In this document: piece after piece, positions 1 through 64,000 of the stretch
Position numbering within the stretch: the stretch's first letter is position 1
Layout of the letters: the number at the start of each line of letters is the position of its first letter
Assembly (NCBI RefSeq): GCF_030553055.1
Contig: NZ_CP130713.1
Span: 2,232,001-2,296,000 of the forward strand
DNA length: 64,000 nt
Direction: 5' to 3'
From: Streptomyces sp. XD-27
Lineage (GTDB): Bacteria > Actinomycetota > Actinomycetes > Streptomycetales > Streptomycetaceae
Translations under genes and position numbers: made by a program
The notes under the pieces: generated by a model
Databases searched by the model: none
Told to the model about the DNA's origin: nothing
What the model saw: only the letters and a program-made list of their open reading frames with translations

Positions 1-2141
1 CCGTGCTCCGCGGCGGGCGGGCCGGACGGGGTGAACCGGACCGCCTCGTACTCCCAGTCCGTGTATCCGAGGCCGTGCCCGAACCAGTAGGCGGGGGCGG
101 CGCCGGACCGCTCCCACGCCCGGTAGCCGATGAACACCCCTTCTTCATAGGGAAGTTGACCTGCGATGGGGACGACCCGCCGCACGGGCGCGTCCGCCAG
201 CCGCGCCGGCCAGGTGGTGGGCAGCCGGCCGCCCGGCTCCGCCGCCCCCAGCAGCACGTCCGCCAGCGCCCCGCCCGCCTCCTGGCCCGGGAACCAGCTC
301 AGCAGCACCGCGGCGACCTCCTCCCGCCACGGCATCTCCACCGGGGCACCGGAGTTGACCACCACGACCGTCCGCGGGTTGACGGCGGCCACCCGGGCGA
401 CCAGTTCGTCCTGCCGGCCCGGCAGCCGCAGATCGGCCCGGTCGAAGCCCTCGCTCTCCACGCGCTCGGTGGTGCCGACCACGACGACGACGGCGTCGGC
501 CGCCCGGGCCAGCGCGACCGCCTCGTCGATCAGCTCCTCCGGGTCCCGCTCGGGCTCCCGGTGCATCAGGCAGAAGCCGACGGCCTGGATCGGCGCGTCC
601 TCGATCGTCGGGACGACGCACGTCAGGCTGATCTCGACGGGCTGCCCGGCGGTCAGCTCGATCCGCCCGCGCGGCACGGGGCTGCCGAAGAACGACTCGA
701 AGGGGTCGCCCGGCTCGGGCGTCTGCCGCCCGTCGTACAGCACCTCGCCGCCGACCACGAGCCGAAAGCCGCCGAGTCCTCTGGTGCCGAAGGAGTGCAC
801 GCCGCCGACCCGCGGGGTGAAGGTGCCGGTGGTCTCGACGGTGTGCAGCTCCTCGAAGGTCACACCGCTCGGGAGGTCGCCGCCGAGCCAGCGCAGCTCG
901 CCGCTCGGCAGCCGCCGCTCGCCCAGCCGCCTGCCGTCCGCCGCGCGCACCACGGCCCGCAGCGTGAAGCCCCGGTCGGCGACGGAGAGTTCGCCGCTGG
1001 GATCGGCGCCGACGGCGTAGGTCAGGGTGGCGTCCGGGGGCAGCGCGGCGCGCAGCCCGTCCAGCGGCGCGACCACGCGCTCGGGGAAGACCTGGGCGGA
1101 GCCGCCGCCGAGGACCCGGGCGTCGCGGGCGGCGGCGCCGATCAGCGCGAGGTGCGGCGTGCGGGCGGGGTCCAGAGGCAGCGCGCCGCGCTCGTTCCGC
1201 AGCAGCACGAAGGAGCGCCGGGCGATCTCCTGGGCGAGGGCCTGGCCGTCGACGGCGAAGGGCAGGTCGGCGGGCGGGACCGCCGGTGGGGCGCCGACCA
1301 GCGCTCCGGCGCGGGCGGCCAGCCACAGCACCCGCCGCACCGCCGCGTCCACGTCCGCCTCGGCGACCCGTCCGTCCCGCACGGCGGCGGCGAGCGCCGG
1401 GCCGTAGACCGTGCGCGGGCCGGGCATGGCGATGTCCAGGCCGCCCAGCAGGGCGCGCACGGTGTCGCGGGCGGCCAGCCAGTCGGAGACGACGACGCCT
1501 TCGAAGCCCCATTCGCCCCGCAGCACCTCCTGCTGCAGGAAGCGGTGCTCGGTCATGGTGGCCCCGTTGACGGAGTTGTACGCCGCCATGACGCCCCACG
1601 GGCGGGCCTTCTTGACGATCGCCTCGAACGGCGCGAGGTACAGCTCACGCAGGGCACGCGGGCACACCGTGTTGTCCACGGTGAAGCGGTCGGTCTCCGC
1701 GTCGTTGGCGACGAAGTGCTTGACGGTCGCCCCCACTCCCCCCTCCTGCACTCCGGTGACATAGCCCGCGCCGATCTCGGCCGTCAGATACGGGTCCTCG
1801 CTGTACGCCTCGAAGTGCCGGCCGCCCAGCGGCGAGCGGTGCAGGTTCACCGTCGGCGCGAGCAGCATGTGGACGCCCTTGCGCCGGGCCTCCTGCGCGA
1901 GCAGGTGCCCCGCCCGGCGCGCCAGCTCCGGGTCCCAGGTGGCGGCCAGCGCGGTGGGGCTGGGGAGCGTGACCGAGGGATCGTCGGCGGTCCACCGCAC
2001 ACCGCGCACCCCAACCGGCCCGTCCGACATCACCACGGAGCCGAGCCCCGCCTCGGGCGCGCCGGGCAGCGACCACATGTCCTGCCCGGCGAGCAGCCGC
2101 GTCTTGGCGTCCAGGCCGAGCCGGCCCAGCGCCGCCTCCAC
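1..2141 (-). CDS. Glycoside hydrolase family 3 beta-glucosidase (C-terminus off the window)
   Basis: Hydrolyses terminal beta-glucosides or related sugars. About 713 residues are present; the gene runs off the left edge. The GTG start at 2141 is chosen because AAGGAG sits eight bases upstream. The N-terminal GH3 barrel contains a GVVVSDW motif whose Asp220 is the expected nucleophile, and KHFVAND-type and NLHRSPLGGR segments are typical of GH3. A PA14-like insert (around residues 430-480) lies in the second half, as in bacterial and yeast enzymes of this type. I checked the reading frame at several points and saw no shift. No signal peptide, so probably cytoplasmic. Divergent from a TetR gene, its plausible regulator. 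Exact sugar specificity cannot be read from sequence. Confidence 0.93.
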   Translation of the reverse strand, partial: MEAALGRLGLDAKTRLLAGQDMWSLPGAPEAGLGSVVMSDGPVGVRGVRWTADDPSVTLPSPTALAATWDPELARRAGHLLAQEARRKGVHMLLAPTVNLHRSPLGGRHFEAYSEDPYLTAEIGAGYVTGVQEGGVGATVKHFVANDAETDRFTVDNTVCPRALRELYLAPFEAIVKKARPWGVMAAYNSVNGATMTEHRFLQQEVLRGEWGFEGVVVSDWLAARDTVRALLGGLDIAMPGPRTVYGPALAAAVRDGRVAEADVDAAVRRVLWLAARAGALVGAPPAVPPADLPFAVDGQALAQEIARRSFVLLRNERGALPLDPARTPHLALIGAAARDARVLGGGSAQVFPERVVAPLDGLRAALPPDATLTYAVGADPSGELSVADRGFTLRAVVRAADGRRLGERRLPSGELRWLGGDLPSGVTFEELHTVETTGTFTPRVGGVHSFGTRGLGGFRLVVGGEVLYDGRQTPEPGDPFESFFGSPVPRGRIELTAGQPVEISLTCVVPTIEDAPIQAVGFCLMHREPERDPEELIDEAVALARAADAVVVVVGTTERVESEGFDRADLRLPGRQDELVARVAAVNPRTVVVVNSGAPVEMPWREEVAAVLLSWFPGQEAGGALADVLLGAAEPGGRLPTTWPARLADAPVRRVVPIAGQLPYEEGVFIGYRAWERSGAAPAYWFGHGLGYTDWEYEAVRFTPSGPPAAEH

Positions 2142-2251
2142 GACGTCGCTCCTTCTCGCCTCGTCCGCCTGGACCACAGCCGTACCTCCTCGTCGAAGCC
2201 CGCTGGGCGCCTTCCAGCCGCGGCCGGAGACCCCTCCATCCTGAACCGCCT

Positions 2252-2267
2252 TACCTGTACGCCGGTA
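2252..2267. promoter_or_regulatory. Putative TetR operator between the GH3 and TetR genes
   Basis: An imperfect inverted repeat, TACC-N8-GGTA, lies in the roughly 215-bp divergent intergenic region. A further TTACCT follows at 2276. Position between a catabolic gene and a TetR regulator fits an operator. Motif recognition by eye only. Confidence 0.35.
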
Positions 2268-2355
2268 GGCTTTGTTACCTCTACGTTATGAACGAATATC
2301 GTACGGTCAGGTCACGGGCGCAGCGGAAGCGCACGACCGGAAGGCGGGACCGGCG

Positions 2356-2943
2356 ATGACGAGGGCCACCGGCAGCAGACGCAGCGAGGCACGGCGTGCG
2401 GAGATCGTCCGCTCGGCCCTGGAAGTGATCGCGGAACGCGGCTATCGGGGCGCCACCCTGACGGCGGTCGCAGAACGCGTCGGCCTCACCCAGCAGGGCC
2501 TGCTGCACTACTTCCCCACCAAGGAGTCCCTGCTCATCGCCGTGCTCAAGGAACGCGACCAGTGGGACACCGGCTCCGCCGAGCGGAGCGAACCCTGGCC
2601 GCTGGACCTGCTGGCCGCGCTGGTCGACTACAACGCGATGCGGCCGGGCATCGTCCAGACCTTCTCGGCCCTGCTGGGCGAGAGCGTCACCGACGACCAC
2701 CCGGCCGGGGACTACTTCCGGCGCCGCTACGACGAGGTGCGCGCGGACATGGCGCAGACCCTGCGCGGCGAGTTCGGCGACCGCCTGCCGGGGGGCCTGA
2801 CCCCGCAGCAGGCGGCTCCGCTGCTGGTGGCGGTGATGGACGGGCTGCAGTACCAGTGGCTGCACGACCCGGAGGCGGTGGACATGCCGGAGCTGTTCCG
2901 CGCGTTCCTCGCCCTGCTGGCCGTGCGCCCCGCCGAGGAGTGA
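2356..2943 (+). CDS. TetR family transcriptional regulator
   Basis: A 195-residue one-component repressor-type protein. The N-terminal TetR helix-turn-helix is clear at residues 13-60 (EIVRSALEVIAERGYRGATL, then GLTQQGLLHYFPTKESL). The C-terminal ligand-binding half has a DDHPAGDYFRRRYDEVR segment and is of usual length. The ATG at 2356 is chosen because it directly precedes the conserved N-terminus; GGAAGG is about a dozen bases upstream. Divergent from the GH3 beta-glucosidase, so it probably controls that gene and itself, with a sugar or glycoside as ligand. The ligand is inference. Confidence 0.93.
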   Translation: MTRATGSRRSEARRAEIVRSALEVIAERGYRGATLTAVAERVGLTQQGLLHYFPTKESLLIAVLKERDQWDTGSAERSEPWPLDLLAALVDYNAMRPGIVQTFSALLGESVTDDHPAGDYFRRRYDEVRADMAQTLRGEFGDRLPGGLTPQQAAPLLVAVMDGLQYQWLHDPEAVDMPELFRAFLALLAVRPAEE

Positions 2944-2966
2944 CCGCGGGAGGCGCGCGGCAGGGG

Positions 2967-3446
2967 CTACGCGCCGGAGCCTGACACCATCTGGACGCTC
3001 TGCTGCTCGGCGGTGAGCACGTCCGGCAGCGGCAGGCCGGACTCCATGCTGAGGCGCAGGATCGTGGCCTTCACCCGGGCCTTCCCCGGGGCGTAACTCT
3101 CGCCCACGATCAGGGCCGCGTTGTCGGTGTTCGTCCATCGGTGCACCTTGCCGTCGCAGTCGGCGGCCGTACCGCCGATGCCGCGCTGCTGGTCCCCCTG
3201 CTCGAGGGTGGAGCTGATGAACGTGAGCCCGACCGCGCCGCCTTTGGTGCACCGGTAGGTGCCGGAGAGCCGGATGGAACCGTTCGGCCCGACATACCCG
3301 CGCGGGTCGATCGTCAGCTCGTAGCCCTGCTCCGGGGCGGGGGCGGCCGCACGGCCGGGGGCGGCGGCCGCCGGCAGCGGCGCGGCCGCGGCCAGCAGCG
3401 CGGCGCCGAGGACGGCCGGGGCGGCGCGACGGAATCGGATACGCAT
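2967..3446 (-). CDS. Secreted DUF6299-type protein
   Basis: A 159-residue secreted protein. The ATG at 3446 is preceded by TGGAGG at good spacing. Residues 1-35 form a Sec signal peptide (Arg-rich start, Ala/Leu core, AAAAPGRA cleavage region). The mature part contains DPRGYVGPNGSIRLSGTYRC and a second Cys in TAADCDGKVHRW, so one disulfide is likely. This pattern matches what I recall as DUF6299, a Streptomyces family of unknown function. Convergent with the TetR gene. Confidence 0.72.
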   Translation of the reverse strand: MRIRFRRAAPAVLGAALLAAAAPLPAAAAPGRAAAPAPEQGYELTIDPRGYVGPNGSIRLSGTYRCTKGGAVGLTFISSTLEQGDQQRGIGGTAADCDGKVHRWTNTDNAALIVGESYAPGKARVKATILRLSMESGLPLPDVLTAEQQSVQMVSGSGA

Positions 3447-3760
3447 GCGCGGACCTCCACGATCGCGGGAGAACGGAGTTCTTCGGCCCTGCATGCGTAC
3501 CTCGCCCGGGCGGCGCCGGCGGGGAGCGTCACCGGGACGTGGTGTGTCAGCGGGCGTACGGCGCATCCGGCGCGACAGGCGCCCGTACCGCGTATCCGTC
3601 CTCCTCGCCGACTCCTCGCGCTGGCTCCTCCTCGCCGGCTCCGTTCGCTGACTCCTCTCGCCGCCTTCTCTCGCCGCCGTCTCCGTAGCGCCGGACCGCC
3701 CCCGGGCGGAATACTGCGCTCTCGGTCCCCGACGTGATCATCCGACCGGAAGGATTCGGC
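3447..3760. other. Intergenic region, 314 bp, no gene seen
   Basis: Lies between the divergent DUF6299-type and pyroglutamyl-peptidase-like genes and must hold both promoters. It has Cys/Thr-rich imperfect repeats (CTCCTCGCCG-like, about 3598-3675). I see no convincing small gene or RNA. Confidence 0.5.
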
Positions 3761-5071
3761 ATGAGACCGATACGTGCCCGCCTCGGCGTGCTGGGCGCCG
3801 TGCTGCTCGCCGCCGCCCCCCTGTGCCTCGCCGCCCCGGCCGCTGCCGACCCCGGGCCCGGTAGCGCCGCCGGGCCGTCCACCACCGTGGAGGAGCCGCG
3901 GCTCACGGTGGAGGAGTTGCGGCTCACCCAGCCCGTCCCCCAGGAGATCCTGCGGCGTGGCGGCTTCGACGGCGTGGCGGCCGAGTTCGCCGAGGCACTG
4001 GCGGGCGTGCGGTGCGCCGCGCAGGCCGAGCGGGTGGTGGCGCGGCACGGCGGGCGGCTGTGGCGGCGGGCCGTGGAGCGGGCCCAGGGGCGCGGTCCGG
4101 CCGGCGGCGACCTCAGCCGCGACGACGACCGCCCGCTGTACTGGGCGCGGTTGGGCATGACCCGCGCCCTGCGCGAGTGGCGGCCGGCGTTTCCGCTCGA
4201 CGACGGCCGACGCGCCGCGCTGCTCGCCGCGCTGGAGCGCTCCTCGCGCGGTCAGGACTCGATCGAGCTGCCCGCGGGCCGGCACATCCGGCGCGTCGTG
4301 GTGACCGGTTTCGATCCGTTCCAGCTCGACGCGGACGTGCGCCGGAGCAATCCGTCGGGCGCGGCCGCGCTCGCGTTGGACGGCACCACGATCCGTACGG
4401 CGGCGGGCCTGGCGCGGATCGAGACCGTGGTCTTTCCGGTGCGCTGGGCGGACTTCGCGGACGGCACGGTGGAACGCACGCTGCTGCCGCACTTCCGGTC
4501 CGGGCCGCGCCGTGCCGACCTGTTCATGACGGTGAGCCAGGGACGGCCGGGGCGGTTCGACGTCGAGCGCACCAACGGCGCCTGGCGCGGAGGCTACCCG
4601 GACAACCTCAAGGTCTCCCGGACGGGGACCGTCCCGGTGCCCGCCGGGGTGCCCACGCCCGCCGAGCAGCCGCAGTGGACGGTCACCACGCTGCCGTACG
4701 AGCGGATCACCGCCGCGCCGACGGGACCGTTCCCGGTGTACGACAACACCGCCGTCACCGAGATCCCGGCGGGCGGGACCGAGCCGGTGGACCGGCCCGA
4801 CGGACCCACGCCGGGCTCCACCGCCCGGGCGGGCGGCGGCGGCGACTACCTGTCCAACGAGATCGCCTACCGGGCCACGCTGCTGCGCGACGCGGTCGGG
4901 CTGCGCGCGCCGGGCGGCCACCTGCACACGCCGGTGCTGCGGTTCGGCGAGGGCAACACCGACCCGGCGCACGGCCAGGTCACCGATCCGGACTTCGTAC
5001 GCGACCGGCAGGCCATCACCACGCAGGTGCGGTCCGTGCTGTCAGTGGCGGCGGACACCCTGGACCCCTGA
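3761..5071 (+). CDS. Secreted pyroglutamyl-peptidase-I-like protein with Cys to Ser at the nucleophile
   Basis: A 436-residue protein with a Sec signal peptide (residues 1-30). The ATG at 3761 follows GGAAGGATTCGGC. The C-terminal part resembles peptidase family C15: VVVTGFDPF matches the N-terminal strand, GRPGRFDVER contains Glu269 at the family's Glu position, and HLHTP supplies His389. The catalytic Cys is expected 24 residues before the His; at exactly that spacing the protein has Ser365 in DYLSNEIAY. Longer than classical Pcp (about 215 residues), with an N-terminal extension and an insert between the Glu and Ser sites. It may be inactive, a Ser hydrolase, or a binding protein. Confidence 0.75.
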   Translation: MRPIRARLGVLGAVLLAAAPLCLAAPAAADPGPGSAAGPSTTVEEPRLTVEELRLTQPVPQEILRRGGFDGVAAEFAEALAGVRCAAQAERVVARHGGRLWRRAVERAQGRGPAGGDLSRDDDRPLYWARLGMTRALREWRPAFPLDDGRRAALLAALERSSRGQDSIELPAGRHIRRVVVTGFDPFQLDADVRRSNPSGAAALALDGTTIRTAAGLARIETVVFPVRWADFADGTVERTLLPHFRSGPRRADLFMTVSQGRPGRFDVERTNGAWRGGYPDNLKVSRTGTVPVPAGVPTPAEQPQWTVTTLPYERITAAPTGPFPVYDNTAVTEIPAGGTEPVDRPDGPTPGSTARAGGGGDYLSNEIAYRATLLRDAVGLRAPGGHLHTPVLRFGEGNTDPAHGQVTDPDFVRDRQAITTQVRSVLSVAADTLDP

Positions 5072-5098
5072 TCGTCTCTAACGGCGCAACGCACTCCC

Positions 5099-5941
5099 CT
5101 ACCGTGCGACATCGAGGCCGACGCGGCACGGGCGGCCCGCCGCGGCGGCCGCGTCGCCCGAGTCGTCCACGACCTCTGCGTCCGCGCCCTCCGTGTCCTC
5201 TGTGTCCTCGCCCATCAGGTCGCGGACCAGCAGCGTCGCGCCCGCCACGGCGCCCGGCATGAGGAACACCGCGACCAGCGGGATCAGGAACAGCAGCGCC
5301 AGCGGCACGCCGAAGCCGAGGGTCAGCGCCCTGCGGCCGCGCAGCAACCGCAGCCGCTCCTTGAGCGCCACCCGGCGCCGGGCGAGCGCGACCGCGGCGA
5401 GTTCCTCGGCGAGGAAGAACCCGGAGACACAGAAGCCGACGGCGGGGATGACGGTCTGGCCGATGAGGGGGGCGAAGCCCAGTGCGAAGAGCAGGACGCT
5501 CCAGCACGCGACGCGGACGACGACGGCGATGCTCTCCCTGGCCGAGATCAGCAGCTCACGCCAGAGCGGCAGTCCGGACTCGGGAGCGCTCCCGGCCACG
5601 GAGATGTCGACCTGTTCGGAGAGCGACTCGTAGAAGGGCTGGCCGACCAGGAGGGTGACGGCGGTGAAGGTGATCAGCGCAAGCGTCAGGCCGCTGCCGA
5701 AGAGCAGCACGGCGAGCGCGCCGCGGAAGATCCCGAGCCAGGGAGAGCTCCAGTCGTCGGCGAAGGGGGTGGCCCAGGCGACGATGTCGTCGCTCCAGAA
5801 GAACAGCGCGACGAGCGCCGCGACGTAGCCGACGAGGGTGATGAGGGCGGGAATCATCCCGAACCCCCACCACCGGCCGTGCCGGGCGACCCAGCGCTGC
5901 CCCTTGATCAGATAGCCGAACCCGGCGGCGAGATCACGCAT
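5099..5941 (-). CDS. EI24 domain membrane protein (CysZ-like)
   Basis: A 280-residue integral membrane protein. It has roughly five hydrophobic segments (residues about 30-50, 75-100, 140-165, 165-185 and 210-235) and the EI24/CysZ-type start, FGYLIKGQRWVARHGRWWGF. CysZ members import sulfate, but many actinobacterial EI24 proteins are uncharacterised, so the substrate is open. The C-terminus is acidic (GEDTEDTEGADAEVVDD), then Ala-rich. Stands alone and is convergent with the preceding gene. Confidence 0.82.
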   Translation of the reverse strand: MRDLAAGFGYLIKGQRWVARHGRWWGFGMIPALITLVGYVAALVALFFWSDDIVAWATPFADDWSSPWLGIFRGALAVLLFGSGLTLALITFTAVTLLVGQPFYESLSEQVDISVAGSAPESGLPLWRELLISARESIAVVVRVACWSVLLFALGFAPLIGQTVIPAVGFCVSGFFLAEELAAVALARRRVALKERLRLLRGRRALTLGFGVPLALLFLIPLVAVFLMPGAVAGATLLVRDLMGEDTEDTEGADAEVVDDSGDAAAAAGRPCRVGLDVAR

Positions 5942-5985
5942 GGGCCGGAGCCTAGCGAGTCCGCGCCGGGCGGCTGCGCCCGGTG

Positions 5986-7005
5986 TCAGTCGCCGAAGCC
6001 GACGACCATCTTTCCGGTGTTCTCGCCGCGCAGCATGCCGAGGAAGGCGTCCACGCCGTGCTCGATGCCCTTGACGACGGTCTCGCGGTAGTGCAGCTTG
6101 CCCTCGCGGATCCAGCCGCCGACCTCCTCGACGAACCGCGGCTGGAGCGCGTTGTGGTCGGTGACGAGCATGCCCTGGATCCGCAGCCGCTTGCCGATGA
6201 CGAGCGCGAGGTTGCGCGGGGCGGCGGGCGGCTCGGTGACGTTGTACTGGGCGATCATGCCGCAGACGGTGACGCGGCCGCCCACGTTGAGGCGGTCGAT
6301 GGCGGCCTCCAGGTGCTCACCGCCGACGTTGTCGAAGTAGACGTCGATGCCGTCGGGGGCGGCCTCCTTGAGCTGGTCGGTGACCGGCCCGTCCTTGTAG
6401 TTGAACGCCGCGTCGAAGCCGTACTCCTCGACCAGGAGCCGGACCTTTTCGTCCGAGCCCGCGCTGCCGATGACCCGCGAGGCGCCCTTGAGCTTGGCGA
6501 TCTGGCCGACCTGGCTGCCGACCGCGCCGGCCGCTCCGGAGACGAACACCGCGTCGCCTTCCTTGAAGGAGGCGACCTCCAGCAGTCCGGCGTAGGCGGT
6601 CAGGCCCGTCATTCCGAGCACGCCGAGATACGCGGAGAGAGGGGCGGCCGCCGGGTCGACCTTGACGGCGTGCCGGGCCTCCACGGTGGCGTACTCGCGC
6701 CAGCCGAGGCCGTGCAGCACGTGGTCGCCCACCGCGATGCCGTCCGCCTCGGAGGCGACGACCTCGCCGACCGCGCCGCCGTCCATGGGCTGGTCGAGCT
6801 GGAACGGAGGTATGTAGGACTTCACGTCGTTCATGCGGCCGCGCATGTAGGGGTCGACCGACATGAAGAGGTTGCGGACCAGGATCTGACCCGGGCCGGG
6901 GGCCGCCACGGCCTCCTCACGCAGGGCGAAGTCCTCCGGCTTCGGCCAGCCCTGGGGGCGTGCGGTGAGGTGCCAGGCGCGGCTGGTGGCGGGGGTGACG
7001 GACAT
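5986..7005 (-). CDS. NADP-dependent medium-chain oxidoreductase (2-alkenal / 15-oxoprostaglandin reductase type)
   Basis: A 339-residue zinc-independent MDR enzyme, expected to reduce alpha,beta-unsaturated ketones or aldehydes with NADPH. The ATG at 7005 follows TGGAGG. N-terminal catalytic domain with DPYMRGRM and GEVVAS; Rossmann domain with VSGAAGAVGSQVGQIAKL near residue 155. The C-terminus carries the GKMVVGFGD ending common in the prostaglandin-reductase subfamily. Divergent from a MarR regulator with a palindromic element between them, suggesting induction by an electrophile or phenolic compound (inference). Confidence 0.92.
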   Translation of the reverse strand: MSVTPATSRAWHLTARPQGWPKPEDFALREEAVAAPGPGQILVRNLFMSVDPYMRGRMNDVKSYIPPFQLDQPMDGGAVGEVVASEADGIAVGDHVLHGLGWREYATVEARHAVKVDPAAAPLSAYLGVLGMTGLTAYAGLLEVASFKEGDAVFVSGAAGAVGSQVGQIAKLKGASRVIGSAGSDEKVRLLVEEYGFDAAFNYKDGPVTDQLKEAAPDGIDVYFDNVGGEHLEAAIDRLNVGGRVTVCGMIAQYNVTEPPAAPRNLALVIGKRLRIQGMLVTDHNALQPRFVEEVGGWIREGKLHYRETVVKGIEHGVDAFLGMLRGENTGKMVVGFGD

Positions 7006-7032
7006 GACGGGTGCCTCCAAAAGCTTCATGAG

Positions 7033-7062
7033 ATGAAACAATCATGCGCACCGATATTTCAT
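7033..7062. promoter_or_regulatory. Putative MarR operator
   Basis: ATGAAA at 7033-7038 and its reverse complement TTTCAT at 7057-7062 form an inverted repeat in the short intergenic region between the oxidoreductase and MarR genes. This is the most AT-rich stretch nearby. The 18-bp spacer is long for one MarR dimer site. Confidence 0.35.
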
Positions 7063-7092
7063 GTTGTCAAGCAAATGGGTAGAGTGGTGGCC

Positions 7093-7533
7093 ATGACGCC
7101 GCGCACCGATCCACTGACCCAAGAGGTCGTCGAACTCATCGGCGCCGTCGTGGCGCGCTACTACGAGGAGTACGAGGCGGCCGCCGCCGAGCACGCGCTG
7201 ACCGGCGCCCAGGCCCGGGTGCTGGGGCTGCTGGCCCGCGAGCCCATGCCGATGCGCAGGATCGCGCAGACGCTGAAGTGCGAGCCGTCCAACATCACCG
7301 GGATCGTCGACCGGCTGGCGTCACGCGGGCTCGTGGAACGGCGCCCCGACCCGGCCGACCGCCGGGTGAAGCTCGCCGCCGCGACGGACGCGGGGCAGGA
7401 GACCGCGGCGCGGCTGCGCGGGTCGCTGGGCTTCGCACGGGAGCCGCTGGCCGCGCTGTCGGAGGCGGAGCGCACCATGCTGCGCGACCTGCTCCAGCGG
7501 ATGCTGGGCGGCAGCGCACCGGCGACGGGCTGA
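7093..7533 (+). CDS. MarR family transcriptional regulator
   Basis: A 146-residue winged-helix regulator. The MarR core runs from LTGAQARVLGLL through MPMRRIAQTLKCEPSNITGI (recognition helix) to the wing, ERRPDPADRRVKLAAATDAG. ATG at 7093 chosen because the conserved N-terminal helix begins right after it; GTG codons just upstream are possible. Divergent from the oxidoreductase, which it probably represses. One Cys lies in the recognition region, so redox or electrophile sensing is possible but unproven. Confidence 0.92.
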   Translation: MTPRTDPLTQEVVELIGAVVARYYEEYEAAAAEHALTGAQARVLGLLAREPMPMRRIAQTLKCEPSNITGIVDRLASRGLVERRPDPADRRVKLAAATDAGQETAARLRGSLGFAREPLAALSEAERTMLRDLLQRMLGGSAPATG

Positions 7534-7641
7534 CCGGGGCTCCGCCTCCCGGCCCCCGGTCCGTAGCCGGACTCCGATCCGTTTCCCGACTCCGGCCCGC
7601 CCGGAGCTCCCCGGCTCGGGTACGGGACGGTCACGGGGCCG

Positions 7642-8409
7642 TCAGGTGCACCACCACAGGAACCGGTTGCAGGTCGGCTCGGGTATGGGCTGCTGCGTGG
7701 GCGGATCGGTGGGTTTCGGGTCCGGGTCCGGGTCCGGGGACGACGGCCCGCCGCTGGAGGACCCGCCGCCGGGGACCTGGGCGGTGGGCGAGGGTGCCCC
7801 GCCGCCGGAGGAGGTCGCGCCCGGCTCCGGCGCGCCGCCCGCCTCCCGGTCCTCGTCCTTCTGGCCGTCGCCGTCCTTGTCCCGCTTCTCGCCGTCCCGC
7901 TCGTCCTTTGTGCCGTCCCCGTCCGAGTCGGCGGTCCGGCGTTCGGAATCCCGGCCCGCGCCGGTCGACGGGCCCGCGCCGGGCGCTTCACTCGCGGGTG
8001 TGCCGTCGCCGTCGGCCGTGCCGGGGCTGCGGTCCGCGATCGGCTGCTGGGTGCGCGGCCGCGGCTCCTCGGGCTGGAAGATGCCGCCCTCGGTGGCCAG
8101 CTCCGCGACGAACAGCGCGGCGAGCACCGGCCCCAGGGCCCCGGCGACGATCGCCACCCTGCGGCCGCGGCCGCGCCGCGCCCTGCGCGCCCGGCCGGTG
8201 GGACGGCGCGGCTTCCGGCGGGACGTCTCGCTCCGGGCGGCGGCGCGCCGCGACGCACGCGTACCGCCCTCGCCGGGCGACGACGGCTCGGCGACGGCGG
8301 CCGTGCCGGACTCGGGCGAGGAGGACGGGAGTTCTTCGGCGGGGGTCCCGCATCCCGGGCAGGAGAGCGCGCCGTTGAGATACCGACGGCACGGAGGGCA
8401 GTAATCCAT
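7642..8409 (-). CDS. SCO2400-type zinc-ribbon membrane protein
   Basis: A 255-residue protein. Residues 1-21 form a zinc ribbon (CPPC near residue 4 and CPGC near residue 18). A basic segment (residues 60-85) precedes one transmembrane helix (VAIVAGALGPVLAALFVAEL). The rest is a low-complexity Asp/Gly/Ser/Pro-rich tail (DSDGDGTKDERDGEKRDKDG), probably extracytoplasmic, ending in TCNRFLWWCT. This architecture matches the actinobacterial SCO2400 family of unknown function. Low-complexity coding sequence also occurs on the opposite strand but has no domain. Confidence 0.7.
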   Translation of the reverse strand: MDYCPPCRRYLNGALSCPGCGTPAEELPSSSPESGTAAVAEPSSPGEGGTRASRRAAARSETSRRKPRRPTGRARRARRGRGRRVAIVAGALGPVLAALFVAELATEGGIFQPEEPRPRTQQPIADRSPGTADGDGTPASEAPGAGPSTGAGRDSERRTADSDGDGTKDERDGEKRDKDGDGQKDEDREAGGAPEPGATSSGGGAPSPTAQVPGGGSSSGGPSSPDPDPDPKPTDPPTQQPIPEPTCNRFLWWCT

Positions 8410-8603
8410 TTCGCGGGGCAGATTATGTGACCCGCACGTAGTCGAGATACCGCCTGCTGTGAGGATCGTGTGCAGAACCTGCGCCCGCGGCCGCCCGGCC
8501 CTCCCGGCCGTGCCGATCGATGTGCGGCTCCTCCCAAGGGCTGCGGCCCGGACCCCGGCCAGAGCGGCGCGATCACCGGTCCCTGGGGCGGCACGATGGG
8601 GGC

Positions 8604-9215
8604 ATGAGTTCCGCGCACGAGGCGTCCGACGCCTTCCCGAGCCCCTTCCCGTTCATCCTCGTCCTGCTGCGCCGGATGGCGGACCACCACCCCGGGCTGG
8701 TCGAGGACGCGCTGCGCGAACTGGGATTCAGCCGCGCCCAGATGCGCGAGGCCAACAAGCGCTGGCAGGCCATGCAGCGCTCGCCCCGGCGGCGCGCCGC
8801 GGCCGCCCGCTACCGTTCGGTACTCGGGCCGCCGGAGACGGTGACCACCCACCGCGTCGGGGATCTGAACTGCGAGGCGCTGAGCTGGCCGGTGCCGCTC
8901 TGGCCGGATCTGCGGTTCGAGGTGCTGGTGGCGCCGGGCGGCGCCGTATGGCACGAATGGCTGGTCCGCGCCCCGGGCGCCGCCGGGCCGGTGCTCCGTA
9001 CGGCGGCGGATCTCACGCCCTGGTCGTGCACCGTGGACGAGGTGGCGCGGGCCTTCGCGCCGGTGCGGCCGTTGGAGGGCACCGCGCCCACGCGGTGGCG
9101 GCTCGCCTTCACCGCGCCCGACGGCGACGCCGAACCCCCGGGCCTCCCGCGCGTCGCGGAGTTCACCTGGGGGCTCTTGCAGCGGGTGGAGACCGTCAGG
9201 CCAGCTTCGCGGTGA
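8604..9215 (+). CDS. Hypothetical protein
   Basis: A 203-residue soluble protein of unrecognised family. The ATG at 8604 follows a GGGGG run. The N-terminal third is basic and helical (MREANKRWQAMQRSPRRRAA); the rest looks beta-rich with WPVPLWPDLRFEVLVAPGG and GAVWHEWLVRAPG. Its 3' end overlaps the convergent osmC gene by 20 bp. Codon use matches its neighbours. Confidence 0.65.
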   Translation: MSSAHEASDAFPSPFPFILVLLRRMADHHPGLVEDALRELGFSRAQMREANKRWQAMQRSPRRRAAAARYRSVLGPPETVTTHRVGDLNCEALSWPVPLWPDLRFEVLVAPGGAVWHEWLVRAPGAAGPVLRTAADLTPWSCTVDEVARAFAPVRPLEGTAPTRWRLAFTAPDGDAEPPGLPRVAEFTWGLLQRVETVRPASR

Positions 9216-9621
9216 GGGTGATCTCCGTACCGGTCAGCGCCTGGCTCACCGGGCAGTTCGTCTTGGCGTCCTCGGCGGCGGCGACGAACGCGTCCTCGTC
9301 CAGACCGTCCACCGTGCCCTCCACGGTCAGATGGATCCCGGTGATCCCGGTGCCCGGCTGGAAGGTGACGTCGGCCTGGGTGCGCAGCTGCGTCGGCGGC
9401 GTACCGGCCTGGGCCAGCCCGTGCGAGAGCGCCATCGAGAAGCAGCTGGAGTGCGCCGCGGCGATGAGCTCCTCAGGGCTGGTCTTGCCGCCCGCCTGCT
9501 CGGCGCGGGACGGCCAGGACACCGGCTGCTCCCCGATGCCGGACGAGTCGAAGGTGACGGTGCCCTTCCCCTGAGCCAGATTGCCCTGCCAGACGGTGTG
9601 CGCGGTGCGCGTCGTTGCCAT
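9196..9621 (-). CDS. OsmC family peroxiredoxin
   Basis: A 141-residue thiol peroxidase of the OsmC/Ohr superfamily that reduces organic hydroperoxides. The two redox Cys are visible: Cys60 in AHSSCFSMAL and Cys123 in TNCPVSQAL. The ATG at 9621 follows AGGAGG. The overall layout (TVWQGNLAQGKGTVTFDSS start) matches the OsmC rather than the OhrA subgroup. Next gene upstream on the same strand is a thioredoxin. Three spaced 13-bp direct repeats lie just upstream of the start. Confidence 0.9.
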   Translation of the reverse strand: MATTRTAHTVWQGNLAQGKGTVTFDSSGIGEQPVSWPSRAEQAGGKTSPEELIAAAHSSCFSMALSHGLAQAGTPPTQLRTQADVTFQPGTGITGIHLTVEGTVDGLDEDAFVAAAEDAKTNCPVSQALTGTEITLTAKLA

Positions 9622-9637
9622 GCGGAATGCCTCCTGT

Positions 9638-9689
9638 GTGTGACGTACGGGTCTGCGTGTGACGAACGGGCCCCACGTGTGACGTACCG
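9638..9689. repeat. Three 13-bp direct repeats upstream of osmC
   Basis: GTGTGACGTACGG (9638), GTGTGACGAACGG (9657) and GTGTGACGTACCG (9677) are spaced 19 and 20 bp apart, close to two helical turns. They lie in the 102-bp gap between the thioredoxin 3' end and the osmC start, so they sit in the osmC leader or promoter. Could be a regulator-binding array. Confidence 0.6.
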
Positions 9690-9723
9690 CCGGGCCCATG
9701 TGCGGCGGACGGGCGACCGGCGT

Positions 9724-10122
9724 TCAGTCCTCGCCGTCCGGGTGCTGGCCGTCCGGCCCGGACCCGGCCGCCTCGGCGATCGCGGCGCGCACCTTGTCCA
9801 TGTCGAGGTCGCGGGCCTGCGCGATGAGATCCTCCAGGGCCTGCTCGGGCAGCGCGCCGGGCTGGGAGAAGACGGCGATGTTCTCCCGGACGATCATCAG
9901 GGTGGGGATCGACTGGATCTGGAACGTGGCGGCCAGCTCCGGCTGCGCCTCGGTGTCGACCTTGCCGAACAGCAGGTCCTCATGGCGCGCGGCCGCCCGC
10001 TCGTACACGGGGGCGAACATCCGGCACGGACCGCACCACGACGCCCAGAAGTCGATGAGGACGAAGTCGTTCGACGAGACGAGCTCGTCGAAGTTGTCCT
10101 TGGTCAGTTCAACCGTGCTCAT
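9724..10122 (-). CDS. trxA: Thioredoxin
   Basis: A 132-residue cytoplasmic thioredoxin with the WCGPC active site (Cys30, Cys33) and the SIPTLMIVREN cis-Pro segment. The start at 10122 gives the usual N-terminus (STVELTKDNFDELV); an ATG 21 bases upstream (10143) is possible. The C-terminal tail (AAGSGPDGQHPDGED) is longer and more acidic than in E. coli TrxA. On the same strand as osmC downstream, so a redox-stress pair is plausible. Streptomyces carry several trx paralogues, so the symbol is generic. Confidence 0.92.
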   Translation of the reverse strand: MSTVELTKDNFDELVSSNDFVLIDFWASWCGPCRMFAPVYERAAARHEDLLFGKVDTEAQPELAATFQIQSIPTLMIVRENIAVFSQPGALPEQALEDLIAQARDLDMDKVRAAIAEAAGSGPDGQHPDGED

Positions 10123-10225
10123 GCCTGACTGCCTGCTTCCCATCGGATCGGCGGTGCCCAGCTACGGTAACCAACCGTAGCCGGGCGGTATTCCTGCCGA
10201 CTCCGCGGTCACCTCCGATCCGCGG

Positions 10226-11470
10226 TCACATCCGACCCGTGTAGACGAGCCGCGGCGGTGTCCCGGTGGGAACGCCCTTGTTGGAGGTGTCGACGCCGGG
10301 CGTCGCGTAGCCGATGAGCCAGGACGCCACGGACTTGAAGGAGGCGTCACCGTAGGTGTCCTTGTAGAGCGCGGCGACGCCGGTGACGTGCGGCGCGGCC
10401 ATGGAGCTGCCGGACAGCTCGCGGAAGGTGCCGCCGAGGTAGGCGGAGCGGATGTCCACACCCGGCGCGTTGATGTCCACGCAGCGGCCCCAGTTGCTGA
10501 ACGGCGCCTTGCGGTCCTTCTGGTCGGTGGCGGCGACGGTGAGGGCACCGGGGGAACTGGCCGGCGAGGTGGCGCAGGCGTCGCTGTTCTCGTTGCCCGC
10601 GGCGACGACCGGGAAGACCCCGGCGGCCGCCAGGCCCTCAAGGGCGCGGTTCATGGCGGCGGAGTACGGGCCGCCCAGGGACAGGTTGGCGACCGCGGGC
10701 TTCTTCGCGTTGGCCGCGACCCAGTTGGCGGCCGCGATGACGGTGGAGTTGGCGCTCACGCCGGAGCAGTCGAAGACCCGTACCGACACCAGCCGGGTCT
10801 TCTTGGCGACGCCGGATGTCGTGCCGCCGACGGTCCCGGCCACGTGGGTGCCGTGTCCGTTGCAGTCGCGGGTGCCGCGCCCGTCGTCGATGAAGCTGTG
10901 CCCGGCCACGGCCCGGCCGCCGAAGTCCGGGTGGTTCAGCTGGATCCCGGTGTCGATGATGTAGGAGTTGACCTTCGCGCCGGTGGCCTTCATGGCGTAG
11001 CCGGTGGCGCCGTTCTCCCGGTGGTTGATCCGCGCCAGGCCCCAGGGCACGGGCGCGGCCTGCCGTCGCGGGGTCGCGGCAACGGGCTTGCGGGCGGGGC
11101 GGGTTGTCGCCGGGCCCGTGACACGCGGCACGTCGAGCCGGGCGTCCTGCTCCACGGCGCTCACCCCGGGCTGGTTGCGGAGCATGTCGACCTGGGCGGT
11201 GGTGAGCTTGGCCGCGAAGCCGTGATGGACACGCGTATAGGTGAACATCGGCCGGATGCCGACCCGGTCCGCCATGGCCGAGGGGCTGACGCCGGACGCC
11301 AGCGAGACGATGTACTGCCCGGGGATCGCGCCCTTCATCCGGTACAGAGGCGCGGGACCGGACCGGGCCGAAACAGGGCTCGGGTCCTCGGCGTCGGAGG
11401 CGAGGGCTGACGTCGCGGGTACCGCGGCTACCAGGGCAGCCGCAGTCACCCAGCACAGGGACACACGCAT
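10226..11470 (-). CDS. Secreted S8 family serine protease (subtilisin-like) with I9 propeptide
   Basis: A 414-residue secreted protease. The ATG at 11470 follows GAGGAT. Signal peptide residues 1-25; I9 inhibitor-type propeptide about residues 48-115 (GQYIVSLASG to GVSAVEQDA). The catalytic domain has Asp173 (IIDTGIQLNH), His206 (NGHGTHVAG), the oxyanion Asn in VAAGNENS and Ser356 (SGSSMAAPHV). This is the proteinase-K/thermitase layout. Several Cys suggest disulfides. Monocistronic; stands divergent to the chaplin-like gene. Confidence 0.94.
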   Translation of the reverse strand: MRVSLCWVTAAALVAAVPATSALASDAEDPSPVSARSGPAPLYRMKGAIPGQYIVSLASGVSPSAMADRVGIRPMFTYTRVHHGFAAKLTTAQVDMLRNQPGVSAVEQDARLDVPRVTGPATTRPARKPVAATPRRQAAPVPWGLARINHRENGATGYAMKATGAKVNSYIIDTGIQLNHPDFGGRAVAGHSFIDDGRGTRDCNGHGTHVAGTVGGTTSGVAKKTRLVSVRVFDCSGVSANSTVIAAANWVAANAKKPAVANLSLGGPYSAAMNRALEGLAAAGVFPVVAAGNENSDACATSPASSPGALTVAATDQKDRKAPFSNWGRCVDINAPGVDIRSAYLGGTFRELSGSSMAAPHVTGVAALYKDTYGDASFKSVASWLIGYATPGVDTSNKGVPTGTPPRLVYTGRM

Positions 11471-11709
11471 GGGGATCCTCACTGCATGGTGGCGCTGAGA
11501 CGGTCTCAACATGTCCTTGCTATCGACGAATGCGATCATCGGCATGGTCTGCTAGGCCATCCGGCCGCACCGGCCATGGAGTCGGCCGTCCGGGAATCGC
11601 CGCTGGTCCCGGCCGTAAACGCGGGCATTCGAGTGACCAGGCGTATCGGCGGACCGTACGAGTCGTTGGTCAGGCCCCGAGCCAAATGATCAGGGAAAGG
11701 ACACGACTC

Positions 11710-12156
11710 GTGAAGCGCATCTCGAAGGCTGCGGTTCTGACCATCACGGCGGGTGCCGTCGCCCTCGGCAGCGCCGGTGGCGCGGCCGCGGCGGGCGGTG
11801 GCGACGAGGTGGTCATCACCAAGCAGAAGATCAGCAAGTCAAACGGCGCCGACACCCGCAAGACCGCCGCCATCAAGGTCAAAGGCATGAAGGTCGACGG
11901 CCACAAGGTCAATGTCACGGCCAACGCCAAGGGCAAGGCCAAGGTCAAGACCAACGGCAAGGGCAAGGGCAAGAAGCACCACCACAGCCACGGCAAGGGT
12001 TCCTCCGCCAGTGCCAAGGCCATCGGGTCGCCCGGCGCCATCAGCGGCAACGTCATCCAGGTGCCGGTCAACGTGCCCATCAACGTGTGCGGCAACACCG
12101 TGGACGTCATCGCGCTGCTGAACCCCTCCTTCGGCGGGATCTGCGTCAACAAGTGA
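11710..12156 (+). CDS. Chaplin-like secreted protein with a Lys/His-rich middle region
   Basis: A 148-residue secreted protein. The GTG at 11710 follows GGGAAAGGA. Signal peptide residues 1-28. The last 37 residues match the chaplin domain: SGNVIQVPVNVPINVCGNTV and a second Cys in FGGICVNK, the pair that forms the chaplin disulfide. Between them lies an unusual basic stretch of about 75 residues (repeated KVNVTANAKGKAKVKT-like units, then KGKGKKHHHSHGKG). Short chaplins lack this; long chaplins have two chaplin domains and a sortase signal, neither present here. Probably a surface protein of aerial hyphae or spores, with the basic tract possibly binding polyanions or metal. Confidence 0.78.
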   Translation: MKRISKAAVLTITAGAVALGSAGGAAAAGGGDEVVITKQKISKSNGADTRKTAAIKVKGMKVDGHKVNVTANAKGKAKVKTNGKGKGKKHHHSHGKGSSASAKAIGSPGAISGNVIQVPVNVPINVCGNTVDVIALLNPSFGGICVNK

Positions 12157-12191
12157 CGTTCTGCTCGGCCGACGCCGGGTTTTCCGTTCCT

Positions 12192-12246
12192 GGAGCCCCC
12201 GTTCATCGATCGATGGCATCGATGCGCGGGGGCTCCGCGCGTGTGC
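12192..12246. terminator. Bidirectional terminator hairpin between the chaplin-like gene and modBC
   Basis: GGAGCCCCCG (12192-12201) pairs perfectly with CGGGGGCTCC (12237-12246) between two convergent genes. The loop is long and itself contains ATCGAT palindromes. No clear U-tract, as is common in Streptomyces. Confidence 0.6.
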
Positions 12247-12258
12247 GGCGCGGTCCGG

Positions 12259-14225
12259 TCAGGTGGCCACCAGGGTGATCTCCGTGGCCTTCACGCCGGT
12301 CCAGACCGGCGTGCCCTCGGCCAGGCCGAGTTCCGCGGCGGCTCCCGGGGTGATCTCCGCGACGAGGTCCGGGATGTCCTCGAAGGCGACCAGCACGCGG
12401 AGCCTGCTGCCGACGGCGGTGATCTCCCGGATCGTTCCCGGCCAGGTGTTCCGCGGACTGCCCGTGAGGCGCTCCCGGTGCAGGGAGACCGCCTCCGGCG
12501 GGATGATCGCCAGCGCGGCCGTCCCGGTGGCCAGCGGCTCCGCGGCCACCAGACGCCCGCCGTGGCCGAGGGCGAGGCCGTCGGCAGTGGCCGTGCCCGG
12601 CCAGGCGTTGCGGCCGAGCATCCGGGCCACCCACGGCGACCGCGGATGGCGGGTGACCTCGGCGGGCACCGCGTCCTGGACCACGCGGCCGCCGTCGAGT
12701 ACGAGGATCCGGTCGGCGAGCGAGACGGCTTCCACCGGGTCGTGCGTGACGATCAGGCAGACACCGCCGAACCCCTTCAGATGGCCGCGCAGGGTGTGCC
12801 GTACGTGAGCGCGGGTGGTCTGGTCGAGGGCGGCCAGCGGTTCGTCCAGCAGCAACAGCCGCGGCCGGACGGCCAGCGCCCGGGCGAGCGCGACCCGCTG
12901 CGCCTGGCCGCCGGAGAGCTGCGCGGGCCGCCGGTCGGCGAGGTGCCCGACGCCGAGCCGGTCGAGCCACGCCTGCGCGCTGCGGCGGGCCTCGGCGCGC
13001 GGCACACCGCCGGCCCGCGGCCCGTACGCGGTGTTGGCCAGCGCGCTCAGGTGCGGGAAGAGCGCCCCGTCCTGGGGGACCCAGGCGACGCCGCGCCGGT
13101 GCGGCGGGAGCCGGGTGAGGTCCGCGTCGCCGAGCCGGATGTCGGCGTGGGCGCGGTCGGTGAGGCCGAGCAGGGCGCGCAGCAGGGTGGTCTTGCCCGC
13201 GCCGTTGGGGCCGACGACGGCGATGGTGGTGCCGGGCTCCGCGTCGAGCACGAACTGGAGGAAGCCGGTCAACTCGGCGCGGAGCGGCCGGCGCTGGGCC
13301 TGCTCCGCACCGGAGCCCGGCGGCGGGTCCGCCTCCGGCTCACGCGGCGCCGTGCCGAGCGGCGGGTCTCCGGCGGGCGCGGCGTCGTCCACGTCGGGGC
13401 GGCGGGCCGCGGGCGCGCCCATGGCCACCCCCGTGAACCGGCCGCGCAGCGCGACCAGGACGGCCATGGCGATCGCGAGCAGCAGCAGGGACACCGAGGT
13501 CGCCGCCTCGGGCTCCTGCTGGAGCAGCAGGTACACGTGGAGCGGAAGGGTCTGGGTGGCGCCGGGGAGGTTGCCCGCGAAGGTGATGGTGGCGCCGAAC
13601 TCGCCGAGCGCGCGGGCCCAGGTGAGCGCCGCCCCGGCGAGCAGGCCGGGGGCGACCATGGGGAGCGTGATGGTGCGGAACACCCGGAACGGCGCGGCGC
13701 CGAGCGAGGCCGCCGTCTCCTCGTAGGCGGGCCGCAGCCCGGCGAGGGTGCCTTCCAGGCTGATCACCAGGAACGGCATGGCGACGAACGTGGCGGCGAC
13801 GACGGCGCCGGAGGTGTGGAACGGCAGCGTGAGCCCGAAGGTCTCCTCCAGCCAGGGGCCGAGGATGCCGCGGCGGCCGAACCCGAGCAGCAGCGCGATG
13901 CCGCCGACGGTCGGCGGCAGCACCATCGGCAGCAGGACCAGGGAGCGTACGAGGGCCTTGCCGGGGAAGCGGACGCGGGCCAGCAGCCACGCGAGCGGCA
14001 CCCCCATCAGCAGGGACAGGACGAGCGCCCAGCAGGAGACGACGAGGGAGAGACGGAGGGCCTCGGTGACTTCCGGGCGGCCGAGGTGACCGGTCAGCTC
14101 CCCCACGACGTACGGCTGAGGACGCCGGCCAGCGGCAGCAGCAGGAACGCGATGGCGAGCAGCGCGGGGAGCGCGAGGACGACCGGGGCGCGCAGGCGCG
14201 GCGCCCCGGGACGGGTGCGTTTCAT
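12259..14225 (-). CDS. modBC: Molybdate ABC transporter permease-ATPase fusion ModBC (frameshifted near the 5' end as printed)
   Basis: Molybdate importer with inner-membrane permease and ATPase in one chain. From 14106 to 12259 an open frame of 615 residues has ModB helices, the EAA loop (ETAASLGAAPFRVFRTITLP), then a Walker A (GPNGAGKTT), signature LSGGQAQR, Walker B (LLLLDEPLAALD) and a C-terminal TOBE-like region. The natural start is ATG 14225 (AGGAAG upstream), which encodes 42 residues including the first transmembrane helix before a TGA at 14094. One extra base in the C run 14100-14104 joins the two frames into 655 residues (SRTSWG then ELTGHLG). Follows modA by 37 bp. Either a sequencing error or an N-truncated protein from GTG 14106. 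Confidence 0.85.
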
Positions 14226-14262
14226 GGGGCTTCCTGGTGCGGGGACGCTCACGCGCGGCGGG

Positions 14263-15066
14263 CTACGGCTTCTGGAACCCCGCGTCGCGCAGGATCTTCT
14301 GCGCCTCGGGGCCGCTGAGCCAGGTCACGAACGCCGCGGCGGCGTCCGCGTGCCGCGACTGCTTGAGGGCCGCCGCGGGGTAGGAGGCGATGGCGTTCTG
14401 GGCGTCGGGGATGGTGACGGGGTCGACCTTGTCGGTCGCGCTGCCGGCGTCGGTGGCGTACACCAGCCCGGCGTCGGCCTCGCCGAGCTCCACCTTGCTC
14501 AGTACGGCGCGCACGTTCGGCTCCTGCGAGACCGGCTTGACGTCGACCTTCTGGGCGTCGAGGACCTGCTTGCTGTAGCGGCCGACCGGCACCTCGGGGG
14601 CGGCGAGGACGACCTTGAGCTTGTCGTCCGCCAGGTCCTTCAAGCCGCCGATCTTGTGCGGGTTGCCCTCGCCGACGGCGATGACGAGGCGGTTCCTGGC
14701 GATGACGGTCGGCGTGCCGGTGTCGCCCCGCAAGCCCTCCATGGTGGTGGTGTCGGCGGTGACCAGGGCGTCGGCGGGGGCGCCCTGCCGCACCTGGGCG
14801 GCGAGTTCCTGGGAGCCGGCGAAGGAGAACGTCACCTTGGTGCCGTGGTGCTCCTCCTCGTACGCCGTGCCCGCGGTCTTGAAGACGTCGGTGAGGGAGG
14901 CGGCGGCGAGCACGGTCAGCTTGACCTTCTGGCCGCCGCCCTTGGTCCCGGCGTCGTTCTCGCCGCCCTTGTCGTCGTCGCTGCCGCAGGCCGTCGCGAG
15001 CGGGACGAGCAGCGCGGCGGTGAACAGGGCGGCCGCGGTGCGGCGACCGGTGAGCGTGCGGGACAT
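14263..15066 (-). CDS. modA: Molybdate ABC transporter substrate-binding lipoprotein ModA
   Basis: A 267-residue extracytoplasmic lipoprotein. The ATG at 15066 follows GAGGAG. Signal peptide with lipobox LATAC, Cys about residue 27. ModA hallmarks: LTVLAAASLTDVFK, FSFAGSQELAAQVRQGAPAD and DAGLVYATDA. Binds molybdate/tungstate and delivers it to ModBC encoded immediately downstream. Middle gene of a minus-strand operon beginning with the HTH-TOBE gene. Confidence 0.95.
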   Translation of the reverse strand: MSRTLTGRRTAAALFTAALLVPLATACGSDDDKGGENDAGTKGGGQKVKLTVLAAASLTDVFKTAGTAYEEEHHGTKVTFSFAGSQELAAQVRQGAPADALVTADTTTMEGLRGDTGTPTVIARNRLVIAVGEGNPHKIGGLKDLADDKLKVVLAAPEVPVGRYSKQVLDAQKVDVKPVSQEPNVRAVLSKVELGEADAGLVYATDAGSATDKVDPVTIPDAQNAIASYPAAALKQSRHADAAAAFVTWLSGPEAQKILRDAGFQKP

Positions 15067-15139
15067 GGGGATGTCTCCTCGGGGAAGAGGCGGGGACTGG
15101 GCAGGGGGACAGTGCGGTGCCGAAGAGCGCCGAGGAGGC

Positions 15140-15534
15140 TCAGGTGCGGTCGATGTGCACGCTGGTGGACTTCACGCGGGCGGTGGCCCGCATGCCGATC
15201 TCCAGGCCGAGTTCCTCGACCGCCTCCCGGGTGAGCAGGGAGACCAGCCGGTGCGGTCCGGCCTGGATCTCCACCTGGGCCGCGACGTCGCCGAGCTTGA
15301 TGGCGGTGACGATGCCGGAGAAGGCGTTACGGGCCGAGGTGTACGGCGCCTCGTCCTCCCCGGGCCGCTCTGGGCCAGCTCCACGGAGAAGGCAGCCAGG
15401 TCACGGCCGTCGATGAGGCGGCGGCCGGACTCGTCGCGATGGGTCGCGACCCTGCCTGCGTCGGCCCAGCGGCGGGCGGTGTCGGGGCTGACGCCCAGCA
15501 GGCGCGCCGCCTGGCCGATGGTGTACTGCTGCAT
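15140..15534 (-). CDS. HTH-TOBE molybdate-responsive regulator (frameshifted as printed)
   Basis: N-terminal MerR/excisionase-type HTH (YTIGQAARLLGVSPDTARRW, then GRRLIDGRDLAAFSVELA) followed, in another frame, by one TOBE domain (SARNAFSGIVTAIKLGDVAA to ARVKSTSVHIDRT). The shift lies at the short C/G run 15358-15365; one added base joins GPG to EDEAPYTS, giving 131 residues. This architecture is common in actinobacteria directly upstream of modA and is thought to sense molybdate through TOBE. The start at 15534 is chosen at the conserved MQQYTIGQ; an ATG at 15555 is possible. As printed, translation would run out of frame to 15172. Confidence 0.78.
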
Positions 15535-15704
15535 GTGCGGCACGATAGGAGTCATGCCCTGGCATCTACAACTCTCTGGGCGCTTCTTCGTCGCATGTGC
15601 CAGGCCCATAAGAGGAAGCTCCAAGGCGCGAGCGCGTCGCCGCGCGAGGCGGGAAACGGAGCAATCTACGCCTAACGGCTATATCGCCTGGTTACAGTGC
15701 GGAC

Positions 15705-16124
15705 ATGGCTCTGAGCATCCGCAACCAGCTCGCCGGAACCGTCACCGCCGTCACGCCCGGCGCCGCGATGGCGACCGTGACGGTGCGCCTCGCGGGTGGG
15801 CAGGAGATCACCGCGGCGGTGACCCGCGAGGCCGTGGAGGACCTCGGGGTCGTGCCGGACACGCCGGTGCGCGTCCTGGTGAAGTCGACCGAGGTGTCGC
15901 TGGCCACCGGCCCCGTCGCCGGGCTGAGCATCCGCAACCGGATTCCGGGCACGGTCGCCGGGGTCACCGCCGGCGACGCCATGGCGACCGTGAAGGTCGC
16001 GGTCGACGGCGGCGAGCTGACGGCCGCCGTCACCCATGACGCCGTCGGTGACCTCGGCCTCACCGCCGGCTCGCCGGTCGTGGCGCTGATCAAGTCGACC
16101 GAGGTCGCGCTGGCCACCGCGTGA
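15705..16124 (+). CDS. Di-Mop molybdenum-pterin/molybdate-binding protein (molbindin)
   Basis: A 139-residue cytoplasmic protein made of two tandem Mop/TOBE repeats: residues 1-68 (LSIRNQLAGTVTAVTPGAAM to VLVKSTEVSLAT) and 72-139 (LSIRNRIPGTVAGVTAGDAM to ALIKSTEVALAT). Such proteins store or buffer molybdate. Divergent from the HTH-TOBE/modABC operon, so probably co-regulated. The ATG lies 15-25 bases after TATATC/TTACAGT promoter-like sequence with no clear Shine-Dalgarno, so it may be nearly leaderless. It is unaffected by the frameshifts in the neighbouring operon. Confidence 0.92.
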   Translation: MALSIRNQLAGTVTAVTPGAAMATVTVRLAGGQEITAAVTREAVEDLGVVPDTPVRVLVKSTEVSLATGPVAGLSIRNRIPGTVAGVTAGDAMATVKVAVDGGELTAAVTHDAVGDLGLTAGSPVVALIKSTEVALATA

Positions 16125-16182
16125 GCCCGCCGCGCGACGCGGGGGCTGTCCCGTCCCAGGGACAGCCCCCGCTGCCGCGCCG

Positions 16183-16674
16183 TCAGGGACAGTCGCGCCC
16201 CTCATCGGGCTTGACGCATACGTCGGCGTCGGGGCCGCCGTCGTGGAAGTTCGTGCCCGGGCCGCCGTCGAGACGGTCCCTCCCCGCGCCCCCGAAGAGG
16301 CTGTCGTCGCCCTCGCCGCCGCGCAGTTCGTCGTCGCCGTCGCCACCCCACAGGGAGTCGTTGTCGCGACCGCCGTCGATCCTGTCACCGCCCTCCTCGC
16401 CGGAGAGATCGTCGGCGCCCGCACCGCCGCAGACGCGGTCGTCGCCGCCGCGGCCGTTGACGACGTCGGCACCGTCACCGGCGATGATGACGTCCGGCCC
16501 CGGCGTGCCGGTGATCCTGTCGTTTCCGGATGTTCCGGTGATCGTCGCCGGCCGGCCGAAGCACAACGCGGCGGCCGGGTCGACGGCGGTCGGCCCGGCC
16601 ATGGCCGTCTGCGCGGCTCCACCAGCCGTCACCAGCAACCCGAGAACTGCCCCGACCACAAGACTGCGACGCAT
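16183..16674 (-). CDS. Secreted RTX-type calcium-binding repeat protein
   Basis: A 163-residue secreted protein. The ATG at 16674 follows GAGGAG. Signal peptide residues 1-27. The rest is RTX nonapeptide repeats (GTSGNDRITGTPGPDVIIAG, then GGxGxDxLxG units such as GGDGDDELRGGEGDDSLFGG), predicted to form a Ca2+-filled parallel beta roll. No catalytic domain, so a small stand-alone beta roll. The C-terminal DADVCVKPDEGRDCP and an N-terminal Cys suggest a disulfide-capped roll. Four 11-bp tandem repeats lie just upstream. Confidence 0.88.
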   Translation of the reverse strand: MRRSLVVGAVLGLLVTAGGAAQTAMAGPTAVDPAAALCFGRPATITGTSGNDRITGTPGPDVIIAGDGADVVNGRGGDDRVCGGAGADDLSGEEGGDRIDGGRDNDSLWGGDGDDELRGGEGDDSLFGGAGRDRLDGGPGTNFHDGGPDADVCVKPDEGRDCP

Positions 16675-16685
16675 CGACCGCTCCT

Positions 16686-16729
16686 CTCTTCCCTGGCTCT
16701 TCCCTGGCTCTTCTGTGGCTCTTCTCCGA
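16686..16729. repeat. Four 11-bp tandem repeats upstream of the RTX gene
   Basis: CTCTTCCCTGG, CTCTTCCCTGG, CTCTTCTGTGG and CTCTTCTCCGA are head-to-tail at 16686-16729, beginning about 10 bases upstream of the RTX gene start. On the coding strand they are purine-rich and would sit in the leader. Confidence 0.65.
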
Positions 16730-16752
16730 ACCCCCTCGGTCAAGTCCTCCAC

Positions 16753-17022
16753 GGCTGCGGGCGCGGGGCTTCCTTTGGTACGCCGTCCGGGTGTGCCCGC
16801 GCAGCGCTCTCAGCTCCTGCGGCGGCGAGGCCCACGCCGCGGCCGTAGCCCCCGGCGACCGTCGGTGCGCGCCCAGCTGGGTGATTCATGTGTCCGCGTC
16901 GAGTGCGCGTGAACGCGCCGCCGGGGGTTCAACGCGTCTTGTCGTTAACGTCCAGGAGGGCCGACCGTAGGCGCCCAGCCTTGTCAGTGCTTGTCCGCGC
17001 GTGAAACAGGAGCTGATCGTTC
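16753..17022. other. Intergenic region, about 270 bp
   Basis: Divergent promoters for the RTX and Cys-rich genes must lie here, with the RTX leader repeats at its left edge. GTTAACGTCCAGGAGG near 16954-16969 is relatively AT-rich. No further gene seen. Confidence 0.4.
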
Positions 17023-17256
17023 ATGGCCGTGTGCGAGGTCTGCAACAACGACTACGAGATGGCGTTCGAGGTGCGCGCCGCGGGAGCCGTCCACATCTTC
17101 GACAGCATCGAGTGCGCCGCCCAGAGGATGGCGCCGATCTGCGGGAACTGCCAGTGCCGCATCCTCGGTCACGGCCTTGAGGCCGGCGGAGACTTCTTCT
17201 GCTGCGCGCACTGCGCGCGCGAGAAGGGATTCGCGCAACTCGTGGACCACGCCTGA
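17023..17256 (+). CDS. Cys-rich metallothionein-like small protein
   Basis: A 77-residue protein with nine Cys (positions 4, 7, 31, 40, 43, 45, 60, 61, 64) arranged as CxxC, CxxCxC and CCxxC, plus several His. The ATG at 17023 follows CAGGAG. Conserved actinobacterial proteins starting MAVCEVC are annotated by some as prokaryotic metallothioneins; zinc-ribbon or treble-clef metal binding is equally possible. Probably cytoplasmic. Monocistronic. Its stop codon sits inside an 8-bp tandem repeat. Confidence 0.72.
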   Translation: MAVCEVCNNDYEMAFEVRAAGAVHIFDSIECAAQRMAPICGNCQCRILGHGLEAGGDFFCCAHCAREKGFAQLVDHA

Positions 17257-17282
17257 ACGCCTGAACGCCTGGATGCCTGGAT
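17251..17282. repeat. 8-bp tandem repeat spanning a stop codon
   Basis: GCCTGAAC twice, then GCCTGGAT twice. The first unit contains the TGA stop of the Cys-rich gene. Looks like slippage duplication of the gene's 3' end. Confidence 0.7.
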
Positions 17283-17284
17283 GC

Positions 17285-17908
17285 TCAGCCGCCGGCTGCC
17301 ACGGCCGCGCCGAGCGCCAGCAGCACGGCGCCGGTGGCGATGCTCAGGCCTCGGCGGACAGCAGGCCGGGACACCAGCGCGCGGCCTCGCCCGACGCCCC
17401 AGGTGAACAGGAAGTACCAGCAGACGTTGACCAGCGCCCAGACCACGCCCAGAGCGATGCTCGACGCAAGGACAGGGCCCTCGGACGTGACGAACTGGGG
17501 CAGCACCGAGATCGCGAACACCCCCGCCTTGGGGTTGCCCAGGGTCGTGCCGAGCCCGGCCAGATACGCCCCCCGGAAACCGGGTCGGCGCTCCTCGGTG
17601 TCATCCGCCGACGCCTCCGCGGTCGTGCGGGCCGTCCTGAGCGTGTTGATCCCGAGGATGGCCAGCACGATGCCGCCCGCGATCCGTACGGCCGCGTACG
17701 CATGAGGATTGGTCAGAAGGACGGCGGACAGCCCCGCGGCGGCGGCAGTGGACCAGATCAGCAGCCCCGTGGCGTTGCCTGCGATCGTGGGCCGGGCGAG
17801 ACGGGGCCCACCGGTCAGGGTCTGCCGCACCATGAGCGCCTGTCCGGCTCCCGGGAGCATCGCCAGCAGCCAGGTGGTGATCAGGAAAACGGGCAGGTGG
17901 GTGGGCAC
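17285..17908 (-). CDS. LysE family amino-acid exporter
   Basis: A 207-residue inner-membrane exporter with about six hydrophobic segments. GTG at 17908 is chosen because GAGGAAGG precedes it and the first transmembrane helix starts immediately. The LysE/RhtB motif is altered but recognisable (LLAMLPGAGQALMVRQTLTG near residue 15; NPKAGVFAISVLPQFV near residue 123). Exports amino acids or related metabolites. Divergent from a LysR regulator with a palindrome in between, as in lysE/lysG-type pairs. Confidence 0.88.
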   Translation of the reverse strand: MPTHLPVFLITTWLLAMLPGAGQALMVRQTLTGGPRLARPTIAGNATGLLIWSTAAAAGLSAVLLTNPHAYAAVRIAGGIVLAILGINTLRTARTTAEASADDTEERRPGFRGAYLAGLGTTLGNPKAGVFAISVLPQFVTSEGPVLASSIALGVVWALVNVCWYFLFTWGVGRGRALVSRPAVRRGLSIATGAVLLALGAAVAAGG

Positions 17909-18006
17909 GTCGAGGCCTTCCTCAGATATGGCTGACTCATCCGTGGCTTGCTCACCCAGGCTTGTACAGACGGATGCTTCAGAGAAGCGGAGGGCCGACT
18001 CGTACA

Positions 18007-18026
18007 GCATTAAGATTATTGAATGC
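18007..18026. promoter_or_regulatory. Imperfect palindrome at the LysR start, probable LysR-type site
   Basis: GCATTAAGATTATTGAATGC: outer arms GCATT/AATGC match, AT-rich centre. It overlaps the ATG of the LysR gene (18023) and lies 99 bp upstream of the LysE start. Fits an autoregulatory LysR site. Confidence 0.45.
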
Positions 18027-18964
18027 CTGCCGCCGCTGATCCTGGACAGCTCCGCCTGCTGGCGTTGATCGAACGCCACGGCTCCCTCGCGGCGACCGCC
18101 CAGGCCCTCGGGCTCACACCGGCGGCGGTGACGCAGCAGGTGGCCCGAGCGGAGCGGGACTGCAAGGTGCCGCTGGTCGTTCGCGGCCCGCGCGGCGCGA
18201 CGCTCACCGCCGCCGGCGCCCTCTTGGCCGCCCACGGACGCGTCATCGACCAGCAGGCAGAGGAAGCCGCCGCCAGGCTGGCCGCACTCCTCGGCCGCCT
18301 TTCGCTGCGCTTGCGGGTCGGAGCCTTCCAGGCTGCAGCCCTCCATCTGCTTCCGCCCGCGCTGACCGCTCTACGGCACCGCCACCCGGACGCGGACCTG
18401 TCGGTCGTGGACCTGCCGTCCCAGTGGGGTATCGACCAGGTGACCGACGGAGTGCTCGACCTGACGGTCATCGCCTCCTGGGAGACACCCCCCGACCCGC
18501 CCCCGCACGTCGCGGTACACCCGCTCATGGTGGACCCCATGGTGGTGGTCCTACCGGACGACCACCCGCTGGCCGAGGAAACGCCCGACGGCACCCCGCT
18601 GCGCCTGGAAGACCTGCGCGACGAGTCATGGGTGACCATCCTGGCCGGTCACGCCGCCCGAGAGCAGTTCGACCGGGCGGCGGGGGCCGCCGGCTTCACT
18701 CCCAGGGTCCGGTTCCAGACCGCCTCGTACGACGTCGCCCAGGCCCTGGTCGGCACCGGAATCGGCGTCGCCCTGGTCTCGCGGCTGGCCTTGACGCGGG
18801 TCCCCGGCACCACCCACCGCGAGCTCGTCGACCCACGGCCCGCTCGCCGACTCCACGCGGTGACCCTGGCCGACGCCACCCTCACCCCCCTGGTGGACGT
18901 CTTCCTCGGACTCCTGCGCGACGTCGCCGAGGACATCACCGCCACCTGGACCATGCCGCGGTGA
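18023..18964 (+). CDS. LysR family transcriptional regulator
   Basis: A 313-residue LTTR. HTH at residues 8-65 (LLALIERHGSLAATAQALGL then TPAAVTQQVARAE); the C-terminal effector-binding fold ends near residue 300. DLTVIASWE and VGTGIGVALVSRL are the usual effector-domain strands. Start ATG 18023, no strong ribosome site visible. Divergently transcribed from the LysE exporter, its likely target; the co-inducer would be the exported amino acid (inference). Confidence 0.9.
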   Translation: MPAAADPGQLRLLALIERHGSLAATAQALGLTPAAVTQQVARAERDCKVPLVVRGPRGATLTAAGALLAAHGRVIDQQAEEAAARLAALLGRLSLRLRVGAFQAAALHLLPPALTALRHRHPDADLSVVDLPSQWGIDQVTDGVLDLTVIASWETPPDPPPHVAVHPLMVDPMVVVLPDDHPLAEETPDGTPLRLEDLRDESWVTILAGHAAREQFDRAAGAAGFTPRVRFQTASYDVAQALVGTGIGVALVSRLALTRVPGTTHRELVDPRPARRLHAVTLADATLTPLVDVFLGLLRDVAEDITATWTMPR

Positions 18965-19033
18965 CGACGCGGCCCCGGAGCCCGCGGGGCCGTTGTCGAC
19001 GACAGCGGCGCGCCGGGCGGTGATGGCCCAGCC

Positions 19034-19312
19034 CTACTCGCAACGGATGACGGGAGGACCCTGGGGAGTGTGCGCCTGAGCGGCAACGTATTCGTCGAGG
19101 AGACCGCGCATGATGCGCGCGTCCTCGGGCAGGGTCGCCTCGAAGGCGGACCATCCTGTGAACGTCAGGTCGCGGGGCAACTCCACCAGACCGGTGATCG
19201 CATCCCAGAAGGCGTCCCAGTTCATTCCATAGAAATCGGGGAACCCCAACTCCTGCTTGAGCAGTACATGGAGGTGCCGGACCGTGGTGACGCCGGCCAA
19301 GTCGATGACCAT
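19034..19312 (-). CDS. Barstar family protein, orphan
   Basis: A 92-residue barstar-fold protein (MVIDLAGVTTVRHLHVLLKQ; GFPDFYGMNWDAFWDAITGL; LPRDLTFTGW). The GFPxFYGxNWDAFWD segment is the family hallmark and includes residues that bind barnase-type RNases. No barnase-like gene is adjacent. It lies just outside the left end of the 19.44-27.06 kb island. Could be a solitary immunity protein or a housekeeping barstar-like protein; Streptomyces carry several. The start at 19312 has only a weak ribosome-binding sequence. Confidence 0.85.
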   Translation of the reverse strand: MVIDLAGVTTVRHLHVLLKQELGFPDFYGMNWDAFWDAITGLVELPRDLTFTGWSAFEATLPEDARIMRGLLDEYVAAQAHTPQGPPVIRCE

Positions 19313-19440
19313 CGCACCAGTCTCGCAGCAATCGCCGGTTACGTGCCCAGCGGGATCGGAGGGGGGCCGCCACGCGATGTGCGGCGGCCCCCTCCGATCC
19401 GATCCCGCTGGCCAGGACGTTCTCATCGAACGCCCGCGCG

Positions 19441-19463
19441 GTGGGGCGGGTGGGACTCGAACC
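19441..19463 (-). repeat. Left attachment-site copy of the tRNA 3' end (att)
   Basis: 23 bases identical to 27063-27085, the 3' end of the CAU-anticodon tRNA gene (T-loop, T-stem and acceptor 3' strand). Identity stops abruptly on both sides, and no matching acceptor 5' strand follows, so this is not a functional tRNA. Same strand and order as expected for the displaced half of a tRNA-integrated element. Confidence 0.75.
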
Positions 19464-19786
19464 TCATTCGGTGACCCATCTCGCCTGCCGGAGAGACCGG
19501 CTCTGCCCGTAGCTACACACGGTAGTCAGTGGACGAGACAGTCGCTGGCTCCCTGTGCGCGCCAGTGCCCCGTGCCGATCAAGGTGTCGTCTTGTGCGTC
19601 GTGTACGGCGAACCCATGGGAACAGGCGGCAGACGCAGGCCCTGCGAGTCGGTGACCGCCGCAGCGACCACGGCCGACAAGGAGCTCATGAGCCGCGGCG
19701 CCCAAGCGGGCCGGGCCGGGGCGAACACCGGCGGCGGCTGGGTGCTCCGCGTCCCGGGCAGCCTACGCACCCCGCTGCTGCGTCCC
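19464..19786. other. Left end of island, 323 bp, no confident gene
   Basis: No coding region I would defend. A 36-codon minus-strand open frame at 19579-19689 has no recognisable features. Short inverted repeat CCGGAGAGACCGG at 19489-19501. The stretch may be integrase-region debris. Confidence 0.4.
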
Positions 19787-20520
19787 TCAGGACTCGTAGC
19801 CCTCGATCAGACGGCTGATGACCCGGTGCAGGACGTCCGCGCGGCGCCGGTCGTCCCGCTGGTCGCGCAGGGCGCGGTCGGTCGCCCAGAGCTTGCGCCA
19901 GGCGTCCGCGTCCTAGTCCATCACCTCGTCGACGAGCGACGAGGAGACCAGGTCCAGGCACTCGGCCAGCCGGAGCCGGGTGGTGTGAGAGGGCGGGGTG
20001 ACTTCGGGGTCGGCGAAACCGCCCGTCAGATACCGCGCGGGATCGGTGAGACTCCAGCCGACCACCGCGACTTCCTCTACCAGGAGGTCCACCTCAGGGG
20101 CGATGCCGATCCGCGCGTCCAGCGGCCCGTCGAGTGCGCCGAGCTCCCGGAAGCACCTCAACTCGGCGGCTTCGGGGGTGCAGCAGAAAGGACCGTGGTC
20201 TGGGGCAGGGCGAATTCCGCCGCGGTATCCGCGCGCAGCCCGTCCCGAAGGGGCCGCGGCCCGTCGGGCAGACGGTGGCAGACCTGCGCGGGAACGGACT
20301 CCGGGGGCATGTAGAACGTGGCGCCGACCAGCTCCCGCCTATCCAGGTCGAACCGGGCCTCGTCGGTTTCCGACCATAGCCACTGCATGCTGCCAAAGGT
20401 GGCCCCCAGCAACCGCCCGCACCCCTCCGAGTCCGTGTATTCCGCGACGATCACCTGAGGGCCGGTGATGTCGAAGCGGGGCGTGACCTTAAGCGGATTG
20501 CCCGTCGTCTCGGCGCTCAT
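19787..20520 (-). pseudogene. Hypothetical island gene with a frameshift and an in-frame amber stop
   Basis: Reads MSAETTGNPLKVTPRFDITG from ATG 20520 and continues for about 120 residues. The frame then breaks at the G5 run 20174-20178 (C5 on the coding strand); one added base joins TVLSAAPP to EAAELRCFRELGALDG. The restored frame runs to TAG at 19913 (LVDEVMD-stop) and, past that amber codon, stays open for 41 more codons (DADAWRKLWATDRALRDQRD to GYES). Full length would be about 244 codons. Family unrecognised; soluble and acidic, so an additional immunity-type protein is possible. Confidence 0.55.
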
Positions 20521-20562
20521 GACTGCACTCTGCGGCCGCAGCAGTGACGAAGGGACCGTTCG

Positions 20563-20991
20563 TCAGTGAAGCCTGAGTGCATCCACTGCCTTTTGGACCT
20601 CGTCAGCCCTGTATCCCGTTCGATAGTAAAGTTCCTTTTCGCCGAATGCCGATTGCGCGAATAGCAGCAGCGATGGCCATTCGCGAGCAATTCGTTCGGG
20701 GATTTCAAACGAGACGGCCGCCTGATTACCTTCTGCTGCATATACACTCACGGCAGTTCGCGGTTCAGGTTCACCATCCTTCGCAGTTCGAATGACTGCG
20801 CCACTGGAGCCCGCCAAGCGGGCGCCGCGGAGTACTGCTCTGGCGGATCTGATTTCCGAGAGCAAGATGCCCAGATCCTCAGGGCTACATCCACGCTCCA
20901 GCAAGCTAGACTCTTCCAGTTCATATAGCTGCACAGTGACCTGGAAAACCGTCGCAAACTCTTCCGAGGTTAGCGTAATCTGCCACTTCAC
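20563..20991 (-). CDS. Putative immunity protein of the RHS toxin
   Basis: A 142-residue small acidic soluble protein of unrecognised family. GTG at 20991 is chosen because GGGAGG precedes it at good spacing, and it begins 22 bases after the toxin stop codon. That position, directly 3' of an RHS toxin and on the same strand, is where cognate immunity genes of polymorphic toxins are found. Features seen: KWQITLTSEEFATVFQVTVQ at the N-terminus, VSVYAAEGNQAAVSFEIPER in the middle, YYRTGYRADEVQKAVDALRL at the end. G+C is lower than in neighbouring genes. Function is inferred from position only. Confidence 0.7.
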   Translation of the reverse strand: MKWQITLTSEEFATVFQVTVQLYELEESSLLERGCSPEDLGILLSEIRSARAVLRGARLAGSSGAVIRTAKDGEPEPRTAVSVYAAEGNQAAVSFEIPERIAREWPSLLLFAQSAFGEKELYYRTGYRADEVQKAVDALRLH

Positions 20992-21013
20992 CTGGACCGC
21001 CTCCCGACTTCCC

Positions 21014-24000
21014 CTACTCGAGCTCGTGATCGAAATAATACTTTCCACCCTTGGGTGTGAAGACGGTGCCACCATCTCCGTCCTCGATCACAACTGCACC
21101 CTTATCAGGGTCCCAATAGCCGACTCGCCCATTTCTGAGGCCGTACCTTATATCAACGTTGGGGACGTCTCCGTTGATTACGCCATCGACGTAATGCGCA
21201 AGCGCCTTGTCGTCAACACCGCGTACGAAGTGGGTTCCGTTCCCATCCGGCCGTCGTGCTGATTCCAATGCATGGTCTGCGATATTCTTAGAGATTTCGT
21301 CTGGCTCGTCACATGATTGCAATCCACAAGCATCGAACCACGTGAACGGGTTTACGACATATGAGTACGTATTAGGTGCAGGACGGAGACCCAGAGGATC
21401 GTGGCTGACGTAGCGCGCGGTTTCGGGGTCGTAGTGGCGGAAGTAGTTGTAGTTTAGACCCGTTTCTGGGTCGGCATATTGGCCGGGGAAGCGGAGTGGG
21501 CAGTCCACCGCGTCCGCCGGGGCAGGCAAAGTCGTGCCCCAGAGGGTCGTGCGGCGTCGCCAGGCCACGTCGCCGGTGGGCGAGACCAGGTCAGTCGGGG
21601 TGCCGACGAGATCGGTGACGATGGCATGGAAACGCGCATCCACCTCCGCCATCGAAAGGTTTGCAGCACGGAGGATTGCGCTTGCTCCCGGATCCACCTC
21701 CCCTGACGTGTGGCGCGACGTCTGGGTCAGCGGCCGGTGCGTCCCCGGCATGTAGTCCCAGGACATAGTCTCGTCGTCCAGCGTGGTCTGTTCGGCCAGG
21801 CGTGCGCCGTCCCACGTGAACCGGACTTGCTCCCGCACCATGCCGTCATCCGCTACGAGGCGCTTGGTCATCCGGCGACCCAGCGGGTCGTACGTGTACC
21901 GCCATAGGGCGCCGTCCGGGGTGACGACCTCCGTGAGGCGGTCGTCTGTGTTCCATCGGTAGGTCCAGGTGCGCTGCTGGCCGTTCAGCAGGCGGCGGGT
22001 GCGGCGAGTCAGGCGCCCCTGCGTGTCGTGCTCGTATGTCGTGCGGCCGGCGCGCCGGATCAGGGTACCGGTGAATTCGCGTTGGCCAGAGGAGGGGTGG
22101 GCTGGGGCACTGGCCTTCGTGAGGTTGCCCGCGGTGTCGTACGTGTACGTCTCCGTCCAGCCGTGCGCGTGCACGGCTGTGGCTCTGCCGACCGGGTCGA
22201 GGTCGAAGCGGCGGGTGCCGGAGGTGAGCTCGCGGATCTCCGTGAGGTGGTCGTCCGCTCGGTAGGCGTACTCGCGGTGCTGAAGCAGCGTCCTCGCCAC
22301 CGCCGACTGCAGGCCGACGGTCTGGCTGGTCAAACGAGCCAGTTCGTCCCAAGTCTGGGTCAGCGTCACGGGCTCACCCAGTGTCCTCGACGTCTCACGT
22401 CCCGCCGCGTCGTAGGTGAAGGCAAGTTCGTTGCCCGCTGTGGTGAGCGAGGTCGGGCGGTCCGCCGCGTCGTAGGTCCACGTTGACGTCAGGCCGGTCG
22501 GGGTCGTGCGGCTCGTGCAGTGGCCCGCCGCGTCGTAGGTGTAGGTCGTGGTGTGGGCGTTGACCGTTTCCTTCAGCAGGCGGCCCACCGCGTCGTACTC
22601 GCGGGTCAGGTCCGTGTCCGCGTTGGTCGCCCATATCAGGCGGCCCACCGCGTCGTACGCGAAGTGTGTCTCCTCGCCTTCTTCCGTCCGCTGCGCCATT
22701 GTCCGGCCCAGCTCATCGTGTTCGAAGTGGACGGTCTCGCCTGCGCCGTTGGTCCGCGATACGAGCCGGCCCGCCGCATCGTGGGCGTACGTCAGAGTGC
22801 GGCCATTGAAGTCTGTCTCGGAGATCAGGCAGCCTGCCGCGTCGTATGCGTAGCGCCACTCCAACCCCTGCGGATTCGTGACCGCCGTCAGCCGCGATTC
22901 CGTGTCGTAGGTGAACGCGTACATGGCGCCGTCCGGCTCCGTGCGCGTAGCCAGACGATCGAAGTGCGTGTAGGAGTGCCGTGTGGTGTTGCCTGCCGGA
23001 TCGGTGTGTTCGCGGAGGTTGCCTTCCGGGTCCCAGGTCCACGACTCCCTACTGCCATCCGGGCGTATCCGCCACGACGGCTTACCCTCGACCGTCCACC
23101 TGTGGCGGGTGACGTGGCCCAGCGGGTCGGTGACGCGGGTGATACGGCCATGCGTACCCCTACGGAAGTTGGTGGTATTGCCCAGAGGATCGGTGATCTC
23201 GACTGGCAGGCCCGCGGCGTTGGCCGTGATGTGGGTGGTGTGCCCCCGTGCGTCGGTGATGGACGTCAGGTTGCCGCACTCGTCGTAGACATAGCGAGTC
23301 TCGGCGCCCGTTGGGCTGGTGGTGCTGGTGCGGTTGCCTCGCTGGTCGTAGGTGTGGCGCCACACCGCACCGTCCGGTTCCCATACCTCTGTGGGAAGCC
23401 CCAGCTCGTTGTAGACGGCGCTCGCCGCGGTGCCATCGGGGCGGTCGACGCGGAGGAGCCGGTCGAGGTCGTCGTAGAGGTAGCGGGTGGTGCGGCCGAG
23501 GGGGTCGGTGACGGCTGCCGGGAAGCGGCCCGGCTGCGGGCCCCAGTCAGTATGTGTGGTGTGGCCCAGGGCGTCGGCCCGCGAGATGACCTTCGATGCT
23601 TCGTTGTAGACGTACCGCGTGCGGTTGCCCAGAGAGTCGGTGTAGGTGGTGGTACGGGCCGCTTCGTCGTACTGGAAGCGCCCCGACAGCATGTTGCCGG
23701 AACCGACGGTGTGCGTGACGCGCCCGCGCCTGTCGTAGAAATAGCCGAAGCGGGTGCCGTTGCGGTCTGTCCACGACGTCATTCGGTGTTCGGCGTCGTA
23801 GGTGAAGCGCAGCGGCGTGCCTGTGGAGTTGACGACTTCGGTGAGGTCGCCGGCCGCGTTGTATCGGTAGGCGACCAGCGTGGTACCGGTCTCAGTGTCG
23901 CCGACGCCGAGGAGGCGGAGGGCGGTGATGCGCAGCAGTGCCGGGTCGGTGTCGATCGCGATGCGGTAGCCGCCGGAGTGGCTGATCTGGGCCGGTGCGC

Positions 24001-25444
24001 CGTCCGGGCCGTAGGAGATGTCGATCCGGCGGCCGTTGCGGTCGGTGATGGCCTGGAGTGGGAGTTCGGTAGCGGGTACGTCCGGCAGCGGGGCGAAGTG
24101 CAGGCTACGTCCGTGCTCGGGGATGGTGATGGTTATCGGCCCGCCGGCCTCGCCGTCCCAGCGCAGTGGCCAGCGGGGGCCGCGGTCAGGGAGGGTGTCC
24201 TCCTCAGGCTGTGGGATGGGGTAGGTGAGGAGCATGCCGTCGTCGGCGACGAAGACGATCCCGTCTGCGTCCAGTTCCAGGCGCTGGTCGAGGGTGGCTG
24301 CCCAGGTGCGGCCGAACCAGCCGCCGCAGGTGTGGCTGGAGACGAAGGTGCGTTCCAGGACGAGGGGGAGGCCGCCCGGCAGTTGGACGTCCGTGGCGGA
24401 CATTGTCATCTCTCCGGTGATGACGTCGACCGGTTCGCCGTCGCACGTCTTCTCGGGACCGCACTGGTCCTGGGTGCCGTCGCGCTCTGCCCGGTCGCGG
24501 TTGTCGCCGCGGCTGAGCGCGTCCTTGCGAGCCTTCAGGCGGTCGGCCGCGTCCCTTGATGCCTTCGCGACGTTGCGCAATGCGCTTCCGCCACCTGTCG
24601 CCAGAGCCAGGAGCACCGCAGGAGTCAACTGGCCCGCCGCGCGCTGCGGGTTGCTCGACCACTCCTCCCAGTTGGCGACGGCCTTGGCGAACTCGGTCGG
24701 GTGCTCGATGGCGTATTTGCCGCCGTCGAAGATCCCGGCCAGTTTCATGGCCGCGCCCTTGGGATCGAGCGTGAGGAACGGCTCGGCGAAGTCGGCGATG
24801 TCGAGGATGCCGCTATGCGCTCCCCAGAGGAAGTCCTTGACACCCTGCTTGGTCTTCTCAAAGCCGCTCGGCTTGTCCGGAGCCTTCTCCGCCGCCTGGT
24901 CGATCTTCTTCTTCGACGCCTTGACCACAAAGTCGAGCTCGAAGGTCAGCCCGTCCAGACGACGCTGGCAGTTCTCCATGGCGGTGATGCCCGGATTGGT
25001 CTCCGCGGGCCGCTCGGGGAGCGAGTCGTCCCCGCGCTTGACCGCGTCGTTGTATGCCTGGACCTTCTTCTCGTGGCTCGCCGCGGTCTTCCTGGCCTCG
25101 GCCGCGTCCTCGATGATCGGTTTGCAGCGCTTTTGGACGCCGCGCAGTTTGGTGGCGTACGCGGCCAGAGCGGAGGCGGCGTTGGCGAACTGGGTGTGCG
25201 CGGAGGAGAGTTCCTTCGGAAGCCGGTCGACCGCGGCACGGAACGCGCTCTCCCCCTTCCCTGACCACCGGTACAGCTTCAGTGGGCCCAGCTTGTCGTG
25301 GCCGTCGTTGAAGGCGGCGGCGTAGGCGCGCAGATCCGCCACCAGGTCGTCGATCTTGTCCGGATCACCTGGAATCAGGTCCTTGGGCGTGGCGCCTTCG
25401 GGGATGCCGGTCCGTGCCGGGGTCCGCGCGTCAGGATCTCCCAT
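21014..25444 (-). CDS. RHS/YD-repeat polymorphic toxin with WXG/T7SS-like N-terminus
   Basis: A 1476-residue protein. Residues 1-230 are helical without a Sec signal (IDDLVADLRAYAAAFNDGHD; LYRWSGKGESAFRAAVDRLP) and resemble the WXG-type secretion domain of actinobacterial RHS proteins. A DUF6531-like segment begins near residue 333 (CDGEPVDVITGEM). YD repeats fill about 500-1200 (many YDAAGR units). The RHS core ends with FPGQYADPETGLNYNYFRHY near 1320 and DPLGLRPAPNTYSYVVNP near 1355. The last 95-100 residues, from about 1378, form the variable toxin tip (NGTHFVRGVDD; NGRVGYWDPDKGAVVIEDG; GGTVFTPKGGKYYF), not assigned with confidence; an RNase activity is a guess. The start lies 3 bases after the previous stop, so translation is coupled. 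The cage is expected to be intact. Confidence 0.92.
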   Translation of the reverse strand: MGDPDARTPARTGIPEGATPKDLIPGDPDKIDDLVADLRAYAAAFNDGHDKLGPLKLYRWSGKGESAFRAAVDRLPKELSSAHTQFANAASALAAYATKLRGVQKRCKPIIEDAAEARKTAASHEKKVQAYNDAVKRGDDSLPERPAETNPGITAMENCQRRLDGLTFELDFVVKASKKKIDQAAEKAPDKPSGFEKTKQGVKDFLWGAHSGILDIADFAEPFLTLDPKGAAMKLAGIFDGGKYAIEHPTEFAKAVANWEEWSSNPQRAAGQLTPAVLLALATGGGSALRNVAKASRDAADRLKARKDALSRGDNRDRAERDGTQDQCGPEKTCDGEPVDVITGEMTMSATDVQLPGGLPLVLERTFVSSHTCGGWFGRTWAATLDQRLELDADGIVFVADDGMLLTYPIPQPEEDTLPDRGPRWPLRWDGEAGGPITITIPEHGRSLHFAPLPDVPATELPLQAITDRNGRRIDISYGPDGAPAQISHSGGYRIAIDTDPALLRITALRLLGVGDTETGTTLVAYRYNAAGDLTEVVNSTGTPLRFTYDAEHRMTSWTDRNGTRFGYFYDRRGRVTHTVGSGNMLSGRFQYDEAARTTTYTDSLGNRTRYVYNEASKVISRADALGHTTHTDWGPQPGRFPAAVTDPLGRTTRYLYDDLDRLLRVDRPDGTAASAVYNELGLPTEVWEPDGAVWRHTYDQRGNRTSTTSPTGAETRYVYDECGNLTSITDARGHTTHITANAAGLPVEITDPLGNTTNFRRGTHGRITRVTDPLGHVTRHRWTVEGKPSWRIRPDGSRESWTWDPEGNLREHTDPAGNTTRHSYTHFDRLATRTEPDGAMYAFTYDTESRLTAVTNPQGLEWRYAYDAAGCLISETDFNGRTLTYAHDAAGRLVSRTNGAGETVHFEHDELGRTMAQRTEEGEETHFAYDAVGRLIWATNADTDLTREYDAVGRLLKETVNAHTTTYTYDAAGHCTSRTTPTGLTSTWTYDAADRPTSLTTAGNELAFTYDAAGRETSRTLGEPVTLTQTWDELARLTSQTVGLQSAVARTLLQHREYAYRADDHLTEIRELTSGTRRFDLDPVGRATAVHAHGWTETYTYDTAGNLTKASAPAHPSSGQREFTGTLIRRAGRTTYEHDTQGRLTRRTRRLLNGQQRTWTYRWNTDDRLTEVVTPDGALWRYTYDPLGRRMTKRLVADDGMVREQVRFTWDGARLAEQTTLDDETMSWDYMPGTHRPLTQTSRHTSGEVDPGASAILRAANLSMAEVDARFHAIVTDLVGTPTDLVSPTGDVAWRRRTTLWGTTLPAPADAVDCPLRFPGQYADPETGLNYNYFRHYDPETARYVSHDPLGLRPAPNTYSYVVNPFTWFDACGLQSCDEPDEISKNIADHALESARRPDGNGTHFVRGVDDKALAHYVDGVINGDVPNVDIRYGLRNGRVGYWDPDKGAVVIEDGDGGTVFTPKGGKYYFDHELE

Positions 25445-25447
25445 GGC

Positions 25448-25936
25448 TCAGGACTCGTCCTCGTAGTCGACGTACTTGTTCGCGAACCTCTCCAGACCCG
25501 ACTCCTTGTAGGGCTCCATCTCCGGTACGCCGATGTGCTCCGCCACCCACTGCGTCGAAGGGCCGGAGGGCAGCCTGGAGATGTTCTCGTCGGACGGCCA
25601 GAAATTCTTGATCTGGAGCAGTTCCGCCAGCGTGTACGCCGCCACGGCCTGGTACAGCCGCTCCACGACCTCGTCCGCGTGCTGGGACAGCTGCCCCATG
25701 CCGTATCCCCAGGAGGACAGGAAGCCCTTGCCGGATTCCAGGATCTCGGGGGAGCCGCAGTGCTGGATGTCGGCCGTCAGTTTCTCCTTGTCCTTCACCA
25801 TCGCCTTCGCCGCCACGACAGACTCCTCCAGCGGCGCGATCAGCCCCTTCACATCGGCAATCTCGATCGCATACCCGTCGGATCCATCGATCGTGCCCGG
25901 CTCGGGAGCAGTAGGCGCACGGTTATGCTCCGCCAT
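25448..25936 (-). CDS. WXG-like accessory protein of the RHS toxin operon
   Basis: A 162-residue helical soluble protein. ATG 25936, with AGGGGG upstream, overlaps the end of the preceding gene by 14 bases. Sequence includes IEIADVKGLIAPLEESVVAA and KDKEKLTADIQHCGSPEILE, followed by SWGYGMGQLSQHADEVVERL, a helix-turn-helix hairpin style typical of ESX/T7SS-related proteins, although no exact WXG motif is present. Encoded 3 bases upstream of the RHS toxin, it is most likely a secretion adaptor or chaperone for it. Function is inferred from position and helical character. Confidence 0.65.
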   Translation of the reverse strand: MAEHNRAPTAPEPGTIDGSDGYAIEIADVKGLIAPLEESVVAAKAMVKDKEKLTADIQHCGSPEILESGKGFLSSWGYGMGQLSQHADEVVERLYQAVAAYTLAELLQIKNFWPSDENISRLPSGPSTQWVAEHIGVPEMEPYKESGLERFANKYVDYEDES

Positions 25937-26285
25937 CGCTGGAACCCCCTGGCACCTCACTCAGCACGTCGGTGTCCAGCAGAAACGGCTGCTCGCCATA
26001 CGGGTCCACCAGGGCTCGCACACCATCTGGCAGCAACTCCACCAGGTCCTCAGCAGTGGTCGACGCCCAGCCGCAGACACCCGCGAACTTAGCGAGGCCC
26101 TCGACCGACGTGAAAACAGGCACCAAGCGCCCAATCTCCGTCTCGGAGACCAGGAAACCGGGCTCCTCGGGCCGCTCGAAATAGAGCCGCAGGCCCCGCA
26201 GCGCCGTCGCCTTCTCCGCATCCGACATAGAGGCGACCGCTTCACGACGCACGCACTCAGCCAGCGTCAACCGACCACCGGTCAC
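25923..26285 (-). CDS. SseB-like N-terminal domain protein
   Basis: A 120-residue acidic protein. GTG at 26285 (or 26288) is chosen because GGGGGAG lies just upstream; no ATG start fits better. Its core, LVPVFTSVEGLAKFAGVCGW followed by LPDGVRALVDPYGEQPFLLD, looks like the SseB/enhanced-serine-sensitivity fold common in actinobacterial genes around ESX and RHS loci. First gene of a translationally coupled four-gene operon (SseB-like, WXG-like, RHS toxin, putative immunity). Domain assignment by eye. Confidence 0.62.
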   Translation of the reverse strand: MTGGRLTLAECVRREAVASMSDAEKATALRGLRLYFERPEEPGFLVSETEIGRLVPVFTSVEGLAKFAGVCGWASTTAEDLVELLPDGVRALVDPYGEQPFLLDTDVLSEVPGGSSDGGA

Positions 26286-27062
26286 CACACCGCTCCCCCG
26301 CCCCCGAACGCGCGCATCATCCTCACACGTAGTTGCGGGCCGTCGCAACGAGTACAAGCGAAGCCCTTCGCCAACCGGAGCATGACCCTCGCCACGAAAC
26401 TGTACGTGCGCAGCCGCCACACCAGCAGAGCGCGCACCCCAGCGCAGCCGGCGCTGCCCGTAACGGTGCCTGCTGGCCACCGGTTGCAGCGGCTTTCACC
26501 GGCGCCATCAGACATGCGTAAGCGGGCAACAACCCGTGAGACGTGAGCCCGCCGGCTGCGGCTCCTGCCGCTGACGCCGGCGGAACAAGCCATAGACCGT
26601 CCAGCCAGGGCGCCTCGGGCCGCGCGCCCACTACCGGATCCCATCGATCAGCTTTCGCGGCGAGGCCACTGGCGCGACACCCTGCGAGCCGTGCCCCCCG
26701 CAGGGCCGTTTCCTGCTCGGGCCGTTTTGATCGGGCCCTGTCGCCGCAGTACCAGACATACGCTACGTCGAACACTTCCAGCACGCCGCCCACACCACCA
26801 CAGGACCGAGCGCTCGGGCCTCCCGCGGACCTTTTCGGTACCCCGCGTCCTGCCAGCGTCCCGAATACCGCTGCCCCGCCCGTCAGACAGGCACCTGCCG
26901 TGGCTCTCGCCGACCGCGCCTCGGTGCATCCGCGCAGGTCACGACCCATCAACCGCAGACTGCCCCGGCGCCGAGGTCGCGAGCAGCGGATTCAGTCCAT
27001 TGGGCCGAAGCCCTCGAACCGAACCCTCATTGAGGCATTTCCGCAGGTCAGAGACCTGCCGA
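26286..27062. other. Right end of island, about 780 bp without a confident gene
   Basis: Open frames here are low-complexity and overlap on both strands. None has a recognisable domain or ribosome-binding sequence. A CGTAGTTGCGGGCCGTCGCAACGA-type inverted repeat (GTTGCG/CGCAAC) lies near 26334-26351. This must contain the promoter for the toxin operon and may hold remains of an integration module. Confidence 0.45.
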
Positions 27063-27085
27063 GTGGGGCGGGTGGGACTCGAACC
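27063..27085 (-). repeat. Right attachment-site copy (3' end of the tRNA gene)
   Basis: The 23-base partner of the repeat at 19441, inside the 3' end of the tRNA gene. Integrases commonly use this T-arm/acceptor segment as the crossover core and leave the tRNA intact. Confidence 0.75.
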
Positions 27086-27137
27086 CACGGCCGACGGATT
27101 ATGAGTCCGCTGCTCTAACCGGCTGAGCTACCGCCCC
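27064..27137 (-). tRNA. tRNA with CAU anticodon (Met or lysidine-modified Ile2)
   Basis: Complete 74-nt cloverleaf without encoded CCA. Acceptor GGGGCGG pairs with CCGCCCC; D arm GCTCAGCCGGTTAGAGC; anticodon stem GGACT with loop CTCATAA; T arm GTGGGTTCGAGTCCCAC. Elongator Met and Ile2 cannot be told apart by anticodon alone; initiator is unlikely because the acceptor 1-72 pair is G-C. Confidence 0.93.
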
Positions 27138-27282
27138 GTATCGGCGCGTCGCGCACATCTGTGCGCGCCGTCTGCCGCAGCATAGCCGCTCATACGATCT
27201 GTTGCCCCAGCGGGGCGCGACGAGTGGACCACGCATGCCCTCAAGGACTTCGATCACCGCTGATCCGGTTCCCTCGGAAACG

Positions 27283-27304
27283 AAAAAGGACCCCGACGGG
27301 GTCC
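27283..27304 (-). terminator. Rho-independent terminator of the tRNA-Asn transcript
   Basis: On the minus strand, GGACCCCGTCGGGGTCC followed by TTTTT: a short perfect stem with a U-tract just downstream of the first tRNA-Asn gene. Confidence 0.85.
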
Positions 27305-27315
27305 TCTTCCTTCTG

Positions 27316-27388
27316 CTCCCCCGACTGGACTCGAACCAGTAACCCTCCGGTTAACAGCCGAATGCTCTGCCAATTGAGCTACAGGGGA
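27316..27388 (-). tRNA. tRNA-Asn (GUU)
   Basis: 73 nt. Acceptor TCCCCTG pairs with CGGGGGA (one U-G pair), discriminator G; anticodon loop CTGTTAA; T arm ACTGGTTCGAGTCCAGT. Second gene of a tandem tRNA-Asn pair. Anticodon stem TTCGG/CCGGA has a T-G wobble. Confidence 0.95.
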
Positions 27389-27393
27389 CCGAG

Positions 27394-27466
27394 CTCCCCC
27401 GACTGGACTCGAACCAGTAACCTGCCGGTTAACAGCCGGCTGCTCTGCCAATTGAGCTACAGGGGA
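27394..27466 (-). tRNA. tRNA-Asn (GUU)
   Basis: 73 nt; near-identical to the gene at 27316 but with anticodon stem GCCGG/CCGGC instead of TTCGG/CCGGA. Five bases separate the two, so they are co-transcribed. Promoter should lie in 27467-27690. Confidence 0.95.
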
Positions 27467-27696
27467 TTGCTCCGTGTGCCTCGACTGCGCCACCCTCCGG
27501 TGTCCCCGGACGGCGCGCCCTCGCTGCGACACATACATTAGCGCAAGCAGGGGGGTGCTCCGCCAATCGGTATCCCCACCGGTCAGCGGCGAGTCGCCCG
27601 CGGGTGATCTCCGGGCCCGGCGGGTAGACGGGCGGCACGGTCCCAGCGGCACACGAGGCGAGGTCCTACGGGATTCCCTACGGGAAGGGCAGAGCG

Positions 27697-27984
27697 ATGC
27701 GCTACCGGCTGACGTTCATCACCGGAGTGGCTGTCGGGTACGTGCTCGGGGCACGCGCCGGGCGCGAGCGGTACGAGCAGCTACGCAAGAGCGCGCAGCG
27801 GGTCGCGCAGAACCCGGCGGTGCGCAACACCGTCGAGGCAGCCGCCCTCACCGGGCGCAAGGCCGCCACCAGGGCGTTCGACAAGGTCGGGGACCGGATG
27901 CCCGGTCCGGTGGCGGACCGGGTGCGGTCGCGGCGCGAGGAGCGCGCCATGGAGGACGACGACTGGGGCACCAGCAACACCTGA
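27697..27984 (+). CDS. YtxH-like small membrane protein
   Basis: A 95-residue protein. The ATG follows GGAAGGG. N-terminal transmembrane helix with the FITGVAVGYVLGARAGRERYEQ motif typical of actinobacterial YtxH-like proteins, then a basic amphipathic helix (VRNTVEAAALTGRKAATRAF) and an acidic end. Function unknown; envelope-associated. Monocistronic between the tRNA genes and a kinase. Confidence 0.8.
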   Translation: MRYRLTFITGVAVGYVLGARAGRERYEQLRKSAQRVAQNPAVRNTVEAAALTGRKAATRAFDKVGDRMPGPVADRVRSRREERAMEDDDWGTSNT

Positions 27985-28097
27985 GCCGGGCGCGGCGGCC
28001 GCCGGACGGCGTGGCGCGCTCCCGCCCCGTCCCGTCCGGAGCCCCGCGGGTGCGCCCGGACCGCCGACGCGCCCGCGATAAGGCATCATCAGGTGCT

Positions 28098-29540
28098 ATG
28101 GGGATAGTCGCCGGATTGGACAGTTCTGCCGACAGCACACGCATCGTCGTCTGTGACACGGACACCGGTGCCGTACTCAAGCAGGGATACGCGCCGCACC
28201 CGGCCACCGGCAGCGACGTGGACCCGCAGGCGTGGCTGCTGTCGCTCGGCGAGGCCGCCGAGGGCGGGCTGCTGGAGGGGGTCGAGGCCATCGGCGTGGC
28301 CGCGCAGCAGCACGGCCTGCTCACCCTGGACGCGGGCGGGGTGCTGGTGCGCCCCGCGCTCACCGGCAGCGACAAGCGGGCCCAGGCCGCGGCCGCCGAT
28401 CTGGTCGACGCGTTCGGCGGGCGCACGGCGTGGGCCCAGGCCGTCGGTTCCGTACCGCACTGCGGGCTGCCCGTGGCGAAGCTGCGCTGGCTGGCCCGCA
28501 CCGAGCCGGAGGCGGCGCGCCGGGTGGCGGAGCTGCTCCAGCCGCACGACTGGCTGGTGTGGCAGCTGCTGGGCCGCCCCGCGCGGCGTACCACCGACCG
28601 GGGCGCGGCGTCCGCCAGCGGCTACTGGTCGGCGGCGACCGGCGAGTACCGCGCCGACCTGGTGGAGCTGGCGCTCGGCCACCAGGTGCGGCTGCCCGAG
28701 GTCATCGGGCCCTCCGAACCGGCGGGCCGCACCCCCGAAGGGCTGCTGATCTCGGCGGGCACGGGCGAGACCATGGCGGCGGCGTTCGGCCTGGGCGTCG
28801 GCATCGGGGACGCGGTGGTGTCGCTGGGCGCCTCCGGTTCGGTCTTCTCGGTGCACCACGAGGCCCTCACCGACCCGACCGGCACGATCACCTCGTACGC
28901 GGACGCGACCGGCCTGCACCTGCCCGTCGTGCACACGCTCAACGCGGTCCGCGTGCTGCGCGGCACGGCCGAGATGCTGGGCTGCGACCTGGACGAGCTG
29001 TCCGCGCTGGCGCTGAAGTCCACGCCCGGCTCGTACGGTCTGGTCCTCCTCCCCTACCTGGAGGGCGAGCGGACCCCGCATCTGCCGCACACGGCGGGGA
29101 CGTTGAGCGGGCTGCGCCGCGAGAGCATGAAGCCGGAGCATCTGGCCCGTGCCGCCTTCGAAGGCATGTTGTGCGGGCTCGCGGACGCGCTGGATGTACT
29201 GCGCGGCCGCGGGGTGGAGGTGCGCCGCGTCTTCCTGCTGGGCCCGGCGGCCGGCCTCCCGGCGGTCCGCGCGATCGCCCCCGCCCTGCTGGGCGCCCAG
29301 ATCGTCGTCCCCCAGCCCGCGGAGTACGCGGCGCTGGGCGCCGCCCGCCAGGCGGCCTGGTCGCTGGGCGCCGCCCGGGGCACCCAGTCCCCGCACGAGC
29401 CGCCGCCGTGGCCGTCCGCCGCCAGCCAGATCTTCGAACCGGGCGAGGAACTGGCCGTCGGCCAGGCGGTGCGGCAGCAGTACATCGCGGTCCGGGAGGC
29501 GACCCATCCGGGCGCCTTCGACGGCTTCCCGGGCTTTTAG
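28098..29540 (+). CDS. FGGY family carbohydrate kinase (xylulokinase-like)
   Basis: A 480-residue sugar kinase. The ATG at 28098 is chosen because the conserved MGIVAGLDSSADSTRIVVCD phosphate-1 region starts there. Family features: AAQQHGLLTLDAGG substrate contact, TDRGAASASGYW, SLGASGSVFSVHHEALTD and C-terminal FLLGPAAGLPAVRAIAPALL. Closest by eye to xylulokinase (D-xylulose to xylulose-5-P), but the FGGY motif in the C-terminal half is degenerate, so another pentose or polyol is possible. Monocistronic. Confidence 0.82.
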   Translation: MGIVAGLDSSADSTRIVVCDTDTGAVLKQGYAPHPATGSDVDPQAWLLSLGEAAEGGLLEGVEAIGVAAQQHGLLTLDAGGVLVRPALTGSDKRAQAAAADLVDAFGGRTAWAQAVGSVPHCGLPVAKLRWLARTEPEAARRVAELLQPHDWLVWQLLGRPARRTTDRGAASASGYWSAATGEYRADLVELALGHQVRLPEVIGPSEPAGRTPEGLLISAGTGETMAAAFGLGVGIGDAVVSLGASGSVFSVHHEALTDPTGTITSYADATGLHLPVVHTLNAVRVLRGTAEMLGCDLDELSALALKSTPGSYGLVLLPYLEGERTPHLPHTAGTLSGLRRESMKPEHLARAAFEGMLCGLADALDVLRGRGVEVRRVFLLGPAAGLPAVRAIAPALLGAQIVVPQPAEYAALGAARQAAWSLGAARGTQSPHEPPPWPSAASQIFEPGEELAVGQAVRQQYIAVREATHPGAFDGFPGF

Positions 29541-29789
29541 CCCTTCCGGTCGAGGGTGACGGGGCCGTCGGGGAGCCGGTCGGCCCCGGGGCACGTGTGT
29601 ACTGGTATTCAGCGCGGCGGCCGCCTTCGCCGTCGCTCCCTCGTCCTCGGCCCCGCGCGTGATGTCTCCGGCCTTCTTGAGCCGACCGTGGAGCATGAAC
29701 GCCGCGTGTCCGACCCGGCCGAGGTCGTCCTGGCGGACGATCAGATCGCTCGGGCCTCCACTGGACGCGACGCCGTCGGCGTGATCGGA

Positions 29790-30859
29790 TCACTCCAGGT
29801 AGCCACGCAGCTGATCGGCGAAGGCGTGCTCGCGCAGCTTGTTGAGCGTCTTCGACTCGATCTGGCGGATCCGCTCGCGCGTGACGCCGAAGATGCGGCC
29901 GATCTCCTCCAGCGTGCGGGGGCGGCCGTCGGCCAGGCCGTAGCGGAGTTGGACGACCTTGCGTTCGCGCTCGCCCAGGGTGGAGAGCACCGCCTCCAGG
30001 TGTTCGCGCAGCAGCAGGAACGCGGCCGACTCCACGGGCGAGGCCGCGTCGCCGTCCTCGATCAGGTCGCCGAGCGCGACGTCCTCCTCCTCACCCACGG
30101 GCGCGTGCAGGGACACCGGCTCCTGGGCCAGCCGCAGCACCTCGCAGACCCGCTCGGGGGCAGGTCCAGGTGGGCGGCCACCTCTTCGGAGGTGGGTTCG
30201 TAGCCGCGTTCCTGGAGCATGCGGCGCTGGACGCGGATCACGCGGTTGATCAGTTCGACGACGTGCACCGGGACGCGGATGGTTCGCGCCTGGTCGGCCA
30301 GGGCGCGGGACATGGCCTGGCGGATCCACCAGGTGGCGTACGTGGAGAACTTGTAGCCCCGGGCGTAGTCGAACTTCTCCACGGCGCGGATCAGGCCGAG
30401 ATTGCCCTCCTGGACCAGGTCCAGCATGGTCAGGCCGCGGCCGACGTAGCGCTTGGCCACGGAGACGACGAGGCGCAGGTTCGCCTCGATGAGGCGGCGC
30501 TTGGCCATGCGGCCGAGGACCACCAGCTTGTCGAGGTCGAGGGCGAGCCGGGTGTCGAGGTCGGGGGTGCCGGCGAGCTTCTCCTCGGCGAAGAGCCCGG
30601 CCTCCACCCGCCGGGCCAGTTCCACCTCCTCCGCCGCCGACAGCAGCGGGATCCTGCCTATCTCGCGCAGATACTGCCGGAACAGATCGGAGGACGGGCC
30701 GCCGGTGTCCAGCCGTACGGCGGCGGGCTCAGGGAGCTCGGCCTCCGGCGCGGGCGCCTGCGGCGGGGCGGCGGCCTCGGGATGGAGCGGGGCCCGGCTC
30801 TGCTGCGGCACCACGGGAGCCGCCGCGGTGATGTCGGGAGTCAGGGTCTGGGTCTGCAC
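29790..30859 (-). CDS. Hrd-type sigma-70 RNA polymerase sigma factor (frameshifted as printed)
   Basis: Primary-like sigma factor with regions 1.2 ([20 protein letters not shown]), 2.1-2.4 ([40 protein letters not shown]), 3 and, in another frame, 4.1-4.2 ([33 protein letters not shown]). GTG 30859 is chosen because GGAGG lies eight bases upstream. The frame breaks in the G5 run 30156-30160 (C5 on the coding strand), where LDLPP should be followed by [13 protein letters not shown]; one added base gives 356 residues. Next to dnaG; by recalled synteny this could be HrdA, but the symbol is left out. See findings for the likely cause of the shift. Confidence 0.85.
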
Positions 30860-31155
30860 GAGGGCGACCTCCAGGGTGATCGCGCTTGGGGCGGCAGGAC
30901 GATCGGGTACGGCTCCGGCGGCCACGCCGCCATCCGTCCCGTACTCGGTGAGTGGATCGGCGGGGGAATCCGGCCCGACCTGGCCAGCACCGCCGCGCTC
31001 CGAGGACTCAGGCACCGCCCTCCAGTGTGGGGTACGACACAGCCCGGCCACGAGGGGCGTGCGAGCACTTTTTGCTCAGCGCGGGGTGATCGGGCGACTA
31101 CCGTCCGGCGCCTGGCATCAACGGGGTGGCCCGCCTCAGGGCCGCCACCGGTTCG

Positions 31156-33072
31156 TCACAGGGCCGCGGCGCCGCGCTCGCGCAGGGCCTGCCCGTACTG
31201 CTGGAGCACCCACAGTTCGTTCTGTACGGCCGCGAGTTGCGCGGGGTCGGCGTGCTGGCCCAGGCGCTGGAGGGTGCCGCGCACCTCGGTGACCCGCTGG
31301 TTGACCGCGGCGAGGCGGACGGCGACCAGCTGGACCCCCGCGTACGCCTCGTCGGGGTCGCGGCGGGTGTGCGGCGGCTCAACGGCCAGCTCGGTGACCA
31401 TAGCGCGGACGGTGTCGTCGGGGGCGACGTCGCGGACCCGGGCCAGGTAGTCGGCGTCGGCGTACGTGGCGCCGCCCGCGTCCTCGATGGCGCGGCGCAC
31501 GGCGGCGTACGGCGGGGCGGTGAACTCGTCCACGCCGTACGCGTCGAACGCCGGGGAGACCAGGTCCGGGCGCTGGAGCGCCAGCTTGAGCAGTTCGCGC
31601 TCGACGCGGTGGGCGGGGCTGCGCAGGTTCAGGGCGGGGCCGCGCGGGACGGCCTGGGCCGCCGGCTGCTGCGCGGCCTGGGCGGACGGACGGGGCTGCG
31701 TACGGGCCGGGCGGCCGCCGCCCGCGGAGGCGGCGCGCTCGCGGGCCCAGCGGGCGAGCTGGCCGACGCGCTGGACGACGAACTGCGTGTCGAGGATGCC
31801 GAGCATGCCGGCGAGCGTCACCGCGTACCCGTGGCGGATGGACGAGTCCTTGATCTGCGCCACGATCGGCGCGGTCTCCTCCAGGGCCGCGGCCTGCCCC
31901 TCGGGCGAGGCGACGTCGTGGCTGGCGACCACCGAGCGGATGGCGAACTCGAACAGCGGCGTGCTCGTCTCGACGAGCTTCTGCACCGCGTCGTCCCCGT
32001 GGGCGAGACGGAGCTCACACGGGTCCATGCCGCCCGGACTGACGGCGATGGAGGTGTGTGCCGCGAACTTCTGGTCGTCCTCGAAGGCGCGCAGCGCGGC
32101 GCGCTGGCCGGCCGCGTCGCCGTCGAAGGTGAAGATCACCCGCGCCCGGGAGTTGTCCATCAGCAGCCGGCGCAGGATCTTGACGTGGTCGCCGCCGAAG
32201 GCGGTGCCGCAGGTGGCGATGGCGGTGGTGACGCCGGCCAGGTGGCAGGCCATGACGTCCGTGTAGCCCTCGACGACGACGGCCCGGCTGGTCTTGGCGA
32301 TGTCCTTCTTGGCGAGGTCGATCCCGTACAGGACGTGGGACTTCTTGTAGAGAGGGGTCTCGGGGGTGTTGAGGTACTTCGGGCCGTTGTCGTCGTCGCG
32401 GAGCTTGCGGGCGCCGAAGCCGACGACCTCGCCGGAGATGTCGCGGATGGGCCACATCAGGCGGCCGCGGAAGCGGTCGATGGGGCCGCGGCGGCCTTCC
32501 TGGGCGAGGCCGGAGACGATCAGCTCCTTGTCGGTGAAGCCGCGGCCGCGCAGGAAGCGGACGAGGTGGTCCCAGCCCGCCGGGCTGTAGCCGACGCCGA
32601 AGTGCTCGGCGGCGGCCTGGTCGAAGCCGCGCTGGGCGAGGAAGACCCGGCCGATCTCGGCCTCGGCCCCGGCGAGCTGCTCGGCGTAGAACTGGGCGGC
32701 GGCCTTGTGGGCCTCGACGAACCGGGTGCGCTCGCCCTGCTGCCGGCCGCTGGGTCCGGCGCCGCCCTGCTCGTACCGGAGCGTGATGCCCGCCTGCGCG
32801 GCGAGCCGCTCGATGGTCTCGGTGAAGGAGAGGTGGTCGATCTTCATGACGAAGTCGACCGTGTCCCCGCCCTCCTGGCAGCCGAAGCAGTAGAACAGCC
32901 CCTTGCCGGGGCTGACCTGGAAGGACGGGGACTTCTCGTCGTGGAAGGGGCACAGGCCCTTCAGGTTGCCGCCGCCGGCGTTGCGGAGCTGGAGGTACTC
33001 GGACACGACGGCGTCGATCGGGACCGCGTCCCGGACCGCCCGCACGTCGTCATCGTTGATCCTGCCTGCCAC
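31156..33072 (-). CDS. dnaG: DNA primase
   Basis: A 638-residue replication primase that makes RNA primers with DnaB helicase. Zinc ribbon C41-x2-H44 and C62-x2-C65 (CPFHDEK, YCFGCQEGGD); TOPRIM domain about 265-345 with VVVEGYTDVMA and IFTFDGDAAGQRA acidic residues; C-terminal helicase-binding region to the end. GTG start at 33072 chosen as it begins the conserved MAGRINDDDVRAVRDAVPID; no strong Shine-Dalgarno. A low-complexity Ala/Gln/Pro-rich linker (AQAAQQPAAQAVPRG) is typical of actinobacterial DnaG. Essential gene. Confidence 0.97.
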   Translation of the reverse strand: MAGRINDDDVRAVRDAVPIDAVVSEYLQLRNAGGGNLKGLCPFHDEKSPSFQVSPGKGLFYCFGCQEGGDTVDFVMKIDHLSFTETIERLAAQAGITLRYEQGGAGPSGRQQGERTRFVEAHKAAAQFYAEQLAGAEAEIGRVFLAQRGFDQAAAEHFGVGYSPAGWDHLVRFLRGRGFTDKELIVSGLAQEGRRGPIDRFRGRLMWPIRDISGEVVGFGARKLRDDDNGPKYLNTPETPLYKKSHVLYGIDLAKKDIAKTSRAVVVEGYTDVMACHLAGVTTAIATCGTAFGGDHVKILRRLLMDNSRARVIFTFDGDAAGQRAALRAFEDDQKFAAHTSIAVSPGGMDPCELRLAHGDDAVQKLVETSTPLFEFAIRSVVASHDVASPEGQAAALEETAPIVAQIKDSSIRHGYAVTLAGMLGILDTQFVVQRVGQLARWARERAASAGGGRPARTQPRPSAQAAQQPAAQAVPRGPALNLRSPAHRVERELLKLALQRPDLVSPAFDAYGVDEFTAPPYAAVRRAIEDAGGATYADADYLARVRDVAPDDTVRAMVTELAVEPPHTRRDPDEAYAGVQLVAVRLAAVNQRVTEVRGTLQRLGQHADPAQLAAVQNELWVLQQYGQALRERGAAAL

Positions 33073-33139
33073 GCGTGAATTCTACGGTGGGCCTGTGACA
33101 CCGATGGGAGCCTGTGACAGCGATGGGGGTCTGTGACAC

Positions 33140-34411
33140 TCATTCCGCGATCAGCGAGGCCAGCGGCACCGCCGGATCGGCCAGGGCGTCGGGGTCGAGC
33201 CGGCGGCCTGCGCGGATGAGCCGCTGGAGGGGCTCGACCACGTCCCAGACGTTGACGTTCATGGCCGCCAGCAGCCGGCCCTCGCTCAGCCAGAAGGCGA
33301 CGAACTGCCGCTTTCCCACGTCCCCGCGGCATACGACCTGGTCGTAGGTGCCGGGCGGGGCGTAGCCGGAGTACTCCATGCCGACGTCGTACTGGTCGGA
33401 GAAGAAGTACGGCACCCGGTCGTAGGAGACCTCCTGGCCGAGCATGGCGCGGGCGGCCGCGGGGCCGCCGTTGAGGGCGTTGGCCCAGTGCTCGACGCGG
33501 AGCCGGGTGCCGAAGAGCGGATGGACGGCGGCGGCGACGTCCCCGGCCGCGAAGATGTCGGGGTCGGAGGTGCGCAGCGCGGTGTCGACGGCGATCCCGC
33601 CGCCCTGCGAACCGGCGCGGTCCACGACGGCCAGCCCGGCGGCCTCGGCGAGCGCGGTGCGCGGTGCGGCCCCGATCGCGGCGAGGACGTCGTGGGCGGG
33701 GTGCTCCTCGCCGTCGGAGGTGCGGGCGGCGAGCACCATGCCGTCCTGCCCGATGATCTCGGTGAGCCGGGCGCCGAAGTGGAAGCGGACGCCGTGCTCG
33801 CGGTGCAGGTCGGCGAAGAGGGTGCCGAGCTCGGGGCCCAGGACCCGGTACAGCGGGGTGGGCTCGGGCTCCACGATGGTGACCTCGGCGCCGTATCCGC
33901 GGGCCGCGGCGGCGACCTCCAGACCGATCCAGCCGGCCCCGGCGATCACGAGCTGGCCGTTGTCGCGGCCGAGCGACGCGAGGACGCCGCGCAGCCGCTC
34001 GGCGTGCGCGAGCCGGCGCAGGTGGTGGACGCCGGCCAGGTCGGTGCCGGGGATGTCCAGGCGGCGCGGCTCGGCGCCGGTGGCCAGCAGCAGCCGGTCG
34101 TAGGGGACGCGGGTGCCGTCGCCGAGGGTGACGGCTTTGGCGGCGCGGTCGAGGCGCACGGCGGGCTGGCCGAGGTGCAGCTCGATGTCGGCCTGCGCGT
34201 ACCAGGCGGGTTCGTGGACGAAGACGCTGTCGCGGTCGTCGTTGCCGGTCAGGAAGCCCTTGGACAGCGGCGGCCGTTCATAGGGGTGGTCGCGCTCGTC
34301 GCAGATGAGGATCACCCGGCCGGTGAACCCCTCCGCGCGGAGGGTCTCCGCGGCCTTCGCCCCGGCGAGCCCCCCTCCGACGATGACGAACGTCTGGTGT
34401 GCGTCGACCAC
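33140..34411 (-). CDS. FAD-dependent NAD(P)H:ferredoxin-type reductase
   Basis: A 423-residue flavoprotein of the ferredoxin/putidaredoxin reductase class. GTG 34411 follows GGAGGA. FAD motif FVIVGGGLAGAKAAETL at residue 8; NAD motif VIAGAGWIGLEVAAAARGYG near 150; FAD-binding IFAAGDVA near 290; C-terminal reductase domain with VPYFFSDQYDVGMEYSGYAP. Transfers electrons from NAD(P)H to a ferredoxin feeding a P450 or dioxygenase; no ferredoxin gene is adjacent. Monocistronic between dnaG and dgt. Confidence 0.9.
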   Translation of the reverse strand: MVDAHQTFVIVGGGLAGAKAAETLRAEGFTGRVILICDERDHPYERPPLSKGFLTGNDDRDSVFVHEPAWYAQADIELHLGQPAVRLDRAAKAVTLGDGTRVPYDRLLLATGAEPRRLDIPGTDLAGVHHLRRLAHAERLRGVLASLGRDNGQLVIAGAGWIGLEVAAAARGYGAEVTIVEPEPTPLYRVLGPELGTLFADLHREHGVRFHFGARLTEIIGQDGMVLAARTSDGEEHPAHDVLAAIGAAPRTALAEAAGLAVVDRAGSQGGGIAVDTALRTSDPDIFAAGDVAAAVHPLFGTRLRVEHWANALNGGPAAARAMLGQEVSYDRVPYFFSDQYDVGMEYSGYAPPGTYDQVVCRGDVGKRQFVAFWLSEGRLLAAMNVNVWDVVEPLQRLIRAGRRLDPDALADPAVPLASLIAE

Positions 34412-34559
34412 TTGACTCCTCCTCGCCGCCGCGCAGGATTCTGCGTCCGGCTTCCCGCTGGTCACGTGCGCCATAGGCGAGCGTCCCGCCGGACCGGCTG
34501 GTTTTCAAGCCTGCCTGGGGCACATTCGGGCCCGCCGGGGCAGAGCCTGGTGGCACAGG

Positions 34560-36002
34560 TCATCGCGGCCGTGTGAGGCGGGCGTGCAGGGAGCGCGCCG
34601 AGGCGTCCGTGAGGGCGGCGATCTGGTCGACGACCACCCGCAGCCGCGCCGTGTCGTCGGCGGCCTTGGCGAACAGCGTGCGGAACTGCGGGTCGAGTCC
34701 GTCGGGAGCGCGGGCGGTCAGCGCCTCGCCCAGTTCGGCGATGACGACGCGCTGGTCGGCGCGGAGCAGTTCCTGGTCCTCGCGCTGCATCACGTACCGG
34801 TCGGCGACGGCCTTGAGGACGGCGCACTCCAGGCGGGTGGCGCGGGGTACGACCAGTTCGGCGCGGTAGCGGGTGAGCCGGCCGGACCCGTAGGCGGCGC
34901 GGGTGGCGCCCTCGGCGGCGAGGCAGAACCGGCCGATGAGCTGGCTGGTGGCGTCCTTGAGCCGGGCCTGGGCCACGGCGGTGCCGTCGTAGCCGTGCGG
35001 CCACCACTCCTGGTCGAGGAGCCGGTCCAGTGCCTCGGCGAGTTCGTCGGGGGCGGCGCCGGCGGCGTACCGCTCGGCCGCGACGGCGAACACCTCGCGC
35101 CGCTCGGGTTCGGCCAGCAGGCAGGCGGGGTCCAGGTGTCCGGCGTGCAGCCCGTCCTCGACGTCGTGCACCGAGTACGCGACGTCGTCGGACCAGTCCA
35201 TGATCTGGGCCTCGAAACAGGTGCGGTGGCCGGGGGCGCCCTGCCGGAACCAGGCGAAGACCGGCAGGTCGTCCTCGTAGACCCCGAACTTCGGGGACGC
35301 GGGGTCGGTGGGGTGGGCGCCGCGCGGCCAGGGGTACTTGGTGGCGGCGTCGAGGGCGGCGCGGGTGAGGTTGACGCCGACGCTGACCTGCTCGCCGGAC
35401 TCGGGGTCGGTGACGAACCGTTTCGGCTCCAGGCGGGCCAGCAGCCGCAGCGACTGGGCGTTGCCCTCGAAGCCGCCGCACGGCGCGGCGACCTCGTTGA
35501 GCGCCACTTCGCCGTTGTGCCCGAAGGGCGGGTGGCCCAGGTCGTGGGCGAGGCAGGCCACCTCCACCAGGTCGGGGTCGCAGCCGAGCGCGTCGCCCAG
35601 CTCCCGGCCCACCTGGGCGCATTCGAGGGAGTGGGTCAGGCGTGTGCGGGGCGAGGCGTCCCAGGAGTGGGAGCTGGTCCCGGGGGTGACGACCTGGGTC
35701 TTGCCGGCCAGTCGGCGCAGGGCGGCGGAGTGCAGCACGCGCGCGCGGTCGCGCTGGAAGGCGGTGCGGCCGGGCCGCTTGTCGGGCTCCGGGGCCCACC
35801 GCTCGACGTCGGAGGCGTGGTAGCCGGGGAGGGCGGCCGCCCCGGGGGCGGGCGGGACCTCGGGGTCGACGGGGAAGGGCGGCGCGGAGGGGCCGGGTTC
35901 CGTGGCGGAGGGCCCGGGTCCTGCCGGGGATTGACCAGTCGTGGCCGGCTCTGGGGTGGCTCGTCCTGCGGGTTCGGGTGCGGTCGGTGGTGTCCCGTTC
36001 AT
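34560..36002 (-). CDS. dgt: Deoxyguanosinetriphosphate triphosphohydrolase
   Basis: A 480-residue HD-domain dNTPase. ATG 36002 overlaps the preceding stop codon as ATGA, so translation is coupled to the CbiX-like gene. HD metal site: [17 protein letters not shown] (His), [20 protein letters not shown] (HD), and [17 protein letters not shown] (second Asp). Residues 1-50 are a Pro/Gly-rich extension. Cleaves dGTP (or other dNTPs) to the nucleoside and PPPi, controlling dNTP pools. Commonly near dnaG in actinobacteria, as here. Confidence 0.93.
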
Positions 36003-36931
36003 ACACCGACGGTAACCGCCGGGTATGACACCGGAGTGGAACTCGCGTGTGGCACCGGAGCGGAACCGAGGGCCTGCTCGTAGCGGTGGAGTATCAGCCG
36101 CGCCAAGGCCGGATGGTCGCCGAGCGGGGCGGACACCGGGCCCGGGGCGGCCGCCGCGCAGCGCCCCGCGAAGAGGCCGGGGGCCGTGAAGCACCGGGCC
36201 ACGGCGATCCGCCTGCGGCCCTGGTCGGCCAGCGCACGCACCGCCTCGGCGACGGACGGCGCGCCGGGCCCGGTGGCAGAGGCGTAGCCGGGCAGGACGG
36301 GCACCCCGCCGAGGCGGGTGCTGAGCAGCGCGGCGGTACGGGCGGTCCCGGCGGCGGAGTCGGGGTCGCGGGAGCCGGCGGCGGCCAGCACGACCCCGGC
36401 TCCGGCCCGCGCGGCACCGTCCCAGCCGGCCTCGGCGAGCCGCTCGTACAGGGCGTCGGCCAGCAGCGGGTGCGGGCCGAGCGGCGCGGCGATACGGAGC
36501 CGCAGATGGGGGGCGGCGGCCGCTGCGGCGGGTATGTCGTGCTTGACGTGGTAGCCGGGGGCCAGCAACAGCGGTACGAGGACGGCTTCGCCGGTCAGCC
36601 CGGCGAGGGTGTCGCCGAGCAGCGGCGCGTTCAGCTCGATGTGCCCGAGGTGGACGGGGAGTCCGGGGCGCAGCGCCCGGACCCGTGCCAGCAGGGCGGT
36701 CACGGTGCGCAGTGCGGCGGGGTCGCGGCTGCCGTGCGCGACGGCGACGAGGGCCGGGGGTGCCTCCCGGGCGCGAGGCGCTGCAGGGGAGGGGCGGGGC
36801 CTGCCCCGCGGGGTGACCCGGCTGAGCTGGGAGGTGAGCTGTGCGGTGATGCGGTCCATGAGCTGCGCCGTACTGTCGAAGGGGCCGGATCCGGCGGGAC
36901 CGGCGGGGCCGGGGATGCTCGACGCCGTCAT
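35999..36931 (-). CDS. CbiX-like sirohydrochlorin chelatase family protein
   Basis: A 310-residue protein with two CbiX-type repeats: residues about 60-170 ([33 protein letters not shown]) and 180-290 ([37 protein letters not shown]). Such proteins insert Fe2+ or Co2+ into sirohydrochlorin, so this gene can supply siroheme for the nitrite reductase encoded near 58.9 kb. The N-terminal 60 residues are low-complexity. No strong ribosome site at ATG 36931. Divergent from nasA; overlaps dgt by ATGA. Confidence 0.85.
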
Positions 36932-36985
36932 GAACCGAGGCTGGCAGCGGCGTGTTGCCCTGCCGTTGCGGCGCCGTGAAGGGTG

Positions 36986-37068
36986 GTTTCACCGGCTTCA
37001 CGGCGCGGGCGGGGGCGCGCTGAGCCACGGTTGCCAGAGGCGTAACGCGCGGAGGCTCGGCCCGTAAC
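36986..37068. promoter_or_regulatory. GlnR-box-like motifs between CbiX-like gene and nasA
   Basis: Consensus GTnAC-n6-GAAAC. A reverse-oriented near match, GTTTC-n6-TTCAC, lies at 36986-37001. GTAAC occurs at 37042-37046 and again exactly 22 bp later at 37064-37068, the spacing of repeated GlnR half-sites. The gene just downstream is nasA, a nitrogen-assimilation gene. Confidence 0.45.
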
Positions 37069-37091
37069 ACGCGCGTAGCACGCTCTCGGGC

Positions 37092-39464
37092 ATGAGTGAC
37101 ACCGCCGCCACGGACACCCACTGCCCGTACTGCTCGCTCCAGTGCGGGATGTCGCTGCGCCCGGCCGCCGGATCCCGGGACGGGGAGCTGTTGGAGGTGC
37201 TGGAACGCACCGCGTTCCCCGTGAACCGCGGCGCCCTGTGCGGCAAGGGGCGTACCGCGCCCGCCGTGCTCTCCTCCCGGGTGCGCCTGACCGAGCCCCT
37301 GGTCCGTCGCCCCGCCACAGGGCAGCTCGAACCGGCCACCTGGGAGGAGGCGCTCGACGCCGTCGCGGAGGGCCTGGCCCGTACCCGCGCGGAGTGCGGC
37401 GCGGACGCGGTCGGGGTCTTCGGCGGCGGCGGGCTGACCAATGAGAAGGCGTACGCGCTGGGGAAGTTCGCGCGGGTGGCGCTGGGCACCTCGCAGATCG
37501 ACTACAACGGGCGGTTCTGCATGTCATCGGCGGCCGCCGCGCACCAGCGGGCGTTCGGCCTGGACCGCGGCCTGCCGTTCCCGCTGGCGGACGTGGCCCG
37601 TACCGGCTGCCTGATCCTGGTCGGCTCGAACCTGGCCGAGACGATGCCGCCCGCGCTGCGCTATCTCACGGAGCTGAAGGAGAACGGCGGGAAGCTGATC
37701 GTGATCGACCCGCGCCGCACCCGCACCGCCGAGCAGGCGGACCTGCATCTGGCGCCGCGCCCGGGCACGGATCTGGCGCTGGCGCTCGGACTGCTGCACC
37801 TGGTGGTCGCGGAGGGCCGGGTGGACGAGGAGTTCGTGGCGGAGCGGACGAGCGGGTGGCCGCAGGCGCGGGCGGCGGCCATGGCGCACTGGCCGGAACT
37901 GGTCGAGCGGATCACCGGCGTGCCGCTTCCTGAACTCCGCGCAGCGGTAGCAATGTTCTGCGATGCGGAATCGTCGATGGTGCTCACGGCGCGGGGCCCC
38001 GAGCAGCAGTCCAAGGGGACGGACACGGTGGGCGCGTGGATCAACCTGTGTCTGGCGACCGGCCGCGCGGGCCGCCCGCTGTCCGGCTACGGCTGCCTGA
38101 CGGGCCAGGGCAACGGCCAGGGCGGCCGCGAGCACGGGCAGAAGGCCGACCAGTTGCCCGGCTACCGCAAGCTGACCGACCCGGCGGCGCGCGCCCATGT
38201 CGCGGCGGTGTGGGGAGTCGACCCCGACGCGCTTCCGGGGCCGGGCCGCAGCGCGTACGAACTGCTGGACGCGCTCGGCGGCGCGGCGGAGGACGGCGGC
38301 GTCCGGGCGCTGCTGCTCATGGGCTCCAACCCGGTGGTCTCGGCCCCGCGCGCGGCTCACGTGGAGGGCCGCCTGCGCGCGCTGGACTTCCTGGCGGTGG
38401 CGGACGTGGTGCTGTCGGAGACCGCGGCGCTGGCGGACGTCGTGCTGCCGGTGGCGCAGTGGGCGGAGGAGACCGGCACGACGACGAACCTGGAGGGCCG
38501 GGTCCTCCTGCGCCGCGCCGCCCTGACCCCGCCGCCGGGCGTCCGTACGGACCTTGAGGTCCTGCACGGGCTGGCGGCCCGTCTGGCGGAGGGCCTGGAG
38601 AAGGGGTTCCCCACGGACCCGGAGGAGGTGTTCGAGGAACTCCGCCACGCGTCGGCGGGCGGCCCCGCGGACTACTCGGGGATCACGTACCGCAGGATCG
38701 CGGAGGAGGACGGCGTCTTCTGGCCGTGCCCGGGGGCGCCTGAGGCGCCCGGAGGAGCCGCGGCGTCGCCCGGGGCGGCACCGGGCAGGGCAGCCCCGGC
38801 GGGCGTCTCCGGGACCGCCGGGTCCGGGACCGCCGGGTCCGGGACCGCCGGGTCTGCGGGCGCGCCGGTGCCGGACGGTCCGCCGCCGGTCGGGGCGGGG
38901 GCCCGGGCAGGCGGGGTCCGCACGAACACCGCGTCCGGCGCCGACGCCGCCTCGCCCTCCCCCGACGCCCGCGCCGAAGGCGCCCCGCACCCCGGTACGC
39001 CGCGGCTGTTCCTCGAGCGGTTCGCCACCGACGACGGCCGCGCGCGCTTCGTGGCCGTCAGCCACCGCCCCGCCGCCGAGGAGCCGGACGCCGAGTACCC
39101 CGTCCTGCTGACGACCGGCCGGGTGCTGGCGCAGTATCAGTCCGGTGCGCAGACCCGGCGGGTGGCCGAGCTGAACGCGGCCGCTCCCGGGCCGTTCGTG
39201 CAGCTTCACCCGCTCCTCGCAACGCAGTTGGGGGCGTCCGAGGGAGATCCGGTGGCGGTGGTCTCGCGGCGCGGCCGGGCCGTCGCCCCGGCCCGGATCA
39301 GCGGCGACATCCGGCCCGACACGGTCTTCATGCCGTTCCACTGGGCGGGCGAGGGCCGGGCCAACACGCTCACGAACCCGGCCCTCGACCCGACCTCGCG
39401 GATGCCGGAGTTCAAGGTGTGCGCGGTGCGGCTGGAGCGGGTGGAGGAGTCAGCGACTCAGTGA
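37092..39464 (+). CDS. nasA: Assimilatory nitrate reductase, molybdopterin catalytic subunit
   Basis: A 790-residue Mo-bisMGD enzyme reducing nitrate to nitrite in the cytoplasm. N-terminal 4Fe-4S site [10 protein letters not shown] plus CGKG (residues about 11-57). Molybdopterin domain with [34 protein letters not shown] and [18 protein letters not shown]-terminal molydopterin-dinucleotide-binding barrel starts near residue 650 ([20 protein letters not shown]). Between the domains lies a Gly/Ala/Pro-rich linker, including SGTAG repeated three times. Start ATG 37092. 3' end overlaps the convergent regulator by 7 bp. Needs Moco (modABC) and an electron donor. Confidence 0.93.
38808..38852 (+). 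repeat. 15-bp in-frame tandem repeat in nasA
   Basis: TCCGGGACCGCCGGG three times, head-to-tail, exact. Encodes SGTAG x3 in the interdomain linker. Likely variable in copy number among strains. Confidence 0.85.
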
Positions 39465-39913
39465 TGCCAGGCCTGCCCGCCCGTGTTGTGGATGAAGCGC
39501 TGGAGCACCTTCAGAGTCGTCAGGTACTCCTCGTCCGAGACACCCGCGTGCCGCTCGGCCCACAGCTCCCGTTGCAGGGCGGCGCCCTTGGCGTGGAACG
39601 CCTTCCCCTCCGCCGTGAACCGCAGCCGGCCCTCCCCGTCCTCGGTGAGCCAGCCCCGCGCGATCGTCGCGTCGATCTCCGGCCCGATGGCCTCCCCCAC
39701 GCCCAGGTAGCCCTTGAGGATCTCCGTCACCTCGGCGCGGGCCTTGCCGTCCTCGCCCAGCGCGACCTGGCCCAGCACCCACCACTGCGGTTGGGTGGTC
39801 CCCAGCTCGGCCAGGGCGGCCCGGGTCCGGGTGACCACCGCCTTGTGCGCAGCCCAGCTCCAGTACCCGATGGGCTGCTTGATCAGTTCGTCGTCACTGT
39901 GTGAGTAGTCCAT
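39458..39913 (-). CDS. MarR-like winged-helix regulator
   Basis: A 151-residue protein. Contains a MarR-type core: TRTRAALAELGTTQPQWWVL, EVTEILKGYLGVGEAIGPEI and a wing, GWLTEDGEGRLRFTAEGKAF. MarR/PadR-type two-domain helices flank it. ATG 39913, no strong ribosome site seen. Convergent with nasA, overlapping by 7 bp. Target unknown. A GAACTTGAAGCGAAGTTCAAG inverted repeat (GAACTTGAA / TTCAAG) lies just upstream at about 39927-39947 and is a plausible autoregulatory operator. Confidence 0.82.
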   Translation of the reverse strand: MDYSHSDDELIKQPIGYWSWAAHKAVVTRTRAALAELGTTQPQWWVLGQVALGEDGKARAEVTEILKGYLGVGEAIGPEIDATIARGWLTEDGEGRLRFTAEGKAFHAKGAALQRELWAERHAGVSDEEYLTTLKVLQRFIHNTGGQAWHH

Positions 39914-39960
39914 GGGGCGAACGTAGAACTTGAAGCGAAGTTCAAGTCAAGCGGCGCCGC

Positions 39961-40947
39961 TCACCCGCCGTGGGCGTCGACTTCCTTCACATACGCGGCA
40001 CGGGTCTCCTCATCCAGGAAGGCCGCGCGGAAGGAGTTGCGCGCCAGGGTGCGCAGTGCCTGCTCGTCCAGGCCGAGGGCGTCCCGTACGGCGGTGAAGT
40101 TGTCGTCGACGTAGCCGCCGAAATAAGCCGGGTCATCGGAGTTGACCGTCACCAGCAGGCCGGCGTCCAGCATCGCGGGCAGCGGGTGGTCCGCCAGCCG
40201 GTCGTACACGCGCAGCCGGACGTTCGACAGCGGGCACACCGTCAGCGGCACCTGGTCGGCGACCAGCCGGGCCACCAGCGCCTCGTCCTCCAGGCAGCGC
40301 ACGCCGTGGTCGATCCGGTCCACGCCGAGGACGTCCAGCGCCTCCCATACATACGCGGGCGGCCCCTCCTCGCCCGCATGCGCCACGCACTTGAGCCCCG
40401 CCTCCCGCGCGAGCCGGTACACCTCGCGGAACTTCGACGGCGGGTGTCCCACCTCCGCCGAGTCCAGTCCGACCGCCGCGATCCGGTCCAGGTAGGGGCG
40501 GGCGGCCTCGAAGGTCTCCAGAGCCGACTCCGCGCTCTCGTCCCGCAGGAAGCACATGATCAGGCGGGTGGTGATGCCGTACGTCCCCTCGGCCGCGTCC
40601 AGCGCCCGCGTCAGCCCGCCGATGACGGTGCCGATCGGCACGCCCCGCGAGGTGTGCGCCTGCGGGTCGAAGAAGATCTCGGCGTGCCGGACGCCCTGCC
40701 GCTGGGCGCGGGCCAGGTAGGCGTCGGCGAGCTCGGCGAAGTCGTCCTCGGTCCGCAGGACCGCCATCAGCGCGTAGTAGAGGTCCAGAAAGGACTGGAG
40801 GTCGGAGAAGGAGTAGGCGGCGCGCAGGTCGTCCTCGGTGGCGTACGGCAGCGCGACACCGTTGCGCTCGGCGAGAGCGAACGCCAGCCCGGGCTCCAGG
40901 GTGCCCTCTATATGGAGATGGAGTTCTGCTTTGGGGATGGGGGGCAT
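39961..40947 (-). CDS. Adenine/adenosine deaminase family protein
   Basis: A 328-residue metal-dependent deaminase. ATG 40947 follows GGTGG. Zinc ligands: ELHLHIEG (His10, His12), CVAHAGEE (His, Glu catalytic), and LLVTVNSDDPAYFGG (Asp). The HLHIEG and GLDSAEVGHPPSKF signatures are seen in adenine deaminases of the AAD type as well as in ADA-like enzymes, so adenine versus adenosine is unresolved. Length typical. Monocistronic. Function: purine salvage, releasing ammonia. Confidence 0.88.
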   Translation of the reverse strand: MPPIPKAELHLHIEGTLEPGLAFALAERNGVALPYATEDDLRAAYSFSDLQSFLDLYYALMAVLRTEDDFAELADAYLARAQRQGVRHAEIFFDPQAHTSRGVPIGTVIGGLTRALDAAEGTYGITTRLIMCFLRDESAESALETFEAARPYLDRIAAVGLDSAEVGHPPSKFREVYRLAREAGLKCVAHAGEEGPPAYVWEALDVLGVDRIDHGVRCLEDEALVARLVADQVPLTVCPLSNVRLRVYDRLADHPLPAMLDAGLLVTVNSDDPAYFGGYVDDNFTAVRDALGLDEQALRTLARNSFRAAFLDEETRAAYVKEVDAHGG

Positions 40948-41064
40948 GGCTGGTCCACCTGCTCGTTCGCTCTTCGGACTGGTGATTCAGGGTAGTGGGC
41001 GAAGTCCTGTGAAGCGCAGCGGTAGTCTCGGCGTGACACGCCCCGAGCAGCACAGGAGGCCGCT

Positions 41065-41421
41065 GTGAGCAGTCAGCCCGTCGAGGCCGCCGGCCCGCTG
41101 ATCCCGATGCCGCAGCTGACGCCTGACGCGCTGCGCGCTGCGGTCGCGCAGATCCTCCCGAGCCGGCTTCCCGAGTTGAACGAGCACTTGGCGAACGCCG
41201 CGACCAGCGCACAGCGCACCAGCAGCGTTGGGCCGCTGAGGGCGTTCACAGCCCACTGGGGGACCGTGATCAACATCGAACGCTGGCCGCAGCGCGCGGC
41301 CCGCTTCCACGCCTGCGAAGATCTCGCGTCTGATCCGCAGGCCGATCCTGAGGCCGCCCGCGCGGCGGCGAGCGAGGTCAGCCGCATTCTGCGCGTGGCG
41401 AGCGAGGAAATCGGCACGTGA
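41065..41421 (+). CDS. DUF6247-type small protein (antitoxin-like)
   Basis: A 118-residue acidic helical protein. GTG 41065 follows ACAGGAGG. Recognised as DUF6247-like by LTPDALRAAVAQILPSRLPE and the AHWGTVINIERWPQRAARFH core; family members often sit next to RelE-type toxins and act as antitoxins. No intact partner gene is present; the next 150 bp contain a short unlinked frame (LLYFLPVPTQRLIAVVRVTG) that may be a toxin remnant. Confidence 0.6.
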   Translation: MSSQPVEAAGPLIPMPQLTPDALRAAVAQILPSRLPELNEHLANAATSAQRTSSVGPLRAFTAHWGTVINIERWPQRAARFHACEDLASDPQADPEAARAAASEVSRILRVASEEIGT

Positions 41422-41575
41422 GCGACGAGTGGTGTGGGGCTGCTGTATTTCCTGCCCGTGCCGACGCAACGGCTGATCGCGGTGGTCCGGGTCACTGGGC
41501 GGGGTGAGGCAACCGCATCGGGGGGGTGCGTAACGGGCACGCGCCGGGTCACCCCTGTCGCGATACGCTCGGCGC

Positions 41576-41782
41576 ATGGCACAGACCCGTCTGTCCCTCT
41601 CCGTGGACCAGGAGAAAGCCGCTGCCATACGGGAGGCGGCGCGGCGGCGCGGCCTGACCGTTGCCGCGTACATCGAAGGGGCGGCGATGGAGGCCGTCGC
41701 ACGTGACGCGCGTATCCGCGCCCTGTTCGCGGAGTGGGAGGCCTCCGAAGCCGCCGAGGCGGATCAGCGCTTCACAGCCTGA
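41576..41782 (+). CDS. Ribbon-helix-helix type small protein (antitoxin-like)
   Basis: A 68-residue protein: RLSLSVDQEKAAAIREAARR then GLTVAAYIEGAAMEAVARDA. Looks like a CopG/Arc-type RHH DNA-binding protein. The ATG at 41576 follows CGATACGCT; it may be leaderless. No toxin gene follows. Ends at TGA 41780-41782 inside a 9-bp tandem repeat. Function as antitoxin is inference. Confidence 0.65.
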   Translation: MAQTRLSLSVDQEKAAAIREAARRRGLTVAAYIEGAAMEAVARDARIRALFAEWEASEAAEADQRFTA

Positions 41783-41803
41783 CGGGCCTGACGGGCCTGA
41801 CCG
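41777..41803. repeat. 9-bp tandem repeat spanning a stop codon
   Basis: GCCTGACGG twice, then GCCTGACCG. The TGA stop of the RHH gene is in the first unit. Similar in kind to the repeats at 17251, 42672 and 61846. Confidence 0.7.
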
Positions 41804-41838
41804 GGCGATCCTGGTGAGCCAGGCCGGGCCCGACCCGG

Positions 41839-42168
41839 CTAGCTGATGGTGGTCTGCTCCACCACCCAGCCCAGGTACGCGTCGCTCCCGTGGGTCACCG
41901 GTGTCGCGATGATCTCCGGGTTGTCGTAGTCGTGCGCCTCCCGGATGTGCGCCTCCAGCTCCTCGTACCGAGCGGCCGTCGTCTTGAACAGCACCTGCCA
42001 CTCCGACTCGGTCTCGACCATGCCCTGCCAGCGGTAGACGGACGTGACCGGCTGACTGATCTGCGCGCAGGCCGCCACGCGCGACTCCACGGCCCCGCGG
42101 GCCAGGGCCTCCGCCTTCTCCGGGGTGTCGGTGGTGGTCAGTACGGTCAGGAAGTCCGCGTCCGCCAT
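41839..42168 (-). CDS. cutA: Divalent-cation tolerance protein CutA1
   Basis: A 109-residue small trimeric protein, linked to divalent metal tolerance; function not firmly known. ATG 42168 follows AGAGGA. Hallmarks: TVLTTTDTPEKAEALARGAV, ACAQISQPVTSVYRWQG and WQVLFKTTAARYEELEAHIR. Full family length. Upstream lies a 4-copy 17-bp tandem repeat and then the divergent cupin gene. Confidence 0.94.
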   Translation of the reverse strand: MADADFLTVLTTTDTPEKAEALARGAVESRVAACAQISQPVTSVYRWQGMVETESEWQVLFKTTAARYEELEAHIREAHDYDNPEIIATPVTHGSDAYLGWVVEQTTIS

Positions 42169-42193
42169 GGTGGTGTCCTCTCTGCGCCTGGCG

Positions 42194-42261
42194 CGGTGCT
42201 GCGACGAGCAGGGTGCTACGACGAGCAAGGTGCTGCGGCGAGCGCGATGCTGCGACTGGCG
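42194..42261. repeat. Four 17-bp tandem repeats upstream of cutA
   Basis: CGGTGCTGCGACGAGCA, GGGTGCTACGACGAGCA, AGGTGCTGCGGCGAGCG, CGATGCTGCGACTGGCG, exactly head-to-tail. They lie in the cutA/cupin divergent intergenic region, beginning 25 bases upstream of the cutA start. Could be a regulator array or a minisatellite. Confidence 0.7.
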
Positions 42262-42333
42262 CGGTCCACGCTAGCCGGTGACGATTGAGAGGTACCGCTG
42301 ATCCGACCGTACAAACGCGAAGCGAGCAAGCCC

Positions 42334-42681
42334 ATGGACGACCTCACCGCGCTCGCCCGCCACCATCTTGACCAGGCCAAGACCGATCCGCACGGCCGCA
42401 GCTCCCACCTGTTCCTGCACAGCGGTCCGCTGCGGCAGAGCGTGATCGCGCTGACGGCGGGCACGGAGCTACAGGAGCACAACGCGCCCCCCGCGGCGAG
42501 CCTGCAGGTCATCCACGGCCATGTACGGCTGACCACCGCCGGCGGCGACGACCAGGACCTCATCGCGGGGCAGGTCCAGGTGCTGCCGCCGGAGCGGCAG
42601 GGGCTGGTGGCGGTGGCGGACTCGGCGGTACTGCTGACGGCGGTCACGGCGACGACGGGCTGCCCCACGCCCGCCGAGTGA
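42334..42681 (+). CDS. Cupin domain protein
   Basis: A 115-residue single cupin. The two motifs are visible: GTELQEHNAPPAASLQVIHG (His/Glu-like) and VLPPERQGLVAVADSAVLL. The metal-binding His pattern is incomplete (only one H in the first motif and none in the second), so a sensor or non-enzymatic role is possible. No neighbours in the same direction. Stop codon lies in an 18-bp tandem repeat array. Confidence 0.8.
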   Translation: MDDLTALARHHLDQAKTDPHGRSSHLFLHSGPLRQSVIALTAGTELQEHNAPPAASLQVIHGHVRLTTAGGDDQDLIAGQVQVLPPERQGLVAVADSAVLLTAVTATTGCPTPAE

Positions 42682-42761
42682 GCCCGACCCGCCAAGTGGG
42701 GGGACCCCGCCGAATGAGCGCGACCCGCCCAGTGAGCGCGCCCCGCCGAATGAGCCCGATC
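42672..42761. repeat. Five 18-bp tandem repeats spanning the cupin stop codon
   Basis: Units start at 42672, 42690, 42708, 42726 and 42744; consensus CGCCGARTGAGCSCGACC. The cupin TGA lies in unit 1. Copy 2 is the most divergent (G-rich). Occupies nearly all of the gap to the convergent synthetase gene. Confidence 0.85.
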
Positions 42762-42781
42762 CGGGCCGAGCCGGGCCGGGA

Positions 42782-44380
42782 CTACCGAACGGCCCCCGCC
42801 CCGGTCCCGGCCCGCGCGCGCAGCAGCTTCTTGTCGGGCTTGCCCACGTCGGTCAGCGGGATGCTGTCCACGGCGTGCAGGGCGGCGGGCGCGTACATCG
42901 CGCCCATGCGTGCCGTGACGAACGCCCCGATGTCCTTGGTCAGCTCGTCGTCCAGCCGGTGCCCCGGGGCCGGGACGACCGCGGCGTGCACCTCCTCGCT
43001 CTCGTCCGATCGCCGTACGCCGAACACCGCGCAGTGCGCCACCGCCGGGTGGGTCAGCAGCACATCCTCCAGCTCCGTCGGATAGACGTGACCGCCGACG
43101 ACGATGATCATCTCTTTGAGCCGGTCCACGAGGAAGAGATAGCCCGCTTCGTCGAGGTAGCCGGCGTCGCCGGTGCGGAGCCATCCGTCCGCCCGGAGCA
43201 CCTGCGCCGTCAGCTCCGGTCGCTTCCAGTAGCCGCTCATCGCCTGCGCGGAGCGGACGTATACCTCCCCCACCTCGCCGAGCGGCAGGTCGCGACCGTC
43301 CTCGTCGCGGACGGCGATCTCCACTCCGGGTATCGCCCGGCCGACGGTGATCTGCCCCGCGTGCCCGGTCACGGCGTGCTCGTGCGGCAGGGCCTCGCTG
43401 ATCCACCCGGCCTCCGACTGGCCGTACCAGCCGTGGAGTACGGGCCCCAGCATGCCGGCGGCCTGGCGCAGCCGCGTCGGTGACGCCGGGCAACCGGCGT
43501 AGATGAGCCGGCGCAGGCTGGAGGTGTCGGTGCGGGCGGCCGGTCCGTCCTGGTCGAGCGCGTCGAGCACCCGGTACAGCAGCGGGGGCAGCAGGAACAC
43601 GTCGGTGATCCGCTCCCGCTCGACCGCGGTGAGCACGTCGCCCGGGTCGAAGGCCCGGCGCAGGACCACCTGGCCGCCGGCGAGCAGCGTGGCGTCGGCG
43701 AGGATTCCGGCCATGTGGGCGATCGAGGTGCAGACCAGGAGGCGGGGCGGGGCGTCCCGGTCGGCCGCGCGCAGGCACAGGTCGCGGTACGGCCCGTGCG
43801 CCATCCGTATGCCCTTGGGAATCCCGGTGGTGCCGCCGGTGAACCGGATCGACCAGTCGTCCTCCGGGCGCGCCGCGCCCGGAGACCGCCGCACGGGGTG
43901 CCGGGCGGCGCACGCGGTCAGGTCCTCGGCGAGCGGGCTGGGCCCGAAGGAGAGGACGGCGGGGGCGGCGGGCCGGTCCGCGGCCCCCTCGCCCCGGTTC
44001 CTCAACCGGTCGACGAGCGCGTCGCCGGCCTCCCCGGCGTCGGGGTCCACGAGCAGCAGGTCCGCCTCGATGCTCTCCACGATGGTGGCCAGCGTCGCCG
44101 GGGCCATCCCCTCGTACAGGAACGCCACGCGGGCGCCGAGCAGATTCGCCGCGTAGCGGGCGCTGAGGCCCTCGGGCCGGTTGCCGGTGAAGACGGCGAC
44201 GGTGCTGCCTCGCTCGATGCCGCGGTCGGCCATCTCCGCAGCCATCCGCAGGACGCTGTCGTGTAACTCCCCCGCCGGGATCCGCTGACCGTCGTCGGTG
44301 GTCAGGACCGTTCGCCCCGGGTCGTCGGCGAGCTGGTCGAGGATCAATTCCGCATAACTCACGAAGGTTTGTTCGGTCAT
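42782..44380 (-). CDS. AMP-binding acyl-CoA synthetase family protein
   Basis: A 532-residue ANL superfamily enzyme that adenylates a carboxylic acid and transfers it to CoA or a carrier. P-loop FTGGTTGIPKG near residue 186; GWYGQSEAGWISEAL; adenylate motif GWLRTGDAGYLDEAGYLFLV; hinge RLKEMIIVVGGHVYPTELED; final K in VGKPDKKLLRAR. All key motifs present. Start ATG 44380, eight residues inside a longer open frame. Divergent from a LysR regulator. Substrate unknown; fits a fatty or aromatic acid. Confidence 0.88.
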   Translation of the reverse strand: MTEQTFVSYAELILDQLADDPGRTVLTTDDGQRIPAGELHDSVLRMAAEMADRGIERGSTVAVFTGNRPEGLSARYAANLLGARVAFLYEGMAPATLATIVESIEADLLLVDPDAGEAGDALVDRLRNRGEGAADRPAAPAVLSFGPSPLAEDLTACAARHPVRRSPGAARPEDDWSIRFTGGTTGIPKGIRMAHGPYRDLCLRAADRDAPPRLLVCTSIAHMAGILADATLLAGGQVVLRRAFDPGDVLTAVERERITDVFLLPPLLYRVLDALDQDGPAARTDTSSLRRLIYAGCPASPTRLRQAAGMLGPVLHGWYGQSEAGWISEALPHEHAVTGHAGQITVGRAIPGVEIAVRDEDGRDLPLGEVGEVYVRSAQAMSGYWKRPELTAQVLRADGWLRTGDAGYLDEAGYLFLVDRLKEMIIVVGGHVYPTELEDVLLTHPAVAHCAVFGVRRSDESEEVHAAVVPAPGHRLDDELTKDIGAFVTARMGAMYAPAALHAVDSIPLTDVGKPDKKLLRARAGTGAGAVR

Positions 44381-44411
44381 GAGGACGACGCTAGGCGGAA
44401 ACACTCATACC

Positions 44412-44436
44412 TTCCATGACCAATCAAGCCATGAAA
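44412..44436. promoter_or_regulatory. Putative LysR operator between synthetase and LysR genes
   Basis: TTCCATGA and CATGAAA face each other across an AT-rich centre, 6 of 7 arm bases matching. It lies about 40 bases upstream of the LysR start and 30 upstream of the synthetase start. Confidence 0.4.
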
Positions 44437-44475
44437 TCATGCCTCGCTGGTTATGAGTTGAGACGAGGGCCGGGG

Positions 44476-45372
44476 ATGGATCTGCTGGCACTGCGGTACT
44501 TCCAGGCGGTCGCGCGCCGCGAGCACATCAGCCGGGCTGCGGAGGAACTGCGCGTCGCCCAGCCGTCGGTGAGCCGGACGATCTCCCGGCTGGAGGCCGA
44601 GCTCGGGGTTCCGCTCTTCGACCGTACGGGCCGCCAGGTGCGCCTCAACCGCTACGGCGCCGCGTTCCTGCGCCGCGTGGACCGCGCCCTGGCCGAACTG
44701 GACGACGGACGGCGCGAACTCGCCGACGCCGCCGGTCTCGACCACGGCGCCGTCGCGGTCGCCGCCGAGACGCTCCTGCCGCTCACCGGCGCGCTGGCGG
44801 CGCTCCGGGCCGCGCACCCCGGCATCGGCGTCCGGCTCTTCCAGGCCGAACGCGAGGAGATGGCCCGCCGCCTCCAGGCACGCGAGGTGGACTTCTGCCT
44901 CGCGTCGCAGCCACTGCCGCTGCCGGGTCCGGCGCTGCGCGAGATCGTCCTGGTACGGGAGGAGGTGCTGCTGGCGGTGCCCGGCGCGCATCCGCTCGCG
45001 CGGCGGAAGCGGGTGGCGATCGCGGACCTGGCGGGGGAACCCTTCATCACCACCCAGCGGGGCAACTGGCAACGCGCCCTGCTGGACCGGCTCTTCGCGG
45101 CGGAGGGGATCCGCCCGGTCATCACCTGCGAGGGCGACGAGCCCGGCGCGGTCCACGACCTGATCCGCGCGGGCCTCGGCATCGGCCTGCTGCCCGCGAT
45201 GGCCCGGCAGCACGTCAGAGGGGAGGTGGGCGTCGCCTGGCTGCACGTGGACGCGGCGGACTGCGTACGCACCTTGAGGCTGGTGTGGCAGGCGGACGCG
45301 TATCTGTCGGCGGCGGCGCGGAGGTTCCGCGACGTCGTGGTCGCGGAGCTGGGCGACGGCGGCGTCCGATGA
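44476..45372 (+). CDS. LysR family transcriptional regulator
   Basis: A 298-residue LTTR. ATG 44476 is chosen because it begins the typical MDLLALRYFQAVARREHISR start. HTH at residues 5-62 (SRAAEELRVAQPSVSRTISR; FDRTGRQVRLN). Effector domain begins near residue 90 (DHGAVAVAAETLLPLTGALA) and includes GLGIGLLPAMARQ. Divergent from the AMP-binding synthetase, its likely target; effector unknown. Confidence 0.92.
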   Translation: MDLLALRYFQAVARREHISRAAEELRVAQPSVSRTISRLEAELGVPLFDRTGRQVRLNRYGAAFLRRVDRALAELDDGRRELADAAGLDHGAVAVAAETLLPLTGALAALRAAHPGIGVRLFQAEREEMARRLQAREVDFCLASQPLPLPGPALREIVLVREEVLLAVPGAHPLARRKRVAIADLAGEPFITTQRGNWQRALLDRLFAAEGIRPVITCEGDEPGAVHDLIRAGLGIGLLPAMARQHVRGEVGVAWLHVDAADCVRTLRLVWQADAYLSAAARRFRDVVVAELGDGGVR

Positions 45373-45439
45373 GCAGCCTCAACATCCGCCGGGCACGCGA
45401 CAGCCCCCATCGCGCACCACGTCGCTAGCATGCCGAGCC

Positions 45440-46252
45440 ATGGCGATGTTCGTGCACGTGACGTCGGCGGCGAACGCACCGCGCATCCGGCGGTCCGGCA
45501 TCCGCGCGGCCAGCTACGGACAGGGCGGTGCGCACGGGGTGTACTGCTTCCCGGTGCTGCCGTCGTACACCCTCACCCACCAGTGGCTGCGCGAGCTGGC
45601 CCGTTTCGGCAGCCGGGGCGGGCTCGTGGCCGTCCACGTGCGGCTGGACGACGCCCAGCACGTACTGGTCGGACGCTATACGGATCGGATGCGGGAGGCT
45701 CAGGCCGCCGTTTCCGCGGCGGAGGCGGTGCGGCGGATCGCGGCACTGGAGGACCCGCGCGGGTGGGAGGTGTTCGTGCCCCGGGCGATCCGGCCGCGCG
45801 AAGTGCACCGGATCCGCACCGCGCCCCAGGTGGCGGGCTGGCGGTACTTGCCGGACGCGCACGGAGTGCGCCCCTGCACCTGCCTCGGGTGCCGGGTGCG
45901 CAGCGGGTACGGGGCGCGGCGCCTGCGCGAGCGGTTGCCGCATCCGCTGGATGGCCCGCCGCCACCCACCAGGGTGCTGCTCGCCAGGGTCGCGGCTGCC
46001 GGTGACCCGGGAGACCCGGTGGCGCTGAGGGAGGCGCTGCACTGGTTCGGAATGCGCCGTCGGGGCCCGCTGGCCCAGTTGGGCCGCCTCGCCGCCCACC
46101 CGGACCCCGCGGTGCGGGAGGAACTGGTGTGGGCGGTCGCCCGCTGGTCCACGCCTGGGGTCACCGAGCTACTGGACGGCCTCGCCGACGACCCGCACCC
46201 GGACGTACGGGAGGCGGTGGAGGTGATGAAGGAGGCCCGGGCCTCGCAATGA
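45440..46252 (+). CDS. HEAT-repeat protein with an ART-like N-terminal domain
   Basis: A 270-residue protein. Residues 1-135 resemble ADP-ribosyltransferase/Tpt1-type folds: FVHVTSAANAPRIRRSGIRA (an H-x-T-S loop) and GVYCFPVLPSYTLTHQWLRE, LVAVHVRLDD. Then CTCLGCRVRSG (residues about 145-160) could bind metal. Residues 200-265 form HEAT-type helices (GPLAQLGRLAAHPDPAVREE; VTELLDGLADDPHPDVREAV). No known name; I am not sure of the enzyme fold. Monocistronic, close to the anti-sigma-type gene that converges on it. Confidence 0.7.
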   Translation: MAMFVHVTSAANAPRIRRSGIRAASYGQGGAHGVYCFPVLPSYTLTHQWLRELARFGSRGGLVAVHVRLDDAQHVLVGRYTDRMREAQAAVSAAEAVRRIAALEDPRGWEVFVPRAIRPREVHRIRTAPQVAGWRYLPDAHGVRPCTCLGCRVRSGYGARRLRERLPHPLDGPPPPTRVLLARVAAAGDPGDPVALREALHWFGMRRRGPLAQLGRLAAHPDPAVREELVWAVARWSTPGVTELLDGLADDPHPDVREAVEVMKEARASQ

Positions 46253-46255
46253 CCT

Positions 46256-46666
46256 CTAAAGGTCGAATTCGGCCCAGACCTCCTTGCCTCCGGTGCACGG
46301 GCGTACGCCCCAACGGGCGGCGAGGCTGTCGACGATGAGCAACCCGCGCCCGAACTGGTCGCCGTCGGCGGCGATACGGATGCTGGGTACGCGATCGCCA
46401 CGCGGGTCGGCGACGCCGATGCGGAGGGCGCGGGCGGTGAGGGTGAGCTGAACGGGGATGAGCTGCCCCTTTAAGGACCCGTGCAGCAGCGCGTTGGTGA
46501 GCAGCTCGGCGAGCACGAGCGCCGCGTCCCCGGCGAGCTCCTTGTGGCCCCACTCGCCGACGAGGCGCGCGGTGCGTTTGCGGGCGATCGGGACGCTTCC
46601 GGGATACGGGGTGTAGTTGAGGCGGTCCAGGTAGCGGACCGGGATGGGTTCTTGGGGCCGTTCCAT
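46256..46666 (-). CDS. Anti-sigma-factor-like ATP-binding protein (HATPase/GHKL)
   Basis: A 136-residue protein of the RsbW/SpoIIAB-type kinase fold. ATG 46666 follows GGAGG. N box region ALVLAELLTNALLHGSLKGQ; G1 box ALRIGVADPRGDRVPS; G2 box FGRGLLIVDSLAARWG. In streptomycetes such proteins accompany WhiJ-like XRE-DUF5753 and DUF397 genes (abaA-type loci), as here. Convergent with the HEAT-repeat gene; divergent from the XRE-DUF5753 gene. Confidence 0.88.
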   Translation of the reverse strand: MERPQEPIPVRYLDRLNYTPYPGSVPIARKRTARLVGEWGHKELAGDAALVLAELLTNALLHGSLKGQLIPVQLTLTARALRIGVADPRGDRVPSIRIAADGDQFGRGLLIVDSLAARWGVRPCTGGKEVWAEFDL

Positions 46667-46846
46667 CGTGTACCTCCAGGCATGAGAGTGCCGTTGCGCA
46701 CCTCGCTGCGCGACTGGCGCCTCACGGACCGTAGCGTCCGCGCCGAGATCCAATCAACCTCCACCCGGTAAATATCCATCGATCTGGCTTGCGTGGGTGG
46801 GCGTACCCGCAGCAGACTGACCGCAACAGCGATGAGGAGCAGCTCG

Positions 46847-47698
46847 GTGACAGGTGGTCAGGCAACGCAGGGGAACAGCACGTCATCGGTCTTGGGGCGG
46901 CGCTTGGGCGGCGAACTCACCAAACTCCGCACCACAGCAGGCTTGACACAGCCCCAAGCGGCCAAGGCCCTGAGCGCGTCGACCGCCAAGGTGACCAAGA
47001 TGGAACGCGGCTGGGTGCCGATAAGGGACCCGGACATCCGGGTGTTGTGCGAGCTGTACGGCGTGACGGACCCCGCAACGGTGGGCGGTCTGCTGGAGCT
47101 GGCGAGAGTCGACCGCGAACGCCGCAAGGCGAAGGGCTGGTGGAGCGACTGCCCCGCCTTGGGTGACATGCAGGAGTATGTGACGCTGGAAAGCGCGGCG
47201 ACGGTCATCAGGACCTGGCAGCTTTCCTACGTCCCGGGCCTGCTTCAGACCCCTCGCTATGCACGCACGTTGAATGACGACGAGCAGTTCGTGGCAGCAC
47301 GGATCGCACGGCAACAGAGGCTCACCGACGAGCCATCGCTGTCGTTGCACGCCGTCATCTTCGAGGCGGTGCTGCGGAATCTCGTCAGCGGGGCGGGGGT
47401 GATGCGGGAGCAATTGGAGCACTTGTCCGCCATGGCCGACAGACCTGGCATCAGCCTGCAGGTACTCCCGTTCAGCGCAGGAGCGACCCAGCGGATCCAC
47501 GGCGCCTTCAACATCATCTCATTCGCCGATCCAGGGGAACTGGACGTGGTCTACACGGAGGGCCCCTTGACGCATCTGTGGATCGAAGGCAAGGAGAAGG
47601 CAGCCAAGTTCGCCGAGTTGTTCGAGTCCATCGCTCAGCAAGCCCTCAACGAGCGCGACTCCCAGGCGTTCATCAAGCACATCAGCGAAGAACTGTGA
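46847..47698 (+). CDS. WhiJ-like XRE regulator with DUF5753 domain
   Basis: A 283-residue protein. GTG 46847 follows GAGGAG. XRE HTH at residues about 18-75 (LGGELTKLRTTAGLTQPQAA; ALSASTAKVTKMERG). DUF5753 fills the rest (LSYVPGLLQTPRYARTL; PGISLQVLPFSAGATQRIHG; VVYTEGPLTHLWIE). Such proteins pair with DUF397 partners that antagonise them. Gap to the DUF397 gene: 3 bases. Control of development or secondary metabolism is known for WhiJ; the target here is unknown. Confidence 0.93.
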   Translation: MTGGQATQGNSTSSVLGRRLGGELTKLRTTAGLTQPQAAKALSASTAKVTKMERGWVPIRDPDIRVLCELYGVTDPATVGGLLELARVDRERRKAKGWWSDCPALGDMQEYVTLESAATVIRTWQLSYVPGLLQTPRYARTLNDDEQFVAARIARQQRLTDEPSLSLHAVIFEAVLRNLVSGAGVMREQLEHLSAMADRPGISLQVLPFSAGATQRIHGAFNIISFADPGELDVVYTEGPLTHLWIEGKEKAAKFAELFESIAQQALNERDSQAFIKHISEEL

Positions 47699-47701
47699 CC
47701 C

Positions 47702-47890
47702 ATGCCTGATTTCAAGTACCGCAAGTCCAGCTTCAGCGACAACGACATGGAATGCGTGGAGGTCGCCACCAACGTGCCCGGCACCGTGGCCGTACGCGAC
47801 TCCAAGAACCCCCACGGGCCCGTGCTCCGTTTCGAGCCCGCCGCGTGGGCGGAGTTCACGGCGGCCGTCGCGGCGGGACGGTTCGAGTAA
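47702..47890 (+). CDS. DUF397 small protein, WhiJ partner
   Basis: A 62-residue DUF397 protein: YRKSSFSDNDMECVEVATNV, PGTVAVRDSKNPHGPVLRFE, AAWAEFTAAVAAGRFE. Typical length and sequence. Starts 3 bases after the XRE-DUF5753 stop, so co-translated. Its stop TAA (47888-47890) is immediately followed by, and overlaps, the terminal repeat of an IS element; the last residues may therefore be altered by the insertion, although the product looks normal length. Confidence 0.92.
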   Translation: MPDFKYRKSSFSDNDMECVEVATNVPGTVAVRDSKNPHGPVLRFEPAAWAEFTAAVAAGRFE

Positions 47891-48738
47891 AGCCTGTCTC
47901 GTAACTCGCGGTCGGGTGCGGCGTTGAGCTAGTCGTGCAGGTTGTCACGGCTCAACGACGTGAGCTCATAGAGGTGTTCACCGGGCTCCGCCCGCGTCAG
48001 TTCCAGCGTCTGGTGCGGGCTGTCCACCGCAACGGTGGCCGGGCTCTGGACCCGGACCGGCCGGGCCGCCCGTGGGCACTGCCCCTGGAGGACCGGGTCC
48101 TGCTCGTGGCGATGTACTGCCGTACGAACCTCACCATGCGCCAGCTCGCCCCGCTCTTCGGGATCTCCCCCGCGGCCGTCGGCCGGATGATCGGCCGGCA
48201 CGGGCCCCTGCTGGCCCTGGCCCCGGGCAAGCACAAGCCCGGACGGCACCACATCCTCATCGTGGACGGCACACTGGTGCCCACGAGAGACCGGACGGTG
48301 TCGGCCTCGTCGAAGAACTACCGGTACTCAGCGAACCTCCAGGTCCTGATCAAAGCGGACACCCGGGTGGTGCTGGCCGTCGGCCGCCCGCTGCCCGGCA
48401 ACCGCAACGACTGCACCGCCTTCGCCGAGTCCGGCATCAAGGGGGCATGCGGCACCGCGACCGTCCTCGCCGACGGCGGCTACCAGGGCACCGGCGTCCT
48501 GATGCCCCACCGTCGCCAGGCCGGGCAGGACCGGCTGCCCGACTGGAAGGAACAGCACAACACCTCCCACCGGCGGGTACGCGCCCGCGTCGAGCACGCC
48601 TTCGCCCGCATGAAGAACTGGAAGATCCTGCGCGACTGCCGCCTGAAAGGCGACGGCGTCTGGTGGGCCACCAGCGGCGTCGCCCACATGCACAACCTCG
48701 CCCTCAGCCACTGATCACAGCGTCACGAGACAAGCTTT
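47889..48738 (+). mobile_element. IS5-like insertion sequence
   Basis: About 850 bp. Inverted terminal repeats AAAGCCTGTCTCGTAAC (47889-47905) and, complemented, AAAGCTTGTCTCGTGAC (48722-48738) match at 15 of 17 positions. Contains one intact transposase gene. A clear target duplication cannot be read; flanks are TAA-like. It sits right at the DUF397 stop codon. Confidence 0.85.
47935..48714 (+). CDS. IS5 family transposase (DDE)
   Basis: A 259-residue transposase of the HARBI1/DDE_4-like group of IS5. HTH region LEDRVLLVAMYCRTNLTMRQ; catalytic triad candidates: Asp in ILIVDGTLVP, Asp in LADGGYQGTG and Glu in RVEHAFARMKNW. GTG start at 47935 has poor ribosome site. Appears full length and intact, ends 8 bases before the right terminal repeat. 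Confidence 0.93.
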   Translation: MQVVTAQRRELIEVFTGLRPRQFQRLVRAVHRNGGRALDPDRPGRPWALPLEDRVLLVAMYCRTNLTMRQLAPLFGISPAAVGRMIGRHGPLLALAPGKHKPGRHHILIVDGTLVPTRDRTVSASSKNYRYSANLQVLIKADTRVVLAVGRPLPGNRNDCTAFAESGIKGACGTATVLADGGYQGTGVLMPHRRQAGQDRLPDWKEQHNTSHRRVRARVEHAFARMKNWKILRDCRLKGDGVWWATSGVAHMHNLALSH

Positions 48739-48748
48739 AAGAAGGGTT

Positions 48749-48780
48749 CACCGGGAGCATGGCTTGCCACACTCCCGGTG
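48749..48780. terminator. Hairpin downstream of the IS element
   Basis: CACCGGGAG and CTCCCGGTG form a 9-bp perfect stem with a 14-base loop. Located just outside the right IS end; may be the original terminator of the interrupted XRE-DUF397 operon. Confidence 0.5.
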
Positions 48781-48838
48781 AGGGGTGCGGACGCATAGCG
48801 CCGGACGCGCTTAACGGCCAGGGGTCACCCAGCGACCC

Positions 48839-49066
48839 TCATCCCAAAGCGTCCGTCTGCACGGCCATCTCGTTGCTGCCGGCGGTCAGCGCGAACTCGC
48901 GCTTGTCGCGCCATTCGGTGAAGACCGAACGCACACCGGCGGCGAGTCGTCGTTCGGCGGTGCAGCCGGTCGCGTCGGCGTGCGCCAGGCACTTGGCTAT
49001 GAACAGGTCGAAGCGCATGTCAGGCTCGTGCTCCCATGAAGGAGTGGCGGCTTCCGGCGCGGCCAT
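48839..49066 (-). CDS. Small hypothetical protein
   Basis: A 75-residue product if the ATG at 49066 is used; a later ATG at 49018 has GGGAGC upstream. Sequence MRFDLFIAKCLAHADATGCT then AERRLAAGVRSVFTEWRDKR looks like a real soluble protein rather than noise, but I do not recognise it. It could be the surviving part of a larger gene in this insertion-rich stretch. Confidence 0.4.
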   Translation of the reverse strand: MAAPEAATPSWEHEPDMRFDLFIAKCLAHADATGCTAERRLAAGVRSVFTEWRDKREFALTAGSNEMAVQTDALG

Positions 49067-49185
49067 CAGGGTGTCCGGTTCCTGGCTCTCCCCAAGGGGC
49101 GGGTTGGGACTGTTCACCGGCCTGATCGCGGTGGGTATCGGGACATGTGTTCTTCCGCCTGGAACGGGGGGTGGGCGCTGGCCGG

Positions 49186-49523
49186 TCAGTTCGCGAAGCC
49201 CCAGAAGTAGGCGCCCCAGATCCAGCCGGTCCGGCCGGTGTTGGCGCCGCTGGTGACCTTGACCCGGTACCACTGGTACTGGGAGTGGCCGTCCCACCAG
49301 AGGCAGTTGGAGGTGACGCGGGTGCCCTTGCTCAGGACCCCGAGGGCCGTCGAACTGGTGGAGTGGTTCGACCGGAGTGTCACCGTGGCCGTCGTCTTGC
49401 CCTTCTGCGTCCAGGAGTTGCACGAGGCCGCTGCCGCTTCCGGGGCGGTTGCCACTGCCCTCCCAGTGCTGCAGCTGTGATTACCGCTGCCGCTATGGCG
49501 CTGCGGATCTTGTTCTTCGTCAT
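49186..49523 (-). CDS. Secreted SH3-like protein (frameshifted as printed)
   Basis: Signal peptide MTKNKIRSAIAAAVITAAAL starts at ATG 49523 (AAGGAG upstream). After LGG the frame is lost; one added base in the C3 run 49458-49460 joins it to AVATAPEAAAASCNSWTQKG and a bacterial SH3-like domain (ATVTLRSNHSTSSTALGVLS; QWYRVKVTSGANTGRTGWIW), ending GAYFWGFAN, total 112 residues. Two Cys (near SCNSW and NCLWW) may pair. Likely exported cell-wall-associated protein. Same +1 repair as four other genes in the window. Confidence 0.75.
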
Positions 49524-49591
49524 CGGATGAGCTCCTTCTTGCATGCGCATGGCGCGGGCTTTCATGGAGTTGATGGTGGGGGATCTGTTGG

Positions 49592-49847
49592 TCAGGCTGC
49601 GGAGCGCCGGGTGCGGCGTACTCCGGCCGCGAAGTCGCGGGCGACCTCGGCGGCAGCGGTTACCCGGACGACGTCACCGTGCAAAGCCTCTACATGGACG
49701 CCCAGCAGGATCGGCGCCTGCAGCAGGTCACCGAAGCCAGTCGTCGACCGTTGTCTGGGCGTAGCCGCGCTCCGCGAACAGCCGTGCGGCCGCATCGAGA
49801 AGCTCCGCCCGCTTGGCCTTGCTCCGCTCCTGGACTGGTCGCCGCAC
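49592..49847 (-). pseudogene. TetR family regulator remnant with internal deletion
   Basis: GTG 49847 with AGGAGG upstream begins KAKRAELLDAAARLFAERGY then AQTTVDDWLR and a stop: a TetR HTH cut short. In another frame the sequence resumes as GDLLQAPILLGVHVEALHGD then VVRVTAAAEVARDFAAGVRR, like a TetR C-terminal end. The ligand domain is missing, so this is a deletion remnant. Confidence 0.65.
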
Positions 49848-49960
49848 TGTTCTTGCCTCCTGTGGATCCAATGCACTGCTGCCCTGGCCCGAGCCGCAGC
49901 CTCGCTCGCCCTCCGGCCTGGATCGGCAGCCTCCGGTCGTCCACCGCATCCGTGCCCTCC

Positions 49961-50073
49961 CGGTCGCCGTGCCGACGCCGGCCGCCGCCCTGAGGCCGGG
50001 TAGGCGCTTCCGGCACCACCCGCTGGAACAACTCCCACAACTGATCCGGCACCAGCCGCTCCACGATCCCCAC
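49961..50073 (-). pseudogene. IS5 family transposase N-terminal fragment
   Basis: MGIVERLVPDQLWELFQRVV then PEAPTRPQGGGRRRHGDRE: the first 38 or so residues of a common Streptomyces IS5 transposase. Followed by unrelated sequence. Inverted relative to the C-terminal fragment at 50112. Confidence 0.7.
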
Positions 50074-50111
50074 GCCCGCAGGCTACCGGAGGAGTCCAAA
50101 TGAGATGACGT

Positions 50112-50183
50112 CTAAAAGGCGATGGCGTCCACCACGCCATGCTCGGCATCGCCCGCCTGCACAACCTCGCACTCGCCGGGTGA
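50112..50183 (+). pseudogene. IS5 family transposase C-terminal fragment
   Basis: LKGDGVHHAMLGIARLHNLA then LAG and a stop; corresponds to the end of the transposase encoded at 47935 (RLKGDGVWWATSGVAHMHNL). A TCATTTGCGGGACAGCCCTT sequence at 50231-50250 looks like the right terminal repeat of this lost element. Confidence 0.65.
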
Positions 50184-50278
50184 GCGAGCACGCCGCCCAT
50201 CAGACGAACGCGGCCAGACCGACTCAGAGATCATTTGCGGGACAGCCCTTAGCCGCGCGGACAACGCGCAGACGCAGA

Positions 50279-50313
50279 GAGGTAGCCCCCGCCAGGACGG
50301 CGGGGGCTACCTC
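50279..50313. terminator. Strong hairpin terminator
   Basis: GAGGTAGCCCCCGCC (50279-50293) pairs perfectly with GGCGGGGGCTACCTC (50299-50313), loop AGGAC. It lies 38 bases downstream of the minus-strand gene ending at 50352 and probably ends that operon. Confidence 0.85.
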
Positions 50314-50351
50314 TGCGTATGGACTGCGTACGGACTGACGCGGACCGAGCC

Positions 50352-50744
50352 CTAACTCAGCGGACACGCCACCGCGGGATCCGCCCGGTTCGGGCAGGAC
50401 ACAACCGCCAGCGAGACGAACCGCGTCCCCGCGCCGTAGCAGCCCCAGGACACGTCGCCGCCCCATCCCAGCGTGTCCACCGCCAGCGCGATCTGCGTTT
50501 CCAGCGGTGGCCGCATCGCGCTGATGGTGACGGTCTCGACCACTCGTTCCGCCAGCCAGTCCGCCGCCTCCTTCGGGTGCTCGTACGTGGCCCGGATGAG
50601 CCGTCGCGGCTTGCGGAGCCAGTGCGCGACCTGGAGGGGCGGGAGGTCCGAGGCCGCGAAGCCGGGGCCCTCGGGGCGGCGGTCGCGCTCCCTGTCGAAG
50701 TCCGGCTTGGGTCCGGACCACGAGTACGCGTGGTAGTGCGGCAC
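50352..50744 (-). CDS. Hypothetical protein of a WhiJ-type cluster
   Basis: A 130-residue soluble protein. GTG 50744 is chosen because the recognisable part starts PHYHAYSWSGPKPDFDRERD; ribosome site weak. Other features: LQVAHWLRKPRRLIRATYEH, TVTISAMRPPLETQIALAVD, CYGAGTRFVSLAVVSCPN. Not recognised. Last gene of a minus-strand run XRE-DUF5753, DUF5753, DUF397, this gene; gap to the DUF397 gene 22 bases. Confidence 0.7.
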   Translation of the reverse strand: MPHYHAYSWSGPKPDFDRERDRRPEGPGFAASDLPPLQVAHWLRKPRRLIRATYEHPKEAADWLAERVVETVTISAMRPPLETQIALAVDTLGWGGDVSWGCYGAGTRFVSLAVVSCPNRADPAVACPLS

Positions 50745-50766
50745 GGCGGCCGGCCTACCGCGCCGG

Positions 50767-51009
50767 TCAGGCGGAGAGGCCGAACCGGGCCGGGTCGATG
50801 CCTGCCGCGTGCAATTCCGCCGCGGTGAAGCGGAGCGGTTCCGCGTCGGGCCGCTTGCTGTCGCCCAGCGCGTAGGCGCCGTCGGCGCCGGGGATCGGCG
50901 CAAGGGTCACGCACGTCTCCGGGGCGTCCGGCGGGTTCCCGCCGCAGGCGGCGGGGCGGGCGAATTCGGCTCCGGCCAGGTCGAGTTCGTAGAGGTTCGC
51001 GTCACGCAT
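50767..51009 (-). CDS. DUF397 small protein
   Basis: An 80-residue DUF397-type protein (LYELDLAGAEFARPAACGGN; CVTLAPIPGADGAYALGDSK; RFTAAELHAAGIDPARFGLS). ATG 51009 follows AAGGAG. Longer at the C-terminus than the 62-residue paralogue at 47702. Probably works with the two DUF5753 proteins encoded upstream. Confidence 0.85.
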   Translation of the reverse strand: MRDANLYELDLAGAEFARPAACGGNPPDAPETCVTLAPIPGADGAYALGDSKRPDAEPLRFTAAELHAAGIDPARFGLSA

Positions 51010-51126
51010 GGTGACTCCTTCCTGCTCGGGCGGCACGGCCGTATGCGGTGGCCATGCCGCGGTGAGCAGGACCGTAGGGAGCGCGGTGGGGCGGTCTCTA
51101 CGGACTTGCGGGGACTTGCGCGGGGT

Positions 51127-51732
51127 TCACCCGAGTGCGGCGCGGGCGTCCTCGATCAGTGCACGCGCGTGCGCGTCGTACACGGCCATCTTGGCGAGTG
51201 CCGCATGGGTTCGTGCATAGGTTTCGATCTCGGCCGACTCCGTGACGGTGAGGGATCCGCTGGTGAGTTCGACCGTGACCTTGACGTCGTCCTGGATCCA
51301 GAATGCCTCCGCCGGGAGCCGTTCCCGATGGGCGCTCATCGGGATGATGCCCAGGCTCAGACCGGGAAGCGACAGAGCGGACAGCAGGTGTCCGAGCTGG
51401 TCCGCCATGACCTCGGTGTCTCCGATACGGGCCCGCAGAACCCACTCCTCCATCACGACGCCGAACTCGCGGCCTTCTTCGTGCAGGATCTGCTGCCGCT
51501 GCATCCGTGCCGCCACGGCCGCCTCGGTGTCGTCCTTGATGCCTTTGAACGCGATGATCCCGCCCATGACGGCGGTGGCGTAGCCGCGAGTCTGCAACAG
51601 GCCGGGGACGAGGCTTGGCATATAGCCCCGCAGGCGCCGGACGCTCTGGTGCTCCTGTATGAGGGCTTCCTGGAGCGGGCGCAGGCCGTTCGCGGCCCTG
51701 GGCTGCCACGCTTCGTATGTCTTCTGGGCCAT
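51127..51732 (-). CDS. DUF5753 protein lacking the HTH domain
   Basis: A 201-residue protein consisting only of the DUF5753 region (SVRRLRGYMPSLVPGLLQTR; LHEEGREFGVVMEEWVLRAR; MPSI/SLPGLSLGIIPMSAHR). ATG 51732 follows GAGGAA. The full-length XRE-DUF5753 gene ends just upstream (51752), a 19-base gap. The HTH half is absent, so it cannot bind DNA like WhiJ; a partner or modulator of the full-length paralogue is plausible, or it is a truncated duplicate. Confidence 0.85.
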   Translation of the reverse strand: MAQKTYEAWQPRAANGLRPLQEALIQEHQSVRRLRGYMPSLVPGLLQTRGYATAVMGGIIAFKGIKDDTEAAVAARMQRQQILHEEGREFGVVMEEWVLRARIGDTEVMADQLGHLLSALSLPGLSLGIIPMSAHRERLPAEAFWIQDDVKVTVELTSGSLTVTESAEIETYARTHAALAKMAVYDAHARALIEDARAALG

Positions 51733-51751
51733 GGGTTTCCTCACTTCGTGG

Positions 51752-52597
51752 TTACTCAAGAGCGTTGATGGCGGACGTGATCAGCTCACGTGCCCGGGCC
51801 CCGTACACCGCCAAGTCCGCCATGTCCGCGAAGGTTTTTGCGTACAGGGAGATTTCGCTGGGCTGCTCCACCGTCAGGTAGGCCGACACCAGCTCGATGT
51901 TCACCTGGGTCTCATCGAACATCCAGAAGTCTTCGACAGGCCACAGCGTCGATCGGTCAGCCTTCATCGGGATGATGCCCAGGCTGATGGACGGCATTGA
52001 CGCCACCACAAGCAGGTGTCCCAGCTGTGCGGCCATCGTTTCGATCCCGCCAATGCGCCTGCGGAGGACGCTCTCCTCCAGGAGGATCGCGAAGCGGCGG
52101 TTGCCCTGATGGATGATCTGCTGCTTGTCGACTCGCACCTGCACAGCTGTATCGAGGTCGTCCGGTAGCGCCCGCCGCTCCTTGATAGCCGACAGGACCG
52201 CTGCGATGTAGGACCGAGTCTGCACGGGGCCGGGAATCAGCCACGACGCATAGATCCGAAATCGCTTGGTGCGCTGCCACAGAGGAAGGACCGATTCTTG
52301 CGCGCGCTTCAGGCCGGACCGCTCCATCCTGCGCCACTCGACGTACATTCCCTCTATGCCGCGCGCGGTGGCGATCAGGTCCGCAGTCTGATCTTGCGCG
52401 CGGCAGTGCAACGTCCAAGCCCGGATGTCATCGTCGGACGGTGTTGTTCCGCCGTTTTCGATACGAGAACACTTCGACTCATGCCATCCAGCCCTCCGGG
52501 CCAGCTCCCGCGCTGTCAGACCCGAATCCCGTCTGATCTCGCGCAGTCGCTGGCCCAGGGCACGCTTGGCTTGCTCAAGGTTGGTTGACGCAGTCAC
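51752..52597 (-). CDS. WhiJ-like XRE regulator with DUF5753 domain
   Basis: A 281-residue protein with an N-terminal XRE HTH (residues 10-60: LGQRLREIRRDSGLTARELA; RRAGWHESKCSRIENG) and a C-terminal DUF5753 (FRIYASWLIPGPVQTRSYIA; FWMFDETQVNIELVSAYLTV). GTG start at 52597; an ACAATTGT palindrome lies about 8 bases upstream. First gene of a minus-strand set of WhiJ-type genes; the second such set in the window (compare 46847). Confidence 0.93.
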   Translation of the reverse strand: MTASTNLEQAKRALGQRLREIRRDSGLTARELARRAGWHESKCSRIENGGTTPSDDDIRAWTLHCRAQDQTADLIATARGIEGMYVEWRRMERSGLKRAQESVLPLWQRTKRFRIYASWLIPGPVQTRSYIAAVLSAIKERRALPDDLDTAVQVRVDKQQIIHQGNRRFAILLEESVLRRRIGGIETMAAQLGHLLVVASMPSISLGIIPMKADRSTLWPVEDFWMFDETQVNIELVSAYLTVEQPSEISLYAKTFADMADLAVYGARARELITSAINALE

Positions 52598-52624
52598 AGG
52601 ACAATTGTGCGGCGCCGACGGCGG

Positions 52625-53152
52625 CTACCTCGGCTGATACTCCTCATGCGGAACAGCACGCTCCCAGACGGCCTCGAACGCCGTGCTGCACAGCTTCGCC
52701 ACCGCGGGATCGGTGACCAACTCCGTGTGCCCCTCCGGCGCCCACTCACCGTCGCCGTCGAAGTGGTTGACCAGGACGACCTCGTCGTCGAACAACCAGA
52801 AGTCATTGCCAGGCAAGGCGAGATCCGTGGCCCGGCGACGTGGCAGCCATCGCACTTGCTCGCCCGCCTGCACGTTGCCGACCGTGACATGGTGCTCGAA
52901 GCGGATGTAGTCACTGATCGGCTCGGAGACGATCCGGGCACGGCGCACGACGACGCCTCGGCTGATCGTCTCCTGCATCAGATCCAGCCACGGACGCCAC
53001 GCCGGGTCCTGGTCGGCCGCCCTGTCCCGCTCGCCCTTCTGCCAGGCAATGTAACTGGGATCGCTCCGCATGTACCCGTCGCGCATCTCAAGGTGCAGCG
53101 CCGACCGCCGGCAGTTACGGAACAGCTCCTCGAACGTCGGAACTTCAGCCAC
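52625..53152 (-). CDS. DUF6879 family protein
   Basis: A 175-residue protein. Starts FEELFRNCRRSALHLEMRDG; includes ISRGVVVRRARIVSEPISDY and NDFWLFDDEVVLVNHFDGDG. Matches what I know as DUF6879, often next to WhiJ-type genes in streptomycetes; the fold resembles phospholipase-D-like. The ATG at 53152 overlaps the previous gene by 8 bases. Function unknown. Confidence 0.8.
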   Translation of the reverse strand: MAEVPTFEELFRNCRRSALHLEMRDGYMRSDPSYIAWQKGERDRAADQDPAWRPWLDLMQETISRGVVVRRARIVSEPISDYIRFEHHVTVGNVQAGEQVRWLPRRRATDLALPGNDFWLFDDEVVLVNHFDGDGEWAPEGHTELVTDPAVAKLCSTAFEAVWERAVPHEEYQPR

Positions 53153-53354
53153 CGTTCACCTCCGGGAAGAACTGCATCATGCGCTTGGGGATCCGAACTA
53201 CGGTCTCGTGCCCTGGGATGTCACCGACCTCGGCAAGCACCGTCTGATCGGCGATCCGCCACCCCTGGATGACGTAGCTGTCACCGTCATCCCACACTGT
53301 CGGCGACCCCCCGTTCGGTGACTCGGGGTCCTTGCCGAGGAACTTCATTGCCAT
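53145..53354 (-). CDS. Small hypothetical protein paired with DUF6879
   Basis: A 69-residue protein; ATG 53354 follows GGGAGG. Sequence FLGKDPESPNGGSPTVWDDG, SYVIQGWRIADQTVLAEVGD and VVRIPKRMMQFFPEVNGG. Typical partner of DUF6879 genes in Streptomyces. Translationally coupled with the downstream DUF6879 gene; likely functions with it. Confidence 0.75.
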   Translation of the reverse strand: MAMKFLGKDPESPNGGSPTVWDDGDSYVIQGWRIADQTVLAEVGDIPGHETVVRIPKRMMQFFPEVNGG

Positions 53355-53516
53355 GCGAGCCTCCCGCTCGGTTCGGCGATCACTGAGACACACCTTGCCC
53401 TCCACACACCGTGACCGCCACGAACTTGCGGAAACTTGCACCACCAAGATCACGACCCGCCCGCAGACACCCGACGGGCTCCCCGAAACGCCCAAGTCGC
53501 CCAACCCGCACGGAAT

Positions 53517-54371
53517 ATGCTCGGTCAGGTGACGAACTCGCCGCGCCCCCGCAGACCCGGCCGAAGACCACAAGGCAGTCTCACTCACCTGATCACCCAT
53601 AGCGACCCCATAGCGCTGGTCGGCATATCCCTGGCTCTCGTCGTGTCCGTCTGCCTGGACGTCACCGGCGCCGCCAGTGGAGTCGAGTCCCTGCTCGCCG
53701 GTTTGATGCTCACCATCCTCTCGCTCGTCCTGGACGCCTCGGCCCGGGCCGAACGGCGCTTCCAGTTACGGCAGTTGGTGCAGACGACGGACTGGCTGGC
53801 CGGTTCGGTGACGTCCGTGGCCGCGGCCACTCAGCGGATCGTCGGGCAGTATCCCGGCGGCGCGATCGAGGACGAGGCCCGGCAGCGGCTGCGGCGGCTG
53901 GTCGAGGAGTTCGACGACCTGAGCCGGGGGCGCATCGAGCGGCCCGGAGACGACGGCGAGCACCTGTTGGCCGCCACCCGTGCCTGCCGGGAGCGGCTGG
54001 AGGCCGTGACCAACGTCGCCGACGAGCCCACCTGGTGGCGCGGCGACGTCGGGACCGCGTACTGGCAGGCCAACCTCGACGCCCTCGCCCGCGGCGTACG
54101 TATCACGCGGGTGTTCCTCACCGACCAGCCCAGCAGCGAGCTGGAGGAGCTGATGGAGCGGCAGCGGCAGGCGGGCGTGGAGGTGATCGTCAAGCGCCGG
54201 GACCAGGATCCCGGGCTGCACGTGAACATCGTCGTGTGGGACGGCCGCCAGGCATGGGAGGCCCGCATGAACGCCCATGGCGAGACGGTGGCGCATCTGT
54301 TCATGGTCAACGAGCAGGACGTGAGCCGTCGCCGCGAGCTCTTCCGCCGACTGGTGCTCGCGGGCCGCTGA
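53517..54371 (+). CDS. Membrane-anchored protein with PLD-like C-terminal domain
   Basis: A 284-residue protein. ATG 53517 (GTG 53529 is an alternative); both lack strong ribosome sites. Two transmembrane helices (PIALVGISLALVVSVCLDVT; SLLAGLMLTILSLVLDASAR, residues about 30-75), then a coiled region and a PLD-like domain (YWQANLDALARGVRITRVFL; RQRQAGVEVIVKRRDQDPGL; EQDVSRRRELFRRLVLAG). No HKD catalytic pair. Operon with the membrane gene 3 bases downstream. Function unknown. Confidence 0.75.
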   Translation: MLGQVTNSPRPRRPGRRPQGSLTHLITHSDPIALVGISLALVVSVCLDVTGAASGVESLLAGLMLTILSLVLDASARAERRFQLRQLVQTTDWLAGSVTSVAAATQRIVGQYPGGAIEDEARQRLRRLVEEFDDLSRGRIERPGDDGEHLLAATRACRERLEAVTNVADEPTWWRGDVGTAYWQANLDALARGVRITRVFLTDQPSSELEELMERQRQAGVEVIVKRRDQDPGLHVNIVVWDGRQAWEARMNAHGETVAHLFMVNEQDVSRRRELFRRLVLAGR

Positions 54372-54374
54372 CGC

Positions 54375-55079
54375 GTGGCCTCGCTGCTGATGGCCTTCGC
54401 GGCCGTCACCCTCACGGTATGGGGTGTCAGCCTGATCCGCCCGGTCCGGTGGCGGGCGCTCGTCTACAGCCTCCCGCTTCCGATCACGCTGGTCCTGGCC
54501 ACCACCCCGGTCGACGTGGACGGCAGCCAGGTCCTCGGCGTGGTCGCGCTGAACCTCTTCTTCGCCGTCACCGCGTGGCTGCACGCGCGGCGCGGGTGGC
54601 ACATCGTCCTGGCCGACCTCGCCGGAGTGCTCGCCTACCTCGCGCTGAGCAGGCTGGTCGCGGTGCTCGCACCGGTCCCCTTCGTGCCAGTACTGGCCGC
54701 CGTGTGCGCGGCGTGGGTCGCGGCGGCCGTACTCCTGCCGCCGCCCGCGCCGGGCCGTCCGGCGGAGCCCGCGGCACGGCCCGGGGCGCTGGTGAAGCTG
54801 GCCGGCGCCGCGAGCGGCGGGCTGCTCATGGTCGCCATCGGGCGGTATCTGAGCGGCCTGGTCGTGACCTTCCCCTACGCCGGCGTCCTCGTCGTGATCG
54901 AGGCGCGCCGCGACCTGGTGCAGTTCGCCCGGCACTTCACCCGGAACAGCATCAGCCTCGTGGCGTTCTTCGGCGCCTGCCACGCGCTGCAGAGCCACGG
55001 CAAACCGGTCGCGCTCACCGCGGGATGGCTCGCCTTCACCGCCTGCGCGCTGGGGCTGCACCTGCGCCTGTGGCGCTAG
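54375..55079 (+). CDS. Multi-pass membrane protein
   Basis: A 234-residue protein with about seven hydrophobic helices, starting MASLLMAFAAVTLTVWGVSL. GTG 54375. Not recognised as a known family. Lies 3 bases after the PLD-like membrane protein gene, so the two are likely translated together and may act as one membrane complex. Confidence 0.75.
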   Translation: MASLLMAFAAVTLTVWGVSLIRPVRWRALVYSLPLPITLVLATTPVDVDGSQVLGVVALNLFFAVTAWLHARRGWHIVLADLAGVLAYLALSRLVAVLAPVPFVPVLAAVCAAWVAAAVLLPPPAPGRPAEPAARPGALVKLAGAASGGLLMVAIGRYLSGLVVTFPYAGVLVVIEARRDLVQFARHFTRNSISLVAFFGACHALQSHGKPVALTAGWLAFTACALGLHLRLWR

Positions 55080-55251
55080 TCGGACGTTGGACCGGGTCGG
55101 CGGGCCCTGATGGGCAGCGGCCCCACGCGGACCATCGACTCGCACGTGGCGCCGCCGGTACGAGGCCGAGGATGCGCCCTGGACTCTCACGTATGCACGC
55201 GAGCCTCCGGCGCATGGCCAGACCGCCCCGTCCCCGCGTTCACTGGAGCAC

Positions 55252-56091
55252 ATGGAAAACAACGCAGCGAACAACACCACGACCCTGGTCCTCGGCGGCA
55301 CCGGCAAGACCGGGCGCCGGGTCGTCGAGCAGCTCACCGCCCGCGACGTCTCCGTCCGTGCCGCGTCGCGCTCGACCGGGACCCCCTTCGACTGGCTGGA
55401 CCGCTCCACCTGGGAGCCCGCCCTCGCCGACGTACGCGCCGTCTATCTCGTCTACCTCCAGGACCTCGGCCACCCCGACGCCGCCCCGCACATCCGCGAC
55501 TTCCTGCGGCTCGCCGCCTCCCGCGGCGTCGAGCGGGTCGTCATGCTCTCCGCGCGCGGCTGGGACGCGGCCCGCCCCTCGGAGCAGGCCGTACGCGACG
55601 CCGGGATCGACTGGACCATCCTGCGGCCCACGTGGTTCGCGCAGAACTTCAGTGAGGACATGTTCCTGCCCGCGATCCTCGGTGGGGAGGTGCGGCTGCC
55701 CACCGCCGACGGGCACGAGCCGTTCATCGACGCGGAGGACGTCGCCGCCGTCGCCGTCGCCGCGCTCACCGAGGACGGACACGCGGGCCAGGTCTACGAG
55801 TTGTCCGGGCCCCGGCTGCTCACGTTCGGCGACGCGGTCGGTTTGATCGCCAAGGCCGCGGGCCGGGAGGTCCGTTACGCGCCGATCTCCTCGGAGGAGT
55901 TCATCGCCGATCTGCTCCAGGCCGGTCTCACCGCCGAGGAGGCCCCCGTCGTGGACGGGCTGCTGGGCCTCATCGCGCGGGGCGACAACGCGTACCTCTC
56001 CGACGGCGTCCAGCGGGCGCTGGGCCGGGAGCCGCGGGACTTCGCCGACTTCGCCGAGCGCACCGCGCCCACGGGGGCGTGGCACGCCTGA
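55252..56091 (+). CDS. NmrA-like NAD(P)-binding protein
   Basis: A 279-residue atypical short-chain dehydrogenase. Gly-rich motif LVLGGTGKTGRRVVEQL near residue 12; ERVVMLSARGWD strand; ILRPTWFAQNFSEDMFLPAI region as in NmrA/azoreductase-like members. Could be a redox sensor or quinone reductase. Monocistronic; a repeat-rich terminator region follows. Confidence 0.88.
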   Translation: MENNAANNTTTLVLGGTGKTGRRVVEQLTARDVSVRAASRSTGTPFDWLDRSTWEPALADVRAVYLVYLQDLGHPDAAPHIRDFLRLAASRGVERVVMLSARGWDAARPSEQAVRDAGIDWTILRPTWFAQNFSEDMFLPAILGGEVRLPTADGHEPFIDAEDVAAVAVAALTEDGHAGQVYELSGPRLLTFGDAVGLIAKAAGREVRYAPISSEEFIADLLQAGLTAEEAPVVDGLLGLIARGDNAYLSDGVQRALGREPRDFADFAERTAPTGAWHA

Positions 56092-56108
56092 TCGGCGGAG
56101 GAGCGCGA

Positions 56109-56209
56109 CCGGCCGGTGGCCGCGTCACGTGCCTGGCCAGGCTCTCACTCACGCGCCCGGCCGGTGGCCGCGTCACGCGCGTGGCCGGTGGCCACGGCCA
56201 GGCCACGCG
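56109..56209. repeat. 21-bp direct repeats and a hairpin between convergent genes
   Basis: CCGGCCGGTGGCCGCGTCAC+G occurs at 56109-56129 and 56157-56177. At 56178-56186 CGCGTGGCC pairs with GGCCACGCG at 56201-56209, a probable bidirectional terminator. Confidence 0.65.
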
Positions 56210-56249
56210 TGTGACCGGCCAGGCCAGACGCACGACCGGCGGACAGGCG

Positions 56250-57032
56250 TCACCGCGCCAGCCACTGGTCGTACGCCAGCTTGCACACCAGCGAGACCAC
56301 GACGACCACCAGGACCGCCCGCACGAAGCCGCTGCCGCGCTTGAGGGCCATGCGCGCGCCCGCCATGCCGCCCGCGAAGTTGAACACGGCCATCAGCGCG
56401 GCCAGCCGCCACAGCACCGTGCCCTGGTAGGCGAAGGTGAGCAGCGCGCCGAGGTTGGTGCAGACGTTCACCACCTTCGCGGTGGCGGAGGCCGTGACCA
56501 GGTTCATCCTGAGCGTCGCGACGAGCGCGATGACGAGGAAGGTTCCCGTGCCGGGGCCGATCAGCCCGTCGTAGAAGCCGATGCCCAGGCCCGCAACGAG
56601 GATGGCCGCCAGGACGCGGCGGCGGGTCACCGGGCCGGTGGCCGGGGCGGTGCCGAAGGCGGGGCGGAGGAGGACGAAGGCCAGGACGGCGAGGAGTACG
56701 GCCATGATCAGCGGGCGGAGTACGGCACTGTCGATTCCGGCGGCGAAGAACGCGCCGGCGAGCGAGCCCCCGGCCGCCGCCAGCCCGATCCGGACGGCCG
56801 AGCCCACGTCGACCAGGCCCTTGCTGGTGTAGGTGACGGCCGCGGCCGAGGTGCCGACGACGGATACCGCCTTGTTGGTGCCCAGGACGTACGCCGGCGG
56901 CAGGTCGGGGACGCCGACCAGGAGGGCGGGGAGCTGGAGGAGGCCGCCGCCGCCCACGACGGCGTCGATCCAGCCCGCCGCCGCGGCGGCCACGCACAAC
57001 AGGATCACCGTCGTCAGGGATATGTCAGGCAT
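56250..57032 (-). CDS. TSUP (TauE/SafE) family transporter
   Basis: A 260-residue inner-membrane protein with about eight hydrophobic segments. Family hallmarks: GWIDAVVGGGGLLQLPALLV and LGTNKAVSVVGTSAAAVTYT in the first half; GFYDGLIGPGTGTFLVIALV and ASATAKVVNVCTNLGALLTF in the second. TSUP members export sulfoacetate, sulfite or other anions; substrate here unknown. Convergent with the NmrA gene and divergent from the nir operon. Confidence 0.9.
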   Translation of the reverse strand: MPDISLTTVILLCVAAAAAGWIDAVVGGGGLLQLPALLVGVPDLPPAYVLGTNKAVSVVGTSAAAVTYTSKGLVDVGSAVRIGLAAAGGSLAGAFFAAGIDSAVLRPLIMAVLLAVLAFVLLRPAFGTAPATGPVTRRRVLAAILVAGLGIGFYDGLIGPGTGTFLVIALVATLRMNLVTASATAKVVNVCTNLGALLTFAYQGTVLWRLAALMAVFNFAGGMAGARMALKRGSGFVRAVLVVVVVSLVCKLAYDQWLAR

Positions 57033-57102
57033 GATCGCGACCCTAGCGACCTGCCTCGCCCGACCGGTCTCACACCCCTCCCTCCGGCCCGCTGAGGGCA
57101 GC

Positions 57103-57118
57103 GTTGCCCAGCGGAAAC
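57103..57118. promoter_or_regulatory. GlnR-box-like motif upstream of the nir operon
   Basis: GTTGC-n6-GAAAC matches the GlnR consensus GTnAC-n6-GAAAC at 9 of 10 specified positions, 46 bases upstream of the first nir operon gene. GTAAC follows at 57136. Nitrite reductase genes are known GlnR targets in S. coelicolor. Confidence 0.5.
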
Positions 57119-57163
57119 GGAGGGGATGCGGTGGGGTAACAGGCGCCGCGCACGCTTCCCGGT

Positions 57164-58855
57164 ATGAGCTCGGAGTCGGAGAAGGAACCGGACGGTCGCC
57201 ACCGCGTGGTGGTGATCGGCGGCGGCATGGCCGGGGCGCGGCTCGCCCAGCAGCTGGCCGCCGTGTCCGAGGCGGCGGACGCGACGGCGGCGGGGGGCGC
57301 GGCGCCTGCGGGGGGCACGACAGCCGCGGCGGCCCCCGTGGTCACCGTCACCGTCATCGGCGAGGAGCCGCACGCCCCGTACAACCGGGTGCTGCTCGCC
57401 GAGGTGCTCGCCGGGCGGTACGCCCCGGAGGTCGTCGCCCTCCCCGCTCCCGCCGCGCACCACCTGCGCGGCGTCCGGGCGGTCCGTATCGACCGCGGCC
57501 CGCGGACCGTGCACTGCGACGACGGGCGCCGCGTCCCCTACGACACGCTGGTGCTCGCCACCGGCTCCAACCCGGTCCTGCCGCCCCTGCGCGGCCTGTT
57601 CGAGGCGGACAGCCACGAGCTGCCGGAGGGCGTGCACGCGTTCCGCACCATGGACGACTGCCTGACGCTCGCGGCCGCGGTACGGGAGCCCGGGGTCCGC
57701 GTGGTCGTCATCGGCGGCGGGCTGCTCGGCGTCTCCGCCGCCCGCGCCCTGGCCCAGCGCGGCGCCCAGGTCGTGCTGGCCCACCAAGGCGAGCACTTGA
57801 TGGAACGCCAGGTCGACGCGCACGCCGCCGGGGTGCTGCGCGCCCATCTCGAGGCCCTGGGCGTGGAGGTGCACACGGAGTGCCGCGTCCGCGGACTGCG
57901 GACGGAAGCGGCGCGCGGCGCCGACGCGTCCAGCACGCCCACCAGCCGTCGGCCCGCCGGCGGCGCCGACCGAGGCCCCCGCGCGCCTCGCGGCCGGCGC
58001 GCCCCCGTCCCCCGTGCCGTCCGCGCCGTCGTGCTCGCCGACGGGTTCACACTCGACACCGACCTCGTCGTCTTCGCCTGCGGGGTACGGCCGCGGGTCG
58101 GGCTCGCCCGTGCCGCCGGGCTCGACGTGGCGCGCGGCGTCGTCGTCGACGACGAGCTGCGCACCTCCGACCCGTCCATCCACGCGATCGGCGACTGCGC
58201 GGAACACGACGGGGTGGTGTACGGCCTCGCCGGTCCGGCGCAGGAGCAGGCGGACGTCCTCGCGCGGGCGATCGCCGCGCGGCTGCGCGACCCCGACCAG
58301 CCGCGCGATCACGACCGGGTACGCGATGCCGACCAGCCGCGCGATGCCGACCACCGGCACCACGCCGGGGACCAGGACGGACACCAGGCCACGCACCAGC
58401 CCGGACACCACGGCAGCGGCGGCGACGCCCCGCACCGCTACCGCGGTACCCGCGCCCTGACCCGGCTCACCCTCGCCGCTCCCCCGGCCGCGGCCGCGCG
58501 CCCCGCCACGGATGACCCCGCCACGGGCAGCCCCGCGGCCGCGCACCCCACCACCGCTGTCCCCCAAGCCGATGCCCCCGCTGCCGCTCCCGCCGCCACC
58601 GCCGCGGTCTGCGGACCGCTCGATCTCGCCACATTCGGCGAGGCCGTCCCGGCCCCCGGCGACGACGTCGTACAGCTCTCCGACGCGACCCGTGGCGCCT
58701 ACCGCAAGGTCGTCGTCCGCCAGGACCGCCTCGTCGGCGGCATCCTCCTCGGCGATCTCGGCACCGTCGGCGCGCTCGCCCGCGCCTGGGAAGGCGACGC
58801 GCCGCTGCCCGCCGCCCCACTGCTCCACCTGCTCACCAACGATGGAGGCTCCTGA
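57164..58855 (+). CDS. FAD/NAD(P)H-binding oxidoreductase of the nitrite reductase operon, with an Asp/His-rich insert
   Basis: A 563-residue flavoprotein. FAD motif VVVIGGGMAGARLAQQL; VPYDTLVLATGSNPVLPPLR; NAD motif VVVIGGGLLGVSAARALAQR; HAIGDCAEHDG FAD site. Resembles the N-terminal half of NirB and the small NasB/NirB-like reductases of actinobacteria. Inserted near residue 380-435 is a strange Asp/His/Gln-rich run (DPDQPRDHDRVRDADQPRDA; HRHHAGDQDGHQATHQPGHH) followed by an Ala/Pro-rich linker. First gene of the operon; nirB follows 2 bases later. Likely accessory electron-transfer protein for nitrate or nitrite reduction. Confidence 0.88.
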   Translation: MSSESEKEPDGRHRVVVIGGGMAGARLAQQLAAVSEAADATAAGGAAPAGGTTAAAAPVVTVTVIGEEPHAPYNRVLLAEVLAGRYAPEVVALPAPAAHHLRGVRAVRIDRGPRTVHCDDGRRVPYDTLVLATGSNPVLPPLRGLFEADSHELPEGVHAFRTMDDCLTLAAAVREPGVRVVVIGGGLLGVSAARALAQRGAQVVLAHQGEHLMERQVDAHAAGVLRAHLEALGVEVHTECRVRGLRTEAARGADASSTPTSRRPAGGADRGPRAPRGRRAPVPRAVRAVVLADGFTLDTDLVVFACGVRPRVGLARAAGLDVARGVVVDDELRTSDPSIHAIGDCAEHDGVVYGLAGPAQEQADVLARAIAARLRDPDQPRDHDRVRDADQPRDADHRHHAGDQDGHQATHQPGHHGSGGDAPHRYRGTRALTRLTLAAPPAAAARPATDDPATGSPAAAHPTTAVPQADAPAAAPAATAAVCGPLDLATFGEAVPAPGDDVVQLSDATRGAYRKVVVRQDRLVGGILLGDLGTVGALARAWEGDAPLPAAPLLHLLTNDGGS

Positions 58856-58857
58856 CC

Positions 58858-61509
58858 ATGACGAAGCCGACCGAGTCCACACAGCGGACGCAGCCGGCCC
58901 AGCCTGCGCGGCCGACGATCGTGCTGATCGGCCACGGGATGGTCGGCCAGCGGTTCCTCGAAGCGCTCGCCGACCGGGGAGTCACCGGCACCGCCCGCGT
59001 GGTCGTGTTCTGCGAGGAGCCCCGGCCCGCCTATGACCGGGTCCAGTTGTCCTCGTGCTTCTCCGGCCGTACGCCCGACGATCTGTCGCTGGTCGAGGAC
59101 GGCTTCATGGCCCGGCACGGCATCGAGCTGCACGTGGGCGACCCGGCCGTGGCCGTCGACCGCGAGGCGCGCACGGTCACCTCGCAGGCCGGGGTGGAGA
59201 TCGCGTACGACACACTCGTCCTGGCCACCGGCTCGTACCCCTTCGTACCGCCCGTCCCCGGCAAGGACGCCACCGGCTGCTTCGTCTACCGCACCGTCGA
59301 GGACCTGCTGGCCATCGAGGAGTACGCCAAGGGCCTCGGCACCGGCACCGTGGTCGGCGGCGGGCTGCTGGGTCTCGAGGCGGCCGGGGCGCTCAAGGGG
59401 CTCGGGCTGACCACGCACATCGTGGAGTTCAACCCGCGGCTGATGTCCCTCCAGGTGGACGAGGGCGGCGGGGCCGCGCTGCGCCGCACCGTCGAGGACA
59501 TGGGACTGATCGTGCACACCGGCGTCGGCGGCAAGGAGATCACGGCGGGCGAGGACGGGGCCGTCACCGCGATGCTGCTCTCCGACGGGTCCGCCGTCGA
59601 CACCGACCTCGTGATCTTCTCGGCGGGCGTACGCCCCCGTGACCAGCTCGCCCGCGACTGCGGGCTGACCGTCGGCGAGCGCGGCGGCATCGCGATCGAC
59701 GAGCGGTGCCGTACCAGCGACCCGTCCGTGTACGCCATCGGCGAGTGCGCGCTGGCCGCCGACGGCCGGGTGTACGGGCTGGTGGCGCCCGGCTACGAGA
59801 TGGCGGAGGTGGCCGCGGACGCCATCGGCGAGGCCGTAGCGGACCGTACCGACCAGGAAAAGCGCTTCACCGGTGCCGACACCTCCACCAAGCTCAAGCT
59901 CCTCGGCGTGGACGTGGCGTCCTTCGGCGACGCGCACGGCACCGCGCCCGGCTGCCTCGACGTCGTCTACTCCGACTCCCGGGCCGGGGTCTACAAGAAG
60001 CTGGTGATCGGCGCCGACGGCGAGCTGCTGGGCGGGGTGCTGGTCGGCGACGCCGAGGCGTACGGGATGCTGCGGCCGCTGACCGGCACCGTGCCGCCGC
60101 TCGCCCCCGAGCAGCTCGTCCTCCCCGCCGGAGTGGGCGCGCCCGCCGCCCTCGGCCCGTCCGCGCTCCCCGACGAGGCGGTCATCTGCAACTGCCACAA
60201 CGTCACCAAGGGCACCATCCGGGCCGCCGTCACCGAGCACTCCTGCACCACCGTCCCCGCGGTGAAGAAGTGCACCAAGGCGGGCACCGGCTGCGGCAGT
60301 TGCGTCAAGGCGCTCACCTCCCTGGTCGAGGACGAGCTGACCGCGAGCGGGGTCAGCGTCGACAAGGGCCTGTGCGGCTGCTTCGCGCACACCCGCGCCG
60401 AGCTGTACGAGATCGTGCGGACCCTGCGGCTGACCAGCTACGCCGAACTCCTGGACAGCCATGGCCGGGAGGAGGCGCGCAGCGGCGACGGCTGCGAGGT
60501 CTGCAAGCCCGCCGTCGCCTCCATCATCGCCTCGCTCGCCCCGACCGTGGGTGCGAGCGGCTACGTCCTGGACGGCGAGCAGGCCGCGCTCCAGGACACC
60601 AACGACCACTTCCTGGCGAACCTCCAGCGCAACGGCTCGTACTCGATCGTGCCGCGCATCCCCGGCGGCGAGATCACCCCGGAGAAGCTGATCGTCATCG
60701 GCGAGGTCGCGCGGGACTTCGGGCTCTACACGAAGATCACCGGCGGGCAGCGGATCGACCTGTTCGGCGCCCGCGTCGACCAGCTGCCGCAGATCTGGGC
60801 ACGGCTGGTGGACGCCGGGTTCGAGTCCGGGCACGCCTACGGCAAGGCGCTGCGCACCGTGAAGTCCTGTGTGGGGCAGACCTGGTGCCGGTACGGGGTG
60901 CAGGACTCAGTCCGCATGGCGATCGACCTGGAGCTGCGGTACCGGGGCCTGCGCTCCCCGCACAAGTTGAAGTCGGCCGTCTCCGGCTGCGCCCGCGAGT
61001 GTGCCGAGGCGCGCGGCAAGGACTTCGGGGTGATCGCCACCTCGAACGGCTGGAACCTGTACGTCGGCGGCAACGGCGGCGCCGACCCGCGCCACGCCGA
61101 CCTCCTCGCCCAGGACCTGGACGACGAGGAGCTCATCCGCGTCATCGACCGCTTCCTGATGTTCTACATCCGCACCGCGGACCGGCTGGAGCGCACCTCG
61201 GCGTGGCTGGAGCGGATCGAGGGCGGGCTCGACCACGTACGGGACGTCGTGGTGCACGACTCGCTCGGGCTGTGCGCGGAGCTGGAGGCCATGATGGCCG
61301 AACATGTGGCGCACTACCGCGACGAGTGGGCCGAGACGCTCGCCGACCCGGAGCGGCTGCGGCGGTTCGTCTCCTTCGTCAACGCGCCGGGCTCGCCCGA
61401 CCCGTCGGTGCGGTTCGTACCCGAGCGCGACCAGGTCAAGCCGGATCTGACGATCCTGGCCGGACCCACGATCCCCGTCCGTACGCTCGAAGGGAGCACC
61501 AGCCGATGA
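58858..61509 (+). CDS. nirB: Nitrite reductase (NADH) large subunit
   Basis: An 883-residue cytoplasmic siroheme enzyme reducing nitrite to ammonium. FAD/NADH domain first (TIVLIGHGMVGQRFLEALAD; VVGGGLLGLEAAGALKGLGL), then a BFD-type [2Fe-2S] region (ICNCHNVTKGTIRAAVTEHS; GTGCGSCV), ferredoxin-like half domains, and the siroheme/4Fe-4S cluster ligands SCVGQTWCRYG and SGCARECAEARGKDFG. All Cys ligands present. ATG 58858 is 2 bases after the preceding stop. Stop overlaps nirD as ATGA. Requires siroheme (CbiX-like gene at 36 kb). Confidence 0.97.
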   Translation: MTKPTESTQRTQPAQPARPTIVLIGHGMVGQRFLEALADRGVTGTARVVVFCEEPRPAYDRVQLSSCFSGRTPDDLSLVEDGFMARHGIELHVGDPAVAVDREARTVTSQAGVEIAYDTLVLATGSYPFVPPVPGKDATGCFVYRTVEDLLAIEEYAKGLGTGTVVGGGLLGLEAAGALKGLGLTTHIVEFNPRLMSLQVDEGGGAALRRTVEDMGLIVHTGVGGKEITAGEDGAVTAMLLSDGSAVDTDLVIFSAGVRPRDQLARDCGLTVGERGGIAIDERCRTSDPSVYAIGECALAADGRVYGLVAPGYEMAEVAADAIGEAVADRTDQEKRFTGADTSTKLKLLGVDVASFGDAHGTAPGCLDVVYSDSRAGVYKKLVIGADGELLGGVLVGDAEAYGMLRPLTGTVPPLAPEQLVLPAGVGAPAALGPSALPDEAVICNCHNVTKGTIRAAVTEHSCTTVPAVKKCTKAGTGCGSCVKALTSLVEDELTASGVSVDKGLCGCFAHTRAELYEIVRTLRLTSYAELLDSHGREEARSGDGCEVCKPAVASIIASLAPTVGASGYVLDGEQAALQDTNDHFLANLQRNGSYSIVPRIPGGEITPEKLIVIGEVARDFGLYTKITGGQRIDLFGARVDQLPQIWARLVDAGFESGHAYGKALRTVKSCVGQTWCRYGVQDSVRMAIDLELRYRGLRSPHKLKSAVSGCARECAEARGKDFGVIATSNGWNLYVGGNGGADPRHADLLAQDLDDEELIRVIDRFLMFYIRTADRLERTSAWLERIEGGLDHVRDVVVHDSLGLCAELEAMMAEHVAHYRDEWAETLADPERLRRFVSFVNAPGSPDPSVRFVPERDQVKPDLTILAGPTIPVRTLEGSTSR

Positions 61510-61859
61510 CCATGGCGCCGCAGAAGACCGCCGTCCGCGTCGAATTGCTTGTGAACCAGAGCTGGTTCGCGGTGTGCGAGCCGGCCGACCTCGTCCCGGG
61601 GCGGGGCGTGGCCGCGCTGCTGCCGGACGGCACGCAGGTCGCGGTGTTCCTGGACCGGGCGGGACAGGCGTACGCGATCGACAACCGCGATCCGTTCTCG
61701 GGCGCGTACGTGCTCTCACGCGGGCTGCTCGGCACGGCGGCGGGCGGCCGGGCGTTCGTCGCGTCGCCGCTGCTCAAGCAGCGGTTCGACCTGGTGACGG
61801 GGCGGTGCCTGGACGATGATTCGGTGACGGTGCGGGCGTATCAGGTCCGTACGGCCTGA
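61506..61859 (+). CDS. nirD: Nitrite reductase (NADH) small subunit
   Basis: A 117-residue Rieske-like partner of NirB. ATG 61506 overlaps the nirB stop (ATGA). NirD features: WFAVCEPADLVPGRGVAALL, AYAIDNRDPFSGAYVLSRGL, SPLLKQRFDLVTGRCLDDDS. As usual for NirD, the cluster-binding Cys/His of true Rieske proteins are absent. Stop codon lies in a 16-bp tandem repeat. Confidence 0.95.
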   Translation: MTMAPQKTAVRVELLVNQSWFAVCEPADLVPGRGVAALLPDGTQVAVFLDRAGQAYAIDNRDPFSGAYVLSRGLLGTAAGGRAFVASPLLKQRFDLVTGRCLDDDSVTVRAYQVRTA

Positions 61860-61888
61860 CGTCCGTACGGCCTGACGTCCGCCTGACG
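61846..61888. repeat. 16-bp tandem repeat spanning the nirD stop codon
   Basis: TCCGTACGGCCTGACG at 61846-61861 and 61862-61877, followed by a shortened copy (TCCGCCTGACG). nirD TGA is at 61857-61859, inside the first unit. Confidence 0.8.
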
Positions 61889-61889
61889 T

Positions 61890-62570
61890 CTACAGCAGGC
61901 CCGCCGCTTCCAGCAGGCGGCGGGCGCCGGCGCCGTCGATGTGGTCGGCCAGGACGCGTAACTCCCGTTCGCCATTGCGCAGCAGGCCGCGTTCGCGGGA
62001 GAGCCGTGCGCCGCGGTCGAGTTCGTGCCACAGCAGCGGGTTGCCTGTGAGGACCTTCGGGTCCAGCTCCACGCGGCGGCCCAGTATGTCGCGCAGGATC
62101 AGCCGGGGCGCCGTGCCGTGTACCCGGGTCACGCTGGTGAGCAGGTCCGTGCGTACGCGCCGCTCGCGGCCCACGGCGCCGCGGGACGCCAGCCAGCCGT
62201 CGCCGGCGGTCACGCGCCGCGGGCACAGGACGGCGAACAGCAGCAGCGCGAGCCCGGTCCAGGCGGCGGCGCGGAGCGGCGCGAGGCCGTGGCACGCGGC
62301 GTCGAGCAGGAGCATGGTGGAGAGCAGGGCCGCCGCGGCGTACAGCGCGGTGCGCAGATCGGTGGCCCACCTGCGGTCGTGGGCGAGCACCGGCCCGTCG
62401 TCGCCGACGGGATCGGGAGGCCGGGAGCAGCGCTCGCCGCCGCGGGCCGCGTCGTCGCCGCTTTCCCGGCCGCGGCTCCCGTCCCGGCCCCCGTGTCGGT
62501 CCTGGTCCCGGTCCCGGCCGCGTCCGAAACCGCGTCCGTCACCGCGTGCGCGCCCGTCTCCGCGTGCCAT
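61890..62570 (-). CDS. Membrane protein of unknown function
   Basis: A 226-residue protein. Residues 1-50 are an Arg/Gly/Asp-rich low-complexity cytoplasmic tail (RGFGRGRDRDQDRHGGRDGS). Two hydrophobic helices follow (LRTALYAAAALLSTMLLLDA; AAAWTGLALLLFAVLCPRRV). The C-terminal half resembles a PH-like domain (TSVTRVHGTAPRLILRDILG; RVELDPKVLTGNPLLWHELD). ATG 62570; no strong ribosome site visible. Convergent with nirD. Confidence 0.72.
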   Translation of the reverse strand: MARGDGRARGDGRGFGRGRDRDQDRHGGRDGSRGRESGDDAARGGERCSRPPDPVGDDGPVLAHDRRWATDLRTALYAAAALLSTMLLLDAACHGLAPLRAAAWTGLALLLFAVLCPRRVTAGDGWLASRGAVGRERRVRTDLLTSVTRVHGTAPRLILRDILGRRVELDPKVLTGNPLLWHELDRGARLSRERGLLRNGERELRVLADHIDGAGARRLLEAAGLL

Positions 62571-62798
62571 GGTGCTGACGCTAGGCGCGCGGCCGGTCGC
62601 GCTACCGGGCGTTGACGCGCTGCTGACTCCCCGCTGTCGAAACTTGACGCGTCACTGACACGCGCCCCTCCCGGCGTCAAAAAGGTGTAGAGATCACCCA
62701 TGTCGGCGCCAAGAGCGCGCAAAGACGGCGCGCTACACGCGGAACACGCCCCCACGCTGAAGCCTCCCCCAGGCACCAGCGGAGGTATGTACCAACCA

Positions 62799-64000
62799 TG
62801 TCGATGTCGTCGAAGGACCAGGGCTCGCCCGCCGTCGTAGCGAGCGACGAGGAGCCGCCTGATACCCGGGCCGCCGCCCTGGCCGTCTCATCGGCGCGGG
62901 AGCGGGCGGAAGCGGAGCACGGCTCGCCGCACACGGCGGAGCACGAGCAGACCGCGGAGCACGACTCCCGGCACAAACTGACCACGGTCACCGGCCTCGC
63001 CGCGCTGTCCCTGGACGCCATGGCCTCCGTCGCCTACGGGCCGGAGGCGATCGTCCTCGTCCTGGCCGCCGCCGGCGCGCACGGCCTCGGCTTCACCCTC
63101 CCCGTCACCCTCGCGATCGCCGCGCTGCTCGCGGTCCTGGTCGCCTCGTACCGCCAGGTGATCGCGGCGTTCCCGGACGGCGGCGGTTCGTACGCCGTCG
63201 CCAAGACCCACCTGGGCAAGCGGACCAGCCTGGTCGCCGCCGCCTCCCTCGTACTGGACTACATCCTCAACGTCGCGGTCGCCGTCACCGCCGGCGTGGC
63301 GGCGCTGACCTCCGCCTTCCCCGGGCTCTACGACACGCGGCTGTGGCTGTGCCTGGCCGTGCTGGTGCTGATCACCGGCGTGAACCTGCGCGGCATCGTC
63401 GAGTCGGCGCGCGTGTTCATCGTGCCCACCGTGGTCTTCGTCCTCGCGATCCTCACGCTCATCGTCGTCGGCCTGCTCCGGTCCGCGCCGGTCAGCACCG
63501 AGGCGTCGGCCGGACACGCCTCCGTACTCGCCGACAACGCCACCACCGTCGGCGCCCTGATGCTGCTCAAGGCGTTCGCGTCCGGGTGCTCCGCGCTCAC
63601 CGGCGTCGAGGCCATCGCCAACGCCGTCCCGTCCTTCCGGGCCCCGGCGGTCCGCCGCGCCCAGCGCACGGAGATCGCGCTCGGCGCGCTGCTGGGCGTC
63701 ATGCTGATCGGCCTGTCCGTGCTGATCTCGCGGTTCCACCTCAAGCCGGTGGAGGGCGTCACCGTGCTGGCGCAGCTCGCGGACGCCTCGCTCGGCCACA
63801 ACTGGGCGTTCTACGTGATCCAGTTCGCCACGATGACGCTGCTGGCGCTGTCCGCGAACACGTCCTTCGGCGGGCTGCCGGTGCTGCTGAAACTGCTCGC
63901 ACGCGACAACTACCTGCCGCATGTCTTCGGCCTCAAGGCCGACCGCCAGGTGCACCGGCACGGCGTGCTGGCACTGGCCGCCGTCTCCGCGCTGCTGCTG
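62799..64000 (+). CDS. APC superfamily permease (partial, runs off right edge)
   Basis: About 400 residues present. ATG 62799, with ATG 62805 as alternative; GGAGG lies 12 bases upstream. The N-terminal 60 residues are acidic and His-rich, then TM1 with KLTTVTGLAALSLDAMASVA, and further helices. The DAMASVAYGPEAI segment is typical of the KimA/APC-like amino-acid or potassium transporters. Complete C-terminus outside the window. No c-di-AMP riboswitch signature found in the leader. Confidence 0.88.

Follow-up and report, generated by a model that had tools for sequence, protein, structure and literature searches.

The 7.6-kb island behind a CAU-anticodon tRNA gene of Streptomyces sp. XD-27 is probably an integrase-less, CIME-like element inserted at a 23-bp core, a member of a family that shares this core and its ends, with an RHS toxin as cargo. 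The analysis starts from a 64,000-nucleotide stretch of the chromosome, here called the window, whose relevant features are collected in Table 1.

Table 1. Features of the island and its borders, in window coordinates.
Feature	Position	Strand	Basis
tRNA gene, CAU anticodon, integration target	27063..27137	-	ARAGORN; Rfam RF00005 75.5 bits
Proximal 23-bp core copy (tRNA 3′ end)	27063..27085	.	exact repeat search
Right element end	26965..27062	+	L036, L149, L151 at same offset; family right ends
SseB-domain protein, start uncertain	25923..26288	-	PF07179 25.1 bits (cut-off 21); NF033532 26.6 bits (cut-off 85)
162-aa protein, predicted helical hairpin (WXG-like)	25448..25936	-	AF2 pLDDT 67
RHS polymorphic toxin, 1476 aa	21014..25444	-	Pfam, NCBIfam: T7SS_signal, DUF6531, RHS repeats, C-terminal toxin
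C-terminal toxin domain, predicted BECR fold	21017..21331	-	18 homologues; AF2 pLDDT 86.8; colicin D and CDI-toxin matches
Presumed cognate immunity protein, 142 aa, no Pfam family	20563..20991	-	homologues after toxin
Decayed orphan immunity gene, two frames	19790..20523	-	tblastn 58% over 116 aa, 72% over 138 aa
Left element end, TCTCGCCTGC at 19479-19488, 15 bases past core	19464..19503	+	similarity to L167/L176/L054
Distal 23-bp core copy	19441..19463	.	exact repeat search
Outer flank of distal core, hairpin ~19357-19399	19331..19440	.	type abutting this tRNA in relatives

A direct repeat of the tRNA 3′ end bounds the island

The original prediction rested on an exact 23-bp duplication, and both copies of the 23-mer (GTGGGGCGGGTGGGACTCGAACC) were found again, at 19441-19463 and 27063-27085. 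Because the CAU tRNA gene occupies 27063-27137 on the minus strand, the repeat is the 3′ end of the tRNA gene, and its orientation is, as predicted, the one that fits insertion there. The tRNA 3′ end is repeated in direct orientation at the far boundary of the island, as in tRNA-borne genomic islands; two tRNA-Asn genes, at 27315 and 27393, lie beside the CAU tRNA. Even with as many as 3 mismatches allowed, the window showed no third site (the mean in 100 shuffles being 0), and a search for the flank elsewhere, proposed with the prediction, returned only the two known copies in the 7.55-Mb genome (21 of 23 bases searched, ≤2 mismatches).

T-arm sequences are common to many tRNAs, and their wide distribution would allow the distal 23-mer to be left over from a tRNA gene that was duplicated or has decayed, rather than an attachment site. 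Against this stand the count of two copies in the genome, the match between them, which ends at base 23, and the next 40 bases, which match the element ends of other genomes at a fixed spacing; we therefore regard a tRNA relic as very improbable.

Element ends and their relatives at the same tRNA

The distal repeat runs on into a conserved element end, a feature absent from the original prediction. For the 40 bases of this left end, the mean identity to L167, L176 and L054 at the same offset was reached by none of 2000 random window positions; 10 of the 2000 reached the mean local alignment score. At the right end the innermost 18 bases, GCATTTCCGCAGGTCAGA at 27035-27052, are common to the 23-bp-core family, with 1 of 300 random positions matching family right ends equally well, while the outer part (AGCAGCGGATT at 26982) is common to another subtype, so that the right end as a whole is of mixed type. 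The mark AGCAGCGGATT was found in 0 of 26 other elements of the 23-bp-core family and precedes the junction in none of 30 loci of the 23-bp class; it is also absent from L273 and L278, which are therefore not counted with the window's right-end subtype. The DNA outside the distal repeat resembles the sequence abutting the CAU tRNA in relatives, and the island keeps both attL and attR.

The island could instead be a composite remnant, in which a deletion joined at least two elements, of different core classes, that had stacked at the tRNA; its ends would then come from two of them and the RHS operon from one. The left end is of the 23-bp class and the outer right end belongs to a subtype that has 46-bp cores in L036 and L151 and is missing from the 30 loci and 26 elements just mentioned; stacks do occur at this tRNA. 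However, the innermost 18 bases match the family right ends, and the outer subtype is also found at the tRNA in L144, L149, L174, L182 and L185 with no known distal core, so that the core class is not fixed. A composite origin is possible, if somewhat doubtful, and the island is best classed as passive and CIME-like, with a composite structure as a possibility.

A search for the end pattern TGGGACTCGAACC-N15-TCTCRCCTGC (≤2 mismatches) found 49 sites, spread over 34 of 281 genomes, the island's own included, against 1 match for the control; the 281 genomes overlap with other genome sets searched, including the barstar-side (392) and LysE-LysR (392) sets. The acceptor of the CAU tRNA is present in 28 of the 30 loci inspected for this pattern, and in 6 of 11 stretches read at least two cores are stacked behind the tRNA-CAU/Asn/Asn locus. 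That the island is bounded by the tRNA is confirmed, and the outer flank, the element ends and the same-junction stacks in other Streptomyces support, by sequence comparison, the reading of an insertion at the tRNA 3′ end.

An empty site was sought through the barstar side of the island. The barstar protein has some match in 19 of 37 genomes, its own included, and the other 18 are not beside the tRNA, so that the window's own copy is the only one there. Barstar-side DNA has a match (E ≤ 0.001) in 84 of 392 genomes, mostly over short stretches, with no CAU tRNA in the 29 loci fetched from this search (L068-L096), and LysE-LysR DNA has a match in 16 of 392 (E ≤ 1e-60). None of these three routes led to a syntenic copy or an empty site, in genome sets that include no close relative and may lack entries for the window's genome or a very similar one. 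Conservation to the left of the distal repeat is itself patchy: few of 34 relatives are syntenic at the DNA level on that side of the tRNA, and synteny resumes near window position 9200-10140 (L033, L034, L035 and L066, with a short match in L051).

The island and most related elements carry no detectable tyrosine integrase

The original prediction that the island has no integrase, and is either decayed or passive, is supported: no tyrosine integrase domain (PF00589, E ≤ 0.001) and no integrase fragment was found within it. The nearest of the 12 PF00589 matches in the genome lies ~121 kb from the island, and the Pfam scan of the island genes revealed no transfer families, which together with the integrase scans is the gene content of a CIME. 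Among 27 delimited elements, which are the intervals between consecutive cores in chosen stretches and not a random sample, 22 have no tyrosine integrase by a profile derived from integrases found at this tRNA, a profile that distant ones may escape. A 44-aa IntT fragment detected by tblastn in G068_1 stands outside this tally. The cargo of the delimited elements includes YoeB/YefM, HTH/PIN and RHS toxins, among genes called in relatives by a simple G+C-based caller that misses some; elements of 1.9 and 2.3 kb hold a toxin-antitoxin pair and no integrase by profile. At the other extreme, an 88-kb element with an integrase and conjugation genes has the same core and the same left end, and is a possible helper for the small ones.

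The island could also be an ordinary AICE, ICE or prophage-like island that lost its integrase and transfer genes, with the RHS operon as its cargo and no helper traffic. Decayed integrases are indeed seen in L176, L122, G175 and G068, and tyrosine integrases or fragments adjoin this tRNA on the plus strand in 17 of 113 loci, which are not 113 independent genomes, since the two locus sets (L033-L066 and L115-L194; L193, 1 of 114, was dropped for want of a full tRNA) have at least 3 records in common. Their left flanks are ~2 to 19.5 kb long, so that repeats farther out are missed. Since no integrase piece was found in the window island and most delimited elements, the 1.9- and 2.3-kb toxin-antitoxin carriers included, are integrase-free by profile, we consider such plain decay rather unlikely.

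In the preferred reading, a tyrosine integrase encoded elsewhere would have inserted a CIME-like element at the 23-bp core, which corresponds to the tRNA-CAU gene's acceptor and T arm; with a copy of the core at either end, the tRNA would remain intact. The element would belong to a family with the same core and conserved ends that stacks behind this tRNA in other Streptomyces. Large members of this family, which have conjugation genes and an integrase beside the tRNA, are likely to move the small ones, in trans or in cis.

Comparison with known systems

CIMEs, as described in PMC5704250, keep attL and attR, have lost integration and transfer genes and stack with other elements at their target. 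The window island resembles them in keeping both att ends without an integrase, as do its relatives in stacking at a shared att site; the elements here differ in going down to 1.9 kb and, by their sequences, in having conserved ends and unrelated cargo and recurring across the genus. The accretion reported in PMC9513070 at a Streptomyces tRNA-Arg gene likewise has multiple elements sharing identical direct repeats at a single tRNA, but there they are AICEs or defective AICEs (DAICEs), defined by traB; the tRNA here is another one, and the comparison by integrase profile sets the 22 of 27 elements apart. The set of integrase, replication and transfer genes that marks an AICE was not found in the Pfam scan of the island genes and the PF00589 search. 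In Dehalococcoides, many islands with diverse cargo also share one RNA gene, ssrA, and 16 of 31 carry an integration module (PMC3146451), though target and lineage are different.

With considerable reserve, we suggest that the tRNA-CAU/Asn/Asn locus could be a genus-wide, superintegron-like platform, where resident conjugative elements, through their integrase, would capture passive cassettes (from ~1.9 kb up, some with toxin-antitoxin pairs or polymorphic toxins) and stack them at the 23-bp core; weapons and antidotes would thus be traded between species in cassettes that have no mobility genes themselves. If the helper model is true, one tRNA gene would act as a trading post for toxin-antitoxin and polymorphic-toxin cassettes, and the defined 23-bp core, conserved ends and candidate integrase would make non-integron cassette capture directly testable. 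We do not claim an enrichment of RHS genes near the CAU tRNA: DUF6531 has 2 matches within ~19 kb in 34 relatives, with ~0.2 expected (86 matches, 36 genomes).

The RHS toxin operon

The compact four-gene operon that had been predicted agrees with the coordinates. The SseB-like gene ends at 25923, giving a 14-bp overlap with the second gene (25936-25448); the RHS gene (25444-21014) follows after 3 bases, and the immunity gene, with a GTG start at 20991, after 22. The SseB-domain protein matches NF033532 below that family's cut-off. The 162-aa WXG-like protein matches no family above cut-off; a fold search with its two-helix model lists EsxA among many unrelated helical hairpins, and was set aside as proof of WXG identity. 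The RHS toxin carries the T7SS_signal domain of a T7SS substrate (PF21725, 84.5 bits, cut-off 27) and EccC genes are present in the genome; the toxin is probably exported by a type VII system.

As in the RHS/T7SS polymorphic toxins of PMC3482391, a trafficking domain and an RHS shell are combined with an exchangeable C-terminal toxin and an adjacent immunity gene. The SseB-WXG-RHS front carries 11 tip types in 14 operons, and the same toxin tip is also found on another scaffold: the front is conserved and the tip exchangeable. The description of the operon as a portable weapon cassette holds in that the front recurs in other Streptomyces, but no tRNA was found in the stretches of 1.9-3.5 kb retrieved with 29 other copies, so that operon and tRNA element look like two independent units brought together at this site. 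An origin from the RHS genes that the genome has at 2.98-3.00 Mb was rejected, as the longest RHS-core alignments reach only 47-50% identity; tblastn of the SseB, WXG-like, toxin tip and immunity proteins gave no match at that locus.

Toxin tip and immunity genes

The toxin tip, at about residues 1385-1476, is predicted to have a BECR fold. Its model, with two N-terminal helices and a four-stranded sheet, resembles colicin D (1v74, 5znm) and the CDI toxin of E. coli O32:H37 (8ey4), although at 11-16% identity and with catalytic residues not matched one to one. The invariant residues of the tip are His, Arg and Thr, including Thr89 in the fourth strand. A PDB sequence search with the toxin profile returned chance-level rows only, and, unlike the known polymorphic toxins, neither the tip nor the immunity protein has a Pfam match over cut-off, nor the tip an NCBIfam match. 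Most likely, the tip is a BECR nuclease that cleaves RNA or tRNA, and its RNase activity would be restrained by the 142-aa protein encoded directly downstream. A homologue of this presumed immunity protein directly follows the toxin in 5 of 5 loci of the close toxin family and in 0 of 5 distant ones, that is, the immunity gene goes with the tip. The pair represents a further toxin-immunity family, as yet unnamed in Pfam, with a predicted RNA target.

The island further contains a decayed orphan gene, absent from the original prediction, whose relative, a presumed immunity gene, follows a different SseB-WXG-RHS toxin (G079, L253). An older tip was probably swapped out and its immunity gene left to decay.

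The island at the tRNA-CAU gene

The original prediction of an exact 23-bp duplication at the 3′ end of a CAU tRNA gene is borne out: the repeat occurs only twice in the 7.55-Mb genome, and in the expected orientation. Because the tRNA gene is on the minus strand, its 3′ side faces the island, which is the arrangement expected for insertion. It holds no tyrosine integrase domain or fragment, in agreement with the claim that it lacks an integrase. The G+C content is 66.5% compared with 71.8% for the window, and is lowest in the presumed immunity gene (55.8%). The barstar-family gene immediately outside the distal repeat, oriented as the operon, may be a further orphan immunity gene.

Features of the island and its borders (positions in the window)
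Feature	Position	Strand	Remarks
Barstar-family gene	19034-19426		outside the island
Distal repeat copy	19441-19463		23 bp, exact
SseB-domain protein		minus	island gene
162-aa protein		minus	island gene; predicted helical hairpin
RHS protein, 1476 aa		minus	island gene; T7SS_signal, DUF6531, RHS repeats
142-aa protein		minus	island gene
CAU tRNA gene	27063-27137	minus	3′ end is the proximal repeat copy

Three further tests support insertion at the tRNA. First, the outer flank of the distal repeat resembles the DNA adjoining this tRNA in other genomes (113 loci). Aligned in fixed register, the last 40 bases of this flank have a mean of 14.0 identities with these loci, compared with 10.7 for 300 random positions (sd 1.0, largest 14.75); the score of the proximal flank is 9.6. 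For the distal flank, the mean of the 20 best local scores is equalled at 1 of 399 random positions, and the single best at 14. A G+C-rich hairpin in it is placed at the distance seen in several relatives. This flank would be native DNA or else one end of an older element, and in both cases would once have adjoined the tRNA. Second, a match to three loci from other genomes (L167, L176 and L054) at identical offset spans the 40 bases inside the distal repeat; it is equalled by 0 of 2000 random positions by identity and 10 of 2000 by local score. Third, the same junction is seen again in other genomes. The original reading as a tRNA-bounded island is upheld.

The recurring junction, written as TGGGACTCGAACC-N15-TCTCRCCTGC with up to two mismatches, is found at 49 sites, spread over 34 of 281 genomes (the window's own counted), against 1 match for the reversed control. 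Although the pattern does not require it, the CAU tRNA's acceptor part precedes the junction in 28 of the 30 loci inspected (own included). At two loci, L266 and L267 (genomes G008 and G072), the conserved element end lies behind the T arm of another tRNA, as if the family had switched target.

The flank of the CAU tRNA is a hotspot. In 9 of 113 loci, 20 bp or more of the tRNA 3′ end occur a second time, and in 17 a tyrosine integrase or fragment lies on the plus strand within about 1.3 kb of the tRNA. At least two classes can be told apart: copies of about 46 bp reach the anticodon loop, those of 23-25 bp cover the T arm, and the window repeat is one of the latter. Eleven stretches were read further: 10 extend to the tRNA-CAU/Asn/Asn locus, 6 hold at least two cores (the repeated segment) apart from the tRNA itself, and one, G081, has six in 42 kb. 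With up to three mismatches, 25 cores are on the tRNA's strand and 1 on the opposite strand. The opposite-strand core is in the G228 stretch (L290-L293).

The relatives named in the comparison are Streptomyces, none of them close: the 95-aa protein immediately right of the tRNAs has a best match of 77%, in a comparison set that may omit very near records. No barstar match other than the window's own adjoins the tRNA in 37 genomes, and no CAU tRNA is present in 29 loci fetched from a barstar-side search of 392 genomes. LysE-LysR DNA is found in 16 of the 392 at the threshold used. The interval 10200-19440, which separates the island from the last syntenic gene, is patchy among relatives too.

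Element ends, integrases and conjugative relatives

The 27 delimited elements, from 1.9 to 130 kb long, have similar ends and dissimilar middles: when 240-bp pieces are compared in pairs, the median local score reaches 66 at left ends and 44 at right ends, against 19 in the middles. ACCTGC at the left end and GCAGGT at the right end make up an inverted pair that extends further in L054, L167 and G124 and would fit integrase arm sites.

A tyrosine integrase is undetected by profile in 22 of the 27. Matches occur in the other five, G023_3, G025_2, G175_1 (truncated), L176 (decayed) and G292_2 (weak); tblastn adds a short fragment in G068_1. The integrase, here named IntT, has 430-440 aa (PF00589, E 3e-17). 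Its frame is uninterrupted in genomes G025 and G023, at most about 50 bp from the tRNA, and truncated or fragmentary in G175 (two), G068 and L122. The next core is 88 kb off in G025, with a left end as in the family, and 130 kb off in G023, with a left end shorter by one base. Long blocks are common to these two elements. That of G025 encodes a MobF/TrwC relaxase, a TraG/VirD4-type coupling protein and a VirB4-like ATPase, and has bacteriocin genes (lantibiotic-type dehydratases, L307:1847-7286) among its cargo. In the element of genome G012 the integrase frame (L052:17512-19083) extends into the tRNA gene, so that the attachment site supplies the coding sequence for the integrase C-terminus.

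Alone, the window island is a tRNA island of the CIME-like type that carries a polymorphic toxin. Seen among its relatives, it suggests a variant that deserves its own name: cassettes that lie stacked at a single tRNA, mostly lack an integrase, have conserved ends and could be moved by conjugative relatives. PMC5704250 defines the CIME, PMC9513070 reports AICE accretion at tRNA-Arg in Streptomyces, PMC3218068 names a tRNA-Met AICE (Faln5456), and the Dehalococcoides ssrA islands (PMC3146451) offer a parallel. A literature search, with subscription papers mostly outside its reach, found none on integrase-less cassettes at Streptomyces tRNA-CAU, a result that speaks only weakly for their being new. 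Superintegrons are a further comparison.

A mixed right end

The left end of the window island fits the family better than any of 300 random positions, and for the innermost 18 bases of its right end only 1 of 300 is as good. The outer part of the right end, in contrast, contains AGCAGCGGATT at a distance of 81 bp from the tRNA, a mark absent from the 26 other elements and from the 120 bases preceding the junction in 30 loci. The same mark lies 82-83 bp from the tRNA in seven loci (L036, L144, L149, L151, L174, L182 and L185), two of which, L036 and L151, have cores of the 46-bp class. The island may therefore be a composite of elements of two core classes, stacked and fused by deletion at the tRNA, but we regard this as the less probable reading. 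At 26981-27006, some 81 bp away from the 3′ end of the tRNA, GAGCAGCGGATTCAGTCCATTGGGCC resembles an inverted partial copy of the tRNA's anticodon arm, GAGCAGCGGACTCATAATCCGTCGGCC.

Cargo and toxin relatives

The cargo scan covered 58 element proteins out of 71 referenceable. The cargo is mixed, since transposases, transporters and metabolic enzymes accompany the toxins. A 1.88-kb element carries a YoeB/YefM pair and a 2.28-kb element an HTH/PIN pair, the latter 94% identical over 1.47 kb to that in L167. The tRNA flanks of the two hosts are themselves 90-94% identical, about equal to the pair, so this likeness is no proof of transfer.

Long RHS frames are present in 5 of the 27 elements (the window island, L054, G081_4, G292_2 and, with a weaker match, G023_3). 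Judging from its T7SS_signal domain, the RHS toxin would be exported by a T7SS. The XD-27 genome has two EccC matches above the curated cut-off plus weaker ones, and three further DUF6531-RHS matches at 2.98-3.00 Mb. The toxin family has another, distant branch in four loci (L201-L204), at 30-34% identity, where the frame behind the toxin differs and is unlike the window's immunity protein.
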